Shown here: piece after piece, positions 1-64,000 of the stretch
Layout: every line of letters starts with the position of its first letter
Position numbering within the stretch: the first letter of the stretch is position 1
Assembly: GCA_949126835.1 (NCBI GenBank)
Contig: OX421497.1
Span: 30,074,742-30,138,741, forward strand
Source: Anisus vortex
Taxonomy: Eukaryota; Mollusca; Gastropoda; Planorbidae
DNA length: 64,000 bases
Direction: 5' to 3'
Notes under the pieces: generated by a model
The model's input: only the letters and a program-made list of their open reading frames with translations
What the model was told of the DNA's origin: nothing
Databases searched by the model: none
Translations under genes and position numbers: made by a program

Positions 1-1258
1 AGTCTTAAATTTGGTGAAAATGCATTTCCTATATATTCCCGTAAACAATCGTATAATTATCTTTTCAGCATGTTTCAAGTGCTTTGTTGAACTTCCGGTT
101 TCATTTTGTTTTGCTTACAATGGCAACCATTATGACTGAAAGCAGAGATTTACGCCTTGTTGCTGACTTAATTAGCATTCACGGATGTTGAAAAATTCAT
201 TGCACTTTCAACAGCAAGTTCAGGCAGACTACAAATAAACAAAGGCTATAAGTATAATTGTGGGGATTATGTCTTCAATTATTAAAAGTGAGTATGCCTG
301 AATTTATAGCGGAAGGCACCTATTTTTTTTATGCAACTAAGCTAATAGGATCGGAAATGATGTGTCATCCACAATTTATGCATGCATAAGATTTTAGACT
401 CGTCAATTTACTTGCTTGAGCACTCCATATATATATATATATATATAGCTCAGTGTTTAATCTCCAAAACGCTATGATAGTTAAAGTCAGTATTAATATT
501 ACATTTATTAGCCATCTTTTAAATCGTGTATTGAAATAATTATTGAAATAATTTTTTCCAATTTTTTTTCAAATATCGCTGCGTTGCATACATCTTTTAC
601 CTGTTTTGCCGTTTGCGGTTACATGTGTCTATGATAGAAAAAAAAATTTAATATCAATATTCTTGGCCACTTTGATTTTACCCACACATTTTCTTATTCA
701 GAATCCCAGATGCTAAGGATTCTATCGTATTTTTTGGCATGTCTGGAATAAGTTGTGTTTTCGTCACCCAGTAATAGATATTCTCAAAGTGTATCGTTTT
801 TAGTGAACAATTTGATGAGTTTCCTATAAATTGCCTCCTCGTCTATGCTTAATGTCTCAATATTGCGAAGGAACGCAAATGTCTGGTTTTCAAAAACTGC
901 ATCAATAATACGTTTTTAGATAATCCGATTATCGTTTATTTATTTCCTTTCTGTTGCTTAAAGCTAGATATTTTGCTAAAAAACTTTCTTTATGTGACTT
1001 ACACTACTTTCATATCTTTCAAATTTGTGGGTACCTTTAGTTAGCAACATTATTGCAATAATTTTTTTATCAGATAGGCTAGAACAAATTTAAAAAAAGA
1101 AAAAGAAATAATATTTTTAGATTTTAGCTAGGGCTGCCTAGGTATGTCATTTTTCTCTATTTTTAATATCAATTAGGATCAGAGGACGTCTAGCGAATAA
1201 GAAGAATTTGGCGCCACTGTTTGTAGGCCGCCGTTTTGGCGCAAAAAAAAAAAATTTT
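1..1258. other. unassigned AT-rich intergenic DNA
   Basis: No convincing coding region, RNA gene or element end was found. There is a short (AT)n run near 426-447. Near 1209-1242 the motif TTGGCGC occurs twice around a GC-richer patch, ahead of an A-run, which could be the end of an old repeat. Confidence 0.5.
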
Positions 1259-1733
1259 TTACATGATGTCAGGTTTAGTAAAGCATCTATGGTTATTTAA
1301 TTTACATGATGTTAGGTTTAGTAAAACATCCATGGTTATGTTATTTACATGATGTCAGGTTTAGTAACACATCGATTGTTGTGTTATTTACATGATGTAT
1401 AGTTTAATAAAACATCCATTACTATGTTATTTACATAATTTTAGGTTTAGGAATACATCTAAGGTTATGTTATTTACATGATGTCAGGTTTAGTAAAACA
1501 TTGATTGTTGTGTTATTTACATGATGTCAGGTTTAGTAAAACATCGATTGTTATGTTATTTACATGATGTAAGGTTTAGTAAAACATCAATGGTTATGTT
1601 AATTACATGATGTCCAATTTAGTAAAACATCCATGGTTATGTTGTTTACATGATTTCAGGTTAAGTAAATCATCCAAGGTTATGTTATTTACATGATGTC
1701 AGGTTTAATAAAAAAAATCGATTGTTGTGTTAT
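1259..1733. repeat. 43-bp satellite array, segment 1
   Basis: About eleven diverged copies of a 43-bp unit built around ACATGATGTCAGGTTTAGTA. Successive ACATGATG anchors at 1261, 1304, 1347 and 1390 give the period exactly. The array stops abruptly at the end of an L2-like retrotransposon and resumes at 13321, so this is one of three pieces of a single interrupted array. Confidence 0.93.
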
Positions 1734-2252
1734 AAGATAAGATAAGATTGCTTTATTGTTCCAAATGAATGGAAAATTGACTTGATTACATAAATTCCGT
1801 CTTTCAGCATACCTAAAACAATATAAAGAACCATTTGTACTTAAACACAATAGACATTCACGCTTACTATCATGCAATTTATCATACAAGAAAAAAAGTA
1901 GGCCTATTATTTAGGAGTCAGCTATTGAGCCATTGTATTTCCTGGCTGAAAGAGGATTCTTTTGAAAGAGTCTCACTGACAGTGGAACAAAAGAGTTCCT
2001 AAATCTCTCTGTTCTTGCCCTTATTGAAAGAAGCCGACCACTTTAACTAGATATTATGTAACTATCATGAAGCGGGTTTGCATTGTACTGAAGGATTGTA
2101 TCAATCATAGACAGGCACCTTGAACTGAAAATATCCGCAACAGATGGTAATTCTGTCTGTGTAGTACGAGAGGCTTTGTTTATTAGGCGGTCTATCCGGT
2201 GTTTGTTCAATGTGGTGGTATTACCATACCAGCAGGTGATTGCAAAGGTTAT
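1734..2252 (-). pseudogene. L2-like RT C-terminal tail and 3' end
   Basis: This is the downstream piece of the L2-like polyprotein after the LTR insertion. The minus frame continues the RT thumb and tail region (ITCWYGNTTTLNKHRIDRL, then NPLHDSYII). The pattern CWYGN, then a run of basic residues, then NPLHDSY is typical of L2/Rex-like C-termini. The reading joins in sense to the residues ending at 10474 once the LTR element and one GTTAT copy are removed. A related 5'-truncated copy lies at 41470-41862. Confidence 0.8.
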
Positions 2253-2755
2253 TGCTATGGTGCAAGTATTAATACAAGGGAAATTACTCATGTAAATCAA
2301 TTATAATATTAAGTAAGAATTATAAAACTTAGAATAAAACCCATATTTGTATATTAAAATAAAATAAAAAACCTAGAGTCTTCCTTAATAGATAGGAAGT
2401 AGATAGTCACATGATCGACCATGCTCATTCTTTAGTCTAACTCACGGTCTTGTAATGAAAGGACGTATAAATATATATAGACTCATAGACAATTATTAAA
2501 ATGTATTATAGCGCTACTATAACTACAAGTATTATTTCATGGATGTAAAGTGTAAACTGTGAGTAATAATAATTAAAGGATATGTGCTGCAACAAGGCGT
2601 TCTTTTATTTGATTACAAATTAAAATATATTGTGGTGAATTCGTCTGTTCAATGTCTGATAGCTGGAGACCAATATTTTCAGCAAATATAATAAAAACAC
2701 TCTGAAGAGACTGATTGCATAAATTGATGTACCAATAATAATAACGACATCAACA
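2253..2755 (+). repeat. 5' LTR of Gypsy copy 1
   Basis: Starts TGCTATGG and ends ATCAACA. It matches the 3' LTR at 9962-10468 over its whole length with a few substitutions and a 4-bp length difference near the GAAGAGA stretch. TATA-like TATAAATATATATAGACT near 2467 could serve as the promoter. The left flank is GTTAT. Confidence 0.95.
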
Positions 2756-3557
2756 GAATGGTGGCAGCATGCGATGCTAACAGAAAACGATGCTGAAATA
2801 TTCATTATATTAAATATTCAAGACTTATCGAACAACAAGACATTCTAAAAAACCGCATGGCATATTATGTGAGTATACCGGTTTTTGAACATTTCAAAAC
2901 TGAAGTCTGAGTCTATTAATTTACATCCATAACAACATAATCTGATTGAGCAACATACTAGCTCTCAGAATATATAAAATTTGTCCACCGATGACAAAAA
3001 TAACATTATTATAAAATTCGATACAAAAAATAGAATAAATTGACTATATATAGGTCATTATTTTACATTATTGCTGCAACCGGAAAAACTTCGTTACCAC
3101 ATGTTGTCAACAATGAACCTACACTATATCTTGAAGCCTGATGTGACATTTTCTATATGTTGAAATCTGATGTGACATGCCATTACATGTTAAGGTCTGA
3201 TGTGCTTACCGAATATAAATAAATAACAGTAAAAACTTTAAAGTTAAATAATTAATGTGTATACCAAAGACATTTGACATTAATATTAATAGTAGTATAC
3301 ATTTTTTTTCTTGTGTTATTTCTAAACTTTGATTACACCATACTGATTTGGAAACTTGTTACAACTCAGGATAGAAACAGTATACTGGATTACCCACTCT
3401 GGATTTTACATTGAAGTGATTTCATACAATGAGGAATATGTGTATTCATTTGGATTATTAGTTAGTCTTTTTAATCTCAATAATTTCTTTTCTCTCATTT
3501 TTCTGAATAATTAATTCTGATTCTAATTAATTACTACACATATTCATTATTTGTATG

Positions 3558-3645
<88 letters not shown>

Positions 3646-4650
3646 ATGGGCTTGGTGGAGGTAGTTTCTAAATAAATCTCTTGTCTATTCTTATTCTGTC
3701 TATAATCTATTTCTGTTTCTTAAAAGAGATTGATTAGAAATGATTCTTTGTTAGGTTTTTTTTCTGTTAGTTGTCTTGACTTTGTTTGTTTTTGTTAAGA
3801 ATTATTAATATAAAATTACTATGGTCTTGTCAATGTTATACATGTTGTGATTCTTTGTCAAAAATTCCTCTTTCATTGTGGTCCAGGCAGCATTTGTGTG
3901 TTTACATATTGTGATTGTGTTATTTTTCCATTATTACTTGATATAATTTTTTTTTGTTTTTTGAAATATCATTGATATTGCTAATTTCAACATAATTGAT
4001 ATGATCTCTGGGTATAATTGTCTATGGTAAAAACAATAACAATAATAGTAAGTTCTTAACCAATATAATAATAACATAATTAATCAATAGTACAACTATA
4101 TGATTTAAGTAGTGCCCAAATACATGTAACTAAAATCAACAATATAATAATTGATATATAATACATGTAACTAAAATATATTCACAATATAACAGGTCAA
4201 AGAGCCTAAATAAAAATAATATTGTGCTTTGCAGTGCTAATAAAATAGTATGGTTTAAAATTGCTATTGCAATAACTAATAATAGAATACTGGCTAATTG
4301 ATATGGCAATAAATAATAATGGAATACTGGCTTATGATAACATTAATCTAATTATTATGTGCTATCATTCCTGCTAATGGTGTAATAATTAGTAATTAGT
4401 AATAATAATATTGTATATGTGCTACCATTAGTAATAATAAGATTGTATATGTGCAACCTATGTAATACAAATAAGAAAAAATAGGTCATAATAAAAAATG
4501 TGTCTTGGCATAGCTAATATTTGTTGACATTCTATAGTAAACGTCTTGCTATAGCATAGGATTATAAGAGTGCTGTACTATAAAATATTGCTTTATAAAA
4601 ATTGTGCTGTACTATAGGGTCATACATTTTGAAATTCATAATGAATAATA
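2756..4650 (+). other. long untranslated leader of Gypsy copy 1
   Basis: About 1.9 kb between the 5' LTR and the first coding residue. It is very AT-rich and has no sizeable ORF. TGGTGGCAGCATGC at 2759, three bases after the LTR, begins with the TGG expected of a tRNA primer-binding site; the tRNA cannot be named. An 83-bp (AT)n microsatellite occupies 3560-3642. Confidence 0.6.
3560..3642. repeat. (AT)n microsatellite
   Basis: Uninterrupted alternating AT over about 83 bp inside the leader of Gypsy copy 1. Confidence 0.97.
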
Positions 4651-7065
4651 ATGGATTCCAAAGTTAAATTACTTTATGATGAAGCTGAACTATTAGCACA
4701 AAAGTTTGATATAACTGATAAGAAGGAATATCAAGAATTTGTTGAAAATAAAGTTAGACAATTGAAAAAGGAATTAGCTGATAAAGAAAGAGATGAGCGT
4801 GCAGAGTTAAGAGCTCATGAAATTAAACAAAGAGAACTAGAAAATGAATTAAAACAAAAAGAACTAGAACTAGAATTAAAAGAAAAAGAATTACATTTAA
4901 ATAAAGAAAAAGAATTGAAAGAACTAGAATTAAAAGAAAAAGAACTACAATTGAATAAAGAAAAAGAAACTAAGTTGAAAGAAACTCAGTTAAAATTAGA
5001 CCATGAACTGGAATTGGCTAAATTACAAAATACTAAAGTTGATCAAGCAAATAATGAAAAATCTAAACATGGTGTTAGATTCAAAATGACCCCTTTTGAT
5101 TGAAAAGAGAAAATTGTAGATTTTCTCAATCTTTTTGAAGCAACATGTAAAGGATATGGGATTCCCATTTCAGAATATTACATTCACCTTATCCCACAAT
5201 TGAAAGATAAGGGTAGGGAAGCTCTATCGCATATTGATAGAGAAATAACTGATTATGCCATTATCAAAGAACAGTTAATTAAATTCTATATTCACTCTGA
5301 GGATTACTATAGACAAAAGTTTCACAACTTTATCTTAACAGATAAGATAGAACCTAGAGCTTTTGTGTCTGAAGTGAAAACATTTTTACTTACATGGTTA
5401 GACTTAGTAAAAATAGATACCAAAAATCCTAATGAAATTATAGAAATCATGGTTGTTGATAAAGTATTAGAACAAGCTTCTAAAACATTGTTTACTCACA
5501 TTATGGAAAGAAAAGTAAAGACTGTTGAAAATTTGATAGATGCCATCTCAAATTTTAAAGATAATCACCCTAATGTAGAACTGACTAAACAAAATCAAAC
5601 ATTAAATACAATTCAGCATAAAAGAAGGAGTTATTCACCCCCTAGGTCAAGGCATAATTAATTTGTCAATAGAAAAAAGTTTGGTAATCAACCAAAATCT
5701 AATAATTATAGATGTATTATTTGCAATGGTACAAACCATTCATCAGAATATTGTTACAGGAATAAGAATGCAAGAAGTAGAAATTTCAATTCAAACTTCA
5801 ATAGATCAAATAGTGATCATAGAAATTTTTCAAATCAAAATGTTTCTAATTTTGATAATAGAAATTTTCCAAATCTGAATTTTTCTAATTTTGATAACAG
5901 AAATTTGCCAAATCAAAATTTTTCAAATCACAATGTGCCAAATCAAAATTTTGGAAGGCAAGATTTTCCTAATACTCAAAATAGACCTACATCAAATTTT
6001 CAAAATAGAAGAAATAGAGGGAAACCAAACAATTCCACATCTCAAACAAATAATGTAATATTTGAAAATAGGGGTCAATTAATACTTTTTCCTGCTTATG
6101 TGGGAGGAAAGAATACTTACTGTTTGAGGGATACAGGTTCCAGTATAATATGCGTAGATGAAAGTATCATTTCCAATCAGAAACCCACCAATATTATAAG
6201 AGTGGATACTATAAAACTAGGAAAGGGTTTTACTGTAAATTGTCCTGTCACTATAATAGACATTAATTGTCCTTGGCTTACAGGAAAAACAGAGGCAGCC
6301 ATTTTAAAAAACTGTGTTGCACCTCTGATTATTGGTAATGCTTTCAATGTCAAACATGATAATAGTTTTGACATATTTCAGAAATGGATGAATGAAAAAT
6401 CCAATGATTTAAATTTGAAACCTGTTCTATTGCAAAATGAAAAGTTGGTAGATTTACCAGAACAAGAATTTTACCCTGCTCTACAAACTTTTAATTTTTT
6501 ACAAACAATAGGAAAATTAGAAAATAATATTCTCCATGAGACACCTAATAAAGACTCATCCATAAATAATGAAAAGGATAATCATATTCCCAAATGGAAT
6601 GGAACAGAAAAACTAGAACAATATGTAAACAAATTTGAAAATCAATGTGAAATAAACAATGTACCAAAAGAATTACATGCTATTTCACTATGTAAACATT
6701 TAGAAGGTCATAAACAAATATTCAACATTGCTAAAAATCAAATATCTGATTTTACTAAAATGAAGACTGAGTTATTAGCATACATGGATAGTCCTCATAA
6801 AAAGGAAACTCAAATGAAGAAAACCGAAAATATCAGTTTAGTAAACATGCCTTTTGATGAGCAAACTCTCAAAAGAGAACAGAAAGAAGATCAATACATA
6901 ATTAAAATAGTATCAGAAATTGAAAAAGGTCATGCTAAAAACAAAAACATGCAAATAATAAATGGTATTCTTTGTAGGATAGATAACAAATTAGATGTAA
7001 CACAAATTGTTATACCTAAATCACTAACTGTTAAAGTTATGCAAATTTCGCACAACAATGTTTAG
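4651..7065 (+). pseudogene. Gag-protease reading frame of Gypsy copy 1
   Basis: One reading frame runs from ATG 4651 to 7065, broken only by TGA 5101-5103 and TAA 5659-5661. In order it has: a charged Lys/Glu coiled coil (about residues 45-140); a capsid-like domain starting near FKMTPFD with a SCAN-like second half (YRQKFHNFIL ... FVSEVKTFLLTWLDL ... MERKVKTVENL); and a CCHC zinc knuckle (CIICNGTNHSSEYC, near 5722). An Asn/Phe-rich repetitive linker and an aspartic protease with active site DTGSS near 6131 follow. A second capsid-like stretch starts near 6590 (KWNGTEKLEQYVNKFE). The frame ends at the start of the integrase zinc finger (PKSLTVKVMQISHNN). The two stops make it a pseudogene. 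SCAN-like Gag agrees with published work deriving the vertebrate SCAN domain from Gmr1-like Gag. Confidence 0.85.
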
Positions 7066-8282
7066 TCAGGTCATTTGAGTAGTAAAAAAAACATGTTGTA
7101 AAGTTAAAAAGAATTTTTGGTGGCCAAAATTAGAAAAAGATTTAAAAACTTTTATTAAAAGTTGTACTACCTGTCTGAAACATAATAAGAAAGATTCTAA
7201 ACATAAGGCTCCATTACAAATGACTGATACAATAGATAGGCCATTTTATAAAATTGCAGTTGACATAATTGGTCCAATGAAGCAAACTAAAACTTCTAAA
7301 GCAAAGTTTGCATTAACTATAATAGACATGGGAAGTAGATGGATTGAGGTTGTTCCTTTAAGAGAAATAACTGCTGAAAAGGTCTGTAATGCTCTTTTAC
7401 CTATCTTTTGTCGTTTCGGGTTTCCAAAGATCATCTTGAGTGACAATGGAACTCAATTCAAAGCAAACCTTACTCAAGCTTTTACACAAATGTTTAAAAT
7501 CACTCAAATTTTTAGTTCTATATACCATCCAGAATCTAATGGTATGATTGAGAGAGATAATCAAACAATAAAACAAATGATAGCTAAAGTGTGTGAAGAA
7601 CATCCATTTGAATGGGATGATTACCTTCCTGCTATTTTGTTTGCTTATAGACAATCTATTCATGAAAGCACAGGTTTTTCACCATTTGAATTAGTGCTTG
7701 GCAAAAATCCCAATGGACCATTGGATAATTTTAAATCACAATTGTTAGGAATTAAAGATAAAAAAATGTCTCCATTTGACTTAATCAATAAAACAGAAGA
7801 ACATATGAAAACAGCTTATGAATTTGCTGTAAAAAAAAATCAAGAAATAAAATCTAAAAATTTAAACAGAGAAAATATTCATAAGACCATGAGAAAATTA
7901 GAAATTGGTAATAAAGTACTTGTTTATTTACCAATTGGTACTGGCAATACTATGGAATGGAAAGGACCTTTTGAAATTGTACATAAGTAATCTGATGTAA
8001 CTTACAAAGTTAACATTAATGACAAAGAAAAAATTGTTTATGTAAAGAATTTAAGAGCTTATGATGAAAACCAAATAAATGACAGTCAATCAGGAAATAA
8101 AAGCAAAATAGAAAATAACAATATCATAATTTTTGAAGATAACAATATTCAAAACATTTTAAACATTGACTATTTTTGTGGTATAACCACACCATCCACT
8201 GATGAAATAGATCAAATACAGTTAGATCATATTGAAAATGAAAAGGTTAAAAACAACATTTTAAATTTATTGAATAAATTTA
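7066..8282 (+). pseudogene. integrase of Gypsy copy 1
   Basis: The HHCC zinc finger begins at the end of the previous frame and continues in broken form (SGHLSS ... FWWPKLEKDLKTF ... CTTCLKH). The core, open at 7220-7990, has the three acidic catalytic positions: AVDIIGP, ILSDNGTQFKA, and SNGMIERDNQTIKQM. The C-terminal part has a GPF motif (EWKGPFEIVHK). It continues past TAA 7988-7990 in the same frame (SDVTYKVNI ... VKNLRAYDE). Sequence is of Ty3/Gypsy type. It lies directly upstream of RT, which fixes the unusual gene order. The TAG at 7063-7065 and a frameshift near the run of A at 7084 disrupt the zinc finger. Confidence 0.88.
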
Positions 8283-9658
8283 TTGAATAAATGTAAAACA
8301 ACAATAACAGAGAAACCAGGATTAACAAATGTCATTGAACATAAAATAGAACTAACTGATATAAAACAATTTAGATCAAAAGCATATAATATTCATCAAA
8401 TGCTTGTTGAAAAAGTAGAAAAGGAATTAGACCAACTCATAGAAAGTAAGATTATAAAAAAAATCTATGTCTCAGTACTCATCACCCATGGTGATTGTTA
8501 GAAAAATAAAATGGTTCTATCAGATTATGTTGTGATTATCGCAAACTTAATAAAGTAACTAAAATTGATCAAGAGGGTTTGCCTAATATAGAACATATCA
8601 TTAACACTATGACCACAGGTAAAATATTTACTACCATAGATTTAACAAGAGGATTTTGGCAAGTGCCTCTTGATAAAAAAAATCAAATGATTATACAGCT
8701 TTTATTACACATAAAGGCGTATTTAATTGGAACGTGATGCCCTTCGGTTTGGTAAATAGTACTGCAACATTCACTAAACTAATGAGACATATTTTACCCC
8801 ACAATAAAAATATAGTTCACTATGTGGATGATATTTGTATCTTCACAAATACTTGGGATGAACACTTAATTCTATTAGAAGAAGTGTTGCAAATATTAAA
8901 AGACAATAACTTAACTGTATCTCTATCAAAATTACAAATAGGAAAAACTGAAATTGAATTTCTAGGACATAAATTTGAAAATGGTCAAGTAAAGCCAACA
9001 CAACACTTACATAAGAAAATTCTAGAAATACAGACGCCTAAAACAAAAAAGCATGTAAGGGCATTACTTGTATTATTTAACTATTACAGTAAATTTATTC
9101 CAAACTCTAGTCAAATAGTCAGACCTATAATAGATCTAACAAAAAAAGTATCAACCCAATATTGTACATTGGACTGACCAATGTGAAAAATCATTTAAAA
9201 TCCTGATAGATGCATTTTCTAAGGAACCAATATTAGAAACAATTGAAAAAGATGATGACATCATTCTAGCTTGTGATGCCTCAAAGTCAGGTTTAGGGGC
9301 TTGTATTTACAAAAAGGTCATTGTAGACTCTGATATAGTATATAAACCTGCCTTTTATGTAAGTCGTGCACTGACTAAAAGTGAAAGGAATTTTAGTGTT
9401 ATAGAATTAGAGGGTTTGTGCATAGTCTATGCTGTACTTAAGTTTCAATACTATTTGTTAGGTCGTCAATTTACAATTCTCACAGACCATAAACCACTTG
9501 TGAATTTTAATGTCTCTAATGTAAATAACAAAAGAATGAACAAATATGCTTTGATTCTATCAGATTACAAATTTCAGATGAAAAGTATTGTAGGAAAAGA
9601 TAACCATTTACCTGATGTGCTGTCGAGACTGTCGATACACATCACTGACATACAATAG
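8283..9658 (+). pseudogene. reverse transcriptase and RNase H of Gypsy copy 1
   Basis: RT begins with a typical Gypsy lead-in (KPGLTNVIEHKIELTD) and has IDLTRGFWQVPLDKK, MPFGLVNSTATFTKLM and the catalytic YVDD (HYVDDICIFTN, near 8819). RNase H follows with ACDASKSGLGA, IELEGLC and LTDHKPL, and ends DVLSRL at the TAG near 9656. At least three frameshifts (near 8470-8510, 8680-8715 and 9160-9250) separate the open pieces 8283-8501, 8734-9177 and 9416-9658. All catalytic boxes are recognisable, so the decay is mild. Confidence 0.88.
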
Positions 9659-9961
9659 TTAATCTCAGTATTACTGAAGTTGATTAGACAATACAAAAAG
9701 ATAATTGTCTATGACTAGTTGTCAATATAAACATTAGACATTATTATTTGTGTCTTTTGGTTATATTTGTGCCTATGAATTTTTTGTTGTTGTTTGTACA
9801 TATATTAAATGAATTTTTGTATGTATTATTAAATGAATTATTAGATACATTAATTAACATTAAGATACCTAACATAAAGATTTTTTTTTTTCAATTTTGT
9901 AAATATTTTTCGTATAAAAAATAATAATGAATTATTATTTTTTCTCTGTGTAGGGGGGGTA
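9659..9961 (+). other. 3' untranslated region and polypurine tract of Gypsy copy 1
   Basis: About 300 bp of non-coding sequence after RNase H. It ends with TAGGGGGGGT (9951-9960) right against the 3' LTR, the expected place and composition for the plus-strand primer. Confidence 0.8.
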
Positions 9962-10468
9962 TGCTATGGTGCAAGTAATAATACAAGGGAAATGACTCAT
10001 GTAAATCAATTATAATATTAAGTAAGAATTATAAAACTTAGAATAAAACCCATATTTGTATATTAAAATAAAATAAAAAACCTAGAGTCTTCCTTAATAG
10101 ATAGGAAGTAGATAGTCACATGATCGACCATGCTCATTCTTTAGTCTAACTCACGGTCTTGTAATGAAAGGACGTATAAATATATATAGACTCATAGACA
10201 ATTATTAAAATGTATTATATCGCTACTATAACTACAAGTATTATTTCATGGATGTAAAGTGTAAACTGTAAGTAATAATAATTAAATGATATGTGCTGCA
10301 ACAAGGCGTTCTTTTATTTGATTACAAGTTAAAATATATTGTGGTGAATTCGTCTGTACAATGTCTGATAGCTGAAGACCAATATTTTCAGCAAATATAA
10401 TAAAAACACTCTGAAGAGACAGACTGATTGCATAAATTGATGTACCAATAATAATAAGGACATCAACA
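9962..10468 (+). repeat. 3' LTR of Gypsy copy 1
   Basis: Begins TGCTATGG and ends ATCAACA, a near-identical partner of 2253-2755. It is followed by the second GTTAT copy (10469-10473). The minus-strand ORF that runs through this LTR into the L2-like gene is a junction artefact. Confidence 0.95.
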
Positions 10469-10473
10469 GTTAT

Positions 10474-11900
10474 GATGCTACCAACAGTCGCCGAGTAAAA
10501 TAGATTCATAATGGTTTTCTCTATGTGAAATATTTTTAGTTTATTAAGACAGAAAAGTCGTTGGTGCATTTTCTTACAAAGGCTTTGGCAGTGGTCAGAC
10601 CAAGTCAGTTTGTCAGTAATTGTAACGCCAAGATATTTATATTGCGAGACTTGATATATTATTTGGTTGTTTATGTGCAAATCAGCCAGCTTGTGTTTCT
10701 TCTTCCGGAAGTCTACAATCATTTCTTTCGTTTTTGTGATGTTCAGTATCAGGTAGTTCTCTCCGCACCATTTGTAGAAATCTGAGGTCGTCCTGTGATA
10801 TAGACTGTCGTCACTGAAAACAAGGCCGGCAATGGCTGTATCATCGGCGTATTTAATTACAGATACTGTATCGATTGCCGAACATTGAATGTCATTGGTG
10901 TAAATTGTGTATAGAACGGGAGAGAGGACACACCCTTGAGGCGCTCCAGTGCTTATTTCTCTTATTTGTGAGGTACATCCCTCTACTCTGACAAATTGAG
11001 GGCGGTTATCAGAAATTGCATGGTCCAGGCTTGGATGCGTTGACTGACATTTAAAGCAGATAGTTTCTGTATCATAAGGTGTGGTTGGATGGTATTGAAG
11101 GCAGATGAAAAGTCAACGAAGAGTATTCGAGCGTAATTCTTCGGCGTATCCAGATGGTGGTACAGTCTATCTAACATTAATACTATAGCATCCTCAGCAC
11201 TTCTGCCTTTTTTTGTAGGCAAATTGGTAGGGATCAAGGCTTTTGTGCACATTATTTAGTTTACGTCTGAGAATAATTTTCTCAAAACATTTCATGATAA
11301 TAGATGTTAAAGCGACAGGACGTAGGTCATTGTTGCAAAGGACTTTTTCTTTCTTTGGTACGGGCACAATCTCTGAGGTTTTTCAGATAATAGGAATAGT
11401 GTGGTTTTCCCAAGATTGATTACAAATGTAGCAAAAAATAAAGGACAGCTGTTCCGCACAAAGCTTTACTAGTCGCCCACTTATTCTGTCTGGTCCTGGC
11501 GCTTTGGATATGTTTACTTGTTTAAACAGTGACGTCACAACATCTACACTGAAACCTTCTATACATTCATCTAGAGTTAAATTTAAATTGTTAAAAGATG
11601 ACATTATGTCTTGGTGAATAGATATAAAATCGTGACAGTCAAAACGGCAGTAAAAATTATTTAGTTGGTTGATAAAAGTATTAATATCTTCATTCACACT
11701 CAGAGTGTTACGCTTGGGTACATAGCCCTGTGATTTTCTTTAGGCCATCCCAACATGCTTTTAAATTGTTCATACGAAAGAAACCTTCAATTTTTTGTTT
11801 ATATTGTTTTTTGCCTTCATGTATTTTCTTTTTAAGTTCTTTTTTGCAGAAATAAATTCTGATGTACCATTCTTAAAAGCATTTTTCTTGTTCAATATTG
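10474..11900 (-). pseudogene. L2-like reverse transcriptase, upstream piece
   Basis: Read on the minus strand: an entry motif (VNISKAPGPDRISGRL) near 11500; a palm segment (YARILFVDFSSAFNTIQPHL); a catalytic YADD (VIKYADDTAIAG) near 10850; and a thumb (KYLGVTITDKLTWSDHC ... LFYSATVGSI) that ends at the LTR insertion. At least two frameshifts separate 11383-11697, 10983-11252 and 10474-10785. The palm and YADD sequence resembles L2/Rex-like elements of animals. Confidence 0.85.
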
Positions 11901-11937
11901 CTTCTTTAATTTCTTTAGTCATCCAAGGTTTGTTGTT

Positions 11938-12729
11938 TTAAAATACCCTAATTTTCCTTCGAGGGATAATATGGTCTTCACAAAAAATAATATAGGAGTT
12001 GACAGTATCTCTTAGTTGATCAATGTCGGGACAATTATTTATAAAGACATTCCAATCAGTCTGTTCTAGACAGCTTTGTAGTCTTCCCACCGCCTCTTCT
12101 GACCATATCTGAATATATTTAGTTTCAGGTTTTGACAACTTTAAGACTGGTTTGTAACGAGGGGTAAGGTGTATCATTGTGTGATCCGATTCTCCAAGAG
12201 GAAATAAACTGTGAGAGACATAAGCACTTGTTATATTACCGTAACACATGTCAAGTATTCTAACAAGTCTTGTAGGACAGGACACATACTGCGAGTAGGT
12301 TGGTAATGACTGACTTAGTTATAGTTGATTAAAGTCCCCTAGGACAAGACAAACAGAGTCAGGGCTTGTTGATTCCTGTTCAGTTATGATGTCTAGTAAC
12401 TGGATAATAGCGATGTCCGTGTTGGCTGTGGGTGGGATGTAAACAAGTGTTACGTATATTTGTGCGATTTCTCTCGATAGATTGTATGGCCTGAGGCTGA
12501 CGCACAATACCTCTATGTCTGGTGTGCATATTCTTGTTTTGGTTGTAATGCTGTTGATACTGCAATATTGTTTGTTTATTAATATTGCCAGTCCTCCACC
12601 TTTACTTTTGCCACCATTGATGGTTCTGTCTGACCGAAGCAGATAAAATGCTTCTAAGTTCACAGAGGTATCTGGGACAGTTTCGTGGAGCCAGGTTTCT
12701 GTTAAGCATATTAACCCTTTCAGGACCAA
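11938..12729 (-). pseudogene. L2-like endonuclease domain
   Basis: Minus-strand exonuclease-endonuclease-phosphatase fold as used by APE-type retrotransposons. It has LTETWLHE, GGGLAILIN, VYIPPTANTD, VLGDFNQL and the terminal GESDHTMIHL. It is split into two frames near 12290-12320, so it is inactive. It sits upstream of the RT in element order, as expected for a single-ORF APE/RT polyprotein. Confidence 0.82.
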
Positions 12730-13320
12730 AGGTGGTTAGGATTGAATTTTTTTTTATATATTTGTAATATATGCTTGAAATGGAGGTAGATGAACAATGG
12801 TATTAACATTTTACACAAAATTTGTTTTTGAGGGGTGTGTCCAAATGCGGTACTTTTGAGTACCACGAAAGATTTCCACAAGCTTTCACGGAACTGAAAC
12901 AGATGTTTGCAACAGCAATCCAGCTCATCTATTTTATTATTTAACGACCTTACATTGCCAAACATAATCGGTGGAAGATAACCCCTCTGTCCTCTTTTCC
13001 TGCTTTTAACACGTATTCCTCCCCTTCTGCCACGTTTCTTTAGTTTTGTTCGTGATGAGACGTGTTTGCTTGTTGTACTTGTTATCATTTATTTTCAAGA
13101 TGGCGATTAGTTCATTCAATAGTGCGGACACCACTGGTTTAAAATAGTTATGTAGGCGATTCTTCACATATAAACGTAGAGAAACATTAGTTTCAGGTAT
13201 ACATACCACTAAGATACTTCAAGAATATATAATAAATACATTCTGGTTTGAAAATGAAGTAAAAACGCTGAAAATAACGGCACATAGTAATCAGGTCGCC
13301 AGCAGTGCAGCGCCCCGGAA
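12730..13320 (-). other. 5' region of the L2-like element
   Basis: Upstream part of the element, with scraps of a basic protein (KKRGRRGGIRVKSRKRGQRG near 12960-13050) leading to the endonuclease (PPIMFGNVRSLNNKIDEL). The extreme 5' end is GC-richer (CCGGGGCGCTGCACTGCTGG on the minus strand, 13299-13318). Any Gag-like ORF1 is absent or unrecognisable. Confidence 0.6.
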
Positions 13321-13526
13321 GTTATTTACATGATGTCAGGTTTAGTAAAACATCTATTGTTATGTTATTTACATGATGTAAGGTTTAGTAAAACATCAAT
13401 GTTTATGTTAATTACATGATGTCAGGTTTAGTAAAACATCCATGGTTATGTTATTTACATGATGTCAGGTTTAGTAAATCATCCAAGGTTATGTTATTTA
13501 CATGATGTCGGGTTTAGTAAAACATC
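13321..13526. repeat. 43-bp satellite array, segment 2
   Basis: Same 43-bp unit as at 1259-1733, in the same orientation, resuming with GTTATTTACATGATG. About five copies lie between the L2-like and CR1-like elements. Confidence 0.92.
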
Positions 13527-15467
13527 TTATACATTACAGACGCTCCTTCTAAAAAGAAGATTATTGCGTCCTACGCTCATCCGTGGTCCGAGTCTAGTCT
13601 TGCATTTTTATTAATGTTTTAAATGATGTTAGGTTATTGGTTTTCCTGGTTTGTTCAGGCAACCCATTCCATGCCCGAATGCCACTCGGGAAGAAAGAGT
13701 ACTTATATGCATTTGTTCTCGCATAAGGGACAAGGAAGGTGTTTTTGTCTCTATGTTTATCTGAGCTTTGCAACAGATTGTTATTGGGTTGTATTTCTAA
13801 ATTAGAGTTTAATGCCTTATGTATTATTACTACTTTACTCTTTGCCCTTCTGTCCTCTAGTGTTTCTAGGTTTAGTGATTTGACTAATGGTGTTACTCTT
13901 GTCAATGGGGAATATTCACTAGTTATAAACCTTGCAGCTCTTTTTTGAATTTGTTCTAATTTTTTAATGTTTTCTTTAGTTGATGGGTCCCATACAGATC
14001 CTGCATATTCTAGTATAGGCCTAACTAATGTGAGATAGCATTTTAGTTTTATATTCTTATTACATTTGTAAAAATTCCTTTTTATGAATCCTAATGTTTT
14101 GTTTGATTTTTTAATTACTTCATCAATGTGAGGGTTCCAAGATAACTTATCATTTATTATTACTCCTAGATACTTAGCATTGCTAGTTTGAGTTAGTTCT
14201 TTACCATGAATGAAGTAGTTTGTTATTATTTGTTTCTTTTTCTTGGATACCCTTATTAGTTGGCATTTTTCTGGGTGAAAAGACATACTCCAGTTTGATT
14301 CCCATTTTTGTAGTTCATCTAGGTCTTTTTGTAAAAGTTCACTATCTTTTCCTGTCTTTATTATTCTATAAATTATGCAATCATCGGCAAATAATCTTAC
14401 TTTTGTGCCTGTGTTGATGCAATTAGGCAGATCATTAATGTAAATTAGAAATAGTAGGGGCCCTAGAACAGTTCCTTGTGGAACTCCTGAGTTTACTGTT
14501 ATTGGTGATGACTTAGAGCCATTTATTATCACTGTTTGTTCTCTGCCTATAAGAAAGTCCTGAATCCACTGATGTAAGGGACCAGAGATGCCAAAGTATT
14601 TAAGTTTTTTAAGAAGACTAGAATGATGAACTTTATCAAATGCTTTTGAAAAATCTAGTAATATAGCATCAATTTGGTTGTTATTATCTAATCCCTTAGA
14701 CAAGTCATCTATTAAGCCTATCAATTGAGTCTCACATGATCTATTTTTCCTGAAGCCATGTTGGTGTGGGCACAGTGCATTTAGTTTGTCTAGATGATTT
14801 ACTATACTACTATATATTATATGTTCAAGTAATTTACATGTTATGCTTGTTAGAGAAACAGGTCTATAATTTCCGGGGTCAGATTTATCTCCTTTTTTGA
14901 AAAGGGGGGTTACATTGGCTAATTTCCAATCTTTGGGCACTTTGCCCTGGTTTAGAGAGGCCTGAAAAAGTATTTTAAAGATTGGAGATATTTCATTAGT
15001 TAGTTCTTTAAGCAGTCTTGCTGGTATTTCATCTGGACCAGAAGCTTTGTTTACTTTTAAGTTGGTTAGGAGTTGTTTAATGCCTTTTTCATCTACATTT
15101 ATATTTCCTATCTCTTCTAGTTTGTTTAAATTTATGAATATTTCTTTGTCACCTGGATTTGAAAAAGATGATGCAAAGTGTGTGTTTAGGATATTAGCTT
15201 TAGTTTCATTATCATTATAAGTTTCATTGTTTTGGCCTTTTAGTGGAGCTATGCCTGTAGTGTCCATTTTTCTTGATTTAATGTAGGACCATAAGTTTTT
15301 ATTATTATCTTTAGAAATTACATTGTTTACATATTCATTCTGCAGCTGTCTGCTTAGTTTCTGAGTTAAATGTTTAATTTTTAGGTATTTTTTATGTAGT
15401 CTCATTGAATTAGTTGCCTTAAACTTTTTGAAAAGATTTTCTTTTTGTTTACACAGTTTCTTTAGTT
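13527..15467 (-). mobile_element. 5'-truncated CR1-like non-LTR retrotransposon
   Basis: A minus-strand insertion between two pieces of the 43-bp satellite. The 5' side is truncated inside coding sequence, and the 3' UTR of about 65 bp ends near 13527. The open frame reaches the truncation point. The last part before the satellite can form a hairpin (AGACGCTCCTTCT paired with part of AGAAGATTATTGCGTC is only partial). No clear target duplication was found, which is common for CR1-group elements. Confidence 0.85.
13594..15467 (-). CDS. reverse transcriptase of the CR1-like element, 5'-truncated but open
   Basis: An uninterrupted frame of over 600 residues. From the ATG at 15405 it is 603 residues, and it stays open for 20 more to the truncation. 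RT boxes: KASGPDEIPARLL, GNYRPVSLTSITCKLLE, HQHGFRKNRSCETQL, ILLDFSKAFDKVHH, SGVPQGTVLGPLLFLIYIN, and the catalytic FADD (RLFADDCIIYR). A CR1-type thumb and C-terminus follow (YLGVIINDKLSW ... LVRPILEYAGSVWDP ... IRAWNGLPEQTR). The endonuclease is missing because of the truncation. The lack of any stop over 1.8 kb points to a young insertion from an active lineage. Confidence 0.93.
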
Positions 15468-15690
15468 TTGTTGTGTTATTTACATGATGTCAGGTTTAGT
15501 AAAACATCGATTGTTATGTTATTTACATGATGTAAGGTTTAGTAAAACATCGATTGTTGTATTAATTACATGATATTATGTCAGGTTTAGTAAAACATCG
15601 ATTGTTATGTTTTTTACATGATTTCAGGTTTAAAAAAATACAGCAATTTTTATGTCATTTACATGATGTCAGGTTTAGGTTTAACACTGT
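15468..15690. repeat. 43-bp satellite array, segment 3
   Basis: Five more diverged 43-bp units. The array decays after 15650 (GATTTCAGGTTTAAAAAAAT) and ends by about 15690. Confidence 0.9.
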
Positions 15691-16789
15691 AACGACTATC
15701 CCACAGGAGATGCTGTCAATTAGGCTGTTAGATTAGACATACTTTTAATTCACTGAACACTATTATAAAAAATTTCTGTTTTTCATGTCTTTCTACTAAT
15801 ATAGTCTAGATTCATGTTGGGAAGCTATTCGAACGGTGTACTCATACAAATTCTATGAAGATGTACACGCTTCAGTATTGATCTTGCAAAGGATAGATCT
15901 GCTGTGGCAATACAGTTGACACATAATATTTGCACATACTCTTCCCAAAATACATTTTGTTAAATGAAGAAAAATGTGTTTTAAATTTTCAATACATTTG
16001 TCTAAAATTATGATACCTTCAACCTCTCCTTTTGGCTACCGCACATTAAATCATTAAAGTGTAAAAGGATCGACTAACTAGCTTTGAGTGCCATACTAGT
16101 ATGCAGCGACATAGAGTATTGAGGCCTAGGCAACTAAGCTAACAGCGAGAACTGTTAGCCTGTAGGGCTCATAGGTCTATATTTGTGTCTCTGGTGAAAA
16201 AAAAAAATAGATCATAAATGCTATAAAAATATTAGGCCCAATAGTACAACTAGAGGCTTCTTTGTATATTTAACAATATGTTCAGGTACACATACAAAGA
16301 ATACCAAAATGAAGGGCTCCTAGGGCCAATAGAGATTGTAGGAGGCTTTGGGGCATCATCTCTTAGCTTTATAGCAACAATTAAATAAATATTTGCTTAA
16401 TTGCCGATTTAATTTTAAAATTCATGGGCCCCCTAAACTCTTATGGGCCCCGGTACGGCGTACCGGCTGTACCCCCTCTCGTGGGGCCTGGGTCATCTTA
16501 TTCGTTACTGTCACCATCATTACAGATCCATTATCAAGTGGTGTTATATAAACAGTGTCATTTATAATCTCCTCATTTCTTTCCAACATTGTTAACACTT
16601 TGTTCATTGTGTAACGTTTCCGTACACTGCAAAAGATAATTAGTCATGATTGATCATATTTAATTTATGTTGTTAATCATTTAGATGCATTTTAACTGTG
16701 CACTATATTACATTGTAACAGCGTCACAATTGTTCATTTAATAAAAAATATAAAGAAATGTATGCATATTTTGAATACTATATTTGACA
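15691..16789. other. unassigned intergenic DNA
   Basis: No exon or complete element was supported. A GC-rich patch at about 16425-16500 (GGGCCCCGGTACGGCGTACC) and AGGGCTCCTAGGGCCAA near 16314 look like scraps of a DNA transposon, but no paired ends were found. Confidence 0.4.
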
Positions 16790-17210
16790 TTTGCACTTCC
16801 CCAGAGTGAATTTCTTTAAAAAAAAAACTCCGTACCCCATTCGTCTCCCTGCACTCTCCGGGGATGCAGTTATATTTCGATCTGAAGTTCAAAGGAACTT
16901 TTCTAGTCAAGTAACAATTTAATATTCATGGGATTCAGAATAGATTGAAATATCTAAAAACATATATATTTTTCCATTACTAAGAAATATTTATTTTTAC
17001 TTACTTCTTTTACCTGTTTGAAGCGTTTTAAAAAGGCGAGCTCCAAAAAAAAAACGACTGAATGGAAATGACTTTTAAGATGATAAATGACATAAAGAAA
17101 TATGTCCAGAATGGAAAAAAGCCATTATTTTAATTACACTATATAAAAAAAGGTTTTCTGCAAGCTAATAAAAATAGAAGCAAGTCATTGCACTCTGGGA
17201 GAGTGCAAAA
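16790..17210. mobile_element. MITE-like element with 19-bp inverted ends
   Basis: TTTGCACTTCCCCAGAGTG at 16790-16808 is the inverse of CACTCTGGGAGAGTGCAAA at about 17191-17209, with 17 of 19 positions matching. The 421-bp interior is AT-rich and has no ORF. No convincing target duplication is visible, so the superfamily is unknown. Confidence 0.55.
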
Positions 17211-20128
17211 GTTAAAACTGGGTTAAGTACTTACGTAATGAACTCTGGCTTGTTTAGATCATACGAGAAACATCGCAGGTGTACAATTACGTAACTTACA
17301 TTACAACCCTCCTACCCTATACATCTAAAAAACACGAACACAGACCCCACTCCTATTTCCCGAAGTATGCAAATTTTCTGACCGGTTACCTTGGGGGGGG
17401 GGGGGGTGTAAAGAGTTATTATTTACTAATGCCCAGCATTGGCAAAAGTGTGAATCAGTTTTATGCTGGGTCTTTGCTTTAGGGTACGTATCTACACGTG
17501 GTTATAAAAGAAAGGCAGTCTGGGGCTATAGTCGTAAGAAAACAGTATAAAAAAAGGCAAACATACAAGATATAGTTGTAGGATTAGTTACGCCTGCATA
17601 CTACAGTCTTGTTTACTAAAAAGGGGTAGTCTAAGTGGGTGATGATGTTTACAATAGGCCCCTTAGTAAATTAACTACTTCTACAAAAAGCATTTTTCTC
17701 AAATAATTAATACAAATAGGCAAATCCGCTATGTAAATTTGAACTTGTAATATTAAATGAACCTAAGACCTAAGATGATTCCTTGTAAAACACCACGTTT
17801 TAAAAATATTGGAGTTGATCTGGAAATATTAATAAATATTAATAATAATTTTTTTTTTCTCCTTTAAGGCCGGGGGGGGGGGAGTATATCGGGAATTGTT
17901 TTATATCTTATCCAATATGTTTTATATTTGGACCATACATAGTACTATTGACAAAACTTGATGGCTACGGAGATGGCGACCATTTTTTTAAAATGATATT
18001 TTTTGACTTAAACTAAATGCCAAACTACTTTTTTATTTTTCAATAGAATTCATTTACATTGAGCATAAATGGAGACTAACTACATTTATGCAAATTGCAA
18101 AGAGGAATTTTAGATTAGACTCAAAAGGAACTTTTTATGACATTTTTTAGTGAGGCTTATGATATGAACATATTAAAAAAAACATAAAATGTTACTAAAA
18201 TATTGATAAAAAGTAACTAACTGTTATTGTCCAAATCGCTTTATACAATTTAAAAGCCGTAATGTAATGAATATCTGATGAAATTTTAATGATAAGTGAT
18301 TAATTAATAATAAAAAAACTGTTGTAGAATTTGAGAAAAAAAAATACGTTGTGAGAAAAAAAACGGAAGGTTTTAGAAAAAAAAAATTTGGTCGAAATTT
18401 CGACAAATTTAATTTTGTATCTAATTCTTAATGGTTTGTTGTAAGTTTCTACACAAAGAAAAGATGTTAACCTTTAAATTTGATTTATAGTAATAATAGA
18501 AATAGACACTTTTTTATATAACTGTAGTGTAAATATGTTTTTACAAAAAAATTAAAAATTATGATGCATACCCATTTTAAATAACAATTGTACACTGAAA
18601 TAATGTTACTAAAATTACCGAACTAAATATTTTAGATCCAAAAATAGTTAAAGTATACAACTTAGGCAAAAATTAAAAATGTGAATTTTCTGACATTGAG
18701 ATCAATTTTATGCGAATTCCCCCTCCCTCTTAAATATTTTAAAGGTATAAAAATGAAAATTTTCTTCTAAGAACATGACCAGCTTTTGCAATGACTTAAA
18801 CACATACATTTTAGATTAAAATGGGAATTTGTGGAAACTGACAAACACTGACGTTATTGGTATTACATTTGTGGCAAAACTAAATATGATGTAAGATGGG
18901 CTTTTCTGTTTAGGAAAACTCTTTATATTTTTGGTGATTCTCAATACTTTGTTGATATATTTAAGGAAGCTGAATGTGTCTATTCTAAAAAATATTGCTC
19001 CGAATGTTCATTTCAAAACTTCAAATTGTATACGCAAAATCATTCCTTAAAGTGAAATAGAATCTTTAAAAACACAATTTGAAAACAAGTATACTTTAAC
19101 ACATTGTCATATTGTGTAATTCTAAATATGGATTTTGAAACTATTAGTTTTAAATGTTTAAAATTATTTGCTAAAATATGTTGATAAAAGCAAAATATTA
19201 TGACAGTTTAATTTCTTTGTGCGAATTTTAAAACGCTTCTGTCTTTGATAAAAAACAAGAAATGTTGCCTCAATATGTAACGGTATGTAATACTTGTGTG
19301 CATAAAGGAAAATTATTAGTACAGTTTCCTTAGAGTTCTTTTTCTTACATCGAAATTCATTCAAAATCTAAGTTAAATTATTATTTATTTTTTTATAAAG
19401 TTCTGAAGTTGTGGATATTAGTAGGTACTCAAAACTGATTTTAATTTTTCAAGCTATTGAGATTTTTTTATGTTTACTAGAAAGACAAAACTGATTATTA
19501 TTGTTACTGCTATCAATAGGATAAATTGTCTTAACCTAAACAATAGTCAATGATTTTTATTTTAAACCTTTAATTAACATATATGAAAACTTTCTCTTTA
19601 AAATAAAATACGTATAACTGTTACCTTAAAATGAGTATTATTAAATACTGTACTAACTTGCCTTATTTAATGTTTAATGCTCGCGTCTTACACTATATAA
19701 AAACTGCTTTTGTTTGTTTTACTTTCAAGTACATGATTGTCAATATTTGTCCGTAGAACTACTTATACAGTACATTTTAGCAGTTGAGATTCTTCTAGAC
19801 CATATCAGGCTGTAATAACATATATTTAAGAGAGTGGTCAATCACGGACTTCACACCACAGCGCCCAAACTAGAACTGATCTAACGATCCCAAACCCCGT
19901 ACGACGTATGACGCGTTTTAATGCAATGACGTAGTGTCTAGACAGATATGCACGTCTTATTATTAGTATGGAAAAACATTTTGGGTTAAAGATTTCTTTC
20001 GAACTTAATTAGATATTAATAGAGAACAAATATAACTACGGAAATAACACTACTTTCCTTTACGTAACAACATACACACATACATACACCTTTTGAGATT
20101 TATATATGTATATGATATGATAAAAATA
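17211..20128. other. unassigned AT-rich DNA
   Basis: No coding exon, RNA or element end was supported. Poly-G tracts occur at about 17395-17407 and 17872-17882. The rest is AT-rich with many short A and T runs and no internal repeat noticed. Confidence 0.45.
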
Positions 20129-20739
20129 TATCCAGCTATGCAAATACATATAACCGTACGCAATAAATGGTCATTTCCGTTCAGTTACTATGTTGAACAT
20201 ATGGTCTTATCGGGTTTTACCAATAATTCCCCTTGCATTTAATTGTTTTTTAACGCGGAGAAATCACCTATTTTAAAGGGAACGCACCAGTAATTTGGCT
20301 TGGAGAGTTTGAATGTTGTGAAACATGAATGGTGAAACTACTAGCGTCTATCAAATTATGTCGTTGTTTTCATTATAGATGTTTGCCTTATCCTTTTAAG
20401 TTTAAGTAAAAGTAACCTATTTAATCGATTCACGTCGTGATTGAGAATATTCTTTAATAAACGTCTTTAAACAATCTAAGCTTGTTAATTATATGATACG
20501 AATTGAAAAGAACAATTTATACATGATTTGTTTTTAATACCAGAAGCTTGACAGCAACAATTTGTATACATGTGCTTGGGTCAGGGCGAACAGGTAAATA
20601 AAAAGTACAAAAACTAAATACCGAAAGAAACTTTGTCACCACATTTTTTAATGTGATATTCTTTTTTATTTATTTCTCTCTTAACAAAACACATTGTAGT
20701 CATTCGTTTCTCCGTCATTTTGACGGGCATAACCACTAG
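20129..20739 (+). mobile_element. Helitron-like non-autonomous element, copy 1 (short form)
   Basis: Starts TATCCAGCTATGCAAATACA. Its 3' end has the hairpin CCGTCA-TTT-TGACGG (20712-20726) followed 13 nt later by ...CACTAG, matching the Helitron rule of a hairpin just before CTRR. The start, middle and end recur at 32254-36366 and 48954-50533. It lacks the 51-bp tandem repeat and GC-rich core of those copies. An (AT)n run follows the end directly. Helitron assignment is inference; no Rep/helicase is present. Confidence 0.6.
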
Positions 20740-21299
20740 CATATATATATATATATATCATATTATATATATACAAGCTAAATTGTTATCCGGGGGAAAT
20801 TAAATGGGCCTGTATAAGCTTCAGATAAAAAAAAATTAATAAACCACAATGAACGGAAAGCTATAGATCCAATTATTTTTCAAAAAGTATCATTAACTGA
20901 AACCATTACCTACCTACATCCTACATATCCCGTAGTCTGTTGGACCGTTGGGGCGCCACAGATGACATGTACACCAGCCTCCACCAAACAATTTGGGAAA
21001 GTAATTTAAAATGAATATTTGTTTGGGTTAAAACAGGCAAGTCTTTTTATTTGACTAAAAGCTAAATTGCCCGGCTTTGCCCGTGAAAAAAAAATATAGT
21101 TAGGCCTACATAGGCCGTAGCCTATACAGATACATATTTTATCAACAACACTGAATAGAAGGCTATCATAATTTTAAAATTAGAATTGTTATTTATTTAC
21201 TAAAAATAAAAAAAATATTAACGAAGTAATTTAAAACAAAGTATTGTAATCAGGATTTAAAAAAAGCATGTCATTTTATTTAATAAAAATGTAAAACTA

Positions 21300-21540
21300 T
21301 CCTTAAGGATGAGAATCGAACATACGTCTCCCGCATGTGTCTAAAATAAAATAATTAGATTTAACTTGCTGAAAACATTTTAGAAAAGCATTATCCTCAG
21401 CTTCTTTAAAATCTTTTTAAAAATAATAACGAAAATTTAAAGACAATAAAATAAAGCTGTCAGTGAGGAATCAAACCCAGATCGCCAGCATAGCAGTTGA
21501 ATAGGCTAACCACTACGCTAGAAAAACCTTATGTCAGTAA
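21300..21540 (-). repeat. tRNA-like SINE remnant(s)
   Basis: On the minus strand, CTAGCGTAGTGGTTAGCC (about 21505-21522) resembles a tRNA A box. GGTTTGATTCC, about 35 nt further on, resembles a B box, as in tRNA-derived SINEs. A second B-box-like GTTCGATTCTC lies near 21310-21320. There is no complete cloverleaf and no 3' CCA context, so a functional tRNA gene is unlikely. Confidence 0.4.
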
Positions 21541-21654
21541 CGAGGTTAACAAGTAAAATATGAGACAATAATGTCACATGTCTTCAAATTAACGAATGAG
21601 AGTCGGATAACACAAACACGGACTACTTTATATATATATATATAATGTATATAT

Positions 21655-21810
21655 GTCTGTCTTTCTGTCTGTCGATCAATATCTTTATCTACCATTCTTT
21701 CTGTATATATAAATTGATTTATCTATCTATCCATTTCTCTACCTATCTGTCTATTTCTCTGTCTATTTATTTATCTATTCATCTAACGGTCTATCTGTTT
21801 ATATTTCTGC
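21655..21810. repeat. degenerate TCTA/TCTG tetranucleotide repeat
   Basis: A pyrimidine-rich run of TCTA, TCTG and TTTA words. The hAT-like transposon is inserted at its end; the right flank resumes with similar TCTATC words near 24640. Confidence 0.75.
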
Positions 21811-21818
21811 CTATCCTT

Positions 21819-24572
21819 TAGGGCGTCCCAGAAATGCTCGAAAAAAATATTTTTTTAAATCTTTGGTGTCTCACCCCCTGAAATGTGTCTCTTGGGTACA
21901 ATGAGTGAATTGGTGAAGTTGTAGCTCATTTGAACAACATTTAGAGGTCCCTCAAGAGCTTTTAAAATTCCAGTATTAGGCCAACATAAAAATCCAGAAG
22001 AATCGTGGCTCAAAAAACTTGCAGTTTTTGCATGCCATATATGAATAAAATGAAGTTTAAATATACTTATTTTTACCTCATTGCTACCATTAACTGGAGT
22101 TGAAATTGTGTGATTCTTAATTAGAAAATGTAATAAATGCGAGAAAACATATAAAATACCTAATGTGCAAAACTTGTGCATATTTTTTTAAAATTTGATT
22201 GTTTTAAACTAAGCAGCTTTTGAAGTTGCAACGAGAATCAAGAACAGGATCAATTGGATCTGTGGACAAAAAGCTTGCTGCTAAAGAAAAACGAGTTGCT
22301 GAGCGTCAGAAACAATTTATCAGGGATGTTGGTGATGCAGCAAAAGATGCTACATCACAGTGCCGTCACCATGGGTTACCATCAGGTTCAAGTGTAGAGT
22401 CAGCAGTAGAAATAGAACAGCAACTGGATGTAGGTGGTTCTGACAGTGACACAGACACACATTCAATGACATCATCCATTTGTCGGGATTCCAGTGACGA
22501 TGCAGAACCTGATGAAGAATTTGTCATCCAATCAGCATCCTCAAGCAAAACAAATTCTGCAACACGACATCGCAGACGCAGCATCTCACCAAAAGTTGCT
22601 GCTATGCTGGACAGAACGAACACCAGCATTAGAAAATCTACAATGATACTTGCATCAACATTCAACGATGGTGGTGTTCCGACATCTGACACAGTATTTT
22701 CCAAGAGCACAATGCATCGTCATCGCAATCTTCGTCGTCAACAAGCTGCAGAACGTATAAAAGAAGACTATATTCCCTCAAAATCGATTGTTCATTGGGG
22801 TGGTAAGCTATTGCTCGATGTTACCGGAGAGGTTACCAACAACGTCGATCGATTACCTGTCCTGCTCTCATCACTTGTCGATCGCACTACAAAGCTTCTT
22901 GGTGTTCCCAAGTTAGCATCCGGGTCCGGGTCAGGACGGGCAGCTGCTGATGCAGTCTATGAACATATCAAATCGTGGAAGTGCGAATCTTTGGTCATCG
23001 GCATGTGCTTCGACACTACGGCTTCCAATACTGGAAGACTCAATGGAGCTTGCACTCTGTTAGAAGTAGCCCTGGGACGTAATCTATTATGGATGGCATG
23101 CCGTCATCACATGTTGGAAGTACTCCTTTCCGATGCATTCAATGTTTGTCTTGGACCATCCACTGGACCAGAGATTTTGTTTTTTAAGAGGTTTCGAGAA
23201 AAATGGCCAGAATTAAACCACACACCCGAAGCCAGATCCGCCCCTTTGATAATCGTGTCCGATTCGATTAAAGAATTTATCAAATGTCAACTTGAGGTCA
23301 GTCATTCACGTTATGATTATTTGGAATTTCTTCTGCTTGCTGCACAAATGGTTGGGTTGGAGGTTGATGTCAGCATTCGCAGACCTGGTGCCCTACATAG
23401 GGCAAGGTGGATGGCGAAAGCAATCTATGCATTGAAAATCGAACTATTGTTTGCAGGCAACGAAACCATCTTTCAGTTAACAGCTCGAGAATTACAAGGT
23501 ATTCAGCGCTTAAATCGGTTTACCATAGGTGTTTATCTTCAATCATGGTTTTCATGCAGGCTCACCGCAGATGCATCTGTGAATGATATCTTGTTGATAC
23601 AGCGTTTATACGAATATGATGATGCTGTTCTTCAATCGACTGGATTGAAAATGATGGTGCGTCCCTCGTGGTACTTGAGTCCGGAACTGTCGACGTTTGC
23701 GATATTTTCAACCCTTTTGTCGGACAAAGAAAAAACTGGCCTTATTCGGACAATGCAATCAGAACGTGGACAGCATCTCATAAAAACACTACCAAAAAGT
23801 GTTGTTGATTTGCGCGTTTCTACCACATTTTTTGAAACATCCAACATTGATGCCAGTTTTCTAGATGTTCCTTTTGAAGCATGGTCAGATACACCATCTT
23901 TTAAAGTTGCAGCAGATTTTGTAAAGAATCTGGCTTGTATCAATGACTCTGCAGAGCGAGGTGTAGCATTGATAAAAAAATTTCAATGACAGTATCACCA
24001 AGGACGAAGAACAAAAACAATTTTTGCTCCAAGTGGTTGACAAACATCGGACAAATTTTGCAGAGTGTAATCGTGAACAGCTGGCTAAAATTTAAATTTG
24101 AAGAACTTTTGTAAATTTTTGTCTACCCTACAGTACAAAGTACAAGATAAATATTAGGAATGCTTAATTGCATTGCTTATTATTATTTTTCAAGCAGATT
24201 GACATTCTTTCAAGAATTAACTTGACAAATGAATAAAACTTTGTTTTTCATAATTTTTTACTTAAATTTCAAATTTAAATATATAAACCAATCAAGATTT
24301 ATATATTTTGTTTCATTTAATATTATAAACAATACTAAGCATCAATTTGTTACTTAATATATCAGTTTCGCATATAATGCAACATTAACGCTGTATTAGA
24401 TTTGACCGCGAATGATTTTACACCAAAATCTGGAACTTTAAACCTCTTGGGGGGCCTCTAAACATTGTCCAAATGAGCTGAAATTTTGCAGGTTAACTAC
24501 TGTTACCATACAGACATATTTTGTGGGGTGAGACATCAACATTTCAAAACTTCATTTTTTTGGGACGCCCTA
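21819..24572 (+). mobile_element. hAT-like DNA transposon with TIRs and 8-bp target duplication
   Basis: TAGGGCGTCCCA at 21819-21830 is mirrored by TGGGACGCCCTA at 24561-24572. Similarity between the two ends continues inward for roughly 140 bp (for example GGTGTCTCACCCC against GGGGTGAGACATC). CTATCCTT flanks both sides (21811-21818 and 24573-24580), an 8-bp target duplication as hAT elements make. The interior encodes one transposase-like protein. At 2,754 bp it appears structurally complete. Confidence 0.88.
22220..23989 (+). pseudogene. divergent hAT-like transposase, C-terminal frameshift
   Basis: A frame of 589 codons. Its first codon shown is TTG; the frame is open back to an AG at 22215-22216, so a 5' exon probably precedes it, and the first internal ATG is near 22466. 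Acidic and Ser-rich N-terminal region. The core has CFDTTASNTGRLNGACTLLE and WMACRHHMLEV, resembling the hAT D-x-A-S-N and C-x-x-H blocks. The end has CINDSAERGVALIKK, in the place of the conserved hAT C-terminal block. The frame stops early at TGA 23987-23989. Another frame continues in coding style (ITKDEEQKQFLLQVV) to TAA 24093, so a one-base change in the A7 run at 23974-23980 has removed about 35 residues. Superfamily rests on TSD length plus these motifs. Confidence 0.75.
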
Positions 24573-24824
24573 CTATCCTTATATTACATTATATCTTACT
24601 TTTTATCAAAAATATTACGTCTGTTTAAATGTTTCTTTATCTATCTCCCTGGCACTAGCATCTATTTATTTTTATCATTTGTGTTTTTATCAAAATATTT
24701 TATTTCACAAAATTTCGTCTGCAAAACTTAAAAAAACAATCTGTCAACTTAGTATTAGACTAATTGCTTTATAATTATTTTTTTTGTTTATTGAATTAAA
24801 AAAAATGTGAACATTTGTTTTTAG

Positions 24825-24896
24825 CTTCTTAGTTTCCAACAAACTTACAGAGCTTGAGAGTCGAGGCTTTTCCGGATTGGAAAAGCTCACTTTACT
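24825..24896 (+). CDS. LRR exon a of the GPCR
   Basis: Exactly 72 nt between TTTTTAG and GTGAGT. It reads as one 24-residue leucine-rich repeat (VSNKLTELESRGFSGLEKL). The phase matches the next recognised LRR exon 11.7 kb downstream. It lies about 250 bp after the hAT-like transposon. Confidence 0.8.
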
Positions 24897-27800
24897 GTGA
24901 GTCATATTATATATATATTTGTGTGTGTGTGTTGTAATATAAATAAAACAACCTATACCTACAGGTTTTACAGGTTCGTTTTAATATATAGTGAACGATT
25001 TTCTGTATTCTCGTGGTGCTCCTAGCCTTTAATATTTAACATAAACATGGCTTAAAAGCTTTTTTTTAATACAGTTATCACAATTCGGGCATAATCCTAT
25101 CTATCTTGTTTCAAGCAAGAATTAAATCAGAATGTCGAGTGTCGAATATATCAAGGGGCAGGAAACATTTTCCTTCCCCTGGGGCTTAAAATTAAAACAG
25201 TGTTCTTTGTGAATATTTATGCATTTTTTTGTCACTTTATTACTTTCTGAGGTCAGCATACAATAATGGCGGCTGCTGTAATTTTAATATGATGAGTGGA
25301 AAAAATATGTTGTAGTAAATAATGGTGAAAATATATTGCAGTAAATGCTAGCATGCATATGTTGAGGTAAAAACTGTTAAACATATTTTGAAGTTGTTGC
25401 TTTTAATCATAATATGTTTACATGTTGTAGTAAAGGACGGAACATGTGTACATTAGTGAATGCAGGCTAACTTTTTTAGTGAATGCAGGCAAACAGTTAT
25501 TATAGTGAATGCAGACAAACATTTATTGATTTATTGTAGTGAATGCAGGCAAACATGTATTGTAGTAATTGCAGGCAAACATTTATTGTAGTGAATGCAG
25601 AACATATATTGTAGTAATTGCAGGCAAACATTTATTGTAGTAAAAGCAGACACACATATATTCTTGTAATTGCAGGCAAATAAATGTTGTAGAATTTGCA
25701 GTCAAACATAGATTGTAATAATTGCTTGCTTAGCTTAGCTTACGCCTACTACCCCTCTCGGGGCAAAGGCCACCAACAAGGGCTCTGCAGCCATCCCGGT
25801 CCCGAGCGAGTCTTTCCTATTGTCCCCAAGAATGACCTGATCTCTTGACGTCGGAATCCAGGTCACGTCGCCAGATGTTACGAGGTCGGCCCCTCTTCCT
25901 CTTCCCTTGGAGGTTCTACGATAGAGACTGTCTGGTAATGTTGGAAGCTGGTTTTCGGAGTGTATGCCCCAACCATCTCCATCTTTTTTGCATGATCTCC
26001 ATATCGTCTGCCTGTTGACCTGTGCGACTCCAGAGCTCATCGTTACTGATCATGTCCGGCCAGCGTATATGCAAAATTCTCCTGAGACATGAGTTTTTGA
26101 AAGTCTGGATTTTCTTTGTGTTGGTAGCTGTGGTCCTCCACGTTTCAGCACCATAGAGTAAGACAGACTTCACATTTGAGTTGAAAATCTTGATCTTTGT
26201 TTTCAGGGATATTTCTCTTGAGCTCCAGATATTCTTAAGTTGGAGGAAGGCTGTCCTGGCCTTGCCAATTCTTGCCCTTACATCGGCGTCGGTTCCATCA
26301 TTCTTATTGACGATTCTGCCTAGATAGGTGAATTCTTCAATTTCTTCTAGCGCTTCACCATTGAGAGTGATAGGCGATGTGTTTTCTGCGTTGACATTAA
26401 GGAACTTGGTCTTCCCTTTGTGGATGTTGAGGCCAAGGCGAGTGGAGTTTTCTGTCACGATGTTGGTCTGTTCCTGCATGTGTTGCTGAGAATGTGCTAG
26501 ATCGTCTAGTTTTGACAATAGCGTCCACTGGATGCCATTACGCTTATCTGATGTTGATGTCCTCATTACCTAGTCTATCGCTAGCAGAAACAGAAATGGC
26601 GACAGTAAACAACCTTGTCTCGCTAATGTCCGTACTTGGAATGCCTCTGATGGGTGGCCTCTATAGATCACTTTGCATTTCAATCTTTCATAAGATATCT
26701 TAATTATAAAGGTAATTTTTGTAGGGACCCCATAGTGTCTTAGCAGCCTCCAAAGTGATTCCCTTTATACACTGTCAAAAGCCTTTTTATAGTCAATAAA
26801 GTTGACATATAGGGGGGAATTTTACTAAAGCGACTGCTCCAGGATGATGCGCAGTGTAGCTATTTGGTTAGTGCAGGATCTATCCTTGCGGAAACCAGCT
26901 TGTTGATCTCGCAGCTTCGTATCAACAGCATCCTGCATTCTGCCAAGCAGAATCCCGTTGAACACCTTTCCTGGGATTACTAGTAGGGTAATTCCTCTAT
27001 AGTTAGAGCAGGAGCTCAAGTTTCCTTTCTTAGGGAGTTTAATGAGTACTCTATCTTTCCACTCAGTTGGGACTTGCTCCTCTTCCCAGATCTTTTGGAA
27101 GAGGGGGGGTGTAAGAGCTCTACTGTAGTCTCCACGTCCGCTTTCAGTGCCTCCGTAGGGATATCATCTGGACGAGGTGCTTTGCCGCTTTAAACTTCTT
27201 GATGGCTTGGCGTATTTCTTCCTTTGTCGGTGCATTGCAGTCTATCGGCAGGTCTATGTCTGCTGGCTGGATATCAGGTGGATCTGGTGGGGCTGGCCTG
27301 TTGAGTAGCTCTTCAAAGTATTCCACCCATCTTCTCTTTTGTCCTTCGTCATCGATTATCTGCTTTCCTTTTTTATCTTTCACGGGTCTTTCAGGTTTAC
27401 TAAACTTCCCAGATAACTTCTTGGTGCTGGTATACAAGTCTTTCATATTTCCATTTCTGGCTGCTTCCTCAGCTTCTGCAGCTAGAGCATCTGCATAATT
27501 CTTCTTGTCAGCTTTGATGCTCTTCTTTACACTCTTTTTTGCTTGTGTTTATTGTTCCTGTGCCTTGGCCTTCTCTGCACGTGTCCGGCTGTTGTTTAGT
27601 ACTGCCTTCATTTCTCTCCTCTGTTCTATTTTCTTCAAGGAGACCGTTGATATCCATTCTTTGTGATTGCGTTTCTGTGGGCCTAAGACTTCCTGGCAGA
27701 CTGTCTTTATTGTTGTTTCCACTGTCCTCCATTCCTTGTCTATTGATGTTTCTTCTTCATCCATCATTTCATGCAGGACTTGGAATTTGTTTGCAACTCC

Positions 27801-30800
27801 CAGCTTGAATTCCTCGCGTTTGGTTGGGTCTCTGAGATATATTGTTTTGAACTTCTTTCGCTGGTTTAATTCGCATGTCCAATTCCTTCTAAGTTTAAGT
27901 TTGACACGTGCGACAAGAAGGTGGTGGTCAGAAGCCACATCCGCTCCTCTCCTAACATGTACATCTTGCAGAGACTTCCTGAACTTCTTGGAGATGCATA
28001 TATGGTCTATCTGGTTCCCGATGTGGAGGTCTGGTGAGAGCCAAGTGACTTTGTGTATCTTTTTATGGGGGAAGATGCTACCTCCAATGACAAGGCGGTT
28101 TGCAGCACACAGATCTGCAAACCTCTCTCCATTGTCACTCATCTCTCCCAACCCCTCTCGACCCATAACCTCTTCGTAACCAGTGTTGTCGTCTCCTATT
28201 TCAGCATTAAGGTCTCCAATCAACGTGGTTATGTCTCTGCCAGGAAACCTCTGAATGATGCTTTGCAACCTACCGTAAAATTCATCCTTCATAGAATCCT
28301 CACTGTCATTCGTAGGAGCATAGCATTAAACGAGGTTAAAGTTTATCTTATTTTTCTTTGTTCTGAAAGATGCAGTGATTATTCTTGGACCATGTGCCTC
28401 CCAACCAATGAGTGCTCCTTGGTCCGCCTTTGAGAGCATGAAAGCCACTCCCTGAGTGTGGGGTCCGTTTTCCTCCTCGTGACCTGAGTATAAAAGTAGC
28501 TCTCTTGTAGAGAGCCTCTTCTGGCCGGAATCTGTCCATCTGGCTTCACTGATGCCGAGGATGCTAATCTTATAGTTCCTCATCTCTATTGCCACTTGTG
28601 CTGCTTTGCCGGCTTCAAACATGGTTCGAACATTCCATGTTTCGATTGTAAGTGTGGTCCTGGTTGAGATGATGGCCGTCTGCCTGACAGCTTCCAGTTG
28701 CTGGCTTTCACTGCGCGGCATCATCGTACCTCCCACTGGAGGTCCATCCTCACCCAGTACCGAGTTGTTTGTTGAAATCCTTGTTAGTGTGTTTGTAGCG
28801 ATTAGTGGTTTGACGGGAATGGGTTGCTAACCCCTTGCCCAACCCTCCTTCTTTCTCACCCGGGCTTGGGAATGGCTATGGCGGAGTTAAATGCGTAGTA
28901 ATTGCAGGCAAACATAAATTGTAAAAATTGCAGGCAAACATATATTGTAGTAATTGCAGGCAAACATATATTGTAGTAATTGCAGGCATATATATATTGT
29001 AGTAATTGCAGGTAAACATATATTGTAGTAATTGCAGGCATACATATATTGTAGTAATTGCAGGCAAACATATATATATTGTAGTAATTGCAGGCCTACA
29101 TATGTTGTAGTATTTGCAGGAAAACCAATATTGTAGTAATTGCAGACAAACCAATATTGTAGTAATTGCAAGCATACATATGTTGTAGTATTTGGAGGCA
29201 AACAAATATTGTAGTACATGCAGGCAAACATATATTGTAGTAATTGCAGGTGAACATATATTGTAGTAATTGCAGGCATACATATATTGTAGTAATTGTG
29301 GGAAAACATATTGTGTAGTAATGAAGGCAAACATATATTGTAGTAATTGCAGGCAAACATATATTGTAATAATCGCAGGCTGACATATTTTGTAGTAATT
29401 GCAGGCAAACATATATTGTAGTAATTGCAGGCAAACACATATTGTAGTAATTGAAGGCAAACTTAGATTGTAGTGAATGCAGACACCTATATATTGTAGT
29501 ATTTGCCGGGAAACATAATAATATATTTTAGTAATTGCAGGCAAACATAGATGGTATTAATTGCAGGCAAACATATATTGTTATAATTGAAGTCAAACAT
29601 ATATTGTAGTAATTGCAGACAAACATATATTGTAGTAATTGCAGACAAACATATATTATAGTATTTGCAGGCAAAACATATATTGTAGTAATAGCAGGCA
29701 TACATATATTGTAGTATTTGCGGGCATACATATAGTTTAGTAATTGAAGGCAAACATATATTGTAGTAATTGCAGGCAAACATATATTGTAATAATTGCA
29801 GGCTTAAATATATTGTAGTAATTGCAGGAAAGCATATATTGTAATAATTGCAGGCTTACACAGGGCCGGCTCTACCATATAGGCGAACTAGGCGGCTGCC
29901 TAGGGCGCAAAATTTTGGGAGCGCAAAATTGAGGATTTATTTTTAATTTGGGTCTTTAAAAATATAAACTATATTAAAGTTTAGTGCTTCTGCGCGCTAC
30001 TAGCATAGGTAAGTGAATGAATAGGTAATGAAAGGTGAAGGGTATTTTATTTAAATTCTCTTAGAAAATAGGAAAGCTTGCCTAACAGTAGCCTACTTAG
30101 TTTAGCAACCACGCTGTGCGTAGCGGCAAACATATTGTAGTAATTGAAGACAAACTTATATTATAATTAATGTAGGCACCTATATATTGTAGTAATTGCA
30201 GGCAAACATAATAAAATATTGTAGAAATTGCAGGCAAACATATATGGTATTAATTGCAGGCAAACATATATTGTAATAATTGCAGGCTTACATATATTGT
30301 AGTAATTGCAGGCAAACATATTGTAGTAATTGAAGACAAACTTATATTGTAGTGAATGCAGGCACCTATATATTGTAGTAATTGCAGGCAAACATATTGT
30401 AGTAATTGAAGACAAACTTATATTGTAGTGAATGCAGGCACCTGAAATTTACAAACATTTATGGTATTAATTGCAGGCAAATATATATTGAAGTAATAGC
30501 AGACAAACATATACTGTAGTATTTGAAGTCAAACATATACTGTAGACTAGTGTGAAGGAGGTGATTACTTCTAGGCTTTGTCTCACGGCATCACAATAAC
30601 AACAAAGACAAAATAGTTCGACGTAGACAGTTTTGGCACGGACTATATATAGGTTTGAAGACCAGTTTATTGTGTAGTCTAGTGGGGACGATAAGCACAA
30701 AGACTGGCGCTACTTGATAGTTGATATTTGTGCGATCGTGAGGGGGACTAAACTAAATGTAGGGACAATGCGAGACAGAATCCAGAACGCTAATAAATCT

Positions 30801-31635
30801 AGCTAGACACTGAAATGTAGACGCCAACGGAGATGAAAACACTTTATTTCAAAAAATTAACTCCATGTTATAGTGGATATTTAATAATTGATGAATGACC
30901 AATGCAATGGTCTTAATAACTCAGACTTGTACACGGAATAACTAAAAAAAAAAGCTTAATTTATACACCCCTTTAGGAAGATATGATTTATGCAAACTTT
31001 AAAACACAATGCAAGCCACCATTTGGTGCATGCCTATTGTTACAAGGGTCCAAACTTTAAACATTACAGTTAGTTGGCGTCTGTTTAGATTGAAAGAACG
31101 ATGCAGTTTAATGTTTATCTATTTCCAGGCAAATTCTGTCAATCACCTAAAATATTGCTTGGTAATGTTGCTTAGTAGGGAATTTTGAATCAGATAGGCC
31201 TATTATTATGAGGAAAGTCATGTTTTGGTTTCGGATGGGGGAGGGGGGGTTAGGGTACATAAAGAACTTTAACTGAGATATTTGAATGCGTCTAGACGGA
31301 AAAGAAACAGAAAAATATAAATGCAATTTGTTGTCTGCAAATGCTGTATTTTTTCAATATATGCCACGCTGTTTTATAAGTAAATTATGCTAAAGCACAC
31401 GCCCTGCTTCTTATTACCGAATGAAGATCGGTCCACCTGGTACTATATATATATAAACAAACTCACGGTGATTATATATATTTATTATATTTATATATAT
31501 GTGTGTCCTCTATATAAATACAAAAATAAACTTTCTCAATACAGTTTTATTGTAATATTTGTTTTTCTCTCTCTCTCTCTCTCTTGACAAAACACATTTG
31601 AGTCATTTTGTGATTTTTAAAGGCATAAACACTAG

Positions 31636-31673
<38 letters not shown>

Positions 31674-34600
31674 AAACATAAATAAACTTACGTTAATGAT
31701 ATTATATATACATGTACTGACATTCTCAAGCTAAACAAATCGGTGCAAAAAAAACTGCACGTGTAAAAAATAAATTTAATTATATCTTCTTGTTGAACAG
31801 GTATTTCCGAAACGTCATTATTGTGACGCAAAATAAACAATCAGTAAAAGCGACGCACCAATGGGGAACAATGACGTCATGGTTTTACGTTTTAAGGCCA
31901 AATGATTTAAATTACGATAATTATAATGGTTATTCTTGTCTAGTGTTTTTTTTCTTTTTTTATTCGTGTGCCCGAATAGCTGTAGATTTTTTTCTAGGCA
32001 AAACAAGTCGAGCATAAAATTCTTTAGAAAATCGGTAGAGCGTTTTTGAATAAAAAATCAATCTATATAATTACCGTGAGTTTTTTTTTATATGTTTGTT
32101 TATAGATATATATGTTTGTCCTCTATAGGCTCCTAAGACGTTTGACTAATCAAGACAAAAGTTAAACGTATAAATTCAAAACGTCAAACAAACAAAAAAA
32201 TATTTTATGACTTATAATCATAAATGTGTTGATTTTATAAATCAAAAAAAGTATATCCAGCTATACAAATACATAAAACCTTACGGAACAAATAACCATT
32301 TCCGTTCATTTACTATGTTGACTGCGAGAGTCACTATAGTTGAACGCGAGGGCCTTATCGAATTTTCCCAATTCTGCTTTTTTTTTTTTCATGTGGCGAA
32401 ACCTTTTTTTTTAAATTTACGCACAGCAATTTGGCTTGGAGAGTTTGAATGGTGTAGGCTACTTAAAAAAAAATACTAGCTTATGACGTAATGTCTATCA
32501 CATCATTTCCCTTTTCATTATAAATGTTTGCATTATCTTTTAAGTAAAAGTAACCATATGTTTCAATTATTTAATGGATGCACGTCGCTATTGAGAGCAT
32601 CCTTTAACAGGCGACTTTCTAAGCTCTATAAATTAAATTATACTAATTATAAAGGACAAGTGGCAAGTTATCAATTATTACTTTTAAAAAGCATAAGCCT
32701 GACAGCAACAATTTTTATGCATGTGCCAGGGCTACCGGACACAATTTAAAAAAATTAAATACCGAAAGAAACATTATCAATACTGTTTTATTGATACAAT
32801 AAGTATTATGAAGTGGATGATTCCGAGACGAGACAACCATTTAATTATACAGCACAGTATTTCAAATGCCGGAACGAGCCACTATTCAATTATATCACAC
32901 AAGTATAATTATAATTTATATTGTTATAACGGCTAGAGCCCCCATTCAGTTTATGAAATAACAGTTATGGTGTTGTTATTGTTAGTGTGATTATCCTTGT
33001 ATTTAGTGAAGGTCTTATTATTTCGTTCTGAAATTAATTTGTAGTAGTCTAAGGTATTCCTGGTTCTAAGTATCCTCTGGCAATTCACATAACGTAGATT
33101 AGAGTTTCAGTTGATTTTCCTTCATGTATAATTACTTTTGGCTCATGTTATACAGCAAGAATCATGATGTTGAGTTGTAGTGGTGGTTATTAATATAGTT
33201 GTAGAATTACCACACATACACACATGTATATAACTTTGATATATTGACGTAACCAAGTTGTGTAGAAAGCAACGATAAATTGGTTTAATTACAAAATCAA
33301 TCCAGTAGGAATCCAAATAATCTTATATACACAAAATTAAGAAATACACATATTCCAATTAGTAATGAATATCTTCAATGAACATATAGCATTGTAGCTA
33401 ATAGTAGAATAATAAAGAATCTTCCATAATACAAATCAAATAGGAATGAAAACTCAGAGCGTAAAATATTAGATGTTTCTCGATCGGCTGCGAGCCAAGA
33501 ACTAAACTAAAAATGTGCGTGGTCGCTTAGGTAAATTTTATTACGATTCGATATTGTCACCGAATACATGAGAGTACATTAAAATATATAGTAAAATATT
33601 ACTATTCAATGAGGTATCCGATTACCATTGATTATTGACATCATCCGCCATCTTGTCCGGACCAATAGTTGGGAATTCCAGATAGCCTCATTACATGGGT
33701 TTTTCAAGCGACCTTGCAGCGGTGTGAGTGATCGAGTAGTATTATTATTAAGGTTAAAAACAATAGCGTTCTAATTAAATTTGGGAAAACCGGTGGACCT
33801 TGAGCTAAGAAATGTTTTGTATCGCTTTTACGGCAATTCGGATAATGATTAGTATTTGTTTATTAACAATGTAATGTAGGAAATTTACGTTTCGTAACAT
33901 AAGCAAGAACAAAAATTAAATACCGAAAATAATCGTTATCACTATAGTTTTTATTGCATTGAAATATTATTTGCTAATTTTGTTTTCATTATTTACCTTT
34001 TTTTTATTATTTTGTATTTGTGTTTTTGTTTCTTTTTTCTTTTAGATAGTATATTACTGTTAATTTAATATTATTAATAGCAAGTCAAGTCAACACAACT
34101 GTTCACTAGATTTTAATACCGAATTAAAAAATATCTTAAAAAAAACGGACGAGTCTTTCGGCTCTTGTGTCCAGGGCGTAACGTTTAGGATTGAGCAATC
34201 TATGTCCGGGCTCCAGCCACCCCAGGGCTTAACGTTTAGGATTGAGCAATCTTTGTCTGGGCTCCAGCAATGAACAATGAACAATGAACAATATTTTATT
34301 TTGCCACATAGTACATAGGTACAATAAAGGCAATCAAAAGATAATAATTCATAAATATATAGTACAATTAATTAATTAACATACATCAAACGTTAAATGA
34401 TAAAATAACTACCAACAGCTACTCTCATACACATTTTTTTTTTACAATAGTTATTCCACATTTATACGAGTAACCTAAAATCTCATAAATAGATATAAAG
34501 CGTACTATTCATTAAACATCCATTTTAAAGAAGATGATCAATATTATTATTTTTTTCTTCTTAATTATGTATTTAATTACTATGGCACATTAACATAATG

Positions 34601-36401
34601 ACAGAATGTAAATTTAATGGAAGCATATACATACACACACTTATATAAATAATTTCAATACTTTCGACTAAGTATTTTATTATATCGCGCCGTTTAATAT
34701 TTGCTCATTTACAAAGACATACCTACATTATTATTACTTTTTTAGAAAATGCTTAGCTGGTTAATTCGTGTACCTATTTTTTAAATGCAGACAAGAGTTC
34801 TTTTGCAAAAATACTAAGGTTTTTTAATACCTTAAATGTTCTTAAATATAACAGTTTCAACATTTTTTCTATATTTGGTCTGGTATAGAAATATTTTTTA
34901 AGGTATTTTTTTCGATGGCTATCAAATTGTTCACATTCAAGTAAATAAAGGTAAGCATCTCCTACTGCATTTGCACAAAAGGGACATAACCTAGATTCAT
35001 AATCTAGACCGGTGTAGCGTCCCGTTTCAGCAGGGAAATAATTATTACTAGTTCTAATTTTAAAGATTGAAGAAGCATCTTTAAAAGATAAATCTTCCCA
35101 TGCGAGTTTACTTTTTATGACGTTATATAACTTTCCTTTATAACTGTTTTGCATAGTATCATATATGTGTTGTATACTTTAGTCTCTAATTCTTGTGTTA
35201 ATTATTGTTTGTGAAATTCGAATGTCAAGTGTGTGTTGCTCTAACCACATATAGCCAAGGCCTAAATGACCTAATTGTAATTTAATTGTGGCGGACCATT
35301 TACATTTTTCAAATAGGTTTTCTTTTAATAGTAAATTGTAAATTATTCTAGATATTCTATTTAATTTACCAGTGGCTATTTTGATCCAAAAATTTAACAT
35401 TCTTTTTTTAATTATTGAGCTTATATTAAATTAGCCAGTTTTACCAAAAACTACATAATTAGGGGTTTTTGTATTAAGTTTTAAAATCATTTTAAAACAA
35501 CGTAGTCTGATATGCTCTAACATGTCACATAGTTTCATACCCCATATATCGCACCCATAGAAGAGAATTGGAAGTACTGTCTGGTCAAATAAATCAATTT
35601 GGCTATCTATAGGCAGATTTAGTATATGGCACTTTCTGAGTAGGCTATACATTGCGTTTGTGCCTTTAATCTTGCAATATTTTCTGTGTTCTAGGAAGGA
35701 CCCATTAGATGAGAAAAGCCACACCAGGGCGTAACGTTTGGGATTGAGCAATCTATGTCCGGGCTCCAGCCACCCCAGGGCGTAACGTTTAGGATTGAGC
35801 AATCTCTGTCCGGGCTCCAGCCACCCCACGAAGGCGTGGCGTGCCGTGTAACAGGGAAGGTTTGCGCAGCACAGAGATCGTTCATTGCGGTTTCCCTAAG
35901 GATTATTATCGTGGTGGCTCGCCAGTATACCTGCACTGTCATCCAGTAGCACAAATCCTCTATTATAGGTACATGCATCCAGACACCGGGTGTTTCTCGA
36001 GACGGGATTGCAGCGTCCATTGTTTCCTCCCCACCGAGACCAGTGGTCGCTCGGCAGTGTAATGGATCTCGGACCCGCTGCGGGGGCTGTCTCCCATGCG
36101 TTCGCCCGCCGGTGTATTCTTGATGGGAATGTATCGGCGGTTTACACACTACGCCAGTCTTTGAGGCCAGAAACTTGACAGCAACAATTCATATGCATAT
36201 GCCAGGGTCAGGACGACCAGAAACAATTAAAAAGAACAAAAACTAAATACCGAAAATTAACGTTCTCACTCCAGTTTGTATTGTAATATTGTCTTGTGGC
36301 TCACTCTCTTAACAAAACACATTGTAGTCATTTTTTCTCCGTCATTTTGACGGGCATAACCTCTAGTGTATAAATATATACATAGGCCCCTACATACAAA
36401 C

Positions 36402-36445
<44 letters not shown>

Positions 36446-39400
36446 CTTATATATATATATGTAAGCTTATATCTTTACAATTAATCTCGTATTATATTAT
36501 ATGATATCAACAAACCAAACACATTAATTTATCATTATTAAAATGTTCTCAATGTATAAATGGACTTTTTTTCTTCCTTGTAGGGATCTGCGAGATAATT
36601 TAATCACAGATCTGAATATTGAGCTCTTCAAGGATCTTAAAGAGTTGAAATATTTGTATGTATACAAAAAACATGGAAATTTAAATACAAATATATTTTA
36701 GCTTGTTTCAAATTTAAATAGAGCCTAATGGTATAAATATTTTCTTAATAATTGGTTGTAAACATCCATTGTTTCAGAAACCTTGGCCAAAATAAGTTGA
36801 CAATTTTGAAAAATGGAGTTTTCGATTCACTGACCAAACTATTGTCAATGTAAGATAAATAAAATTTGATTTATTTACTGGAAATGAGCTTTATATATTA
36901 TGTTAGTATGCCCATTATTTGTATTAAGGTGTGCATGTAAATTAAGTGTACGTATCAGCACTATGGTGTGGAGATTGGTGCGTACCTAACGATGCGTTTA
37001 CAAACAAGAGTAAAAGTCTAGAAGCTAGTCAGTTACGAATCGGACTTAGTCACGAACAGAAGTCAGTCACAGATAGATGCTGAACAAGATCAGACGCTAC
37101 TATGAATAGAAGTTCATTGAACCTATTAAAACCCTACTGAACCCTACTGAACCCCTACTGAACCTACTGAACCCTACTGAACCTACTGAAACCCTACTAA
37201 TCCCTACTGTACCTAAGTATAGCCAAACAAAGAATTTTTAAAAAGCATAAAATATTATTTTGGCCACAAAATGGACAAAGCGAGGTTCGCTTATTTTAGG
37301 ACCGTGTGCACAGCATAGCATCAAGGGATATTAATAAAAACACAAAGGGACGTAACAAAGTTTTATTTACAACACGGAATTTCACAAAACACAAAAATAA
37401 CAAATATTTCAAAATTAAATAAAGAATTAGAGAAATGCAATCGTTAAATGAAACCAACTGTTTTGTAATTAGGGCAACTAGACCTTCAATTTGATATATG
37501 ACACACTAAAATATCTCGTGGGGTCCGTATTTTACACTATTAATGATTAAAGAAGTGAACCTAAGAATATCACCTTCTATATTATTGAACTTGTTATTCA
37601 AGAATTATAAAGTTTGCGTCTATGGAGCGATTGCAATAGGCGTGGCTTAGGTTTTTTGGTGACGTAATTATGTAAATAGTGAATCTCATAGTGATAATGG
37701 GGAACAACATTTTTTTTAACATGTCTATTTTACACGCAAGATATAAGGAATTTGTTTGCATAAATCTTGATATTTAACTGTCATACTAGTCCTTAGTAGT
37801 CCGTCCACGAAGTAAACAATATTTGAGGCTTTTATATTTTTCAAAAGCTCTTGTGAAACATTGCACAGCCTACACTATGCTTTACTTTTAGATAGTAAGT
37901 TAAGATAGGCCAACTTTCGACAATCGACATCTTCAATTAAATTTTCAGCACTTACGGATTCTATTCCATTGATTTTTAATGGTTTATTTTCATCGCATGA
38001 CAGTGTTTTATATATTTTTACGTTATATTGTTGAAATGATGACGTTTAAAAATAAAATCTTCTTACGGCTTTAGTAATACTGCTTCTATTTGTCACCACT
38101 AGACAAAGTAAACAAACCGCACGCGCTTTTTGTCAAGTGATTGCAATCGCTCTATTCGTTCTGTGACATCTACCAATTTAAATCAACGTAAGATTATACA
38201 ATTTAATTTATTTACCAATTTAAGTTCAATGTAATTGGTACAATATGTTGGTAGAGTTAGTTTACATAATTGATGTAATAAAATATTTATTCAAGTGAAA
38301 TTGGAACATGCTACTGCTACTAAGTAACGCTTTAAACATTTCATTTAATAAACCGTGTACATTTTTAAACAATCTTTTTAAAATTGTGTTTTATTAATTT
38401 TTTTTTCTTCCTAAATGTTAACTTATTTTTTTCCTTTTTAATAAACTCATCATATTTTTTTTCTAACAGATCTTTGAGGGGAAACGAATTGACTCATATT
38501 GAACCCAATGTGTTTAAATATTTGACCAACGTACATACACTGTAAGGGTTTATGTTTTATGTCGCTATAAGTAATCAAGTATACACATGAGTTAAATGTT
38601 ATTATATAAAAGTGTTAAATACTAGTTATGATATATCTTGAATTATGTCAGCTCTCTGAATTAGACTTATGGTGTCAGCAATGCCGGCTATTTCCATTTA
38701 AAGTGCTGTTTCTCTTGCAGCTCACCTTCCTTGTTTTACATATTTACACACACACAATTAGAACAAACTAGTTCTTCTTATGTGATCAGATGAAAACGTT
38801 TATTGGGCACATTAAAGGCTATGATCTTACAAAGTATTATAGAAAATGTGGTATCACCTTACAAAATGAGATTTTAAAAATACATTAAGAATAACTCATG
38901 CACTTAAAGGTTTAAAATATGAAAATGAAACATTGAGGTATAAGTCTACAACACAGTTCAATCCGAACTAAATCTTATTCGATTAATAACGTGGAATGAA
39001 GCCAAAACAGTAGACGAAGTGGTCCATGTATAACAAAAGCTTCTATAGTTTATATGGTTTCCGCCTGAGCCTAGATGGCGGGTCATGTCAAGACGCCAAT
39101 GGTAGAAGTTCGATTTACTTGTCCTCTTGGGGTAATTAACATAAGTGAGAGATCCCGTCCAATGGTTGGTCAGGAGGTGTGGTCTAGTAACAGTCCCTTG
39201 CCCTTTTGGAATGTATGGGTTGAAAAAGGGGTATAATGATTGTTTGCTCGACATCATTTCATTGTCAACAAAAACGGAATAGTTCCGCCTCCACCACATT
39301 TCCCACAATGTCTCTACGTCGGCACTTGTTTAATGATTATTTATTGTGACCGGGGATCGTTTTTAACGACCCCGCTTGTGAAACTCCTTTTGTCCCTTAA

Positions 39401-42400
39401 TTACACGAAAGCTAAGAAAGGGGGGGCGTGCGGAATGTTTGTCGGTAAGTTCAAACACATCCACCGTCGCCTCTTTATCTTGGACTGTCTCGAGCTTTGA
39501 GCCGGGCTCCTTGTCAATAAAAGACCCAAATGTAGTTATTTCAACATCCACGAGACGTACATAAATAGAGAACATGTGGCGGTGAATTATCTAGCCACGC
39601 AGACCGAAGCACATCCTTCACTAATACAATAAAAAACCCAATAGGCCTACCACTCATTGACGCGCCGTTAAAATAAATCAAAACAGAGATTACACACGGG
39701 TGTGTCACGGAGCGATAAAGAGTGGGTGTGAGAGTGAGGTTGTCACCCTGATACGTAAATTGTGTGTGAAATCCATTACATTGAACTAAACTATTATGCT
39801 TTAAAAATTTTATAGCATAACACCAACCCTTACAAACAATTTCAGTCTAGTCTTGTCTTTAGATAAGGGTGTTAGGCTAGTGTTATATTGTGGGCAATCC
39901 TGGCTAGTTAAGGTGACACATTACACGTCCAAATGAAATGGTGTATGAATCTGTCGTATTTTTAATCTCCGTCATTCTGAGTATTTTTTATAACTGTTAT
40001 ATTATAAGTTTATGTTCGCAATATCAATTTTTTTTATTTTGCTCATAAAGTTTACTTATTGATTCTGTTGACTTATTTTACTTTTTGATTTACAGGGATT
40101 TACGTTATAATAAGTTGACATCAATAGAGAATGGAACATTTCAAAATATGCATCGACTCACTCATGTGTATGTAGGCCTATTAAGCTATAACTAAGTCGA
40201 ACCACTAGCATATGCTAGCCTTTGTAATCATAATATAATTTGTGTTTCAGAATTTCAGGCTGTGAGTATAACATATACCGAAAATATTTAGTTTCTCCGC
40301 ATATTTAAAAGAAAACTAAAAAGTTAACAAGTTAACTTTTGCGAATGTTTATTGTTTTCATCAATTTTTACAAATTGAAAGGTCAAGGTCATGTAAATCT
40401 TATTAAAAGTAAATAATTTTTTAAATAAAGTCTAACTATTCTGCAATGCAAAAAACTAATATTTGTTTTTATAAGGCATTTAATCATTAATTAATAGGAA
40501 TTGTTTACGAAGAGGGACGCTAGCAGAAAAAGGGATAATTAAAAATTGTTTTCAATCAAAATTGTTTAGAATCTATTACTATTTGAGTAAAAAAATAAAT
40601 TACTATCTAAACACAATATCATGCTTTATTTGATTTTAAAATCGAACAGGTAAGTTATTGTGTATAATGATGCACTTTATGTGGTTCTGCTCAAAACCAA
40701 GTGATAACTCTCTCGGAGAGCCAGAATTTAAACAAATGTTGCGACAATTTGTCAATTGTGCCTACATAATAATGAGAAGTGTCCCATTTCCCCCTGAAGA
40801 CCGTTGGCATGAGATCCTTCTTCACATTAAAATTTGGCCCTTAAGTCTAAAATTTCGTCTACAATCAGCTAAGACGTATACGTTTTTTAAAAAGAACTTA
40901 AAAAGTTAATATTTTCATTCTTGTTGTTTTATGATAACTATTTGATAACTCGAAATCTTCTTTTCGGAATTTCCCGATTATAGTTTGTCCTTTTTACGTC
41001 CGTTTATTAATGCTCTTAGGTTTTATCAATGTAATATTATGGATAAGTCAGTTTTTGTCGATGAATCGGAAGAAAAATTTTAAATTGTATTAATATATTT
41101 GTAATTTAAATAGATCTAAATGTTTAGATTTTAAATGATGTCGTGTTATAGCTGTTCATGTAGAATTGTAGAAGTCTGTCTTTATAGAAAGAATGTCTTT
41201 TATATAATAAATAAGTATATTAGTTAGGAATCGAAAACAAAATTAAAAATGCCGAGTGTATTTTAAGGCTTACTGTAAAAATTGGACTAGATTTAGAATT
41301 TATTCAGTATTTAAAGTCTTTTTTTTTTTTTTGCAAAGCAACACATAATTTTATTGGTATAAATTTTGATTTAAAATGTAGGCATATTTTATAAACTATT
41401 TAATATGTAATAGAGAGTTACCTGAAGTAGGTCTTTATTTTAGCAGAGGCTATATCAACTTTATGTCTAATAAAAGATAAGATTACTTCATTGATCCAAC
41501 AAATGGAAATTTGACATGATTACATAAATTCCGTCTTTCAGCATATTTAAAACAATATTAAAGAACCATTTGTACTCAAGCCCAATAGACATTTACGCAC
41601 ACTATCATACCATTTAGAATACAAGAAAAATTGTCATTTAGGAGTCAGTTAATGTCTTTTCTGGCTGACTGACGATTCTTTTGAATGATTCTCATTGATA
41701 GTGGAACAAAAGAGTTCCTAAATATCTCTGTTCTTGCCTTTATTGAGAGAAGCCGACCTCTTCCGCTGGATATGATGTAGCTGTCATGAAGCGGGTGTTC
41801 ATTGTACTGAAGGATTTTATCAATCATAGACAGACACTTTGAATTGAACAGATCTCCAAGTGTAGTAGCCTATTTGTAAATAAATTCAGTCAATTACCAT
41901 TAAGGCTTTGATAATATGACTAGTAGCGTAGCCAGGGGGGGGGGGGAGCAGGGGGAGCGGCCTCTCCCCCTATGACCATTTTCGAAAAAAAAGGGCCTTT
42001 TCGGGATACATTATTTAAAAGTTTTAACAAGCCATGAAACACAATTAATTTATACGGTTTCTAAAATTTTTTTAATTTTAATTGCATTTCAATCATTTAA
42101 GACATTTACTTCCGAAAACATTGTCATATAGCAGAATTGATACAAAGTAATCATACAAACTGAGTAGTTAGTGTAATTTTCCAAAAATGTGCATATATTA
42201 TATTGTCAAATGACATTTATATAATTTTCAACTACTTTTTGACAGTTTGGTCATTATAAAGTCATAAGTTATAGACCCATTAGTCTTTTATAAAATAAAA
42301 ATTAAAAAACATTATATTAGAAATATTTGGGGATAAAAAGAAGCTGATTATCTCCTTTTAATTAAAAAAAAAATTCTAAATTTGATTCAATAGTGATGCC

Positions 42401-45400
42401 TAACAAGTTATGTTTTGTAATATAACAAATATTACTGACTAATTATTATTTCTTTACATAAACTAGCGTTGTTCTATTCATAAAATGATTTAATTATTAG
42501 AGGTATAAAATTAATTTACGTTAAACAGTTGTAAGTATACATTTCCTGCATTAATTATTTGTCCATTCAACCTTAAGGAGTTTATCTCTTAAACAATTTG
42601 GCACATTTCGATGCCCATTTCATTAAATGTTTAAAATTCAACTGGCTACGTTTTATTAGGTATGTCAAATCAATTTGAAAGTCTTGAAACTCCGCTTTGA
42701 GTGCTTCGATGTGCTTCTGAAAAAGCCTAACTATCTTAATATATGCCTTTGTAAAGGGAAGTGCATATAGTTAAATGTTGTGAAATTGATTTCACTCAAT
42801 ATAAATATTACTGAAAAATATAGTTGTTTTTGTTTTCATCAATAATAAAACACCACTTGGAGGTCTCTCGCGTGCCATTCAAAATCGCTCTGCGTGCCAT
42901 GTTTGGCACGCGTGTCTTAGATTGCCAACCCCTGCTCTAGTGGATACCAGGTCATAAGCAGGAACTTAGATTGGACAGGAACGGTCAACCGTTCGTGCCT
43001 AACTTTTACGGTGATGTATCACTGGTGCATGGACACGGCAGAGTTAGTTCTCCGAGCCCCAAAAGAGTTACTCGCTCGAACTCTCAAAAAAAAAAAAAAG
43101 GTTGGGTTCAAGTCTGGTGTACTCACCAAAAAGTAATAATATGACTTAATGCGCGCTGGCTTTCTCCTTCTCGGCCGTATACGTGTAGTGATCGAAAACT
43201 TGGTTTCATGAACTTCGCAAAAAAAAAAAAAAGATACCCACAGAATTTAAAAGAAAGAAGAAAAGAAAAGAAATAACTTTTTTTTAAACAAATTCCGTTT
43301 GTTAAGGATATAACCGTCCGGCGTGGTGTTTTAATAGTTGAGAGGAAAACATTAGAAAAGAATAGAGTGTTCCTATAACGTATCATAGAGACAGTATTTT
43401 ATAATTGACACATAGAAACAGCAATAAATTAAGATGTTGAAACTCTTTTTTTTTTAAATTTCTTTAAAAATGTCTATATTGGCAATTTATCTCGTCTTTC
43501 AAAATTAAAACGAAGAAGAATTCAGTCATGTATAAGCATTTGCATTGATTATATAAATACTTTTCGACAGTAGATGTTCATCCCGAAAATGAGCAGTAAA
43601 TGCAATCAATTATGCAGAAATTCCTATCACTAATAGTTGCTAGTAAAAATCGTGGATGGTTTAAAAAAAAAACTGCACTATTATACAGTGTGTGTATTCT
43701 GAGGCACATGATATTCTTATAACACTTGATATGTAAGAATATTAGTTCATCTATTAATCTGGAAAAATTGCTAAAAGTGGGGCCTTTTTCCTAAAAGTTC
43801 GCCCCCCCCCCTAGGGTCAAAACCTGGCTACGCCACTGAATATGACTCCATTGTAAACTTACCATAAATAGGCCACTGGTATATAGTCAGTATAAGATGC
43901 ATTTTGTTGTCAAGCATTTAAATTTTTAATACACATTTTTGGTTTCAAGCGTGTAGCGTTCGTTAATATAGACACTACCTTGCGATATAGTTTACAATTC
44001 TTCATATTTATTTATACTGGAAGACATGATGACATATTGTAGGCCGCGCATGGCAAAACTAACTATTCAGCTATGTAAATAGAGCAAGCGGTCCAATTAA
44101 TAATAATAACAATATATGTATAGCGCTGCCAAAGAACCTAATGTAAGCTCAGAGCGCATTTAACATACAACTTAAACACGGATATAACCTCTAAACTAAG
44201 AAATAAAATACTATTTGATGATTTAAAACCTTACAAACACAGGACAAATGAAATAAATGAAGCATTAACCGACCTAACATGTAAGACCGTATGGGTCAAA
44301 GCATGTTATCTAAGGTAAATATTGAAAAAATAAGTTTTTAAGTTCTTTTTGAAAGAAACAATAAAGCTTGTTCGCCTGAGTTGAATGGGAAATAGATTAC
44401 AAACCTTTGTACAGGATATTGAAAAGGTTCTAAGGCCAATAGTCATCAGAGAAAACCGGGGCACCGCCAGAAGTGAAGAGTCGACTGACTGAAGTGTTCT
44501 TTGCGGAATATATAGTTTATTTAGTTAATTGAGATAGGACGGCATCTGGTTGTTATAAAGGTACTTATGGCAAAGTATCGCCACTTCATATTTAATTCAA
44601 ACGATAAGATCGTATCTAACTAAGTCTACCCAGCTGTAAATAAAGGCCTCGGCATAGGTTTCTTATGTAGGCGTCGAAAAATAACTGTACCACGGGGAGG
44701 ACAGCCAGGTTTTTTACATTTTTAGCAAAGGAGATATTGCTGTTCAAGACCATTAGGGATTCCAAACCCTCAACATTTGCGATTTTACTATGAGTTTCAA
44801 TTTTTAGAATTTAGAGTTAGACGTTACCTCTGTCTTATCTTCTTTCATCTTAAATATGTTTTCCGTCATCCGGGAGCATACACTAGCAATAGCTAGATTA
44901 AGGTTAGCTGCAATACGAGAGACTTCGGCAGAAAAAGCAGAATCATGCAACTACGAATCATCCGCGTATAAGAGGTATGAAATATTGAAAAGCCTGATAC
45001 CATCGCCAAGTGGATAAATGTACAGTGTACAGCACCAGGGCTAGAACTGATCCCCGTGGAACTCCATAGTGCAGAGTCGAACTTGCTGAGATAGACTCCT
45101 CAATGATGACAATTTGTGAGCGGTCAGTTATATAGGATCTAAAGATCCAAGATGCAAACACATCCCAGACAAACAAATGTAGTAGTAATCAATAAGAATC
45201 ACATGGTCAAGCGTATCAAATGCAGCTGACAAATTGAGCAATGCTAGAGAATTGACAATTAAATCAGAGTCAGTAATTAATTACCCTGATAAGTGCAGTC
45301 TCAGTGCTGTGGCACTTCCTGTACGCTGACTGGAACTGTTCCAAGAGGTCATGATGCTTTAAGTGTGTTAACAACTCTGCCAACACGATACGCTCCAGGA

Positions 45401-48400
45401 CCTTTGATAGGAACGATAGGTTGGAAACTGTCAGGTTATTCTTTAGGCAATCAGCATCCATTTTTTCTGTGATAACAGGAACCAGTTCATCGAGTCAGTC
45501 GATTAGTATTGAGCATGGAATTGGAACAAGATCACATGACGTTTTTGGCATCTTCATAATTAGGTTTTTAATATAGGCCTCAGACACGCAATAGAGAGAG
45601 GAACCCTGTAAGACATGATCATTGTAACATAGACTTAAAAACAAATTAGGTCTATGTATTTGTTGCTTGCTTTTAAATGCGCTATGAGCTTACAATATGT
45701 TTGTTGGCAGCGCAATAAAAATAAGCTTATTATAAACATATATAATATATTATTATTATATAATATGTATGTGTTTGTCAAATTACCACCAATTTAAAAT
45801 ATGCTTTTTATTTTGTTAGCCTTATAAGAATTCCTTTAATTTTGATGCTATATTTTATTATATTCCTTTTCTCCACTCAGATATTTTGATAGATTTTACA
45901 TGTGCCTGTACGCTAGTTCCTCCCAGGAGTGTCACCCTCAAGGGGACGGAATCAGCAGCAAGGAGAACCTTCTAGAGAGCATGATCCTAAGGGTCAGCGT
46001 CTGGATCGTCGGGATCTTCGCCTGCTTGGGCAATCTTCTTGTCTTACTGGGTAGGTTCTTCACTAAGGAGGACAACCGCATCCACTCCTTCTTCATCCAA
46101 AACCTCAGCATGGCCGACTTGCTCATGGGGATCTACCTGCTCATCATCGGCGTACACGACATGAAGTACCGGGGAGCGTACATCCTCTTCGACGAGATCT
46201 GGAGGAACAGCTGGTTGTGTAACTACTCCGGGATGCTGTCCACCCTTAGTACGGAGATGTCCGTCTTGACCTTGTCCATCATTACCCTGGACAGATACAT
46301 TATTGTTATGTACCCTATGTCTAACAGAAAGCGAGGACTGAAGCTATCTTACTGCATCATGATCTTCACCTGGGCAGTTTGTATATTTCTGGCCACTCTA
46401 CCGCTCATGGGCCTGGACTATTTTGGCGTCACGTTCTATAGAGACAACGCTTTGTGTGTCCCTCTGCACCTTCATGACCCCAGAGTTCAAGGCTGGGAGT
46501 TCTCAACTTTTCTCTTTATTGGTATTAACTTTGGATGCTTTGCCTTTATTGCTTACGTCTACGTAGCCATGTTTTATGCCATTCACATGAGTGCTCTCCC
46601 TTTGAGGACGTCCCGTTAATCCAAGGAACGGTGGTACATGGTTCAGCGTTTCTTTTTTATAGTCATTACAGACTTTTTATGTTTGGTCCCAATCATCATA
46701 ATCAAGATTGTGGCACTTGGAGGTAAAAATATAACTTCAAAAAATTATAAACATTCCTGTTTTTGTTTTACATATTTACACCGTTTTTAAATATTAAATT
46801 CTATCGTTATTAAAAGCCCATTAAAAAGTAAAGACTAGTTTGCTAGGTTAAAATAAATAATCATTAAAATGAAAACTTGTTAGCCCTAGTAGAGTGGTTT
46901 TGTGCTGTGTATAAATTAAACTTGAAAATCTAGACAGAAAATACTTTAAATTAATGTATTCAAATGAATTTTATACAATTCATTTTAATCATATATTTAG
47001 CTGAGAGGCCTGCTTTCTAAAAAAAATATAATGTATAATATTTTGTTTCCTAATAAAATAATAGGCAAATAAAGAAACGCATTTTTCAATATGTATATAT
47101 GTGGCGTTTTGGGGAGAAGATTAACACCACACGAACTAAGAAAGGTTTTTAAATGTAATCCGCTCTTATAAGATACTATAATCATCTCATGTGTACGTAC
47201 AAACCACTGACACTATGTGCCACTATTGAATGTCTGATTGGAGTAAGAATGTGTCTTTCCTTTCTATCTCATATATTATTTAACATTAAAGTATTTAGCT
47301 TTGCATTGAATTTTATTTATATATATGTATACGTTCTGCATGCTTATCAGTATATTACTTATTGTTATACGATTAGTCATTGATATTAGTTCCCATTCAT
47401 GTATATTATAAATGTTGTAGCACGTGTGTGTTCCTCCCCCTCCCCGCCCCACGCCTTCGGAACAAGGCCAGGGTCATACCTGACGCAACCAAGCTAATCC
47501 CCCCCCACCCCACAGTCTCTTTGACCAGATCACAGGAAATTCACATCTCAATGACGGTTCTTCCCCTGGTCAGAGAATAGGGAACTTGGAATCTTTGATG
47601 CAGGACCCCGACGGACAAGAGAGAAAACTCTGACCAACAACACAGGGCCTTCGAAGTTTCCCTACCGCCGCGTCTTCTCCCCCCCCCCCGCACCCCCTCC
47701 CCACTACCGTTTGGTACTTATTTTCACATGCCAATCAATCAAATGTTGAATTGAAGAGACATGTTGACCAATCGGATACGCTATCTACTGGTCAATCTTA
47801 CCCTTGCCCCTCCCCCCTCATTACAATCACGTGGGGAGTTGCAACCTAACTTGTTGTTTAACATGTAATGTAAATGTAAGTTAGTTTTAGGTCAGTCTGG
47901 CTTAAGGAGTCTCGAGGGTTGGATGCCCCGAGCTCCAATAGCACCAAGCGGTGCTATAGTCTGTTGTAGAGTCCTTGTTAGGACTATCTGCTACATATAG
48001 TTTAAGCCTATGATTAAATGTACACTCTTTATCACTTGTATTTGGATTGTATGAATTATGTGCTCATGTCATCAATGATTGAATACGGACTTTCACGTGA
48101 ATAAAATATTCGTTGTTACAATACGCCTTGCTTATCGATTGATAGAATACCTGTTTGTGTGACGTCCAGCGACAGTGTCAATTAGTCAACAGTTTAACTC
48201 AACCTACGTATTAACGAGCCAAAACGAAACCTGGATATAAATTTGTCTTAGAATCACCTAGGAATCATCTGCACTTCGGGACCACATACCACCTAGAAAA
48301 CCTGCCTAAATCACCCCTCCCCATCACCCTGTGTACCTGCTGAGTTATCCACTAAGTCTGCACTGATAGCCTAGGCTAATTGCAGGCTCGGTGACAGAAT

Positions 48401-48416
48401 CTTAGACCAGCACGCC

Positions 48417-48482
<66 letters not shown>

Positions 48483-51400
48483 GTAGTGTAGCCAGTAGAC
48501 ATGGGGGAGGGGGGAGCAAGGGTGCAGCTGCACCCTCTTCGCATATTTTCCAATTAAGGGGCCTTTTTTAGTAATAACCATTTTTGTTTTTTCCAATGAC
48601 ATAGAGTGGTGCCTTGTTACATTTTAAGAAACAAAAATTTAACTTTCTTCAAGAAAAACGGGGATCTTTTCGAGAACAAATACGTAGGTCTTTTTGATGA
48701 CCAATTTAAGAATTTGAAAAAGTGGCCATTTATAATGCTAAGTAGTTGGACCTTTTTAAGACTAAAAAAATGGGGGGGGGGGGTCTTCTTAAAAAAACAT
48801 TGGAGTATTTTCAAGAAAAAAATATTTGGGCAGGTTAGTAAAGGTGATGTGCAAAGTAAAGCTTCTCAAGCTTAGCGGCAGTGATCGCCCGTATGGGCCT
48901 ATGGCTGCCTCATCTTTAGCACTTTTGGATATTAATGAGTATACTACTAAGTATATCCAGCTATACAAATACATAAAACCTTACGGGACAAATGGCCATT
49001 TCCGTTCATTTACTGTGTTGAACGCGAGATTCACTATGTTGAACGCGAGGGCCTTATCGGATTTTTCCATTTTCTGCTGTTGTTTTTTTAATGTGGCGAG
49101 ACCATTTTTCAAAAGTTACCCACCGCAACTTGGCTTGGAGAGTTTGAATGGTGTAGGCTACGTTAAAAAAAATACTTGCGTGTGACGTAATGTCTATCAA
49201 ATCATTTATTTTTTTCATTATAGATGTTTGCATTATCTTTTAAGTAAAAGTAACCATATGTTTCAATTATTTAATGGATGCTCGTCGCTATTGAGAGCAT
49301 CCTTTAATAGGCGACTTTCTACACTCTATAAATTAAATTATACTAATTATATAGGACAAGTGACAAGTTATAAATGATTACTTTTAAATAGCACAAGCCT
49401 GACAGCAAACATTTTTATGCATGTGCCAGGGCTACTGGACACAATATAAAAAAAAAAATACCGAAAGAAACATTATCAATACTGTTTTATTGATACAATA
49501 AGCAAGAACAAAAATTAAATACCGAAAAAAATCGTTATCACTAGATCTATAGATTTTTATCGCATTGAAATATTATTTTCCTTTTTTTTTATTATTTGCC
49601 TTTTTTATTTTTTGTATTTGTGTTTTTTTTCTTTTAGATAGTATATTGTTGTTAATTTAATATTATTAATAGCAAGTCAAGTGAACACAACTGTTCGCTA
49701 CATTTTAATAACGAATTGAAAAGTATCTTTAAAAAAAAACCGAACGAGCCTTTCGACTCTTGTGTCCGGGTGCCAGCCACCTCAAGGGCGTAACGCTTAG
49801 GATTGAGCAATTTATGTCTGGGCTCCAGCCACATCAGGGCGTAACGTTTAGGATTGAGCAATCTTTGTCCGGGCTCCAGCCACCCCAGGGCGTAAATTTT
49901 AGGATTGAGCAATCTATGTCCGGGCTCCAGCCACCCCAGGGCGTAACGTTTAGGATAGAGCATTCTCTGTCCGGGCTCCAGCCACCCCCACGAAGGCGTG
50001 GCGTGCCGTGTAACAGGGAAGGTTTGCGCAGCACAGCGATCGTTTACTGCGGTTCCCCTAAGGATTATTATCGTGGTGGCTCGCCAGTATACCTGCACTG
50101 TCACCCAGTAGCACAAATCCTATACTATAGGTACATGCATCCAGGCACCGGGTGTTTCTCGAGACGGGATTGCAGCGTCCATTGTTTCCTCCCCACCGAG
50201 ACCAGTGGCCTCTCGGCAGTGTAATTGATCTCAGACCCGCTGCGGGGGCTGTCCCCCGTTCGTTCGCCTGCCGTTGTATTCTTAATGGGAATGTGTAGGC
50301 GGTTTACACAATACGCCAGTCTTTTAGGTCAGAAACTTGACAGCAACAATTCTTATGCATATGCCAGGGTCAGGGCGACCAGAAACAATTAAAAAGAACA
50401 AAAACTAAATACCGAAAAGAAACGTTATCACTCCAGTTTTTATTGTAATATTGTCTTTTGTCTCTCTCTCTCTCTTATAAAAACAAATTGTAGTCATTCG
50501 TTTCTCCGTCATTTTGACGGGCATAACCTCTAGAATATATATATTCATTATATTTTCTATTATTTCTACATAATATTAGATAATATTAGATGTAAATGTT
50601 CTATCATTTTAATAACACAAATTATATCTAATTTTGTATAAAAGCAATTAGGACATTTTATGTATTGATTATAATTGAATGATGTTTACCAGCTGGACCT
50701 AAATATCTTTTTCTCTCAGGCGTGGAAATATCTAAAGACCTGTATGCCTGGCTTTCTGTGTTTATTCTACCTGTGAACTCAGCTCTTAATCCAATGCTTT
50801 ATACGCTGACCACAAAACTATTTAAGAAACAAATTCTTACCTATGGTATTCAGGTAATTTGGGGTTTTCTGTTGGTTATAGTATTTGTCGGGGGGGGGGG
50901 GGGGGGAGGGGGGGGAGCTTCATTGTATGTTTGCTGAATCAGAAAAGAACGTTTAATGTAACATTATAGTTTTACCAAGACAAGGTGAGGGGGGGTATTT
51001 GAATGTGGTATGATTATTTGGTCTATTAATTATTTGGGAGTTAGGCCATTTTGACCTTGAAAAAGTTTCCAGTGTAAGTGATGATGATAATAAGAAATAA
51101 AAAGATAAAGAAAAGTGTATACAATAGGTGAGAGAAAATGACAAAAAGATAGAGATGGAACAGGGGTCTAGGTCTGTGCAACCTCGGCAAGCAGAACCCA
51201 AAGTGACGGTCTAGCTTCTAAGAATTTAGTTAAAGAACACATACAATAATAGTTCATCTACATTTACAACTAACTAACTAAACAGCGAGATACAAAGCTA
51301 GAAATGTCTGGATTAATAGGCACCTTCAAAGTATTGACTAAAATATAGTGGGTTACCTTATCTTAAAATGCCTTAATTTACAGGCATCTTAAAATAATTA

Positions 51401-54114
51401 ACTAAAATATGTTATAAAAATAGATTAACATTATAGGTAAAAAAATAAATAAAGATACATTTAAATACCATTTAAAACACACAATAAAATATTCGATAAC
51501 CACAACGTGGATGACAATAGAATCAATCCAATTGTAGAAATCAACAGGTCTACAAAAGACCATCCCCACATGTTATAAAAAATCATACTTTACATCAATG
51601 CAATCCAATTACAATATATATATATACTACGTGGTTGATAATTAAATCCTACCACATGCAGAAATAAATGAGTACTAAGCTCCCGAAGGCCATACATACA
51701 AGTAAGGAAACGTCGATTAATTATAACAACAAATTTTATAAAATTTTTACCTCCCACCCCCCTTTGTTAACAATTGTCAAACTTTCAGAGACCATCCCAC
51801 CTCCCCACACACACAAATAATATTAAATGTGTTACCCTCCTCTCTTTTATAACAAGTTACACACTTTTAGACGCAGGCTTTAATGTTTAAAATAGAGTAC
51901 CAGGTGACCGATCATTTGATCGATAATAAAGAGAAGGCGCTTGTACCTTAACATCATGTGTATGTAAAACAAATGCATAAATTTAAAAAATACGTCTTTA
52001 CCAGACCAATAAATTGTATTTGTCTTTTTTCTTTTTTTCTACTATGAATAACATAGGCTTTAAATTCTAACAGTCGAAGCAGATTTTTATTTGTGCAGTC
52101 TAATATCTAGATTTTGCCCAATACCCCCCCCCCCCCCCAAATAAAATAGAAAAAAGCTTAATCTCATTTCAAACCCTAAAAAAAATGTAGGCTAGAGTTG
52201 TCAGTTTTAAATCCAACAGAAATATATGTCTTTTATGTCATTATGTTATGTATTTAATTAAAAAGACTGAATATGAAAAGTTAAAAATGTAAAATATCCA
52301 GAATTACATTACAATTTTTAGTTCTTCTACCCCTTGCCCTACTTTAACAACTGTCAAACTTTCTAAAGACCCCTCTTATATTATGTCATTTTTTTAACTC
52401 CCTCCCTCACCCCATTCAAGCTAACAATGAGTTACGGCCGGCAAGTATGTTTGACATAAATTAAAAAGGTCTACGAATAATACATTTTTACTAATTTACC
52501 AGATTTCATATTGACTTCTTAACATAGTCTAATATTTCTTACTTGGCACATATATAAATCATAAGTATAGTTTGTAAATCACTTGTAAAAAAATATCTTA
52601 TACAAAAAAGTATGTATTTATTATTTTCAAAGTTTTCAATGTATTATTCCAAACATTGTTGACAAAAAAGTAAAAATATCGTAAGATGGGGTGAACGTGG
52701 CCATGCGTGGTAACTTTGGGCCATTGAGGAAAAAATGTTTTAGAGTGCCATAAATCCAAAAATATTATAATTTCAGGTCTTTCAATTGTATATAATACAT
52801 AATAAAGATATATGTTTTTCACGGTGAACAGAGTATTTTCTGAGGTACAGACATCTTTTCAAGATGGCTGTCTGACATGCGATTTTAAGCATAGCTAAGT
52901 CAATCTGTAAAACTCTTAATAACCAGAACTTTTTATGGTGATTATATTTATTTAACTTATGTTTTCTATCTTTCTAAAACTTACTTAACAGGGACTATTA
53001 TTGAAAAAAAAACTATCACCGCTATTTTACTTAGAATAAGGGTGGCCATAGTCATCCCTTATAATGGCAGCGATGACGGGGTGACTATGGCCATAGTGAG
53101 AAGTTGTTTTGTTCTTGGATTTATTGCATACAGTTAACATTTTCGGTTTATTATTCATTTTTGTGTTCACTTAAACAGATTTGCATTGAGAAAGAACAAC
53201 GCATCAGATTTTTAAAGCAACAATGAACTTTCTTTAATATTAGAAAACAATGTATGTGAAAAATTGGCAATGACATTTGTTCACACAGTTAAACAATTTT
53301 TTTGAACCATTATAAATACCAAACCATTGAATGTACTAAATTAAACAATTTTTGTTTATTTTAACACACAGAGCAAGTCACTATGCTCGGGCTTACCAAT
53401 CTACGCTACAATTAAACATCTATTGAGTCTTGCATTAGTAGATCATAATAAAATATACATTTTTTCAATTTTATTTTAATATTAAAGTTTTTATTTCAAT
53501 TTGCAATACCATATTTTCATTATTTGTTTCATCTGCACTTTTTTTCTCTGGATATTAAACAGATTTTGCCAAGTAACTGTTATATACTGCTGTTTTATGC
53601 TCTATACGGCAAAGTCAAAAGGTTATCAATAAGTTCTAAATACATGCATTGACACATTAATGTCATTAATTCCTGCACCAATAAAACCCGTCAAAATCAA
53701 CCATGTAAGAATTGGAAATTGGTTAAATTAGAAAAAAAAATAGCTGGCCATAGTCACCCCAGGCCAGGGTGTATGGTTGGGTGGTTAGATATTATAGATA
53801 TACCCATTTAACCCAAATTCTGAAATATATGAGATTTATTAATACAATTAATATTTACTAATCTGTAGCTCTTTTCACATTGATGAAACATACAAAAGAT
53901 TTTTTACGTTGTTTAAAATGGTTTAAGTATAATATGTTGAAAATTTAAAAAAAATGGACTTCATTTGTTGAGAACAATAAATACACAATATAAATAAGCT
54001 TAGTTGATCTATTTATTTCAGACCCAGCCCGGTCTCAGAGAAAGACTCCAACCAATCCAGATCAAGTTGAAAAAACAACGGAGCCTCAATAGAGAGGAGA
54101 ATGCAGTACCGTGA
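24825..54114 (+). CDS. LRR-containing rhodopsin-type GPCR (GRL101/relaxin-receptor-like), 5' incomplete
   Basis: Eight exons inferred by hand: five 72-nt LRR exons, a 7TM exon, a TM7 exon and a C-tail exon. All junctions are GT-AG. LRR introns share one phase (two bases before, one after), the phase at the 7TM exon fits (GT|A = V), and the last joins are phase 1 and phase 0. LRR exons leading straight into Y-F-x-x-F-x-x-C and the 7TM core is the layout of relaxin receptors RXFP1/2 and snail GRL101. Such receptors bind peptide ligands at the outside and signal through G proteins at the plasma membrane. Signal peptide, LDL-A modules and further LRRs must lie upstream or in exons I missed. Introns are loaded with transposons. 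TAA at 46617-46619 interrupts the frame in intracellular loop 3; on this sequence the gene may be a pseudogene, an allele or carry a base error. A polyadenylation signal AATAAA lies at 54212. Confidence 0.85.
25290..25727. repeat. 26-bp satellite array, segment 1
   Basis: Diverged units around TTGTAGTAATTGCAGGCAAA, with more decayed copies at the left edge (GTGAATGCAGGCAAAC). Interrupted at about 25727 by an RTE-like retrotransposon; resumes at 28894. Confidence 0.9.
25735..27480 (-). pseudogene. RTE-like reverse transcriptase region, catalytic box deleted
   Basis: Minus strand. It shows NYRGITLLVIPGKVFNGIL, DQQAGFRKDRSCTNQI, the RT thumb (FTYLGRIVNKNDGTDADVR, LLYGAETWRTT) and the C-terminal WRWLGHTLRKPASN to CPERGV region. 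The place where F-A-D-D is expected reads KLDDLAHSQQHM, so the catalytic aspartate pair is missing as well as the frame being broken. Confidence 0.83.
27500..28736 (-). pseudogene. RTE-like endonuclease region
   Basis: Minus strand. It has TWNVRTMFEAGKAAQVA, ISEARWTDSGQKRL, IGDLNAEIGDDNTGYEE, IDHICISKKF and the terminal DVASDHHLLVARV of the APE fold. A frameshift lies near 28300-28330, then a linker (KEWISTVSLKKIEQR) leads to RT. Start taken at the Met at 28736. Confidence 0.85.
28894..30545. repeat. 26-bp satellite array, segment 2
   Basis: About 60 units of AACATATATTGTAGTAATTG plus CAGGCA, for example anchors at 28921 and 28947. Three units make 78 bp, so all three minus-strand frames carry the same 26-residue repeat and stay open for up to 222 codons. 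These ORFs are a consequence of the repeat, not genes. Interrupted at about 29858-30124 by a transposon fragment. Confidence 0.95.
29858..30124. mobile_element. DNA transposon fragment in the satellite
   Basis: Begins CAGGGCCGGCTCTACCATA and continues GGCGGCTGCCTAGGGCGC, a terminus seen on many animal cut-and-paste elements. The other end (GCGTAGCGGC) does not pair with it, so the copy is truncated. Confidence 0.5.
30546..32253. other. unassigned intronic DNA with AT microsatellites
   Basis: Lies in the long intron between LRR exons a and b. No LRR exon was found in it. It holds (CT)n at 31567-31584 and a decayed Helitron-like 3' end (AGGCATAAACACTAG, ending 31635), then (AT)n. Related TAAACAAACTCACGG and CCGTGAG motifs sit near 31450 and 32070 in inverted orientation, perhaps an old foldback element. 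Confidence 0.4.
32804..33899 (-). mobile_element. 1.1-kb insertion with 4-bp duplication, probable solo LTR
   Basis: TAAG is duplicated at 32800-32803 and 33900-33903, and copy 3 of the host element has the empty site (GATACAATAAGCAAG). On the minus strand the insert begins TGTTACGAAACG, a common LTR start; the other end (TCATAATA) lacks a clean CA. No ORF. Its existence as an insertion is firm; solo-LTR identity is inference. Confidence 0.6.
34175..34267. repeat. 51-bp tandem repeat, left part in copy 2
   Basis: Two units of GGCGTAACGTTTAGGATTGA plus 31 bases, cut by a non-LTR insertion and resumed at 35717. 51 bp is 17 codons, so both strands read as 17-residue repeats. Confidence 0.88.
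34268..35716 (-). mobile_element. 5'-truncated non-LTR retrotransposon in the 51-bp repeat
   Basis: Minus strand. Only the RT thumb and C-terminus remain. One segment has LRKCHILNLPIDSQIDLF and PILFYGCDIWG; another has a C-terminal Cys-rich motif (YESRLCPFCANAVGDAYLYL), typical of jockey-superfamily elements of molluscs. Three frames are used, so it is not intact. The 3' end is a (CATTGTT)n-like tail at 34268-34291. Confidence 0.75.
34774..35154 (-). pseudogene. RT C-terminal fragment (Cys-rich end)
   Basis: 127-codon minus frame with LCPFCANAVGDAYLYLLECE, the C-x-x-C then Glu-Cys pattern common at the end of jockey-like RT proteins (compare MAPMCAFCN in the I/Nimb element at 55.6 kb). The continuations upstream (35179-35400 and 35431-35716) are in other frames. 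Confidence 0.65.
35717..35826. repeat. 51-bp tandem repeat, right part in copy 2
   Basis: About two more 51-bp units, continuing the array interrupted at 34268. Confidence 0.88.
35827..36180. other. GC-rich core of the long Helitron-like form
   Basis: GC-rich against very AT-rich surroundings and about 95% alike with 49987-50335. Both copies can be read as open frames on both strands (for example SPVYLHCHPVAQILYYRYMH), but the frames differ between copies and no family is recognised. Probably captured non-coding sequence. Confidence 0.5.
36367..36583. repeat. (AT)n run and short spacer before LRR exon b
   Basis: (AT)n of about 55 bp at 36405-36460 follows the Helitron-like end, as it does at copies 1 and 3. 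Confidence 0.8.
36584..36655 (+). CDS. LRR exon b of the GPCR
   Basis: 72 nt between CTTGTAG and GTATGT, one LRR (DLRDNLITDLNIELFKDL...). It follows the Helitron-like element closely. The phase is identical to the other LRR exons. Confidence 0.88.
36778..36849 (+). CDS. LRR exon c of the GPCR
   Basis: 72 nt between GTTTCAG and GTAAGA, one LRR (NLGQNKLTILKNGVFDSL...). Only a 122-bp intron separates it from exon b. Confidence 0.9.
36850..38469. other. GPCR intron between LRR exons c and d
   Basis: Holds a roughly 10-bp tandem repeat of CCCTACTGAA (about 37130-37208). A possible MITE is bounded by GAGCGATTGCAAT (37625-37637) and its inverse ATTGCAATCGCTC (38140-38152), 528 bp apart and without a clear target duplication. 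Nothing else was supported. Confidence 0.5.
38470..38541 (+). CDS. LRR exon d of the GPCR
   Basis: 72 nt between TCTAACAG and GTAAGG, one LRR (SLRGNELTHIEPNVFKYL...). Same phase as its neighbours. Confidence 0.9.
38542..40095. other. GPCR intron between LRR exons d and e
   Basis: A GC-richer stretch at about 38800-39833 differs from the AT-rich flanks. On the minus strand it begins TGTAAGGGTTGGTG and has CAATAAACG near its far end, which would suit a solo LTR, but no target duplication was found. The minus ORF at 38958-39308 matches nothing I recognise. Confidence 0.35.
40096..40167 (+). CDS. LRR exon e of the GPCR (last repeat)
   Basis: 72 nt between TTTACAG and GTATGT, one LRR (DLRYNKLTSIENGTFQNM...). 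Its last two bases plus the first base of the 7TM exon give Val. The result is L-T-H-V-Y-F-D-R-F, as at the LRR-to-membrane junction of relaxin receptors. Confidence 0.9.
40168..41469. other. GPCR intron, left part
   Basis: No exon supported. An 83-codon plus frame at 40658-40909 ends SAKTYTFFKKNLKS, faintly like the C-terminus of CR1/L2 RT proteins (a W...LP...A.TY..FKK.LK pattern). It may be a decayed fragment. Confidence 0.35.
41470..41862 (-). mobile_element. 5'-truncated L2-like fragment
   Basis: Closely similar to the 3' end of the L2-like element at 1734-2130: same AAGATAAGATT tail, CATAAATTCCGTCTTTCAGC block and the C-terminal NEHPLHDSYIISSGRGRL reading on the minus strand. A second member of the same family. 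Confidence 0.88.
41921..43838. mobile_element. non-autonomous hAT-type element
   Basis: Ends TAGTAGCGTAGCCAGG and CCTGGCTACGCCACTG form a 16-bp imperfect inverted repeat (two mismatches). AATATGAC is duplicated at 41913-41920 and 43839-43846, an 8-bp target duplication as in hAT elements. Poly-G and poly-C tracts follow the ends. 1,918 bp with no transposase frame. A second, partial left end of this family is at 48482. Confidence 0.85.
42860..42935 (-). mobile_element. hAT terminus nested in the non-autonomous element
   Basis: On the minus strand it begins CAGGGGTTGGCAATCTAAGA and continues with the CACGCGTGCC words of a widespread hAT end. The matching other end was not found. Confidence 0.5.
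44096..45560 (-). pseudogene. decayed CR1/L2-type RT fragment
   Basis: Minus strand, in order: VSNLSFLSKVLERIVLAELL and FQSAYRKCHSTETALIRV (45270-45461), AAFDTLDHVILI near 45210, then LHYGVPRGSVLALVLYTVHL (44958-45176). These are RT fingers and palm in proper order but broken into several frames. The 3' end is probably at 44096-44180, with the AGCGCTATA then (ATT)n tail typical of this group. At 45672-45722 a similar tail (GCGCTATGAGC ... GGCAGCGC) points the other way, a second small remnant. Confidence 0.75.
45881..46722 (+). CDS. seven-transmembrane exon of the GPCR (TM1-TM6), with an in-frame stop
   Basis: 842 nt between CCACTCAG and GTAAAA. It contains a juxtamembrane Cys region (YFDRFYMCLYA), TM1 (ILRVSVWIVGIFACLGNLL), TM2 (NLSMADLLMGIYLLIIGV), the TM3 cysteine (WLCNYSG) and a DRY motif (LDRYIIVMYP). 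TM4, the second loop cysteine (NALCVPLHLH), TM5 and TM6 (RFFFIVITDFLCLVPIIII) follow. TAA 46617-46619 falls between TSR and SKERWYM in loop 3. The frame resumes at once, so it is a point nonsense change rather than a frameshift. Codon use is GC-richer than the surrounding DNA, as expected for a conserved exon. Confidence 0.93.
46617..46619 (+). other. in-frame TAA in intracellular loop 3
   Basis: The nonsense codon separates TM1-TM5 from TM6-TM7. No GT-AG pair can remove it without deleting conserved sequence: the only GT nearby (46615) to AG spans about a dozen bases, too short for an intron. One base substitution would explain it. Confidence 0.85.
46723..48480. other. GPCR intron between the 7TM and TM7 exons, left part
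   Basis: About 47413-48240 is GC-richer, starts TGTTGTAGCACG, has poly-C tracts, AATAAAATATTCGTTG near 48102 and a following ATACGCC, suggesting a solo LTR; no target duplication was found. (AT)n occupies 48420-48478. Confidence 0.4.
48482..48850. mobile_element. left end of the TAGTAGYGTAGCCAG hAT family
   Basis: TAGTAGTGTAGCCAG, then a G-rich tract and GGGGCCTTTTT, parallels the left end at 41921. No right inverted end was found before the Helitron-like element at 48954. Right boundary uncertain. Confidence 0.5.
48954..50533 (+). mobile_element. Helitron-like element, copy 3 (long form, uninterrupted)
   Basis: Starts TATCCAGCTATACAAATACA. Ends with hairpin CCGTCA-TTT-TGACGG (50506-50520) then ...CTCTAG at 50533 and an AT run. 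It shows the structure without nested insertions: AT-rich left part, 51-bp repeats (49758-49986), GC-rich core (49987-50335), AT-rich right part. The 154-codon plus frame at 49760-50224 is made of 17-residue repeats plus the core and is not recognised as a gene. Confidence 0.6.
49758..49986. repeat. 51-bp tandem repeat in copy 3
   Basis: About four and a half units. GATTGAGCAA anchors at 49801 and 49852 give the 51-bp period. Same unit as at 34175 and 35717, with a different copy number. Confidence 0.92.
50720..50853 (+). CDS. TM7 exon of the GPCR
   Basis: 134 nt between TTCTCTCAG and GTAATT. The first two bases complete a Gly codon with the end of the 7TM exon. It reads VEISKDLYAWLSVFILPVNS and then ALNPMLYTLTTKLFKK, with the TM7 N-P-x-x-Y motif. 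A poly-G tract lies 36 bp after the donor. Retaining the intron would add about 28 residues, including a poly-Gly run, before a stop. Confidence 0.9.
50854..54021. other. last GPCR intron
   Basis: Poly-G at about 50890-50919 and poly-C near 52124-52138. The end words GTAAGATGGGGTGAACGTGG (52682) and CTGGCCATAGTCACCCCAGG (53744), plus the internal GGTGACTATGGCCATAG near 53080, suggest a 1.1-kb non-autonomous cut-and-paste element, perhaps pogo-like. No target duplication was resolved. No exon supported. Confidence 0.4.
54022..54114 (+). CDS. probable C-terminal tail exon of the GPCR
   Basis: After TATTTCAG the phase-0 frame reads TQPGLRERLQPIQIKLKK and then QRSLNREENAVP, ending at TGA 54112-54114. 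A basic, Ser-containing tail suits a receptor C-terminus. The phase matches the TM7 exon exactly. Alternative: GTGAGG at 54111 is itself a donor and the tail continues elsewhere. Confidence 0.65.
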   Translation, partial: TQPGLRERLQPIQIKLKKQRSLNREENAVP

Positions 54115-54211
54115 GGTAACTTCTGTAAGCCTGAATGATGTAGTTATATTTTCATTATACTTTTGAAAATTAAAATGTAAAGCATACACCAAATTAAGCA
54201 TATGACTACTT

Positions 54212-54217
54212 AATAAA
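54212..54217 (+). terminator. candidate polyadenylation signal of the GPCR
   Basis: AATAAAATAAA about 100 bp after the predicted stop in the C-tail exon, the first such hexamer downstream. Confidence 0.45.
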
Positions 54218-54239
54218 ATAAAATGTAATTAATCAGAGG

Positions 54240-54990
54240 ATCTTATGTGTCGTGTTTGGGCATAAGATACTAAGGAAAACGCCTCATTTGGGTTTGGTTA
54301 AGACAAGATAATCTTAAAACTAGTAGAGACTCAATGTCATCTGTATATTAAATAACGTCAATTCAGAATACCCGTGAGAGAGACTGTACGTGTATGGTAC
54401 TCGTGTTTTCTCCCTATATCATTCATTCTTTATGCTTTATGCTAAATCATATGCAAGCAACTATATTCTCAATGGTGCTCGTTAAATATGGCAACGGTAA
54501 ATCCGGCTACCGTAAATTTGAAAAAAGTATCGAAATGGTATTGCGAGGTCGAAGAAGCAGTACGATCCTTTGTTACATTAGCTCGACTGGACAATCCCAA
54601 GGTTAATCACCACCTTTGTTTGGACATGTGGGTCTGTCGAGACACTTGCCACCTTCGCCCCACCCAGTCACCCACCTCCCCATCCACATCAGTCACATAT
54701 AACGGGTTGGGAAGGAGGGGGGGACAAACATGTGACTCTAAATGCCGCCCAGTTATTTCTGATTGAAGTGATTGGTCCACTTAATTCTTATTGGCCTACG
54801 AGATATTTTCGTGCATAAAGTTTTCTTGTATATTAAGGAGACACACTGTTTGAACGGAACTCTTACCTTTTGAATTTTACTCTTGGAGGACAGTGTTCGC
54901 ACATTTAGTCTTTCTGGACCTTAAACTGGCGTGTTATTTTGTCAATAATATTAAGCTGTTGTATGTTTGCCAATTGCATTTTATTGTTAT
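54240..54990 (+). other. region with a weak exon candidate
   Basis: 54488-54601 begins ATG, reads 38 codons (LKKVSKWYCEVEEAVRSFVT) and ends at AAG|GTTAAT, which could be a first exon. The surrounding TATATTAAGGAGACAC and the GC contrast could equally be LTR sequence. The family is not recognised. The last five bases, GTTAT (54986-54990), abut the LTR that follows. Confidence 0.3.
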
Positions 54991-55348
54991 TGTCACAGGA
55001 CTAATACACACAGTTAGTTCATAAAATGTAAACGAAGACTCCTCAATTCAATACTCAATTCTTTAATCAATTAGTCGCTGCAACACTGGTATACACTAGA
55101 TCAACACAACAATACTTTCTGTTCTTGACTGATAAACTTGGACGAAGACCCATCTCATACACGTCTTGTTTATGTACAGTCCAAATCTCAACTGAAGTGT
55201 ATCTAGGATCCAGCGTTGCTATATCATACATATTGAATTGAATTGAATTGTTGAATTTCCGGCTCATCAACATCGAAGGTTATATAGAGCCTTTTTGATA
55301 ACGTTGTTGTCATTTTTCTCTTGTATTCATTTTATTGTTCTTATATCT

Positions 55349-58300
55349 TTAGATTTTGTTGTACAGTTGTATGTCTTTAATATAGTTTATTATATGTTTT
55401 GGTTTAATTTTGCTGAAAAGTTCATGAAGAGTTCTACAGTAATAGAATTTACGTCGAATGTCATCAAATGTGTTACATTCCAACAAAATGTCAGACACTG
55501 TTAAGTTGGCATTGCAGAAAGCACACATTGGGGCCATTTCTTGTTTTAAGATAAACGAATGTGTTAGTTTCGTATGTCCTGTATGTAGTCTGCAGAGAAT
55601 AACTGCGTCCTTTCGAACAAGTTGGCCTGTATCATGCCAGGTTTTTGAATTTTCCAAATACTGCAGTTTATTGCATTCGGTTTTCAAGAAGTTATTCCAT
55701 GTTTGTCTTTCATGTTTAATTATTAAAGGTTTCAAGTCTCGATATGGTATTGGGATAATACTCTCTGATAACAACAGGGCGGCCTTAGCCTCTCTGTCAG
55801 CTTTTTCATTTCCATCTATCCCTGCATGACCAGGAACCCAACAGAAAACGACACGTTTGCCTCTTTCATATATTGATTGGTATTTTGTCAAAATGTCCAA
55901 GGCAGATATATTCCTGGTATTACAGTTTCCCATAGCAGTAAGACAAGATAACGAATCGGATAAAATAACAAAATTTTGGTTTTCTGATTCCTCTGCAATG
56001 TCTAATGCCAGGCATATTGCTAAAGCCTCTGCAGTATTTATTGAGATACTGGAATTATATTTTCTTTTTTTACTTGTATTTGAGGTAAGAGCAACCGAAG
56101 ATGTCGCTGTATCATTTTTCGATCCGTCTGTGTATATTTGTACATAATTTGGGTATTTTTGTAGCACTTCTTGGAACATATCCATGCAAGGATCCTTTTT
56201 ATTTCTATGGTTTAATTCTAAGTTTATAGGCGGGATTTCAAAAAGCCATGGTGGAGTTTTTGGTATATAATATCTTTTTATAAATCTAAATTCAATTTTA
56301 GTTTCGATCATTTCTTTTTCAATTCTAAGTCCAAAAGTTGGTATATATTTTGAGTTTTCAGTAAAGCTGTTTTTTTCTTGTGGGTGAAAAACACATAAAT
56401 ACGCTGGATTATTCGGTAAGGATTTTAGTTTTAGTGCATATTGTAATGATAGCTTGAGTCTTCTATTTTGTAGTGGTGATTCATTTGCTTCTATTTGCAA
56501 ACTGGTACATGGAGTAGTTCTAAATGCTCCTAGACATAGACGTAGACATTGATTTTGTACAGGATCAAGCATTTTTAGATATGATGTTCTTGCTGATCCG
56601 TATACTAAACATCCATAATCTAATTTTGATCGAATGTGTGATCTATATATTTTCAGTAGACTTTTTTTCTCTCCTCCCCAATCTGTATTTGCTAAAGTTT
56701 TCAGTAGATTTGTGGATTTTTGACACTTGGATTTTAGTTCCTTTATATGTAGCAGGAAATTTAATTTACTATTAAATGTTACTCCGAGAAATTTGACGAT
56801 AGTAGTTACAGGAATCTGTTTTTTATAAAGGTATAGTTCAGGGTCGGGGTGTTTTTTGTGCATCTGACAGAAATGCACTATTTTTGTTTTTTGAGCGGAA
56901 AATTTAAATCCATTCTTTTTGGTCCATTCTTGAATTTTATTGATTTGAAGTTGTAGATGATTCTGTATTTCTATCATACAATTAGCTCTATAATAGATCA
57001 CAAAGTCATCGACGTATAGAAAACATTTTGTATTCTGTAATAAGCATTCAGTGATATTGTTTATTTTTATATTAAATAGTGTAGGCGACAATACGCTTCC
57101 TTGAGGGACACCTTCTTCTTGAATAAATGTATCTGATAAATAATTTCCAATATTTACTTGGAATGTTCGGTTGCTTAGAAAGTTTGATATAAATTTGGGT
57201 AAATTTCCTCTTAAACCTAAGGAATATAGATCTTTTAAAATTCCATATTTCCATGTAGTGTCAAACGCCTTTTCTAAATCGAAAAAAACAGCTATCACAT
57301 GTTCTTTCCTAACAAAAGCTTCTCTAATAAATGTTTCTAATCTAATGAGATGATCTGTTGTTGAATGATTTATTCTAAATCCACATTGAGTCTTTGATAT
57401 TAAGTTATTACTTTCCAGAAAATATATTAAGCGTTTATTTACAATTTTTTCCATAATTTTACAGAAACAATTTGTGAGGGCTATTGGTCTGTAACTTATT
57501 GGATCTGTGTGATCTTTTTTCTCTTTAGGTATTGGAATGGTAATTGCTTTGCTCCATTCCGTAAGAAATATTTTGTTGCCAAAGATCATTAACAATTTTT
57601 AATAGAGTTTTCAGTGTTAACGTTGGTAGCTGTCTTATAATCTCATTATGAATTGTATCTGGGCCTGGTGCAGTATTTTTGGTTTCTTTAATACATTGCG
57701 TAAGCTCATTTATTGATATTGGGGAGTTGTAGTATTCAAATATATTTGTTTCAAAATTTATAGCTTCTTTTTCTAATTCTCTTTTTATTTTTTTAAAGGA
57801 GTCTGTATAATTTTCAGACGATGAATTTTTTGAAAAGGTCTTTCCAATTTCATTTGCAATATCTTGTGTAGTTTCTGCATAAGTGCCATCAGCCAGTTTG
57901 ATTTGTTTAATTTGACTTTTTTTTGTATTTCCTTTAATTTTTCGAATCATTTTCCAAATATTAGTTATGGGTGTGTTTGAATTTATTTTGTTAATATAAT
58001 TTTGCCATGCAAGCCGTTTCTGTTCTCTGATTACTTGTCGGGTTTTTGCTCGTTCAATTTTAAAGGCTTTCAAGTTTTCTGGAGATGGGTTGGTCTTGAA
58101 AATTCTATGCTGTTTATTTCTAGTTTTAATACTATCTTTACAAATGTTTGTGAACCATGGTCTATTTTTTATTATTTTATATGTTGTTTTAGGTATAGTC
58201 CGTTCACAAATTTGATATAATGATTTTAAAAATGTTGAATACTGTTCTTGAGCATTAGAATGTATATTTATTTGACAGAGTATTCTGTCGCATTCTAATT

Positions 58301-59024
58301 TGAATGTATTCCAATCTGCTCTTTTAAAGTTCCAAGTTAATGGTTGTTGAGTTGGTATTTTGGAGTTGGTAGTAAGCAGAATAGGCTGATGATCTGAACC
58401 ATAATTATTTTCTAAAACACTCCAGGTAAAGTCCGTAAATAGAGTTGAATCTGCCATTGTTAAATCGAGATAAGATGGAGATAAATACGTAGAACTATAA
58501 AAAGTCGGAGTACCATCATTAAAAATGCATATATTTCTTTCCTCTAGTAATCTTTCAATTAATTTTCCTCTTTGGTTTGTATTATGATTTCCCCATATAG
58601 GGTTATGGGCATTAAAGTCTCCCATAAGTATAATTGGAGGTGGGAGTTGTTTAATTAGATCATCTAGTTGAGAATATAGTATTGTATGATCTGGTGGAAT
58701 ATAAATTGAGCATATGGTTAATGGTTTTGTTAATGTAAATCTTACTGCCACAGCTTGAATGCAGGTATTTATTTTGATCCTCCTATGTAAAATATTGGAT
58801 GCTATAAATATGGAAGTACCTCCGCATGCAATTTTTTTAGAATGAATTTGGTGATAAGCGGTATAGCCACGCAATTCAAATGATTCTGTGTTAAATTTTA
58901 TTTCCTGTAGACAAATTACTATAGGATTTGTCTCAGTTATAATAAGTTGTAGTTCTGGAATATTGTATTTTAGTCCTCTACAGTTCCATTGTAAAATATT
59001 CTTATATTCTGAATTCATATCCAA
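55349..59024 (-). pseudogene. ORF2 (endonuclease-RT-RNase H) of the I/Nimb-type element, one frameshift
   Basis: ATG 59024 opens the endonuclease (LQWNCRGLKYN, CLQEIKF, MGDFNAHNPIWG, YGSDHQPILL), followed by the RT entry TKNTAPGPDTIHNEIIRQL. The frame breaks between about 57559 and 57580 and continues in another frame: YRPIALTNCFCKIMEK, FFDLEKAFDTTWKYG, EGVPQGSVLSPTLFNIKIN, the catalytic YVDD (CFLYVDDFVIYY), and RNase H (QIYTDGSKND, ILSDSLSCL, WVPGHAGIDGNEKAD). The end is Cys-rich (MAPMCAFCNANLTVSDILLE). All catalytic residues are present, so one indel is the only visible lesion in about 1,220 codons. Confidence 0.92.
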
Positions 59025-59107
59025 GAGTGTATATTTGTAATATTAATTTCTTTCTTTCCTTATTTTTTTTTATTTGGTTTTTGAAGGGTTTTTATTATAA
59101 TTTTACA

Positions 59108-60427
59108 TTAAGCTTGATGTGGAGACTTGTTTGTTTTCCGATTACTGTTTTTTGAAATTGTGTCATTTTCTATTTCATTTTCTTCTATAATTTCCATGTC
59201 GTTCTCCCGTGTACTACTATCCGTTTCTTGTTGTGTCCTAGTTTCTGAATTTAAAGGTTGAGACATTGTTTCTTTTTGTATTTTTAAATCAGTTATTGAA
59301 TCATCCTTTTCACATGCCTGTCCCAAAATGTTCATAGTTTTATTTCCTTTAGATTTTAAGTCCTTACCCTGATTTATTTCTTTCATGTTTTTTTTCATAT
59401 AATTCTTATTTGATATGTTCTCTGGGTTAACTTTTCCTGGAAGCATTTCTTCTATATTTGATTGTGTTGAGTTTTCTTTAGTGCATATTATTTCATTTAT
59501 TTCCCATTTTTTGAATGTTCCATCTTGGTCTTTGTAGTACAATTCTGGTAAAGTGGGTGTCTGGGTTTCAGCGTGTTTGACTTTCTTTATGTCTGTTTTA
59601 AGAGCTCCAGCATAATTCTTTTCACTTATTAAAGATTTTTGTGTTAGAATAAATTTCTTTGCATCTTGATAAGTTATATTTTTTTGAGCTTTTAATTTTT
59701 GTATATCCTTTTCTTCAATCCATCTTGGACACGTTTTTGAGAATGATAGATGTTTTCCTTCACAATTTACACATTTCATTTCTGCACTGCATGTTTCCAA
59801 GCTGTGTCCTTCATTTCCACAACGTGGACAGACAGCATTTCTTTTGCAGTGTTTTTTCAAGTGACCTAATTTTTGACAGTTAAAACATCTCATAGGGTTT
59901 GGTATGTAGTCTTCAATTTTGATGTTTAAGAAACCTGCTCTAATTTCCTTTGGAGGAGTTGGTTTATTAAAAGTTAAAATTATTGTGTTAGTTGCAATTT
60001 CTTTTTTATCTCTTTTTATTTTTATTCTATAAGCTGAGATAACTCCTTGATTTTTTAGTTCTTGTGTTAATTCATCTTCCGTACAGCATTCCAACTCTTT
60101 TGATTTTATAACTCCCTTTGAGCTGTTTAGGAAGGCATGGGCTTTTGTTTCTATGGCTATTCCTGCCATACTAGTTGTTCTTAATAAATTGGTTGAGTGC
60201 GCTTTTTTTTCGCATTCCACCAGAATCTGTCCAGATCGTAATTTCTTTACAGATTTAGGTGCTCCTGCCATCCCAGTTATGGCTTTTTCTATCACAAAGG
60301 GTGATAATTTAGTTAGTGGTTTTTCTGTTTCTTTAGATGAAATTGTAATAAATCTTGGCCATATTTCTGTATTTTCATAGTTTTTTTAATCTTCACCTCT
60401 TTTTCGTTTTGTCTCTCTGCCTTCCAT
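59108..60427 (-). pseudogene. ORF1 (Gag-like, zinc knuckles) of the I/Nimb-type element
   Basis: The likely start is ATG at 60427 (MEGRETKRKRGED). TAA at 60386-60388 follows 13 codons later, then the frame runs open to 59108; the first later Met is at 60295. About 435 residues. An N-terminal RNA-binding-like part (WPRFITISS ... ITGMAGAPKSVKKL) precedes three zinc knuckles (CFNCQKLGHLKKHC, CPRCGNEGHSLETC, CVNCEGKHLSFSKTC). The Lys/Glu/Asn-rich C-terminus is low complexity. The stop next to a run of A could be a small indel or substitution. Confidence 0.85.
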
Positions 60428-60796
60428 GTTTTCAAGAGTTTGGGTTTGTATATACCCGCGGCTCCAGCCGCTTTTCAACGTTTTAGTAGCTAGTTTTAGT
60501 TTGTTTACTGTTTCGTTATATTTACAAAAAAATTAATAATAATTAAAATCACAAAAAAATACTTCCTAATAAGTTTCAAACTTTAAATAAGTACGTATTT
60601 TCAATAAAAATCTCAAGGACGTAAACATTGAGGTCATAACATCACCGCCATCTTGGTGCGAATCCTATCATACATATAACATGCGTACTTCCCTTTCATA
60701 TCATGGTCCAATCTCGTACATAATAATAACATGCACACCATTCTTATTCCTCATCTAACAACATGAGTACTTTCTATAATATCTATAACAGTGACA

Positions 60797-61233
60797 CCAT
60801 CCACCCACATTTTAAAAATTTTATAATATAATTTTTTTTTATAATATTTATAGTAAACTAACTAATTATAATCTATCCTTACTATAACTAACTAACTATA
60901 ACTATATATATATAACTAACATCAATATCATTTCTAATCTAGTACATAATAATAACATAATCATAATGTAATATCTCATGCATACTTTCATCCCAAACTA
61001 CAACTGTCTTACTTCATCTCAAACTTTATTATCCTTTCACTCATAACAGTCAAACTCTAGCTTCTTTGTTTCTGGAAAAACAAAAAAAACATATTGTTAA
61101 ACATCATCAAAAGAATCTAATTAAACAATTTCAAGCAATGTTTGCAACATAAACACTTCTATCTTTTTACATACACATTCCTCTCTATAGCTCTATAGCT
61201 CTCTTTTTAAAAAAAATTATCTTTTAGTAAGTT
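60797..61233. other. 3' untranslated region of Gypsy copy 2
   Basis: AT-rich, no ORF. In sense it ends in the purine-rich GTGGGTGGATGG next to the LTR. Confidence 0.6.
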
Positions 61234-61751
61234 CTAAACAGTAAACCTCGATAAAACATCAGGTATCTTATTATTTACCCCCTTTATCGATTTTATATCA
61301 AATTGATAATCCTGTAACGCTAATGCCCATCTGGTCACTCTGCCATTTTTGACCTTCTCACTGTTAAATTAATTAATATTAATAAAGGTTTATGACCAAT
61401 CGACACTGTGAATTTCTTGCCTAACAAATATTTTTGTAACCTAGTTATAGCCCAATCGAGACTCAAACATTTTAATTATATTACTGAATAATTATCCTCA
61501 GCCTTATTCAATTTTCTACTAAGATATAATATAGGCTTATTAATTCCTTGATCATATTGCATCAAACAAGCCCCTAAGCCTTTTCTTGAGGCGTCAGTAG
61601 CTAACGTAAGCTCTTTTCTGATATCTATGGGCACTAGAATAGGTGTAGACTGAAATATAGCCTTTATGTTTGCCAACGCTTCTTCACATTCTTTATTCCA
61701 TTCAATTTTGTTAGGACTATTCTTTTTTGTTAATTGTACTAACGTTTCCAC
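61234..61751 (-). pseudogene. RNase H of Gypsy copy 2
   Basis: Minus strand. It has IEWNKECEEALANIKAIF, LATDASRKGLGACLMQYD and ILYLSRKLNKAEDNYSVI. After in-frame stops near 61470 it continues in decayed form (YLLGKKF, then LALQDYQFDIKSIKG) to DVLSRF and TAG at 61234-61236. Confidence 0.85.
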
Positions 61752-62914
61752 AATGTTTGAAAACCTTGGAATAAATTGTCTATAAAGCTACATAATCCTA
61801 TTGTCGATCTTACATTCTTCTTTGTTATAGGTACACTTATATCTAATATTTTCTTTGCTAACTCTTGTGTCGGCTTTATTTCATTGTTCCCTATATTATA
61901 CCCCAAAAAATCTAATCTGGTATATCCTATCTTTATTTTCTCTGGCGATACTGTTATATTATACTGTCTCAATATTTTCAATAATCTTTCTAATGTCTCC
62001 ACATGACTGTTCCAATCCTGAGTAAATATACAAATGTCATCTACATAATGTTTTATACCCTCTGTTTTCGGTAAGATTACATTCATCATTCTCACAAATG
62101 TGGCGGTACTATTTACAAGTCCGAACGGCATATTATTCCATTCATATAACCCCCCAGGTGCACTAAATGCTGTATATTTTTTAGACTCTTCCTCCATCTT
62201 TATTTGATAGAAACCTCTAGTGCAATCTAAATGCGAAAATATGTTCGCGGAAGATATCTCTTTTATCAAATCCTCTGGATTTGGTAATGGCTCTCTATCT
62301 ACCACTGTAATTTCAATAAGTTTCCTAAAATCACAACATAATCTTATTTTCCCGTTTTTCTTTTTTACTATTACTATGGGAGATACATAAGATGACTTCG
62401 ATGATCTTATCAACCCACTATCCAAAAGTAGCTTTTTTTCTTTCTCTACATCTTCTACAAAACTGTATGGTATAGGATACGTTTTTTTTTTAATTATTTC
62501 AGTTGAATTTAATTTTATTTCATGTTCTATAACATTCGTCTGACCAGGTTTATTCGATATCACATCTCTAAATGATTCCAATAAAACTCCTATTTTCCTT
62601 TTATATTCACTAGGTACTTCTCTATTCACATCTATATCTTTTATTGCATCCTTGTCATCTAAACATGGAGTGTGTATAATTATCTGCTCCTTATCATCTT
62701 CAGATGTAATGCTATTTATTGCTGGTTCACTAATTTCTTCTATAATTGTCTCTAACTGTTTAGGTATTTCTGTTACTTCTCTTAGTAAATCAATTTGGAA
62801 AAATTTTTCCCTACCTTTTACATTTATACTATAGTCCACATCACTAATTACATTACTTACTACATATGGTCCTTGCCATGTTTTAGACTTATTTCCCTTG
62901 GGTAAATAAATCAT
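61739..62914 (-). CDS. integrase C-terminus plus reverse transcriptase of Gypsy copy 2, one open frame
   Basis: 391 codons without a stop. Residues 1-50 are the GPY-type end of integrase (SKTWQGPYVVSNVISDVDYS). A linker of about 80 residues follows, then the Gypsy RT lead-in (NKPGQTNVIEHEIKL), VSPIVIVKKKNGKIRLCCDF, HLDCTRGFYQIKMEEESKKY, MPFGLVNSTATFVRMM, the catalytic YVDD (HYVDDICIFTQDW), and LDFLGYNIGNNEIKPT. Because integrase and RT share one polypeptide frame, the order cannot be an artefact of joining two elements. The frame breaks near 61750, where RNase H follows in another frame. Confidence 0.92.
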   Translation of the reverse strand: MIYLPKGNKSKTWQGPYVVSNVISDVDYSINVKGREKFFQIDLLREVTEIPKQLETIIEEISEPAINSITSEDDKEQIIIHTPCLDDKDAIKDIDVNREVPSEYKRKIGVLLESFRDVISNKPGQTNVIEHEIKLNSTEIIKKKTYPIPYSFVEDVEKEKKLLLDSGLIRSSKSSYVSPIVIVKKKNGKIRLCCDFRKLIEITVVDREPLPNPEDLIKEISSANIFSHLDCTRGFYQIKMEEESKKYTAFSAPGGLYEWNNMPFGLVNSTATFVRMMNVILPKTEGIKHYVDDICIFTQDWNSHVETLERLLKILRQYNITVSPEKIKIGYTRLDFLGYNIGNNEIKPTQELAKKILDISVPITKKNVRSTIGLCSFIDNLFQGFQTLWKR

Positions 62915-62954
62915 TACTTTATCCCCTTTTCCCAGTTTTCTTAAAAATCTATAC

Positions 62955-64000
62955 CTATTTTTTTATGTTTCTATGCCTATCACGATTCTGTTTTAAAAAA
63001 TCCTTAGCTTGTTGCACTGCATATATAATATCTTCCCTAGTTTTTACTACAACGTCATATGCAGTTATACTTTCCTCTTTTTCCTTCATTATTTCCTTTT
63101 TTAAAATGTCTATCGGCCCTCTAGGATTAGCACCGAATATTAATTCAAATGGGCTAAAATGTGTAGACATGCTCAGTTTCATTATAACTATAGATCACCA
63201 TTGGTAGATATCTGTCCCATTGACTTTTGTTATCTTCAACCACTTTTTTTAACATTACTTTTATGGTCTGATTAGCCCTTTCTACCGCACCATTTGACTG
63301 TGGATGGTACCTAGCTGAAAATATCTGTGTAATTTGTAGCATTCTCGCAAAAGTCGCTGTCAATTGAGATCGAACTTGTGCTCAATTATCTGATAAAATA
63401 ATTCCTGGGAATCCAAATTTAGTAAATACCCCCAACAGCGCATGACACACTGACTCAGCTGTTATTTCCTTTAAAGGAATTGCCTCTATCCATCTAGAAC
63501 AAAAATCTTCAAATGGTCAACACATACCTATGTTTTCTACTTGATACTGTGTTTAACGGACCTATTATATCAACAGCGACCTTTTGAAAAGGTCTTAACG
63601 CTAACTCCATAGGCTGTAAAGCTGCCTTATGCTTTGCTCCTATATTATTGTATTTCTGACAAATCATGCACCCCTTGATATATTCCTTCACTTCTTTTCT
63701 CATTCTAGGCCAATAAAAATGTTTACATATTATTTTATACGTTTTGTTCAACCCCATATGAGCCACTAATGGTATAGTATGAGCCGCTAATGGTATAGTA
63801 TGAGCCGCTAATGGTATAGTATGAGCCGCTAATGGTATAGTATGAGCCGCTAATGGTATAGTATGAGCCGCTAATGGTATAGTATGAGCCGCTAATGGTA
63901 TAGTATGAGCCGCTAATGGTATAGTATGAGCCGCTAATGGTATAGTATGAGCCGCTTTTAAAACTAGCTCTCTTAATTTGCTAGGAATTACTATTTGATA
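62955..64000 (-). pseudogene. integrase zinc finger and core of Gypsy copy 2
   Basis: Minus strand, open from the window edge: QIVIPSKLRELVLK, then an in-frame 7-residue repeat, then the HHCC finger (HMGLNKTYKIICKHFYWP ... CMICQKYN). The core follows in pieces: KVAVDIIGPLN, a broken stretch with a TGA near 63380, YHPQSNGAVERANQTIKVM, and FSPFELIFGANPRGPID. Two or more frameshifts plus stops make it inactive. Confidence 0.87.
63758..63946 (-). repeat. 21-bp tandem repeat inside integrase coding sequence
   Basis: Nine exact-period copies of ATGAGCCGCTAATGGTATAG plus T, nearly identical; the leftmost has one change. On the coding strand each reads A-A-H-T-I-P-L, so the array adds 63 in-frame residues just before the zinc-finger His pair. 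The near-identity implies a very recent expansion. Confidence 0.95.

Follow-up and report, generated by a model that had tools for sequence, protein, structure and literature searches.

An integrase-first element and its surroundings

The window analysed here, a stretch of 64,000 nucleotides from Anisus vortex, carries on its forward strand an LTR element with broken frames and the order gag-protease-integrase-reverse transcriptase (RT)-RNase H (element A, 2253-10468), and on its reverse strand a divergent second element (element B, 61234-64000), which has the same integrase-before-RT order and is cut by the window end (Table 1). The earlier note had delimited A by one LTR pair and a GTTAT duplication, and both were confirmed: the LTRs (503 and 507 bp) are identical at 494 of 503 aligned positions (98.2%), with one 4-base gap and a K2P distance of 0.018, and GTTAT stands on both sides. 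The insertion is a clean one into a LINE, the flanks of which, when rejoined, give a continuous 282-aa LINE RT frame. Of 13 other copies for which that stretch was obtained, 12 also carry the ten bases of the primer-binding-site-like sequence 3' of the 5' LTR, the exception (L056) deviating from the last two bases on. In-frame stops occur in A at 5101, 5659, 7063 and 7988, and the frame changes after 7065 and inside the RT.

Table 1. Positions of the parts of elements A and B in the window
Feature	Position	Strand	Remarks
A, 5' LTR	2253-2755	+	TG..CA termini; GTTAT just before, 2248-2252
A, primer-binding-site-like TGGTGGCAGC	2759-2768	+	three bases past 5' LTR
A, gag N-terminal charged, coiled-coil-like region	4645-5100	+	by eye, from sequence only
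A, gag capsid	5107-5658	+	SCAN-type C-terminal half, 5302-5565
A, CCHC zinc knuckle CX2CX4HX4C	5713-5754	+	motif
A, retropepsin	6130-6345	+	motifs DTGSS (6130-6144) through LIIGN
A, CA2 conserved domain	6583-6840	+	between protease and integrase
A, integrase	7079-7987	+	H2C2 zinc part (second half), DD35E core, GPF motif within 7958-7972
A, RT	8677-9174	+	YVDD 8821-8832; earlier RT parts at about 8277-8722, other frames
A, RNase H	9140-9655	+	motifs 9269-9499
A, polypurine tract	9952-9961	+	adjoins 3' LTR on its 5' side
A, 3' LTR	9962-10468	+	GTTAT just after, 10469-10473
B, integrase zinc domain and core start	63509-64000	-	with 21-bp tandem array
B, more integrase pieces	62955-63381	-	two frames (63154-63381, 62955-63194)
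B, integrase C-terminus (GPY) and RT	61739-62962	-	single open frame, 407 aa
B, RNase H	61234-61787	-	broken frames

The protein parts previously read in A, namely a DTGSS retropepsin near 6131, a Ty3-type integrase core at 7220-7990, an RT with YVDD near 8820 and RNase H to 9658, were all recovered. All Gypsy-type integrase features (zinc part, DD35E and GPY/F) are present; the catalytic motifs lie at 7256-7273, 7439-7459 and 7547-7564, 35 residues separate the second D from the E, and the first histidines of the zinc part precede a stop. Pfam E values were 6e-9 for H2C2, 7e-13 for rve, 4e-21 for RVT_1 and 3e-27 for RT_RNaseH, the last two matches marking RT and RNase H as Gypsy-type. The retropepsin reached just 13.5 bits (E 0.13), under the family cut-off, and for the N-terminal gag region no match passed a Pfam cut-off. 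The stretch from RNase H to the 3' LTR yielded no integrase match at the HMMER inclusion threshold, the best score there being E 0.024 in a reverse-strand frame. The capsid matches the SCAN family PF02023 (28.2 bits; cut-off 27) and is also matched by the SCAN domain of human PEG3 (E 7.7e-7); SCAN was found in a second gag as well, located outside the window. CA2 has weak capsid-like similarity to the gag of the same element.

Domain order across the genome and in trees

The earlier note had placed integrase upstream of RT in A, and this order holds not only in A and B but also in 12 of 18 sampled genomic copies and in unbroken database proteins; in the remaining six copies RT was absent within reach, the upstream order was present in all 18, and the search for copies with the reversed order (RT-RNase H-integrase) returned none of 18. 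A second family, with an RT about 80% identical, had integrase, RT and RNase H in this order in three of three fetched copies. Our data thus support the presence of at least three integrase-first families in the genome (A, the 80% family and B), and the suspected diversity of the lineage is borne out. Since the genomic samples were drawn from lists of best-scoring places, class proportions among them do not equal genome proportions.

The RT, RNase H and integrase trees were concordant in grouping A with other integrase-first sequences, against the placement in unrelated Gypsy clades that would have refuted the earlier note. The RT clade of 15 rows contains A and B, with four integrase-first and no integrase-last sequences (100/98 and 97/94), and the data rejected (p 1.8e-6) a grouping of the A RT with the integrase-last sequences L001 and P0083 and with P0082, which has no integrase upstream. 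The wider integrase-first RT clade is unstable, being lost in one of two careful trees, with P0076 and P0080 joining P0060 (81/90). The integrase-first sequences P0035, P0064 and P0065 lie outside it, and a single origin was not rejected in a contrast run without P0063 (p 0.617 and 0.474). We therefore place element A, a defective copy, among the integrase-first, Gmr1-like Ty3/Gypsy retrotransposons, the label Gmr1-like denoting its order, Gypsy-type domains, SCAN-type gag and integrase-first neighbours in trees that contain no named Gmr1 sequence.

Copies without RT and selection on their tail

Full copies (class 1) encode gag, CCHC, protease, CA2, integrase, RT and RNase H in a single long frame that extends to about 1,680 aa at most. 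Of the six sampled copies without RT, one is truncated, and in five the segment is replaced. In class 2, a tail of about 90 aa (two repeats) and noncoding DNA stand in place of RT-RNase H; class 3 has, in addition, an in-frame deletion of the integrase catalytic core. Both are nested derivatives that have their LTRs, primer site and polypurine tract in common with full copies. When 15 of 150 places with the tail were sampled, six had full-length integrase and nine the core deletion, and no RT or RNase H was found in these 15 copies or in 41 pieces. The deletion has one junction in six of eight copies and lies 1-2 bases off in the other two. Open frames at the 150 places measure 980-1065 aa at 76, 1195-1245 aa at 25 and other lengths at 49. 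The loss of RT-RNase H would be easy in the integrase-first order because these domains end the frame and the preceding parts are left untouched; a consequence of this order is that RT-RNase H forms a removable end of the polyprotein.

The family of A has moved very recently in its host genome, and so have class 2 and class 3 copies, with target duplications. LTR pairs are identical in three of six class 1, three of five class 2 and five of eight class 3 copies, 5-bp target duplications accompany three, three and seven copies of these classes, respectively, and in two sets the capsid sequences of class 1 and class 3 are identical.

Codon tests limited to stop-free regions show purifying selection on the tail (omega 0.403, p 6.9e-7, 21 rows), also in class 3 alone (omega 0.226, p 3.0e-7, nine rows). 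Adjacent noncoding DNA, used as a control (15 rows), gave omega values of 1.36, 0.71 and 1.12, none different from 1, and no signal came from the integrase ends that class 3 retains (omega 0.75, p 0.46, with one row of the eight out of register). With sequence being exchanged between the classes, any constraint on gag, protease and integrase of RT-less copies may be inherited from class 1; the tail, seen among the sampled copies solely in those without RT and diverged between them, is the sole part specific to these classes.

This bears on whether the RT-less copies are plain parasites, that is, deletion derivatives moved in trans, with frames open just from the youth of their insertions. LTR pairs that are identical or nearly so leave little time for frame decay, and exchange with class 1 could account for constraint on gag and integrase, but the diverged and selected tail, next to a noncoding neighbour without such selection, makes this explanation unlikely. 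In a further reading, to which we give somewhat less credence still, the tail is a gene that was captured and serves a function of its own (targeting, envelope-like or anti-host), in an independent lineage with no partner; in favour of this, Pfam yields no family for the tail (best E 0.063), and its similarity to the class 1 linker, gag or protease frame does not exceed that of shuffled sequences, yet termini, primer site and capsid are common to class 1, some down to identity, and the sampled tail copies are without RT and therefore unable to replicate alone. That the integrase-first order itself arose in copy A alone, by chance rearrangement or by recombination of a Copia-like frame with a Gypsy RT, might be argued from the frameshift damage of this copy and from the order being normal in Copia elements (PMC6238403), but it is highly improbable, since RVT_2, the Copia-type RT family, had no match in the Pfam scan even at E up to 1, the integrase and RT trees agree, and recurrence of the order in B, genomic copies, another family and unbroken database proteins refutes a single-copy origin.

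A model of partnership and comparison with known systems

The explanation that we consider well founded overall is that A is a defective integrase-first Gmr1-like copy of a recently active family, in which class 2 and 3 elements are partners moved in trans that contribute to particles. Class 1 enzymes would package, reverse transcribe and integrate class 2 and 3 RNAs in trans, and the Gag-protease-CA2-tail protein of the latter would join the particles. Selection on the tail points indirectly to such a contribution, and we propose that the tail is kept under selection because the class 2 and 3 protein contributes to particles. A bolder version, which we hold only tentatively and think somewhat doubtful, has three tiers in one family, namely a single-frame autonomous element, an RT-less tier with protease and integrase, and a tier reduced to protease and structural parts, from which the integrase core is cut in frame; the RT-less tiers would be obligate Gag-like suppliers replacing the shorter Gag-only product of the single-frame element, with tail and CA2 as particle-building modules. 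A selected protein module seen in RT-less members only makes the question of parasite versus contributor directly testable.

The integrase-first order itself is known from the Gmr1-like Ty3/Gypsy clade; the RT-less classes with a selected tail are described here for the present family. This clade, with Gmr1 of cod, Saugg1 of sea bream, GyRex4 of crustaceans and LGF3 of an annelid, resembles A in its protease-integrase-RT-RNase H order and Gypsy-type domains (PMC2582038, PMC3587641, PMC8220671); the earlier statement that such elements were first described from deuterostomes is dated, as crustacean and annelid members have been published (PMC3587641, PMC8220671). The SCAN-type gag found in A is also reported there (PMC4592553, PMC4131045), and SCAN-type gags, from which a transcription-factor domain of vertebrates reportedly derives, are hereby extended to a mollusc host genome. 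CA2, between protease and integrase, and the RT-less partners may set the present family apart from the named members, compared by description only. The MolGy clades of mollusc Gypsy elements may hold the same RT lineage as A, since they come from a survey of nine mollusc genomes by RT/RNase H, a likeness drawn by description only; in the portion of that survey consulted, Gmr1 appears solely as a known exception, and the known clades recovered from molluscs do not include it (PMC6238403).

With RT gone and a long gag-containing frame retained, the RT-less copies have the features of semi-autonomous partners, and we read them as probably supplying structural protein, a role proposed for RLG_Quinta and RLG_Sabrina of wheat; among the records listed in our literature search there was no animal case of such LTR partners. 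Wheat RLG_Sabrina_SA, termed semi-autonomous, likewise retains a Gag-protease frame with RT and integrase gone, but it is a plant element, whereas here one class has full-length integrase and the other integrase ends, both bear a selected tail, and their partner is integrase-first (PMC9744471). RLG_Quinta (non-autonomous) and RLG_Cereba have LTR, PBS and PPT motifs in common, as the classes do here, and template switching has been proposed for their sequence exchange; RLG_Quinta also retains Gag and a domain of unknown function, but just these, in a plant and with centromere targeting (PMC11302176). Semi-autonomous LTR partners have so far been argued from wheat, and the elements described here present a graded, recently moved series in an animal.

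Integrase-first order in element A and its relatives

The earlier note read element A (Table below) as a Gypsy element with integrase upstream of RT inside a single LTR pair and one GTTAT duplication, and both parts hold. The LTRs measure 503 and 507 bp (494/503 aligned positions identical; K2P 0.018), the termini are TG..CA with GTTAT on either side, and Pfam matches to separate pieces of the element follow the strand as SCAN, integrase zinc domain and core, RVT_1 and Gypsy-type RNase H. Its insertion site is the RT of a minus-strand LINE; when the flanks are joined, a single 282-aa frame runs through the junction. The copy is dead, because the stretches examined contain four in-frame stops plus several frame changes. 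The database protein P0049, with an RT 64% identical to that of element A, is a single unbroken protein across the integrase-RT junction.

Features in the window and just beyond its end
Feature	Position	Strand	Observation
Element A	2253-10468	+	Integrase-first Gypsy copy
Interrupted LINE	10474-12318 and about 1850-2252	-	RT frame split by element A
LINE-like RT frame	13594-15489	-	631 aa
Open frame	22208-23989	+	593 aa; unmatched in Pfam (E up to 0.001)
Tandem array	28876-29855	-	Several frames open; encoded repeats resemble CLQLLQYMFACNYYNI
Rhodopsin-family receptor part	45846-46619	+	7tm_1, E 1.3e-19; sole host-gene-like frame of ten scanned by Pfam
LINE-like RT frame	55349-59042	-	749 aa with RNase H, next to a 505-aa frame
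Element B	61234-64000	-	Integrase C-terminus and RT within one 407-aa open frame; cut by window end
21-bp repeat	63757-63956	-	9.5 copies, 99%; in frame within integrase zinc region of element B; repeats AAHTIPL
Gag-protease frame	L010:1966-4716	+	About 1 kb beyond window end; 916 aa; by eye, CCHC, DTGAS protease, integrase C-terminal remnant and hydrophobic end, no RT

Judged by sequence, element B is a distant relative of element A, with identities over aligned stretches of 56% (integrase core) and 52% (RT). Element B retrieved 62 database proteins; in 11 of them, profile matching places an integrase core or C-terminus ahead of RT (P0047 being a weak case), and P0035, from another database search, is a twelfth integrase-first protein.

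The assembly holding the window comprises 863 Mb in 159 contigs. A genome search with the integrase gave 7,103 candidates, of which 130 were scored (88-100% identity) and every seventh row was sampled. All 18 sampled copies carry capsid, CCHC, protease and CA2 (a conserved domain between protease and integrase), in that order, upstream of integrase, and RT is upstream in none of the 18; downstream, RT and then RNase H follow in 12 and neither in six. The reversed order (RT-RNase H-integrase), which the earlier note named as a refutation, occurs in none of the 18. Open frames of at least 1,600 aa occur at 28 of the 130 scored places. A genome RT search, in which 150 of 3,737 candidates were scored, revealed another family, highly uniform and about 80% identical; in all three copies fetched from it, one frame runs from integrase through RT into the beginning of RNase H.

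Placement of the elements and their gag

RT trees were built from 70 rows (quick), 52 rows (careful) and 49 rows (second careful, with the integrase-last control L001); 18 rows were removed before the 52-row tree and 22 before the 49-row tree, chiefly long branches and one distant block. Elements A and B fall inside a 23-row clade (97 in the quick tree, 100/99 in the 52-row tree) composed of 10 integrase-first rows including B, 12 rows of unknown order including A, and P0063, which has no upstream integrase. The 49-row tree retains a 15-row clade with A and B (97/94) and groups P0076 (no integrase upstream) and P0080 (order unknown) with P0060; the wider clade is therefore not stable. With P0063 omitted from both contrasts, a single origin of all integrase-first rows was not rejected (p 0.617 with 52 rows, 0.474 with 49), and in the 52-row test the constrained tree even outscored the unconstrained one. 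A grouping of the element A RT with L001, P0083 (integrase last) and P0082 (no integrase upstream of RT) was rejected (p 1.8e-6). The integrase (34 rows) and RNase H (30 rows) trees also separate A and B from integrase-last rows, the split being weak (55) for RNase H. RT and integrase from unrelated Gypsy clades, a check set by the earlier note, were not recovered; A and B are joined in the RT, integrase and RNase H trees alike. P0063 (Actinostola) is a sea-anemone gene model fusing a DUF6589 region with an RT from the integrase-first clade.

The element A capsid matches SCAN in Pfam at 28.2 bits (cut-off 27) and the human PEG3 SCAN domain at E 7.7e-7. Passages in reviews name Gmr1-like gag, from the integrase-first Gypsy clade, as the source of SCAN (PMC4592553, PMC3424704), and a passage in a frog survey confines SCAN to that survey's Gmr elements (PMC4131045). 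The gag beyond the window end reaches 36.7 bits; the L010 frame bearing it may belong to another semi-autonomous element or be a domesticated gene.

Literature excerpts record integrase-first Gypsy elements from fish, frogs (PMC4131045), crustaceans and annelids. Excerpts of a mollusc LTR survey (PMC6238403) mention Gmr1 as an exception and do not count it with the known clades recorded from molluscs; the survey's MolGy clades may include the element A lineage unrecognised. Titles and abstract beginnings of the literature matches listed, and the listing entry alone of a bivalve transposon paper (PMC10294476), report no mollusc Gmr1 element.

Copies lacking RT

Beside full copies (class 1) stand copies in which RT-RNase H is replaced by a protein tail and noncoding DNA (class 2), and similar copies with the integrase core also deleted (class 3). 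In nine RT-less loci the match to element A stops at 8,093-8,157, just past integrase, and restarts at 9,626-9,632, the RNase H end, continuing into the 3' LTR. In eight of these the replacement segment spans about 1 kb, with 89-95% similarity among copies; in L003 it is shorter. The segment opens with the in-frame tail, which measures 73-94 aa as cut here and is listed open in seven of nine (L007 and L027 excepted). The tail consists of two similar repeats, equalled in 0 of 1,000 shuffles.

A genome search with the tail gave 358 candidates, of which 150 were scored and every tenth row (15) sampled. Integrase is full-length in six, including L061 with broken frames, and its core is removed in nine, eight of which join residues 63 and 264 in frame (L059 is a variant); RT or RNase H was found in none of the 15, nor in any of 41 tail-copy pieces including LTR regions. 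The deletion junction is the same in six of eight copies and off by one or two bases in the other two, which points to one event.

Nineteen copies with both ends fetched (six class 1, five class 2, eight class 3) were compared, and LTR pairs were obtained in 17 (none from class 1 L021 or class 2 L053). Pairs are identical in 3/6, 3/5 and 5/8 copies, respectively, and five-base duplications flank 3/6, 3/5 and 7/8. In each remaining pair of classes 2 and 3, 1-3 positions differ, and in class 1 L024 3/347 do; in class 1 L028 the best match (691/696) exceeds the LTR length, and inside the LTR 414/414 positions agree. Among the 13 copies with duplications, termini, primer site and polypurine tract agree, apart from minor deviations in L054, L056 and L059.

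Selection, exchange and a proposed division of labour

Codon models were run on fixed topologies with distinct rows, whose regions reached at least 80% length without a stop. Tail omega is 0.403 for classes 2 and 3 together (p 6.9e-7, 21 rows), 0.434 for class 2 (p 1.3e-4, 12 rows) and 0.226 for class 3 (p 3.0e-7, 9 rows). Values elsewhere are 0.227 for CA2 (p 2.8e-4, 14 rows), 0.152 for protease (p 1.4e-15, 15 rows), 0.088 for class 2 integrase (p 3e-57, 11 rows) and 0.104 for class 3 capsid (p 7e-6, 6 rows). As a control, the noncoding stretch behind the tail (334 gapless columns, 15 copies) gave 1.36, 0.71 and 1.12 in three pseudo-frames, none different from 1 (p 0.30, 0.19, 0.70). The classes seem to exchange sequence, because capsids are mixed across classes (classes 1 and 3 have two sets of identical capsid sequences in common) and class 1 and class 2 integrases are interleaved; the tail alone therefore informs on the RT-less classes by themselves.

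We propose that class 1 would supply all proteins from one frame, and that class 2 and 3 RNAs, with the same ends as class 1, would depend on class 1 enzymes for copying and integration. To judge by their long frames and by the selection on the tail, classes 2 and 3 may contribute structural protein in exchange; particle supply by these classes and a function of the tail are what we infer. Titles and abstract beginnings of the literature matches listed hold no animal semi-autonomous LTR case. For the semi-autonomous wheat Gypsy elements Quinta and Sabrina, a structural-protein contribution has been proposed, and we propose the same for classes 2 and 3.
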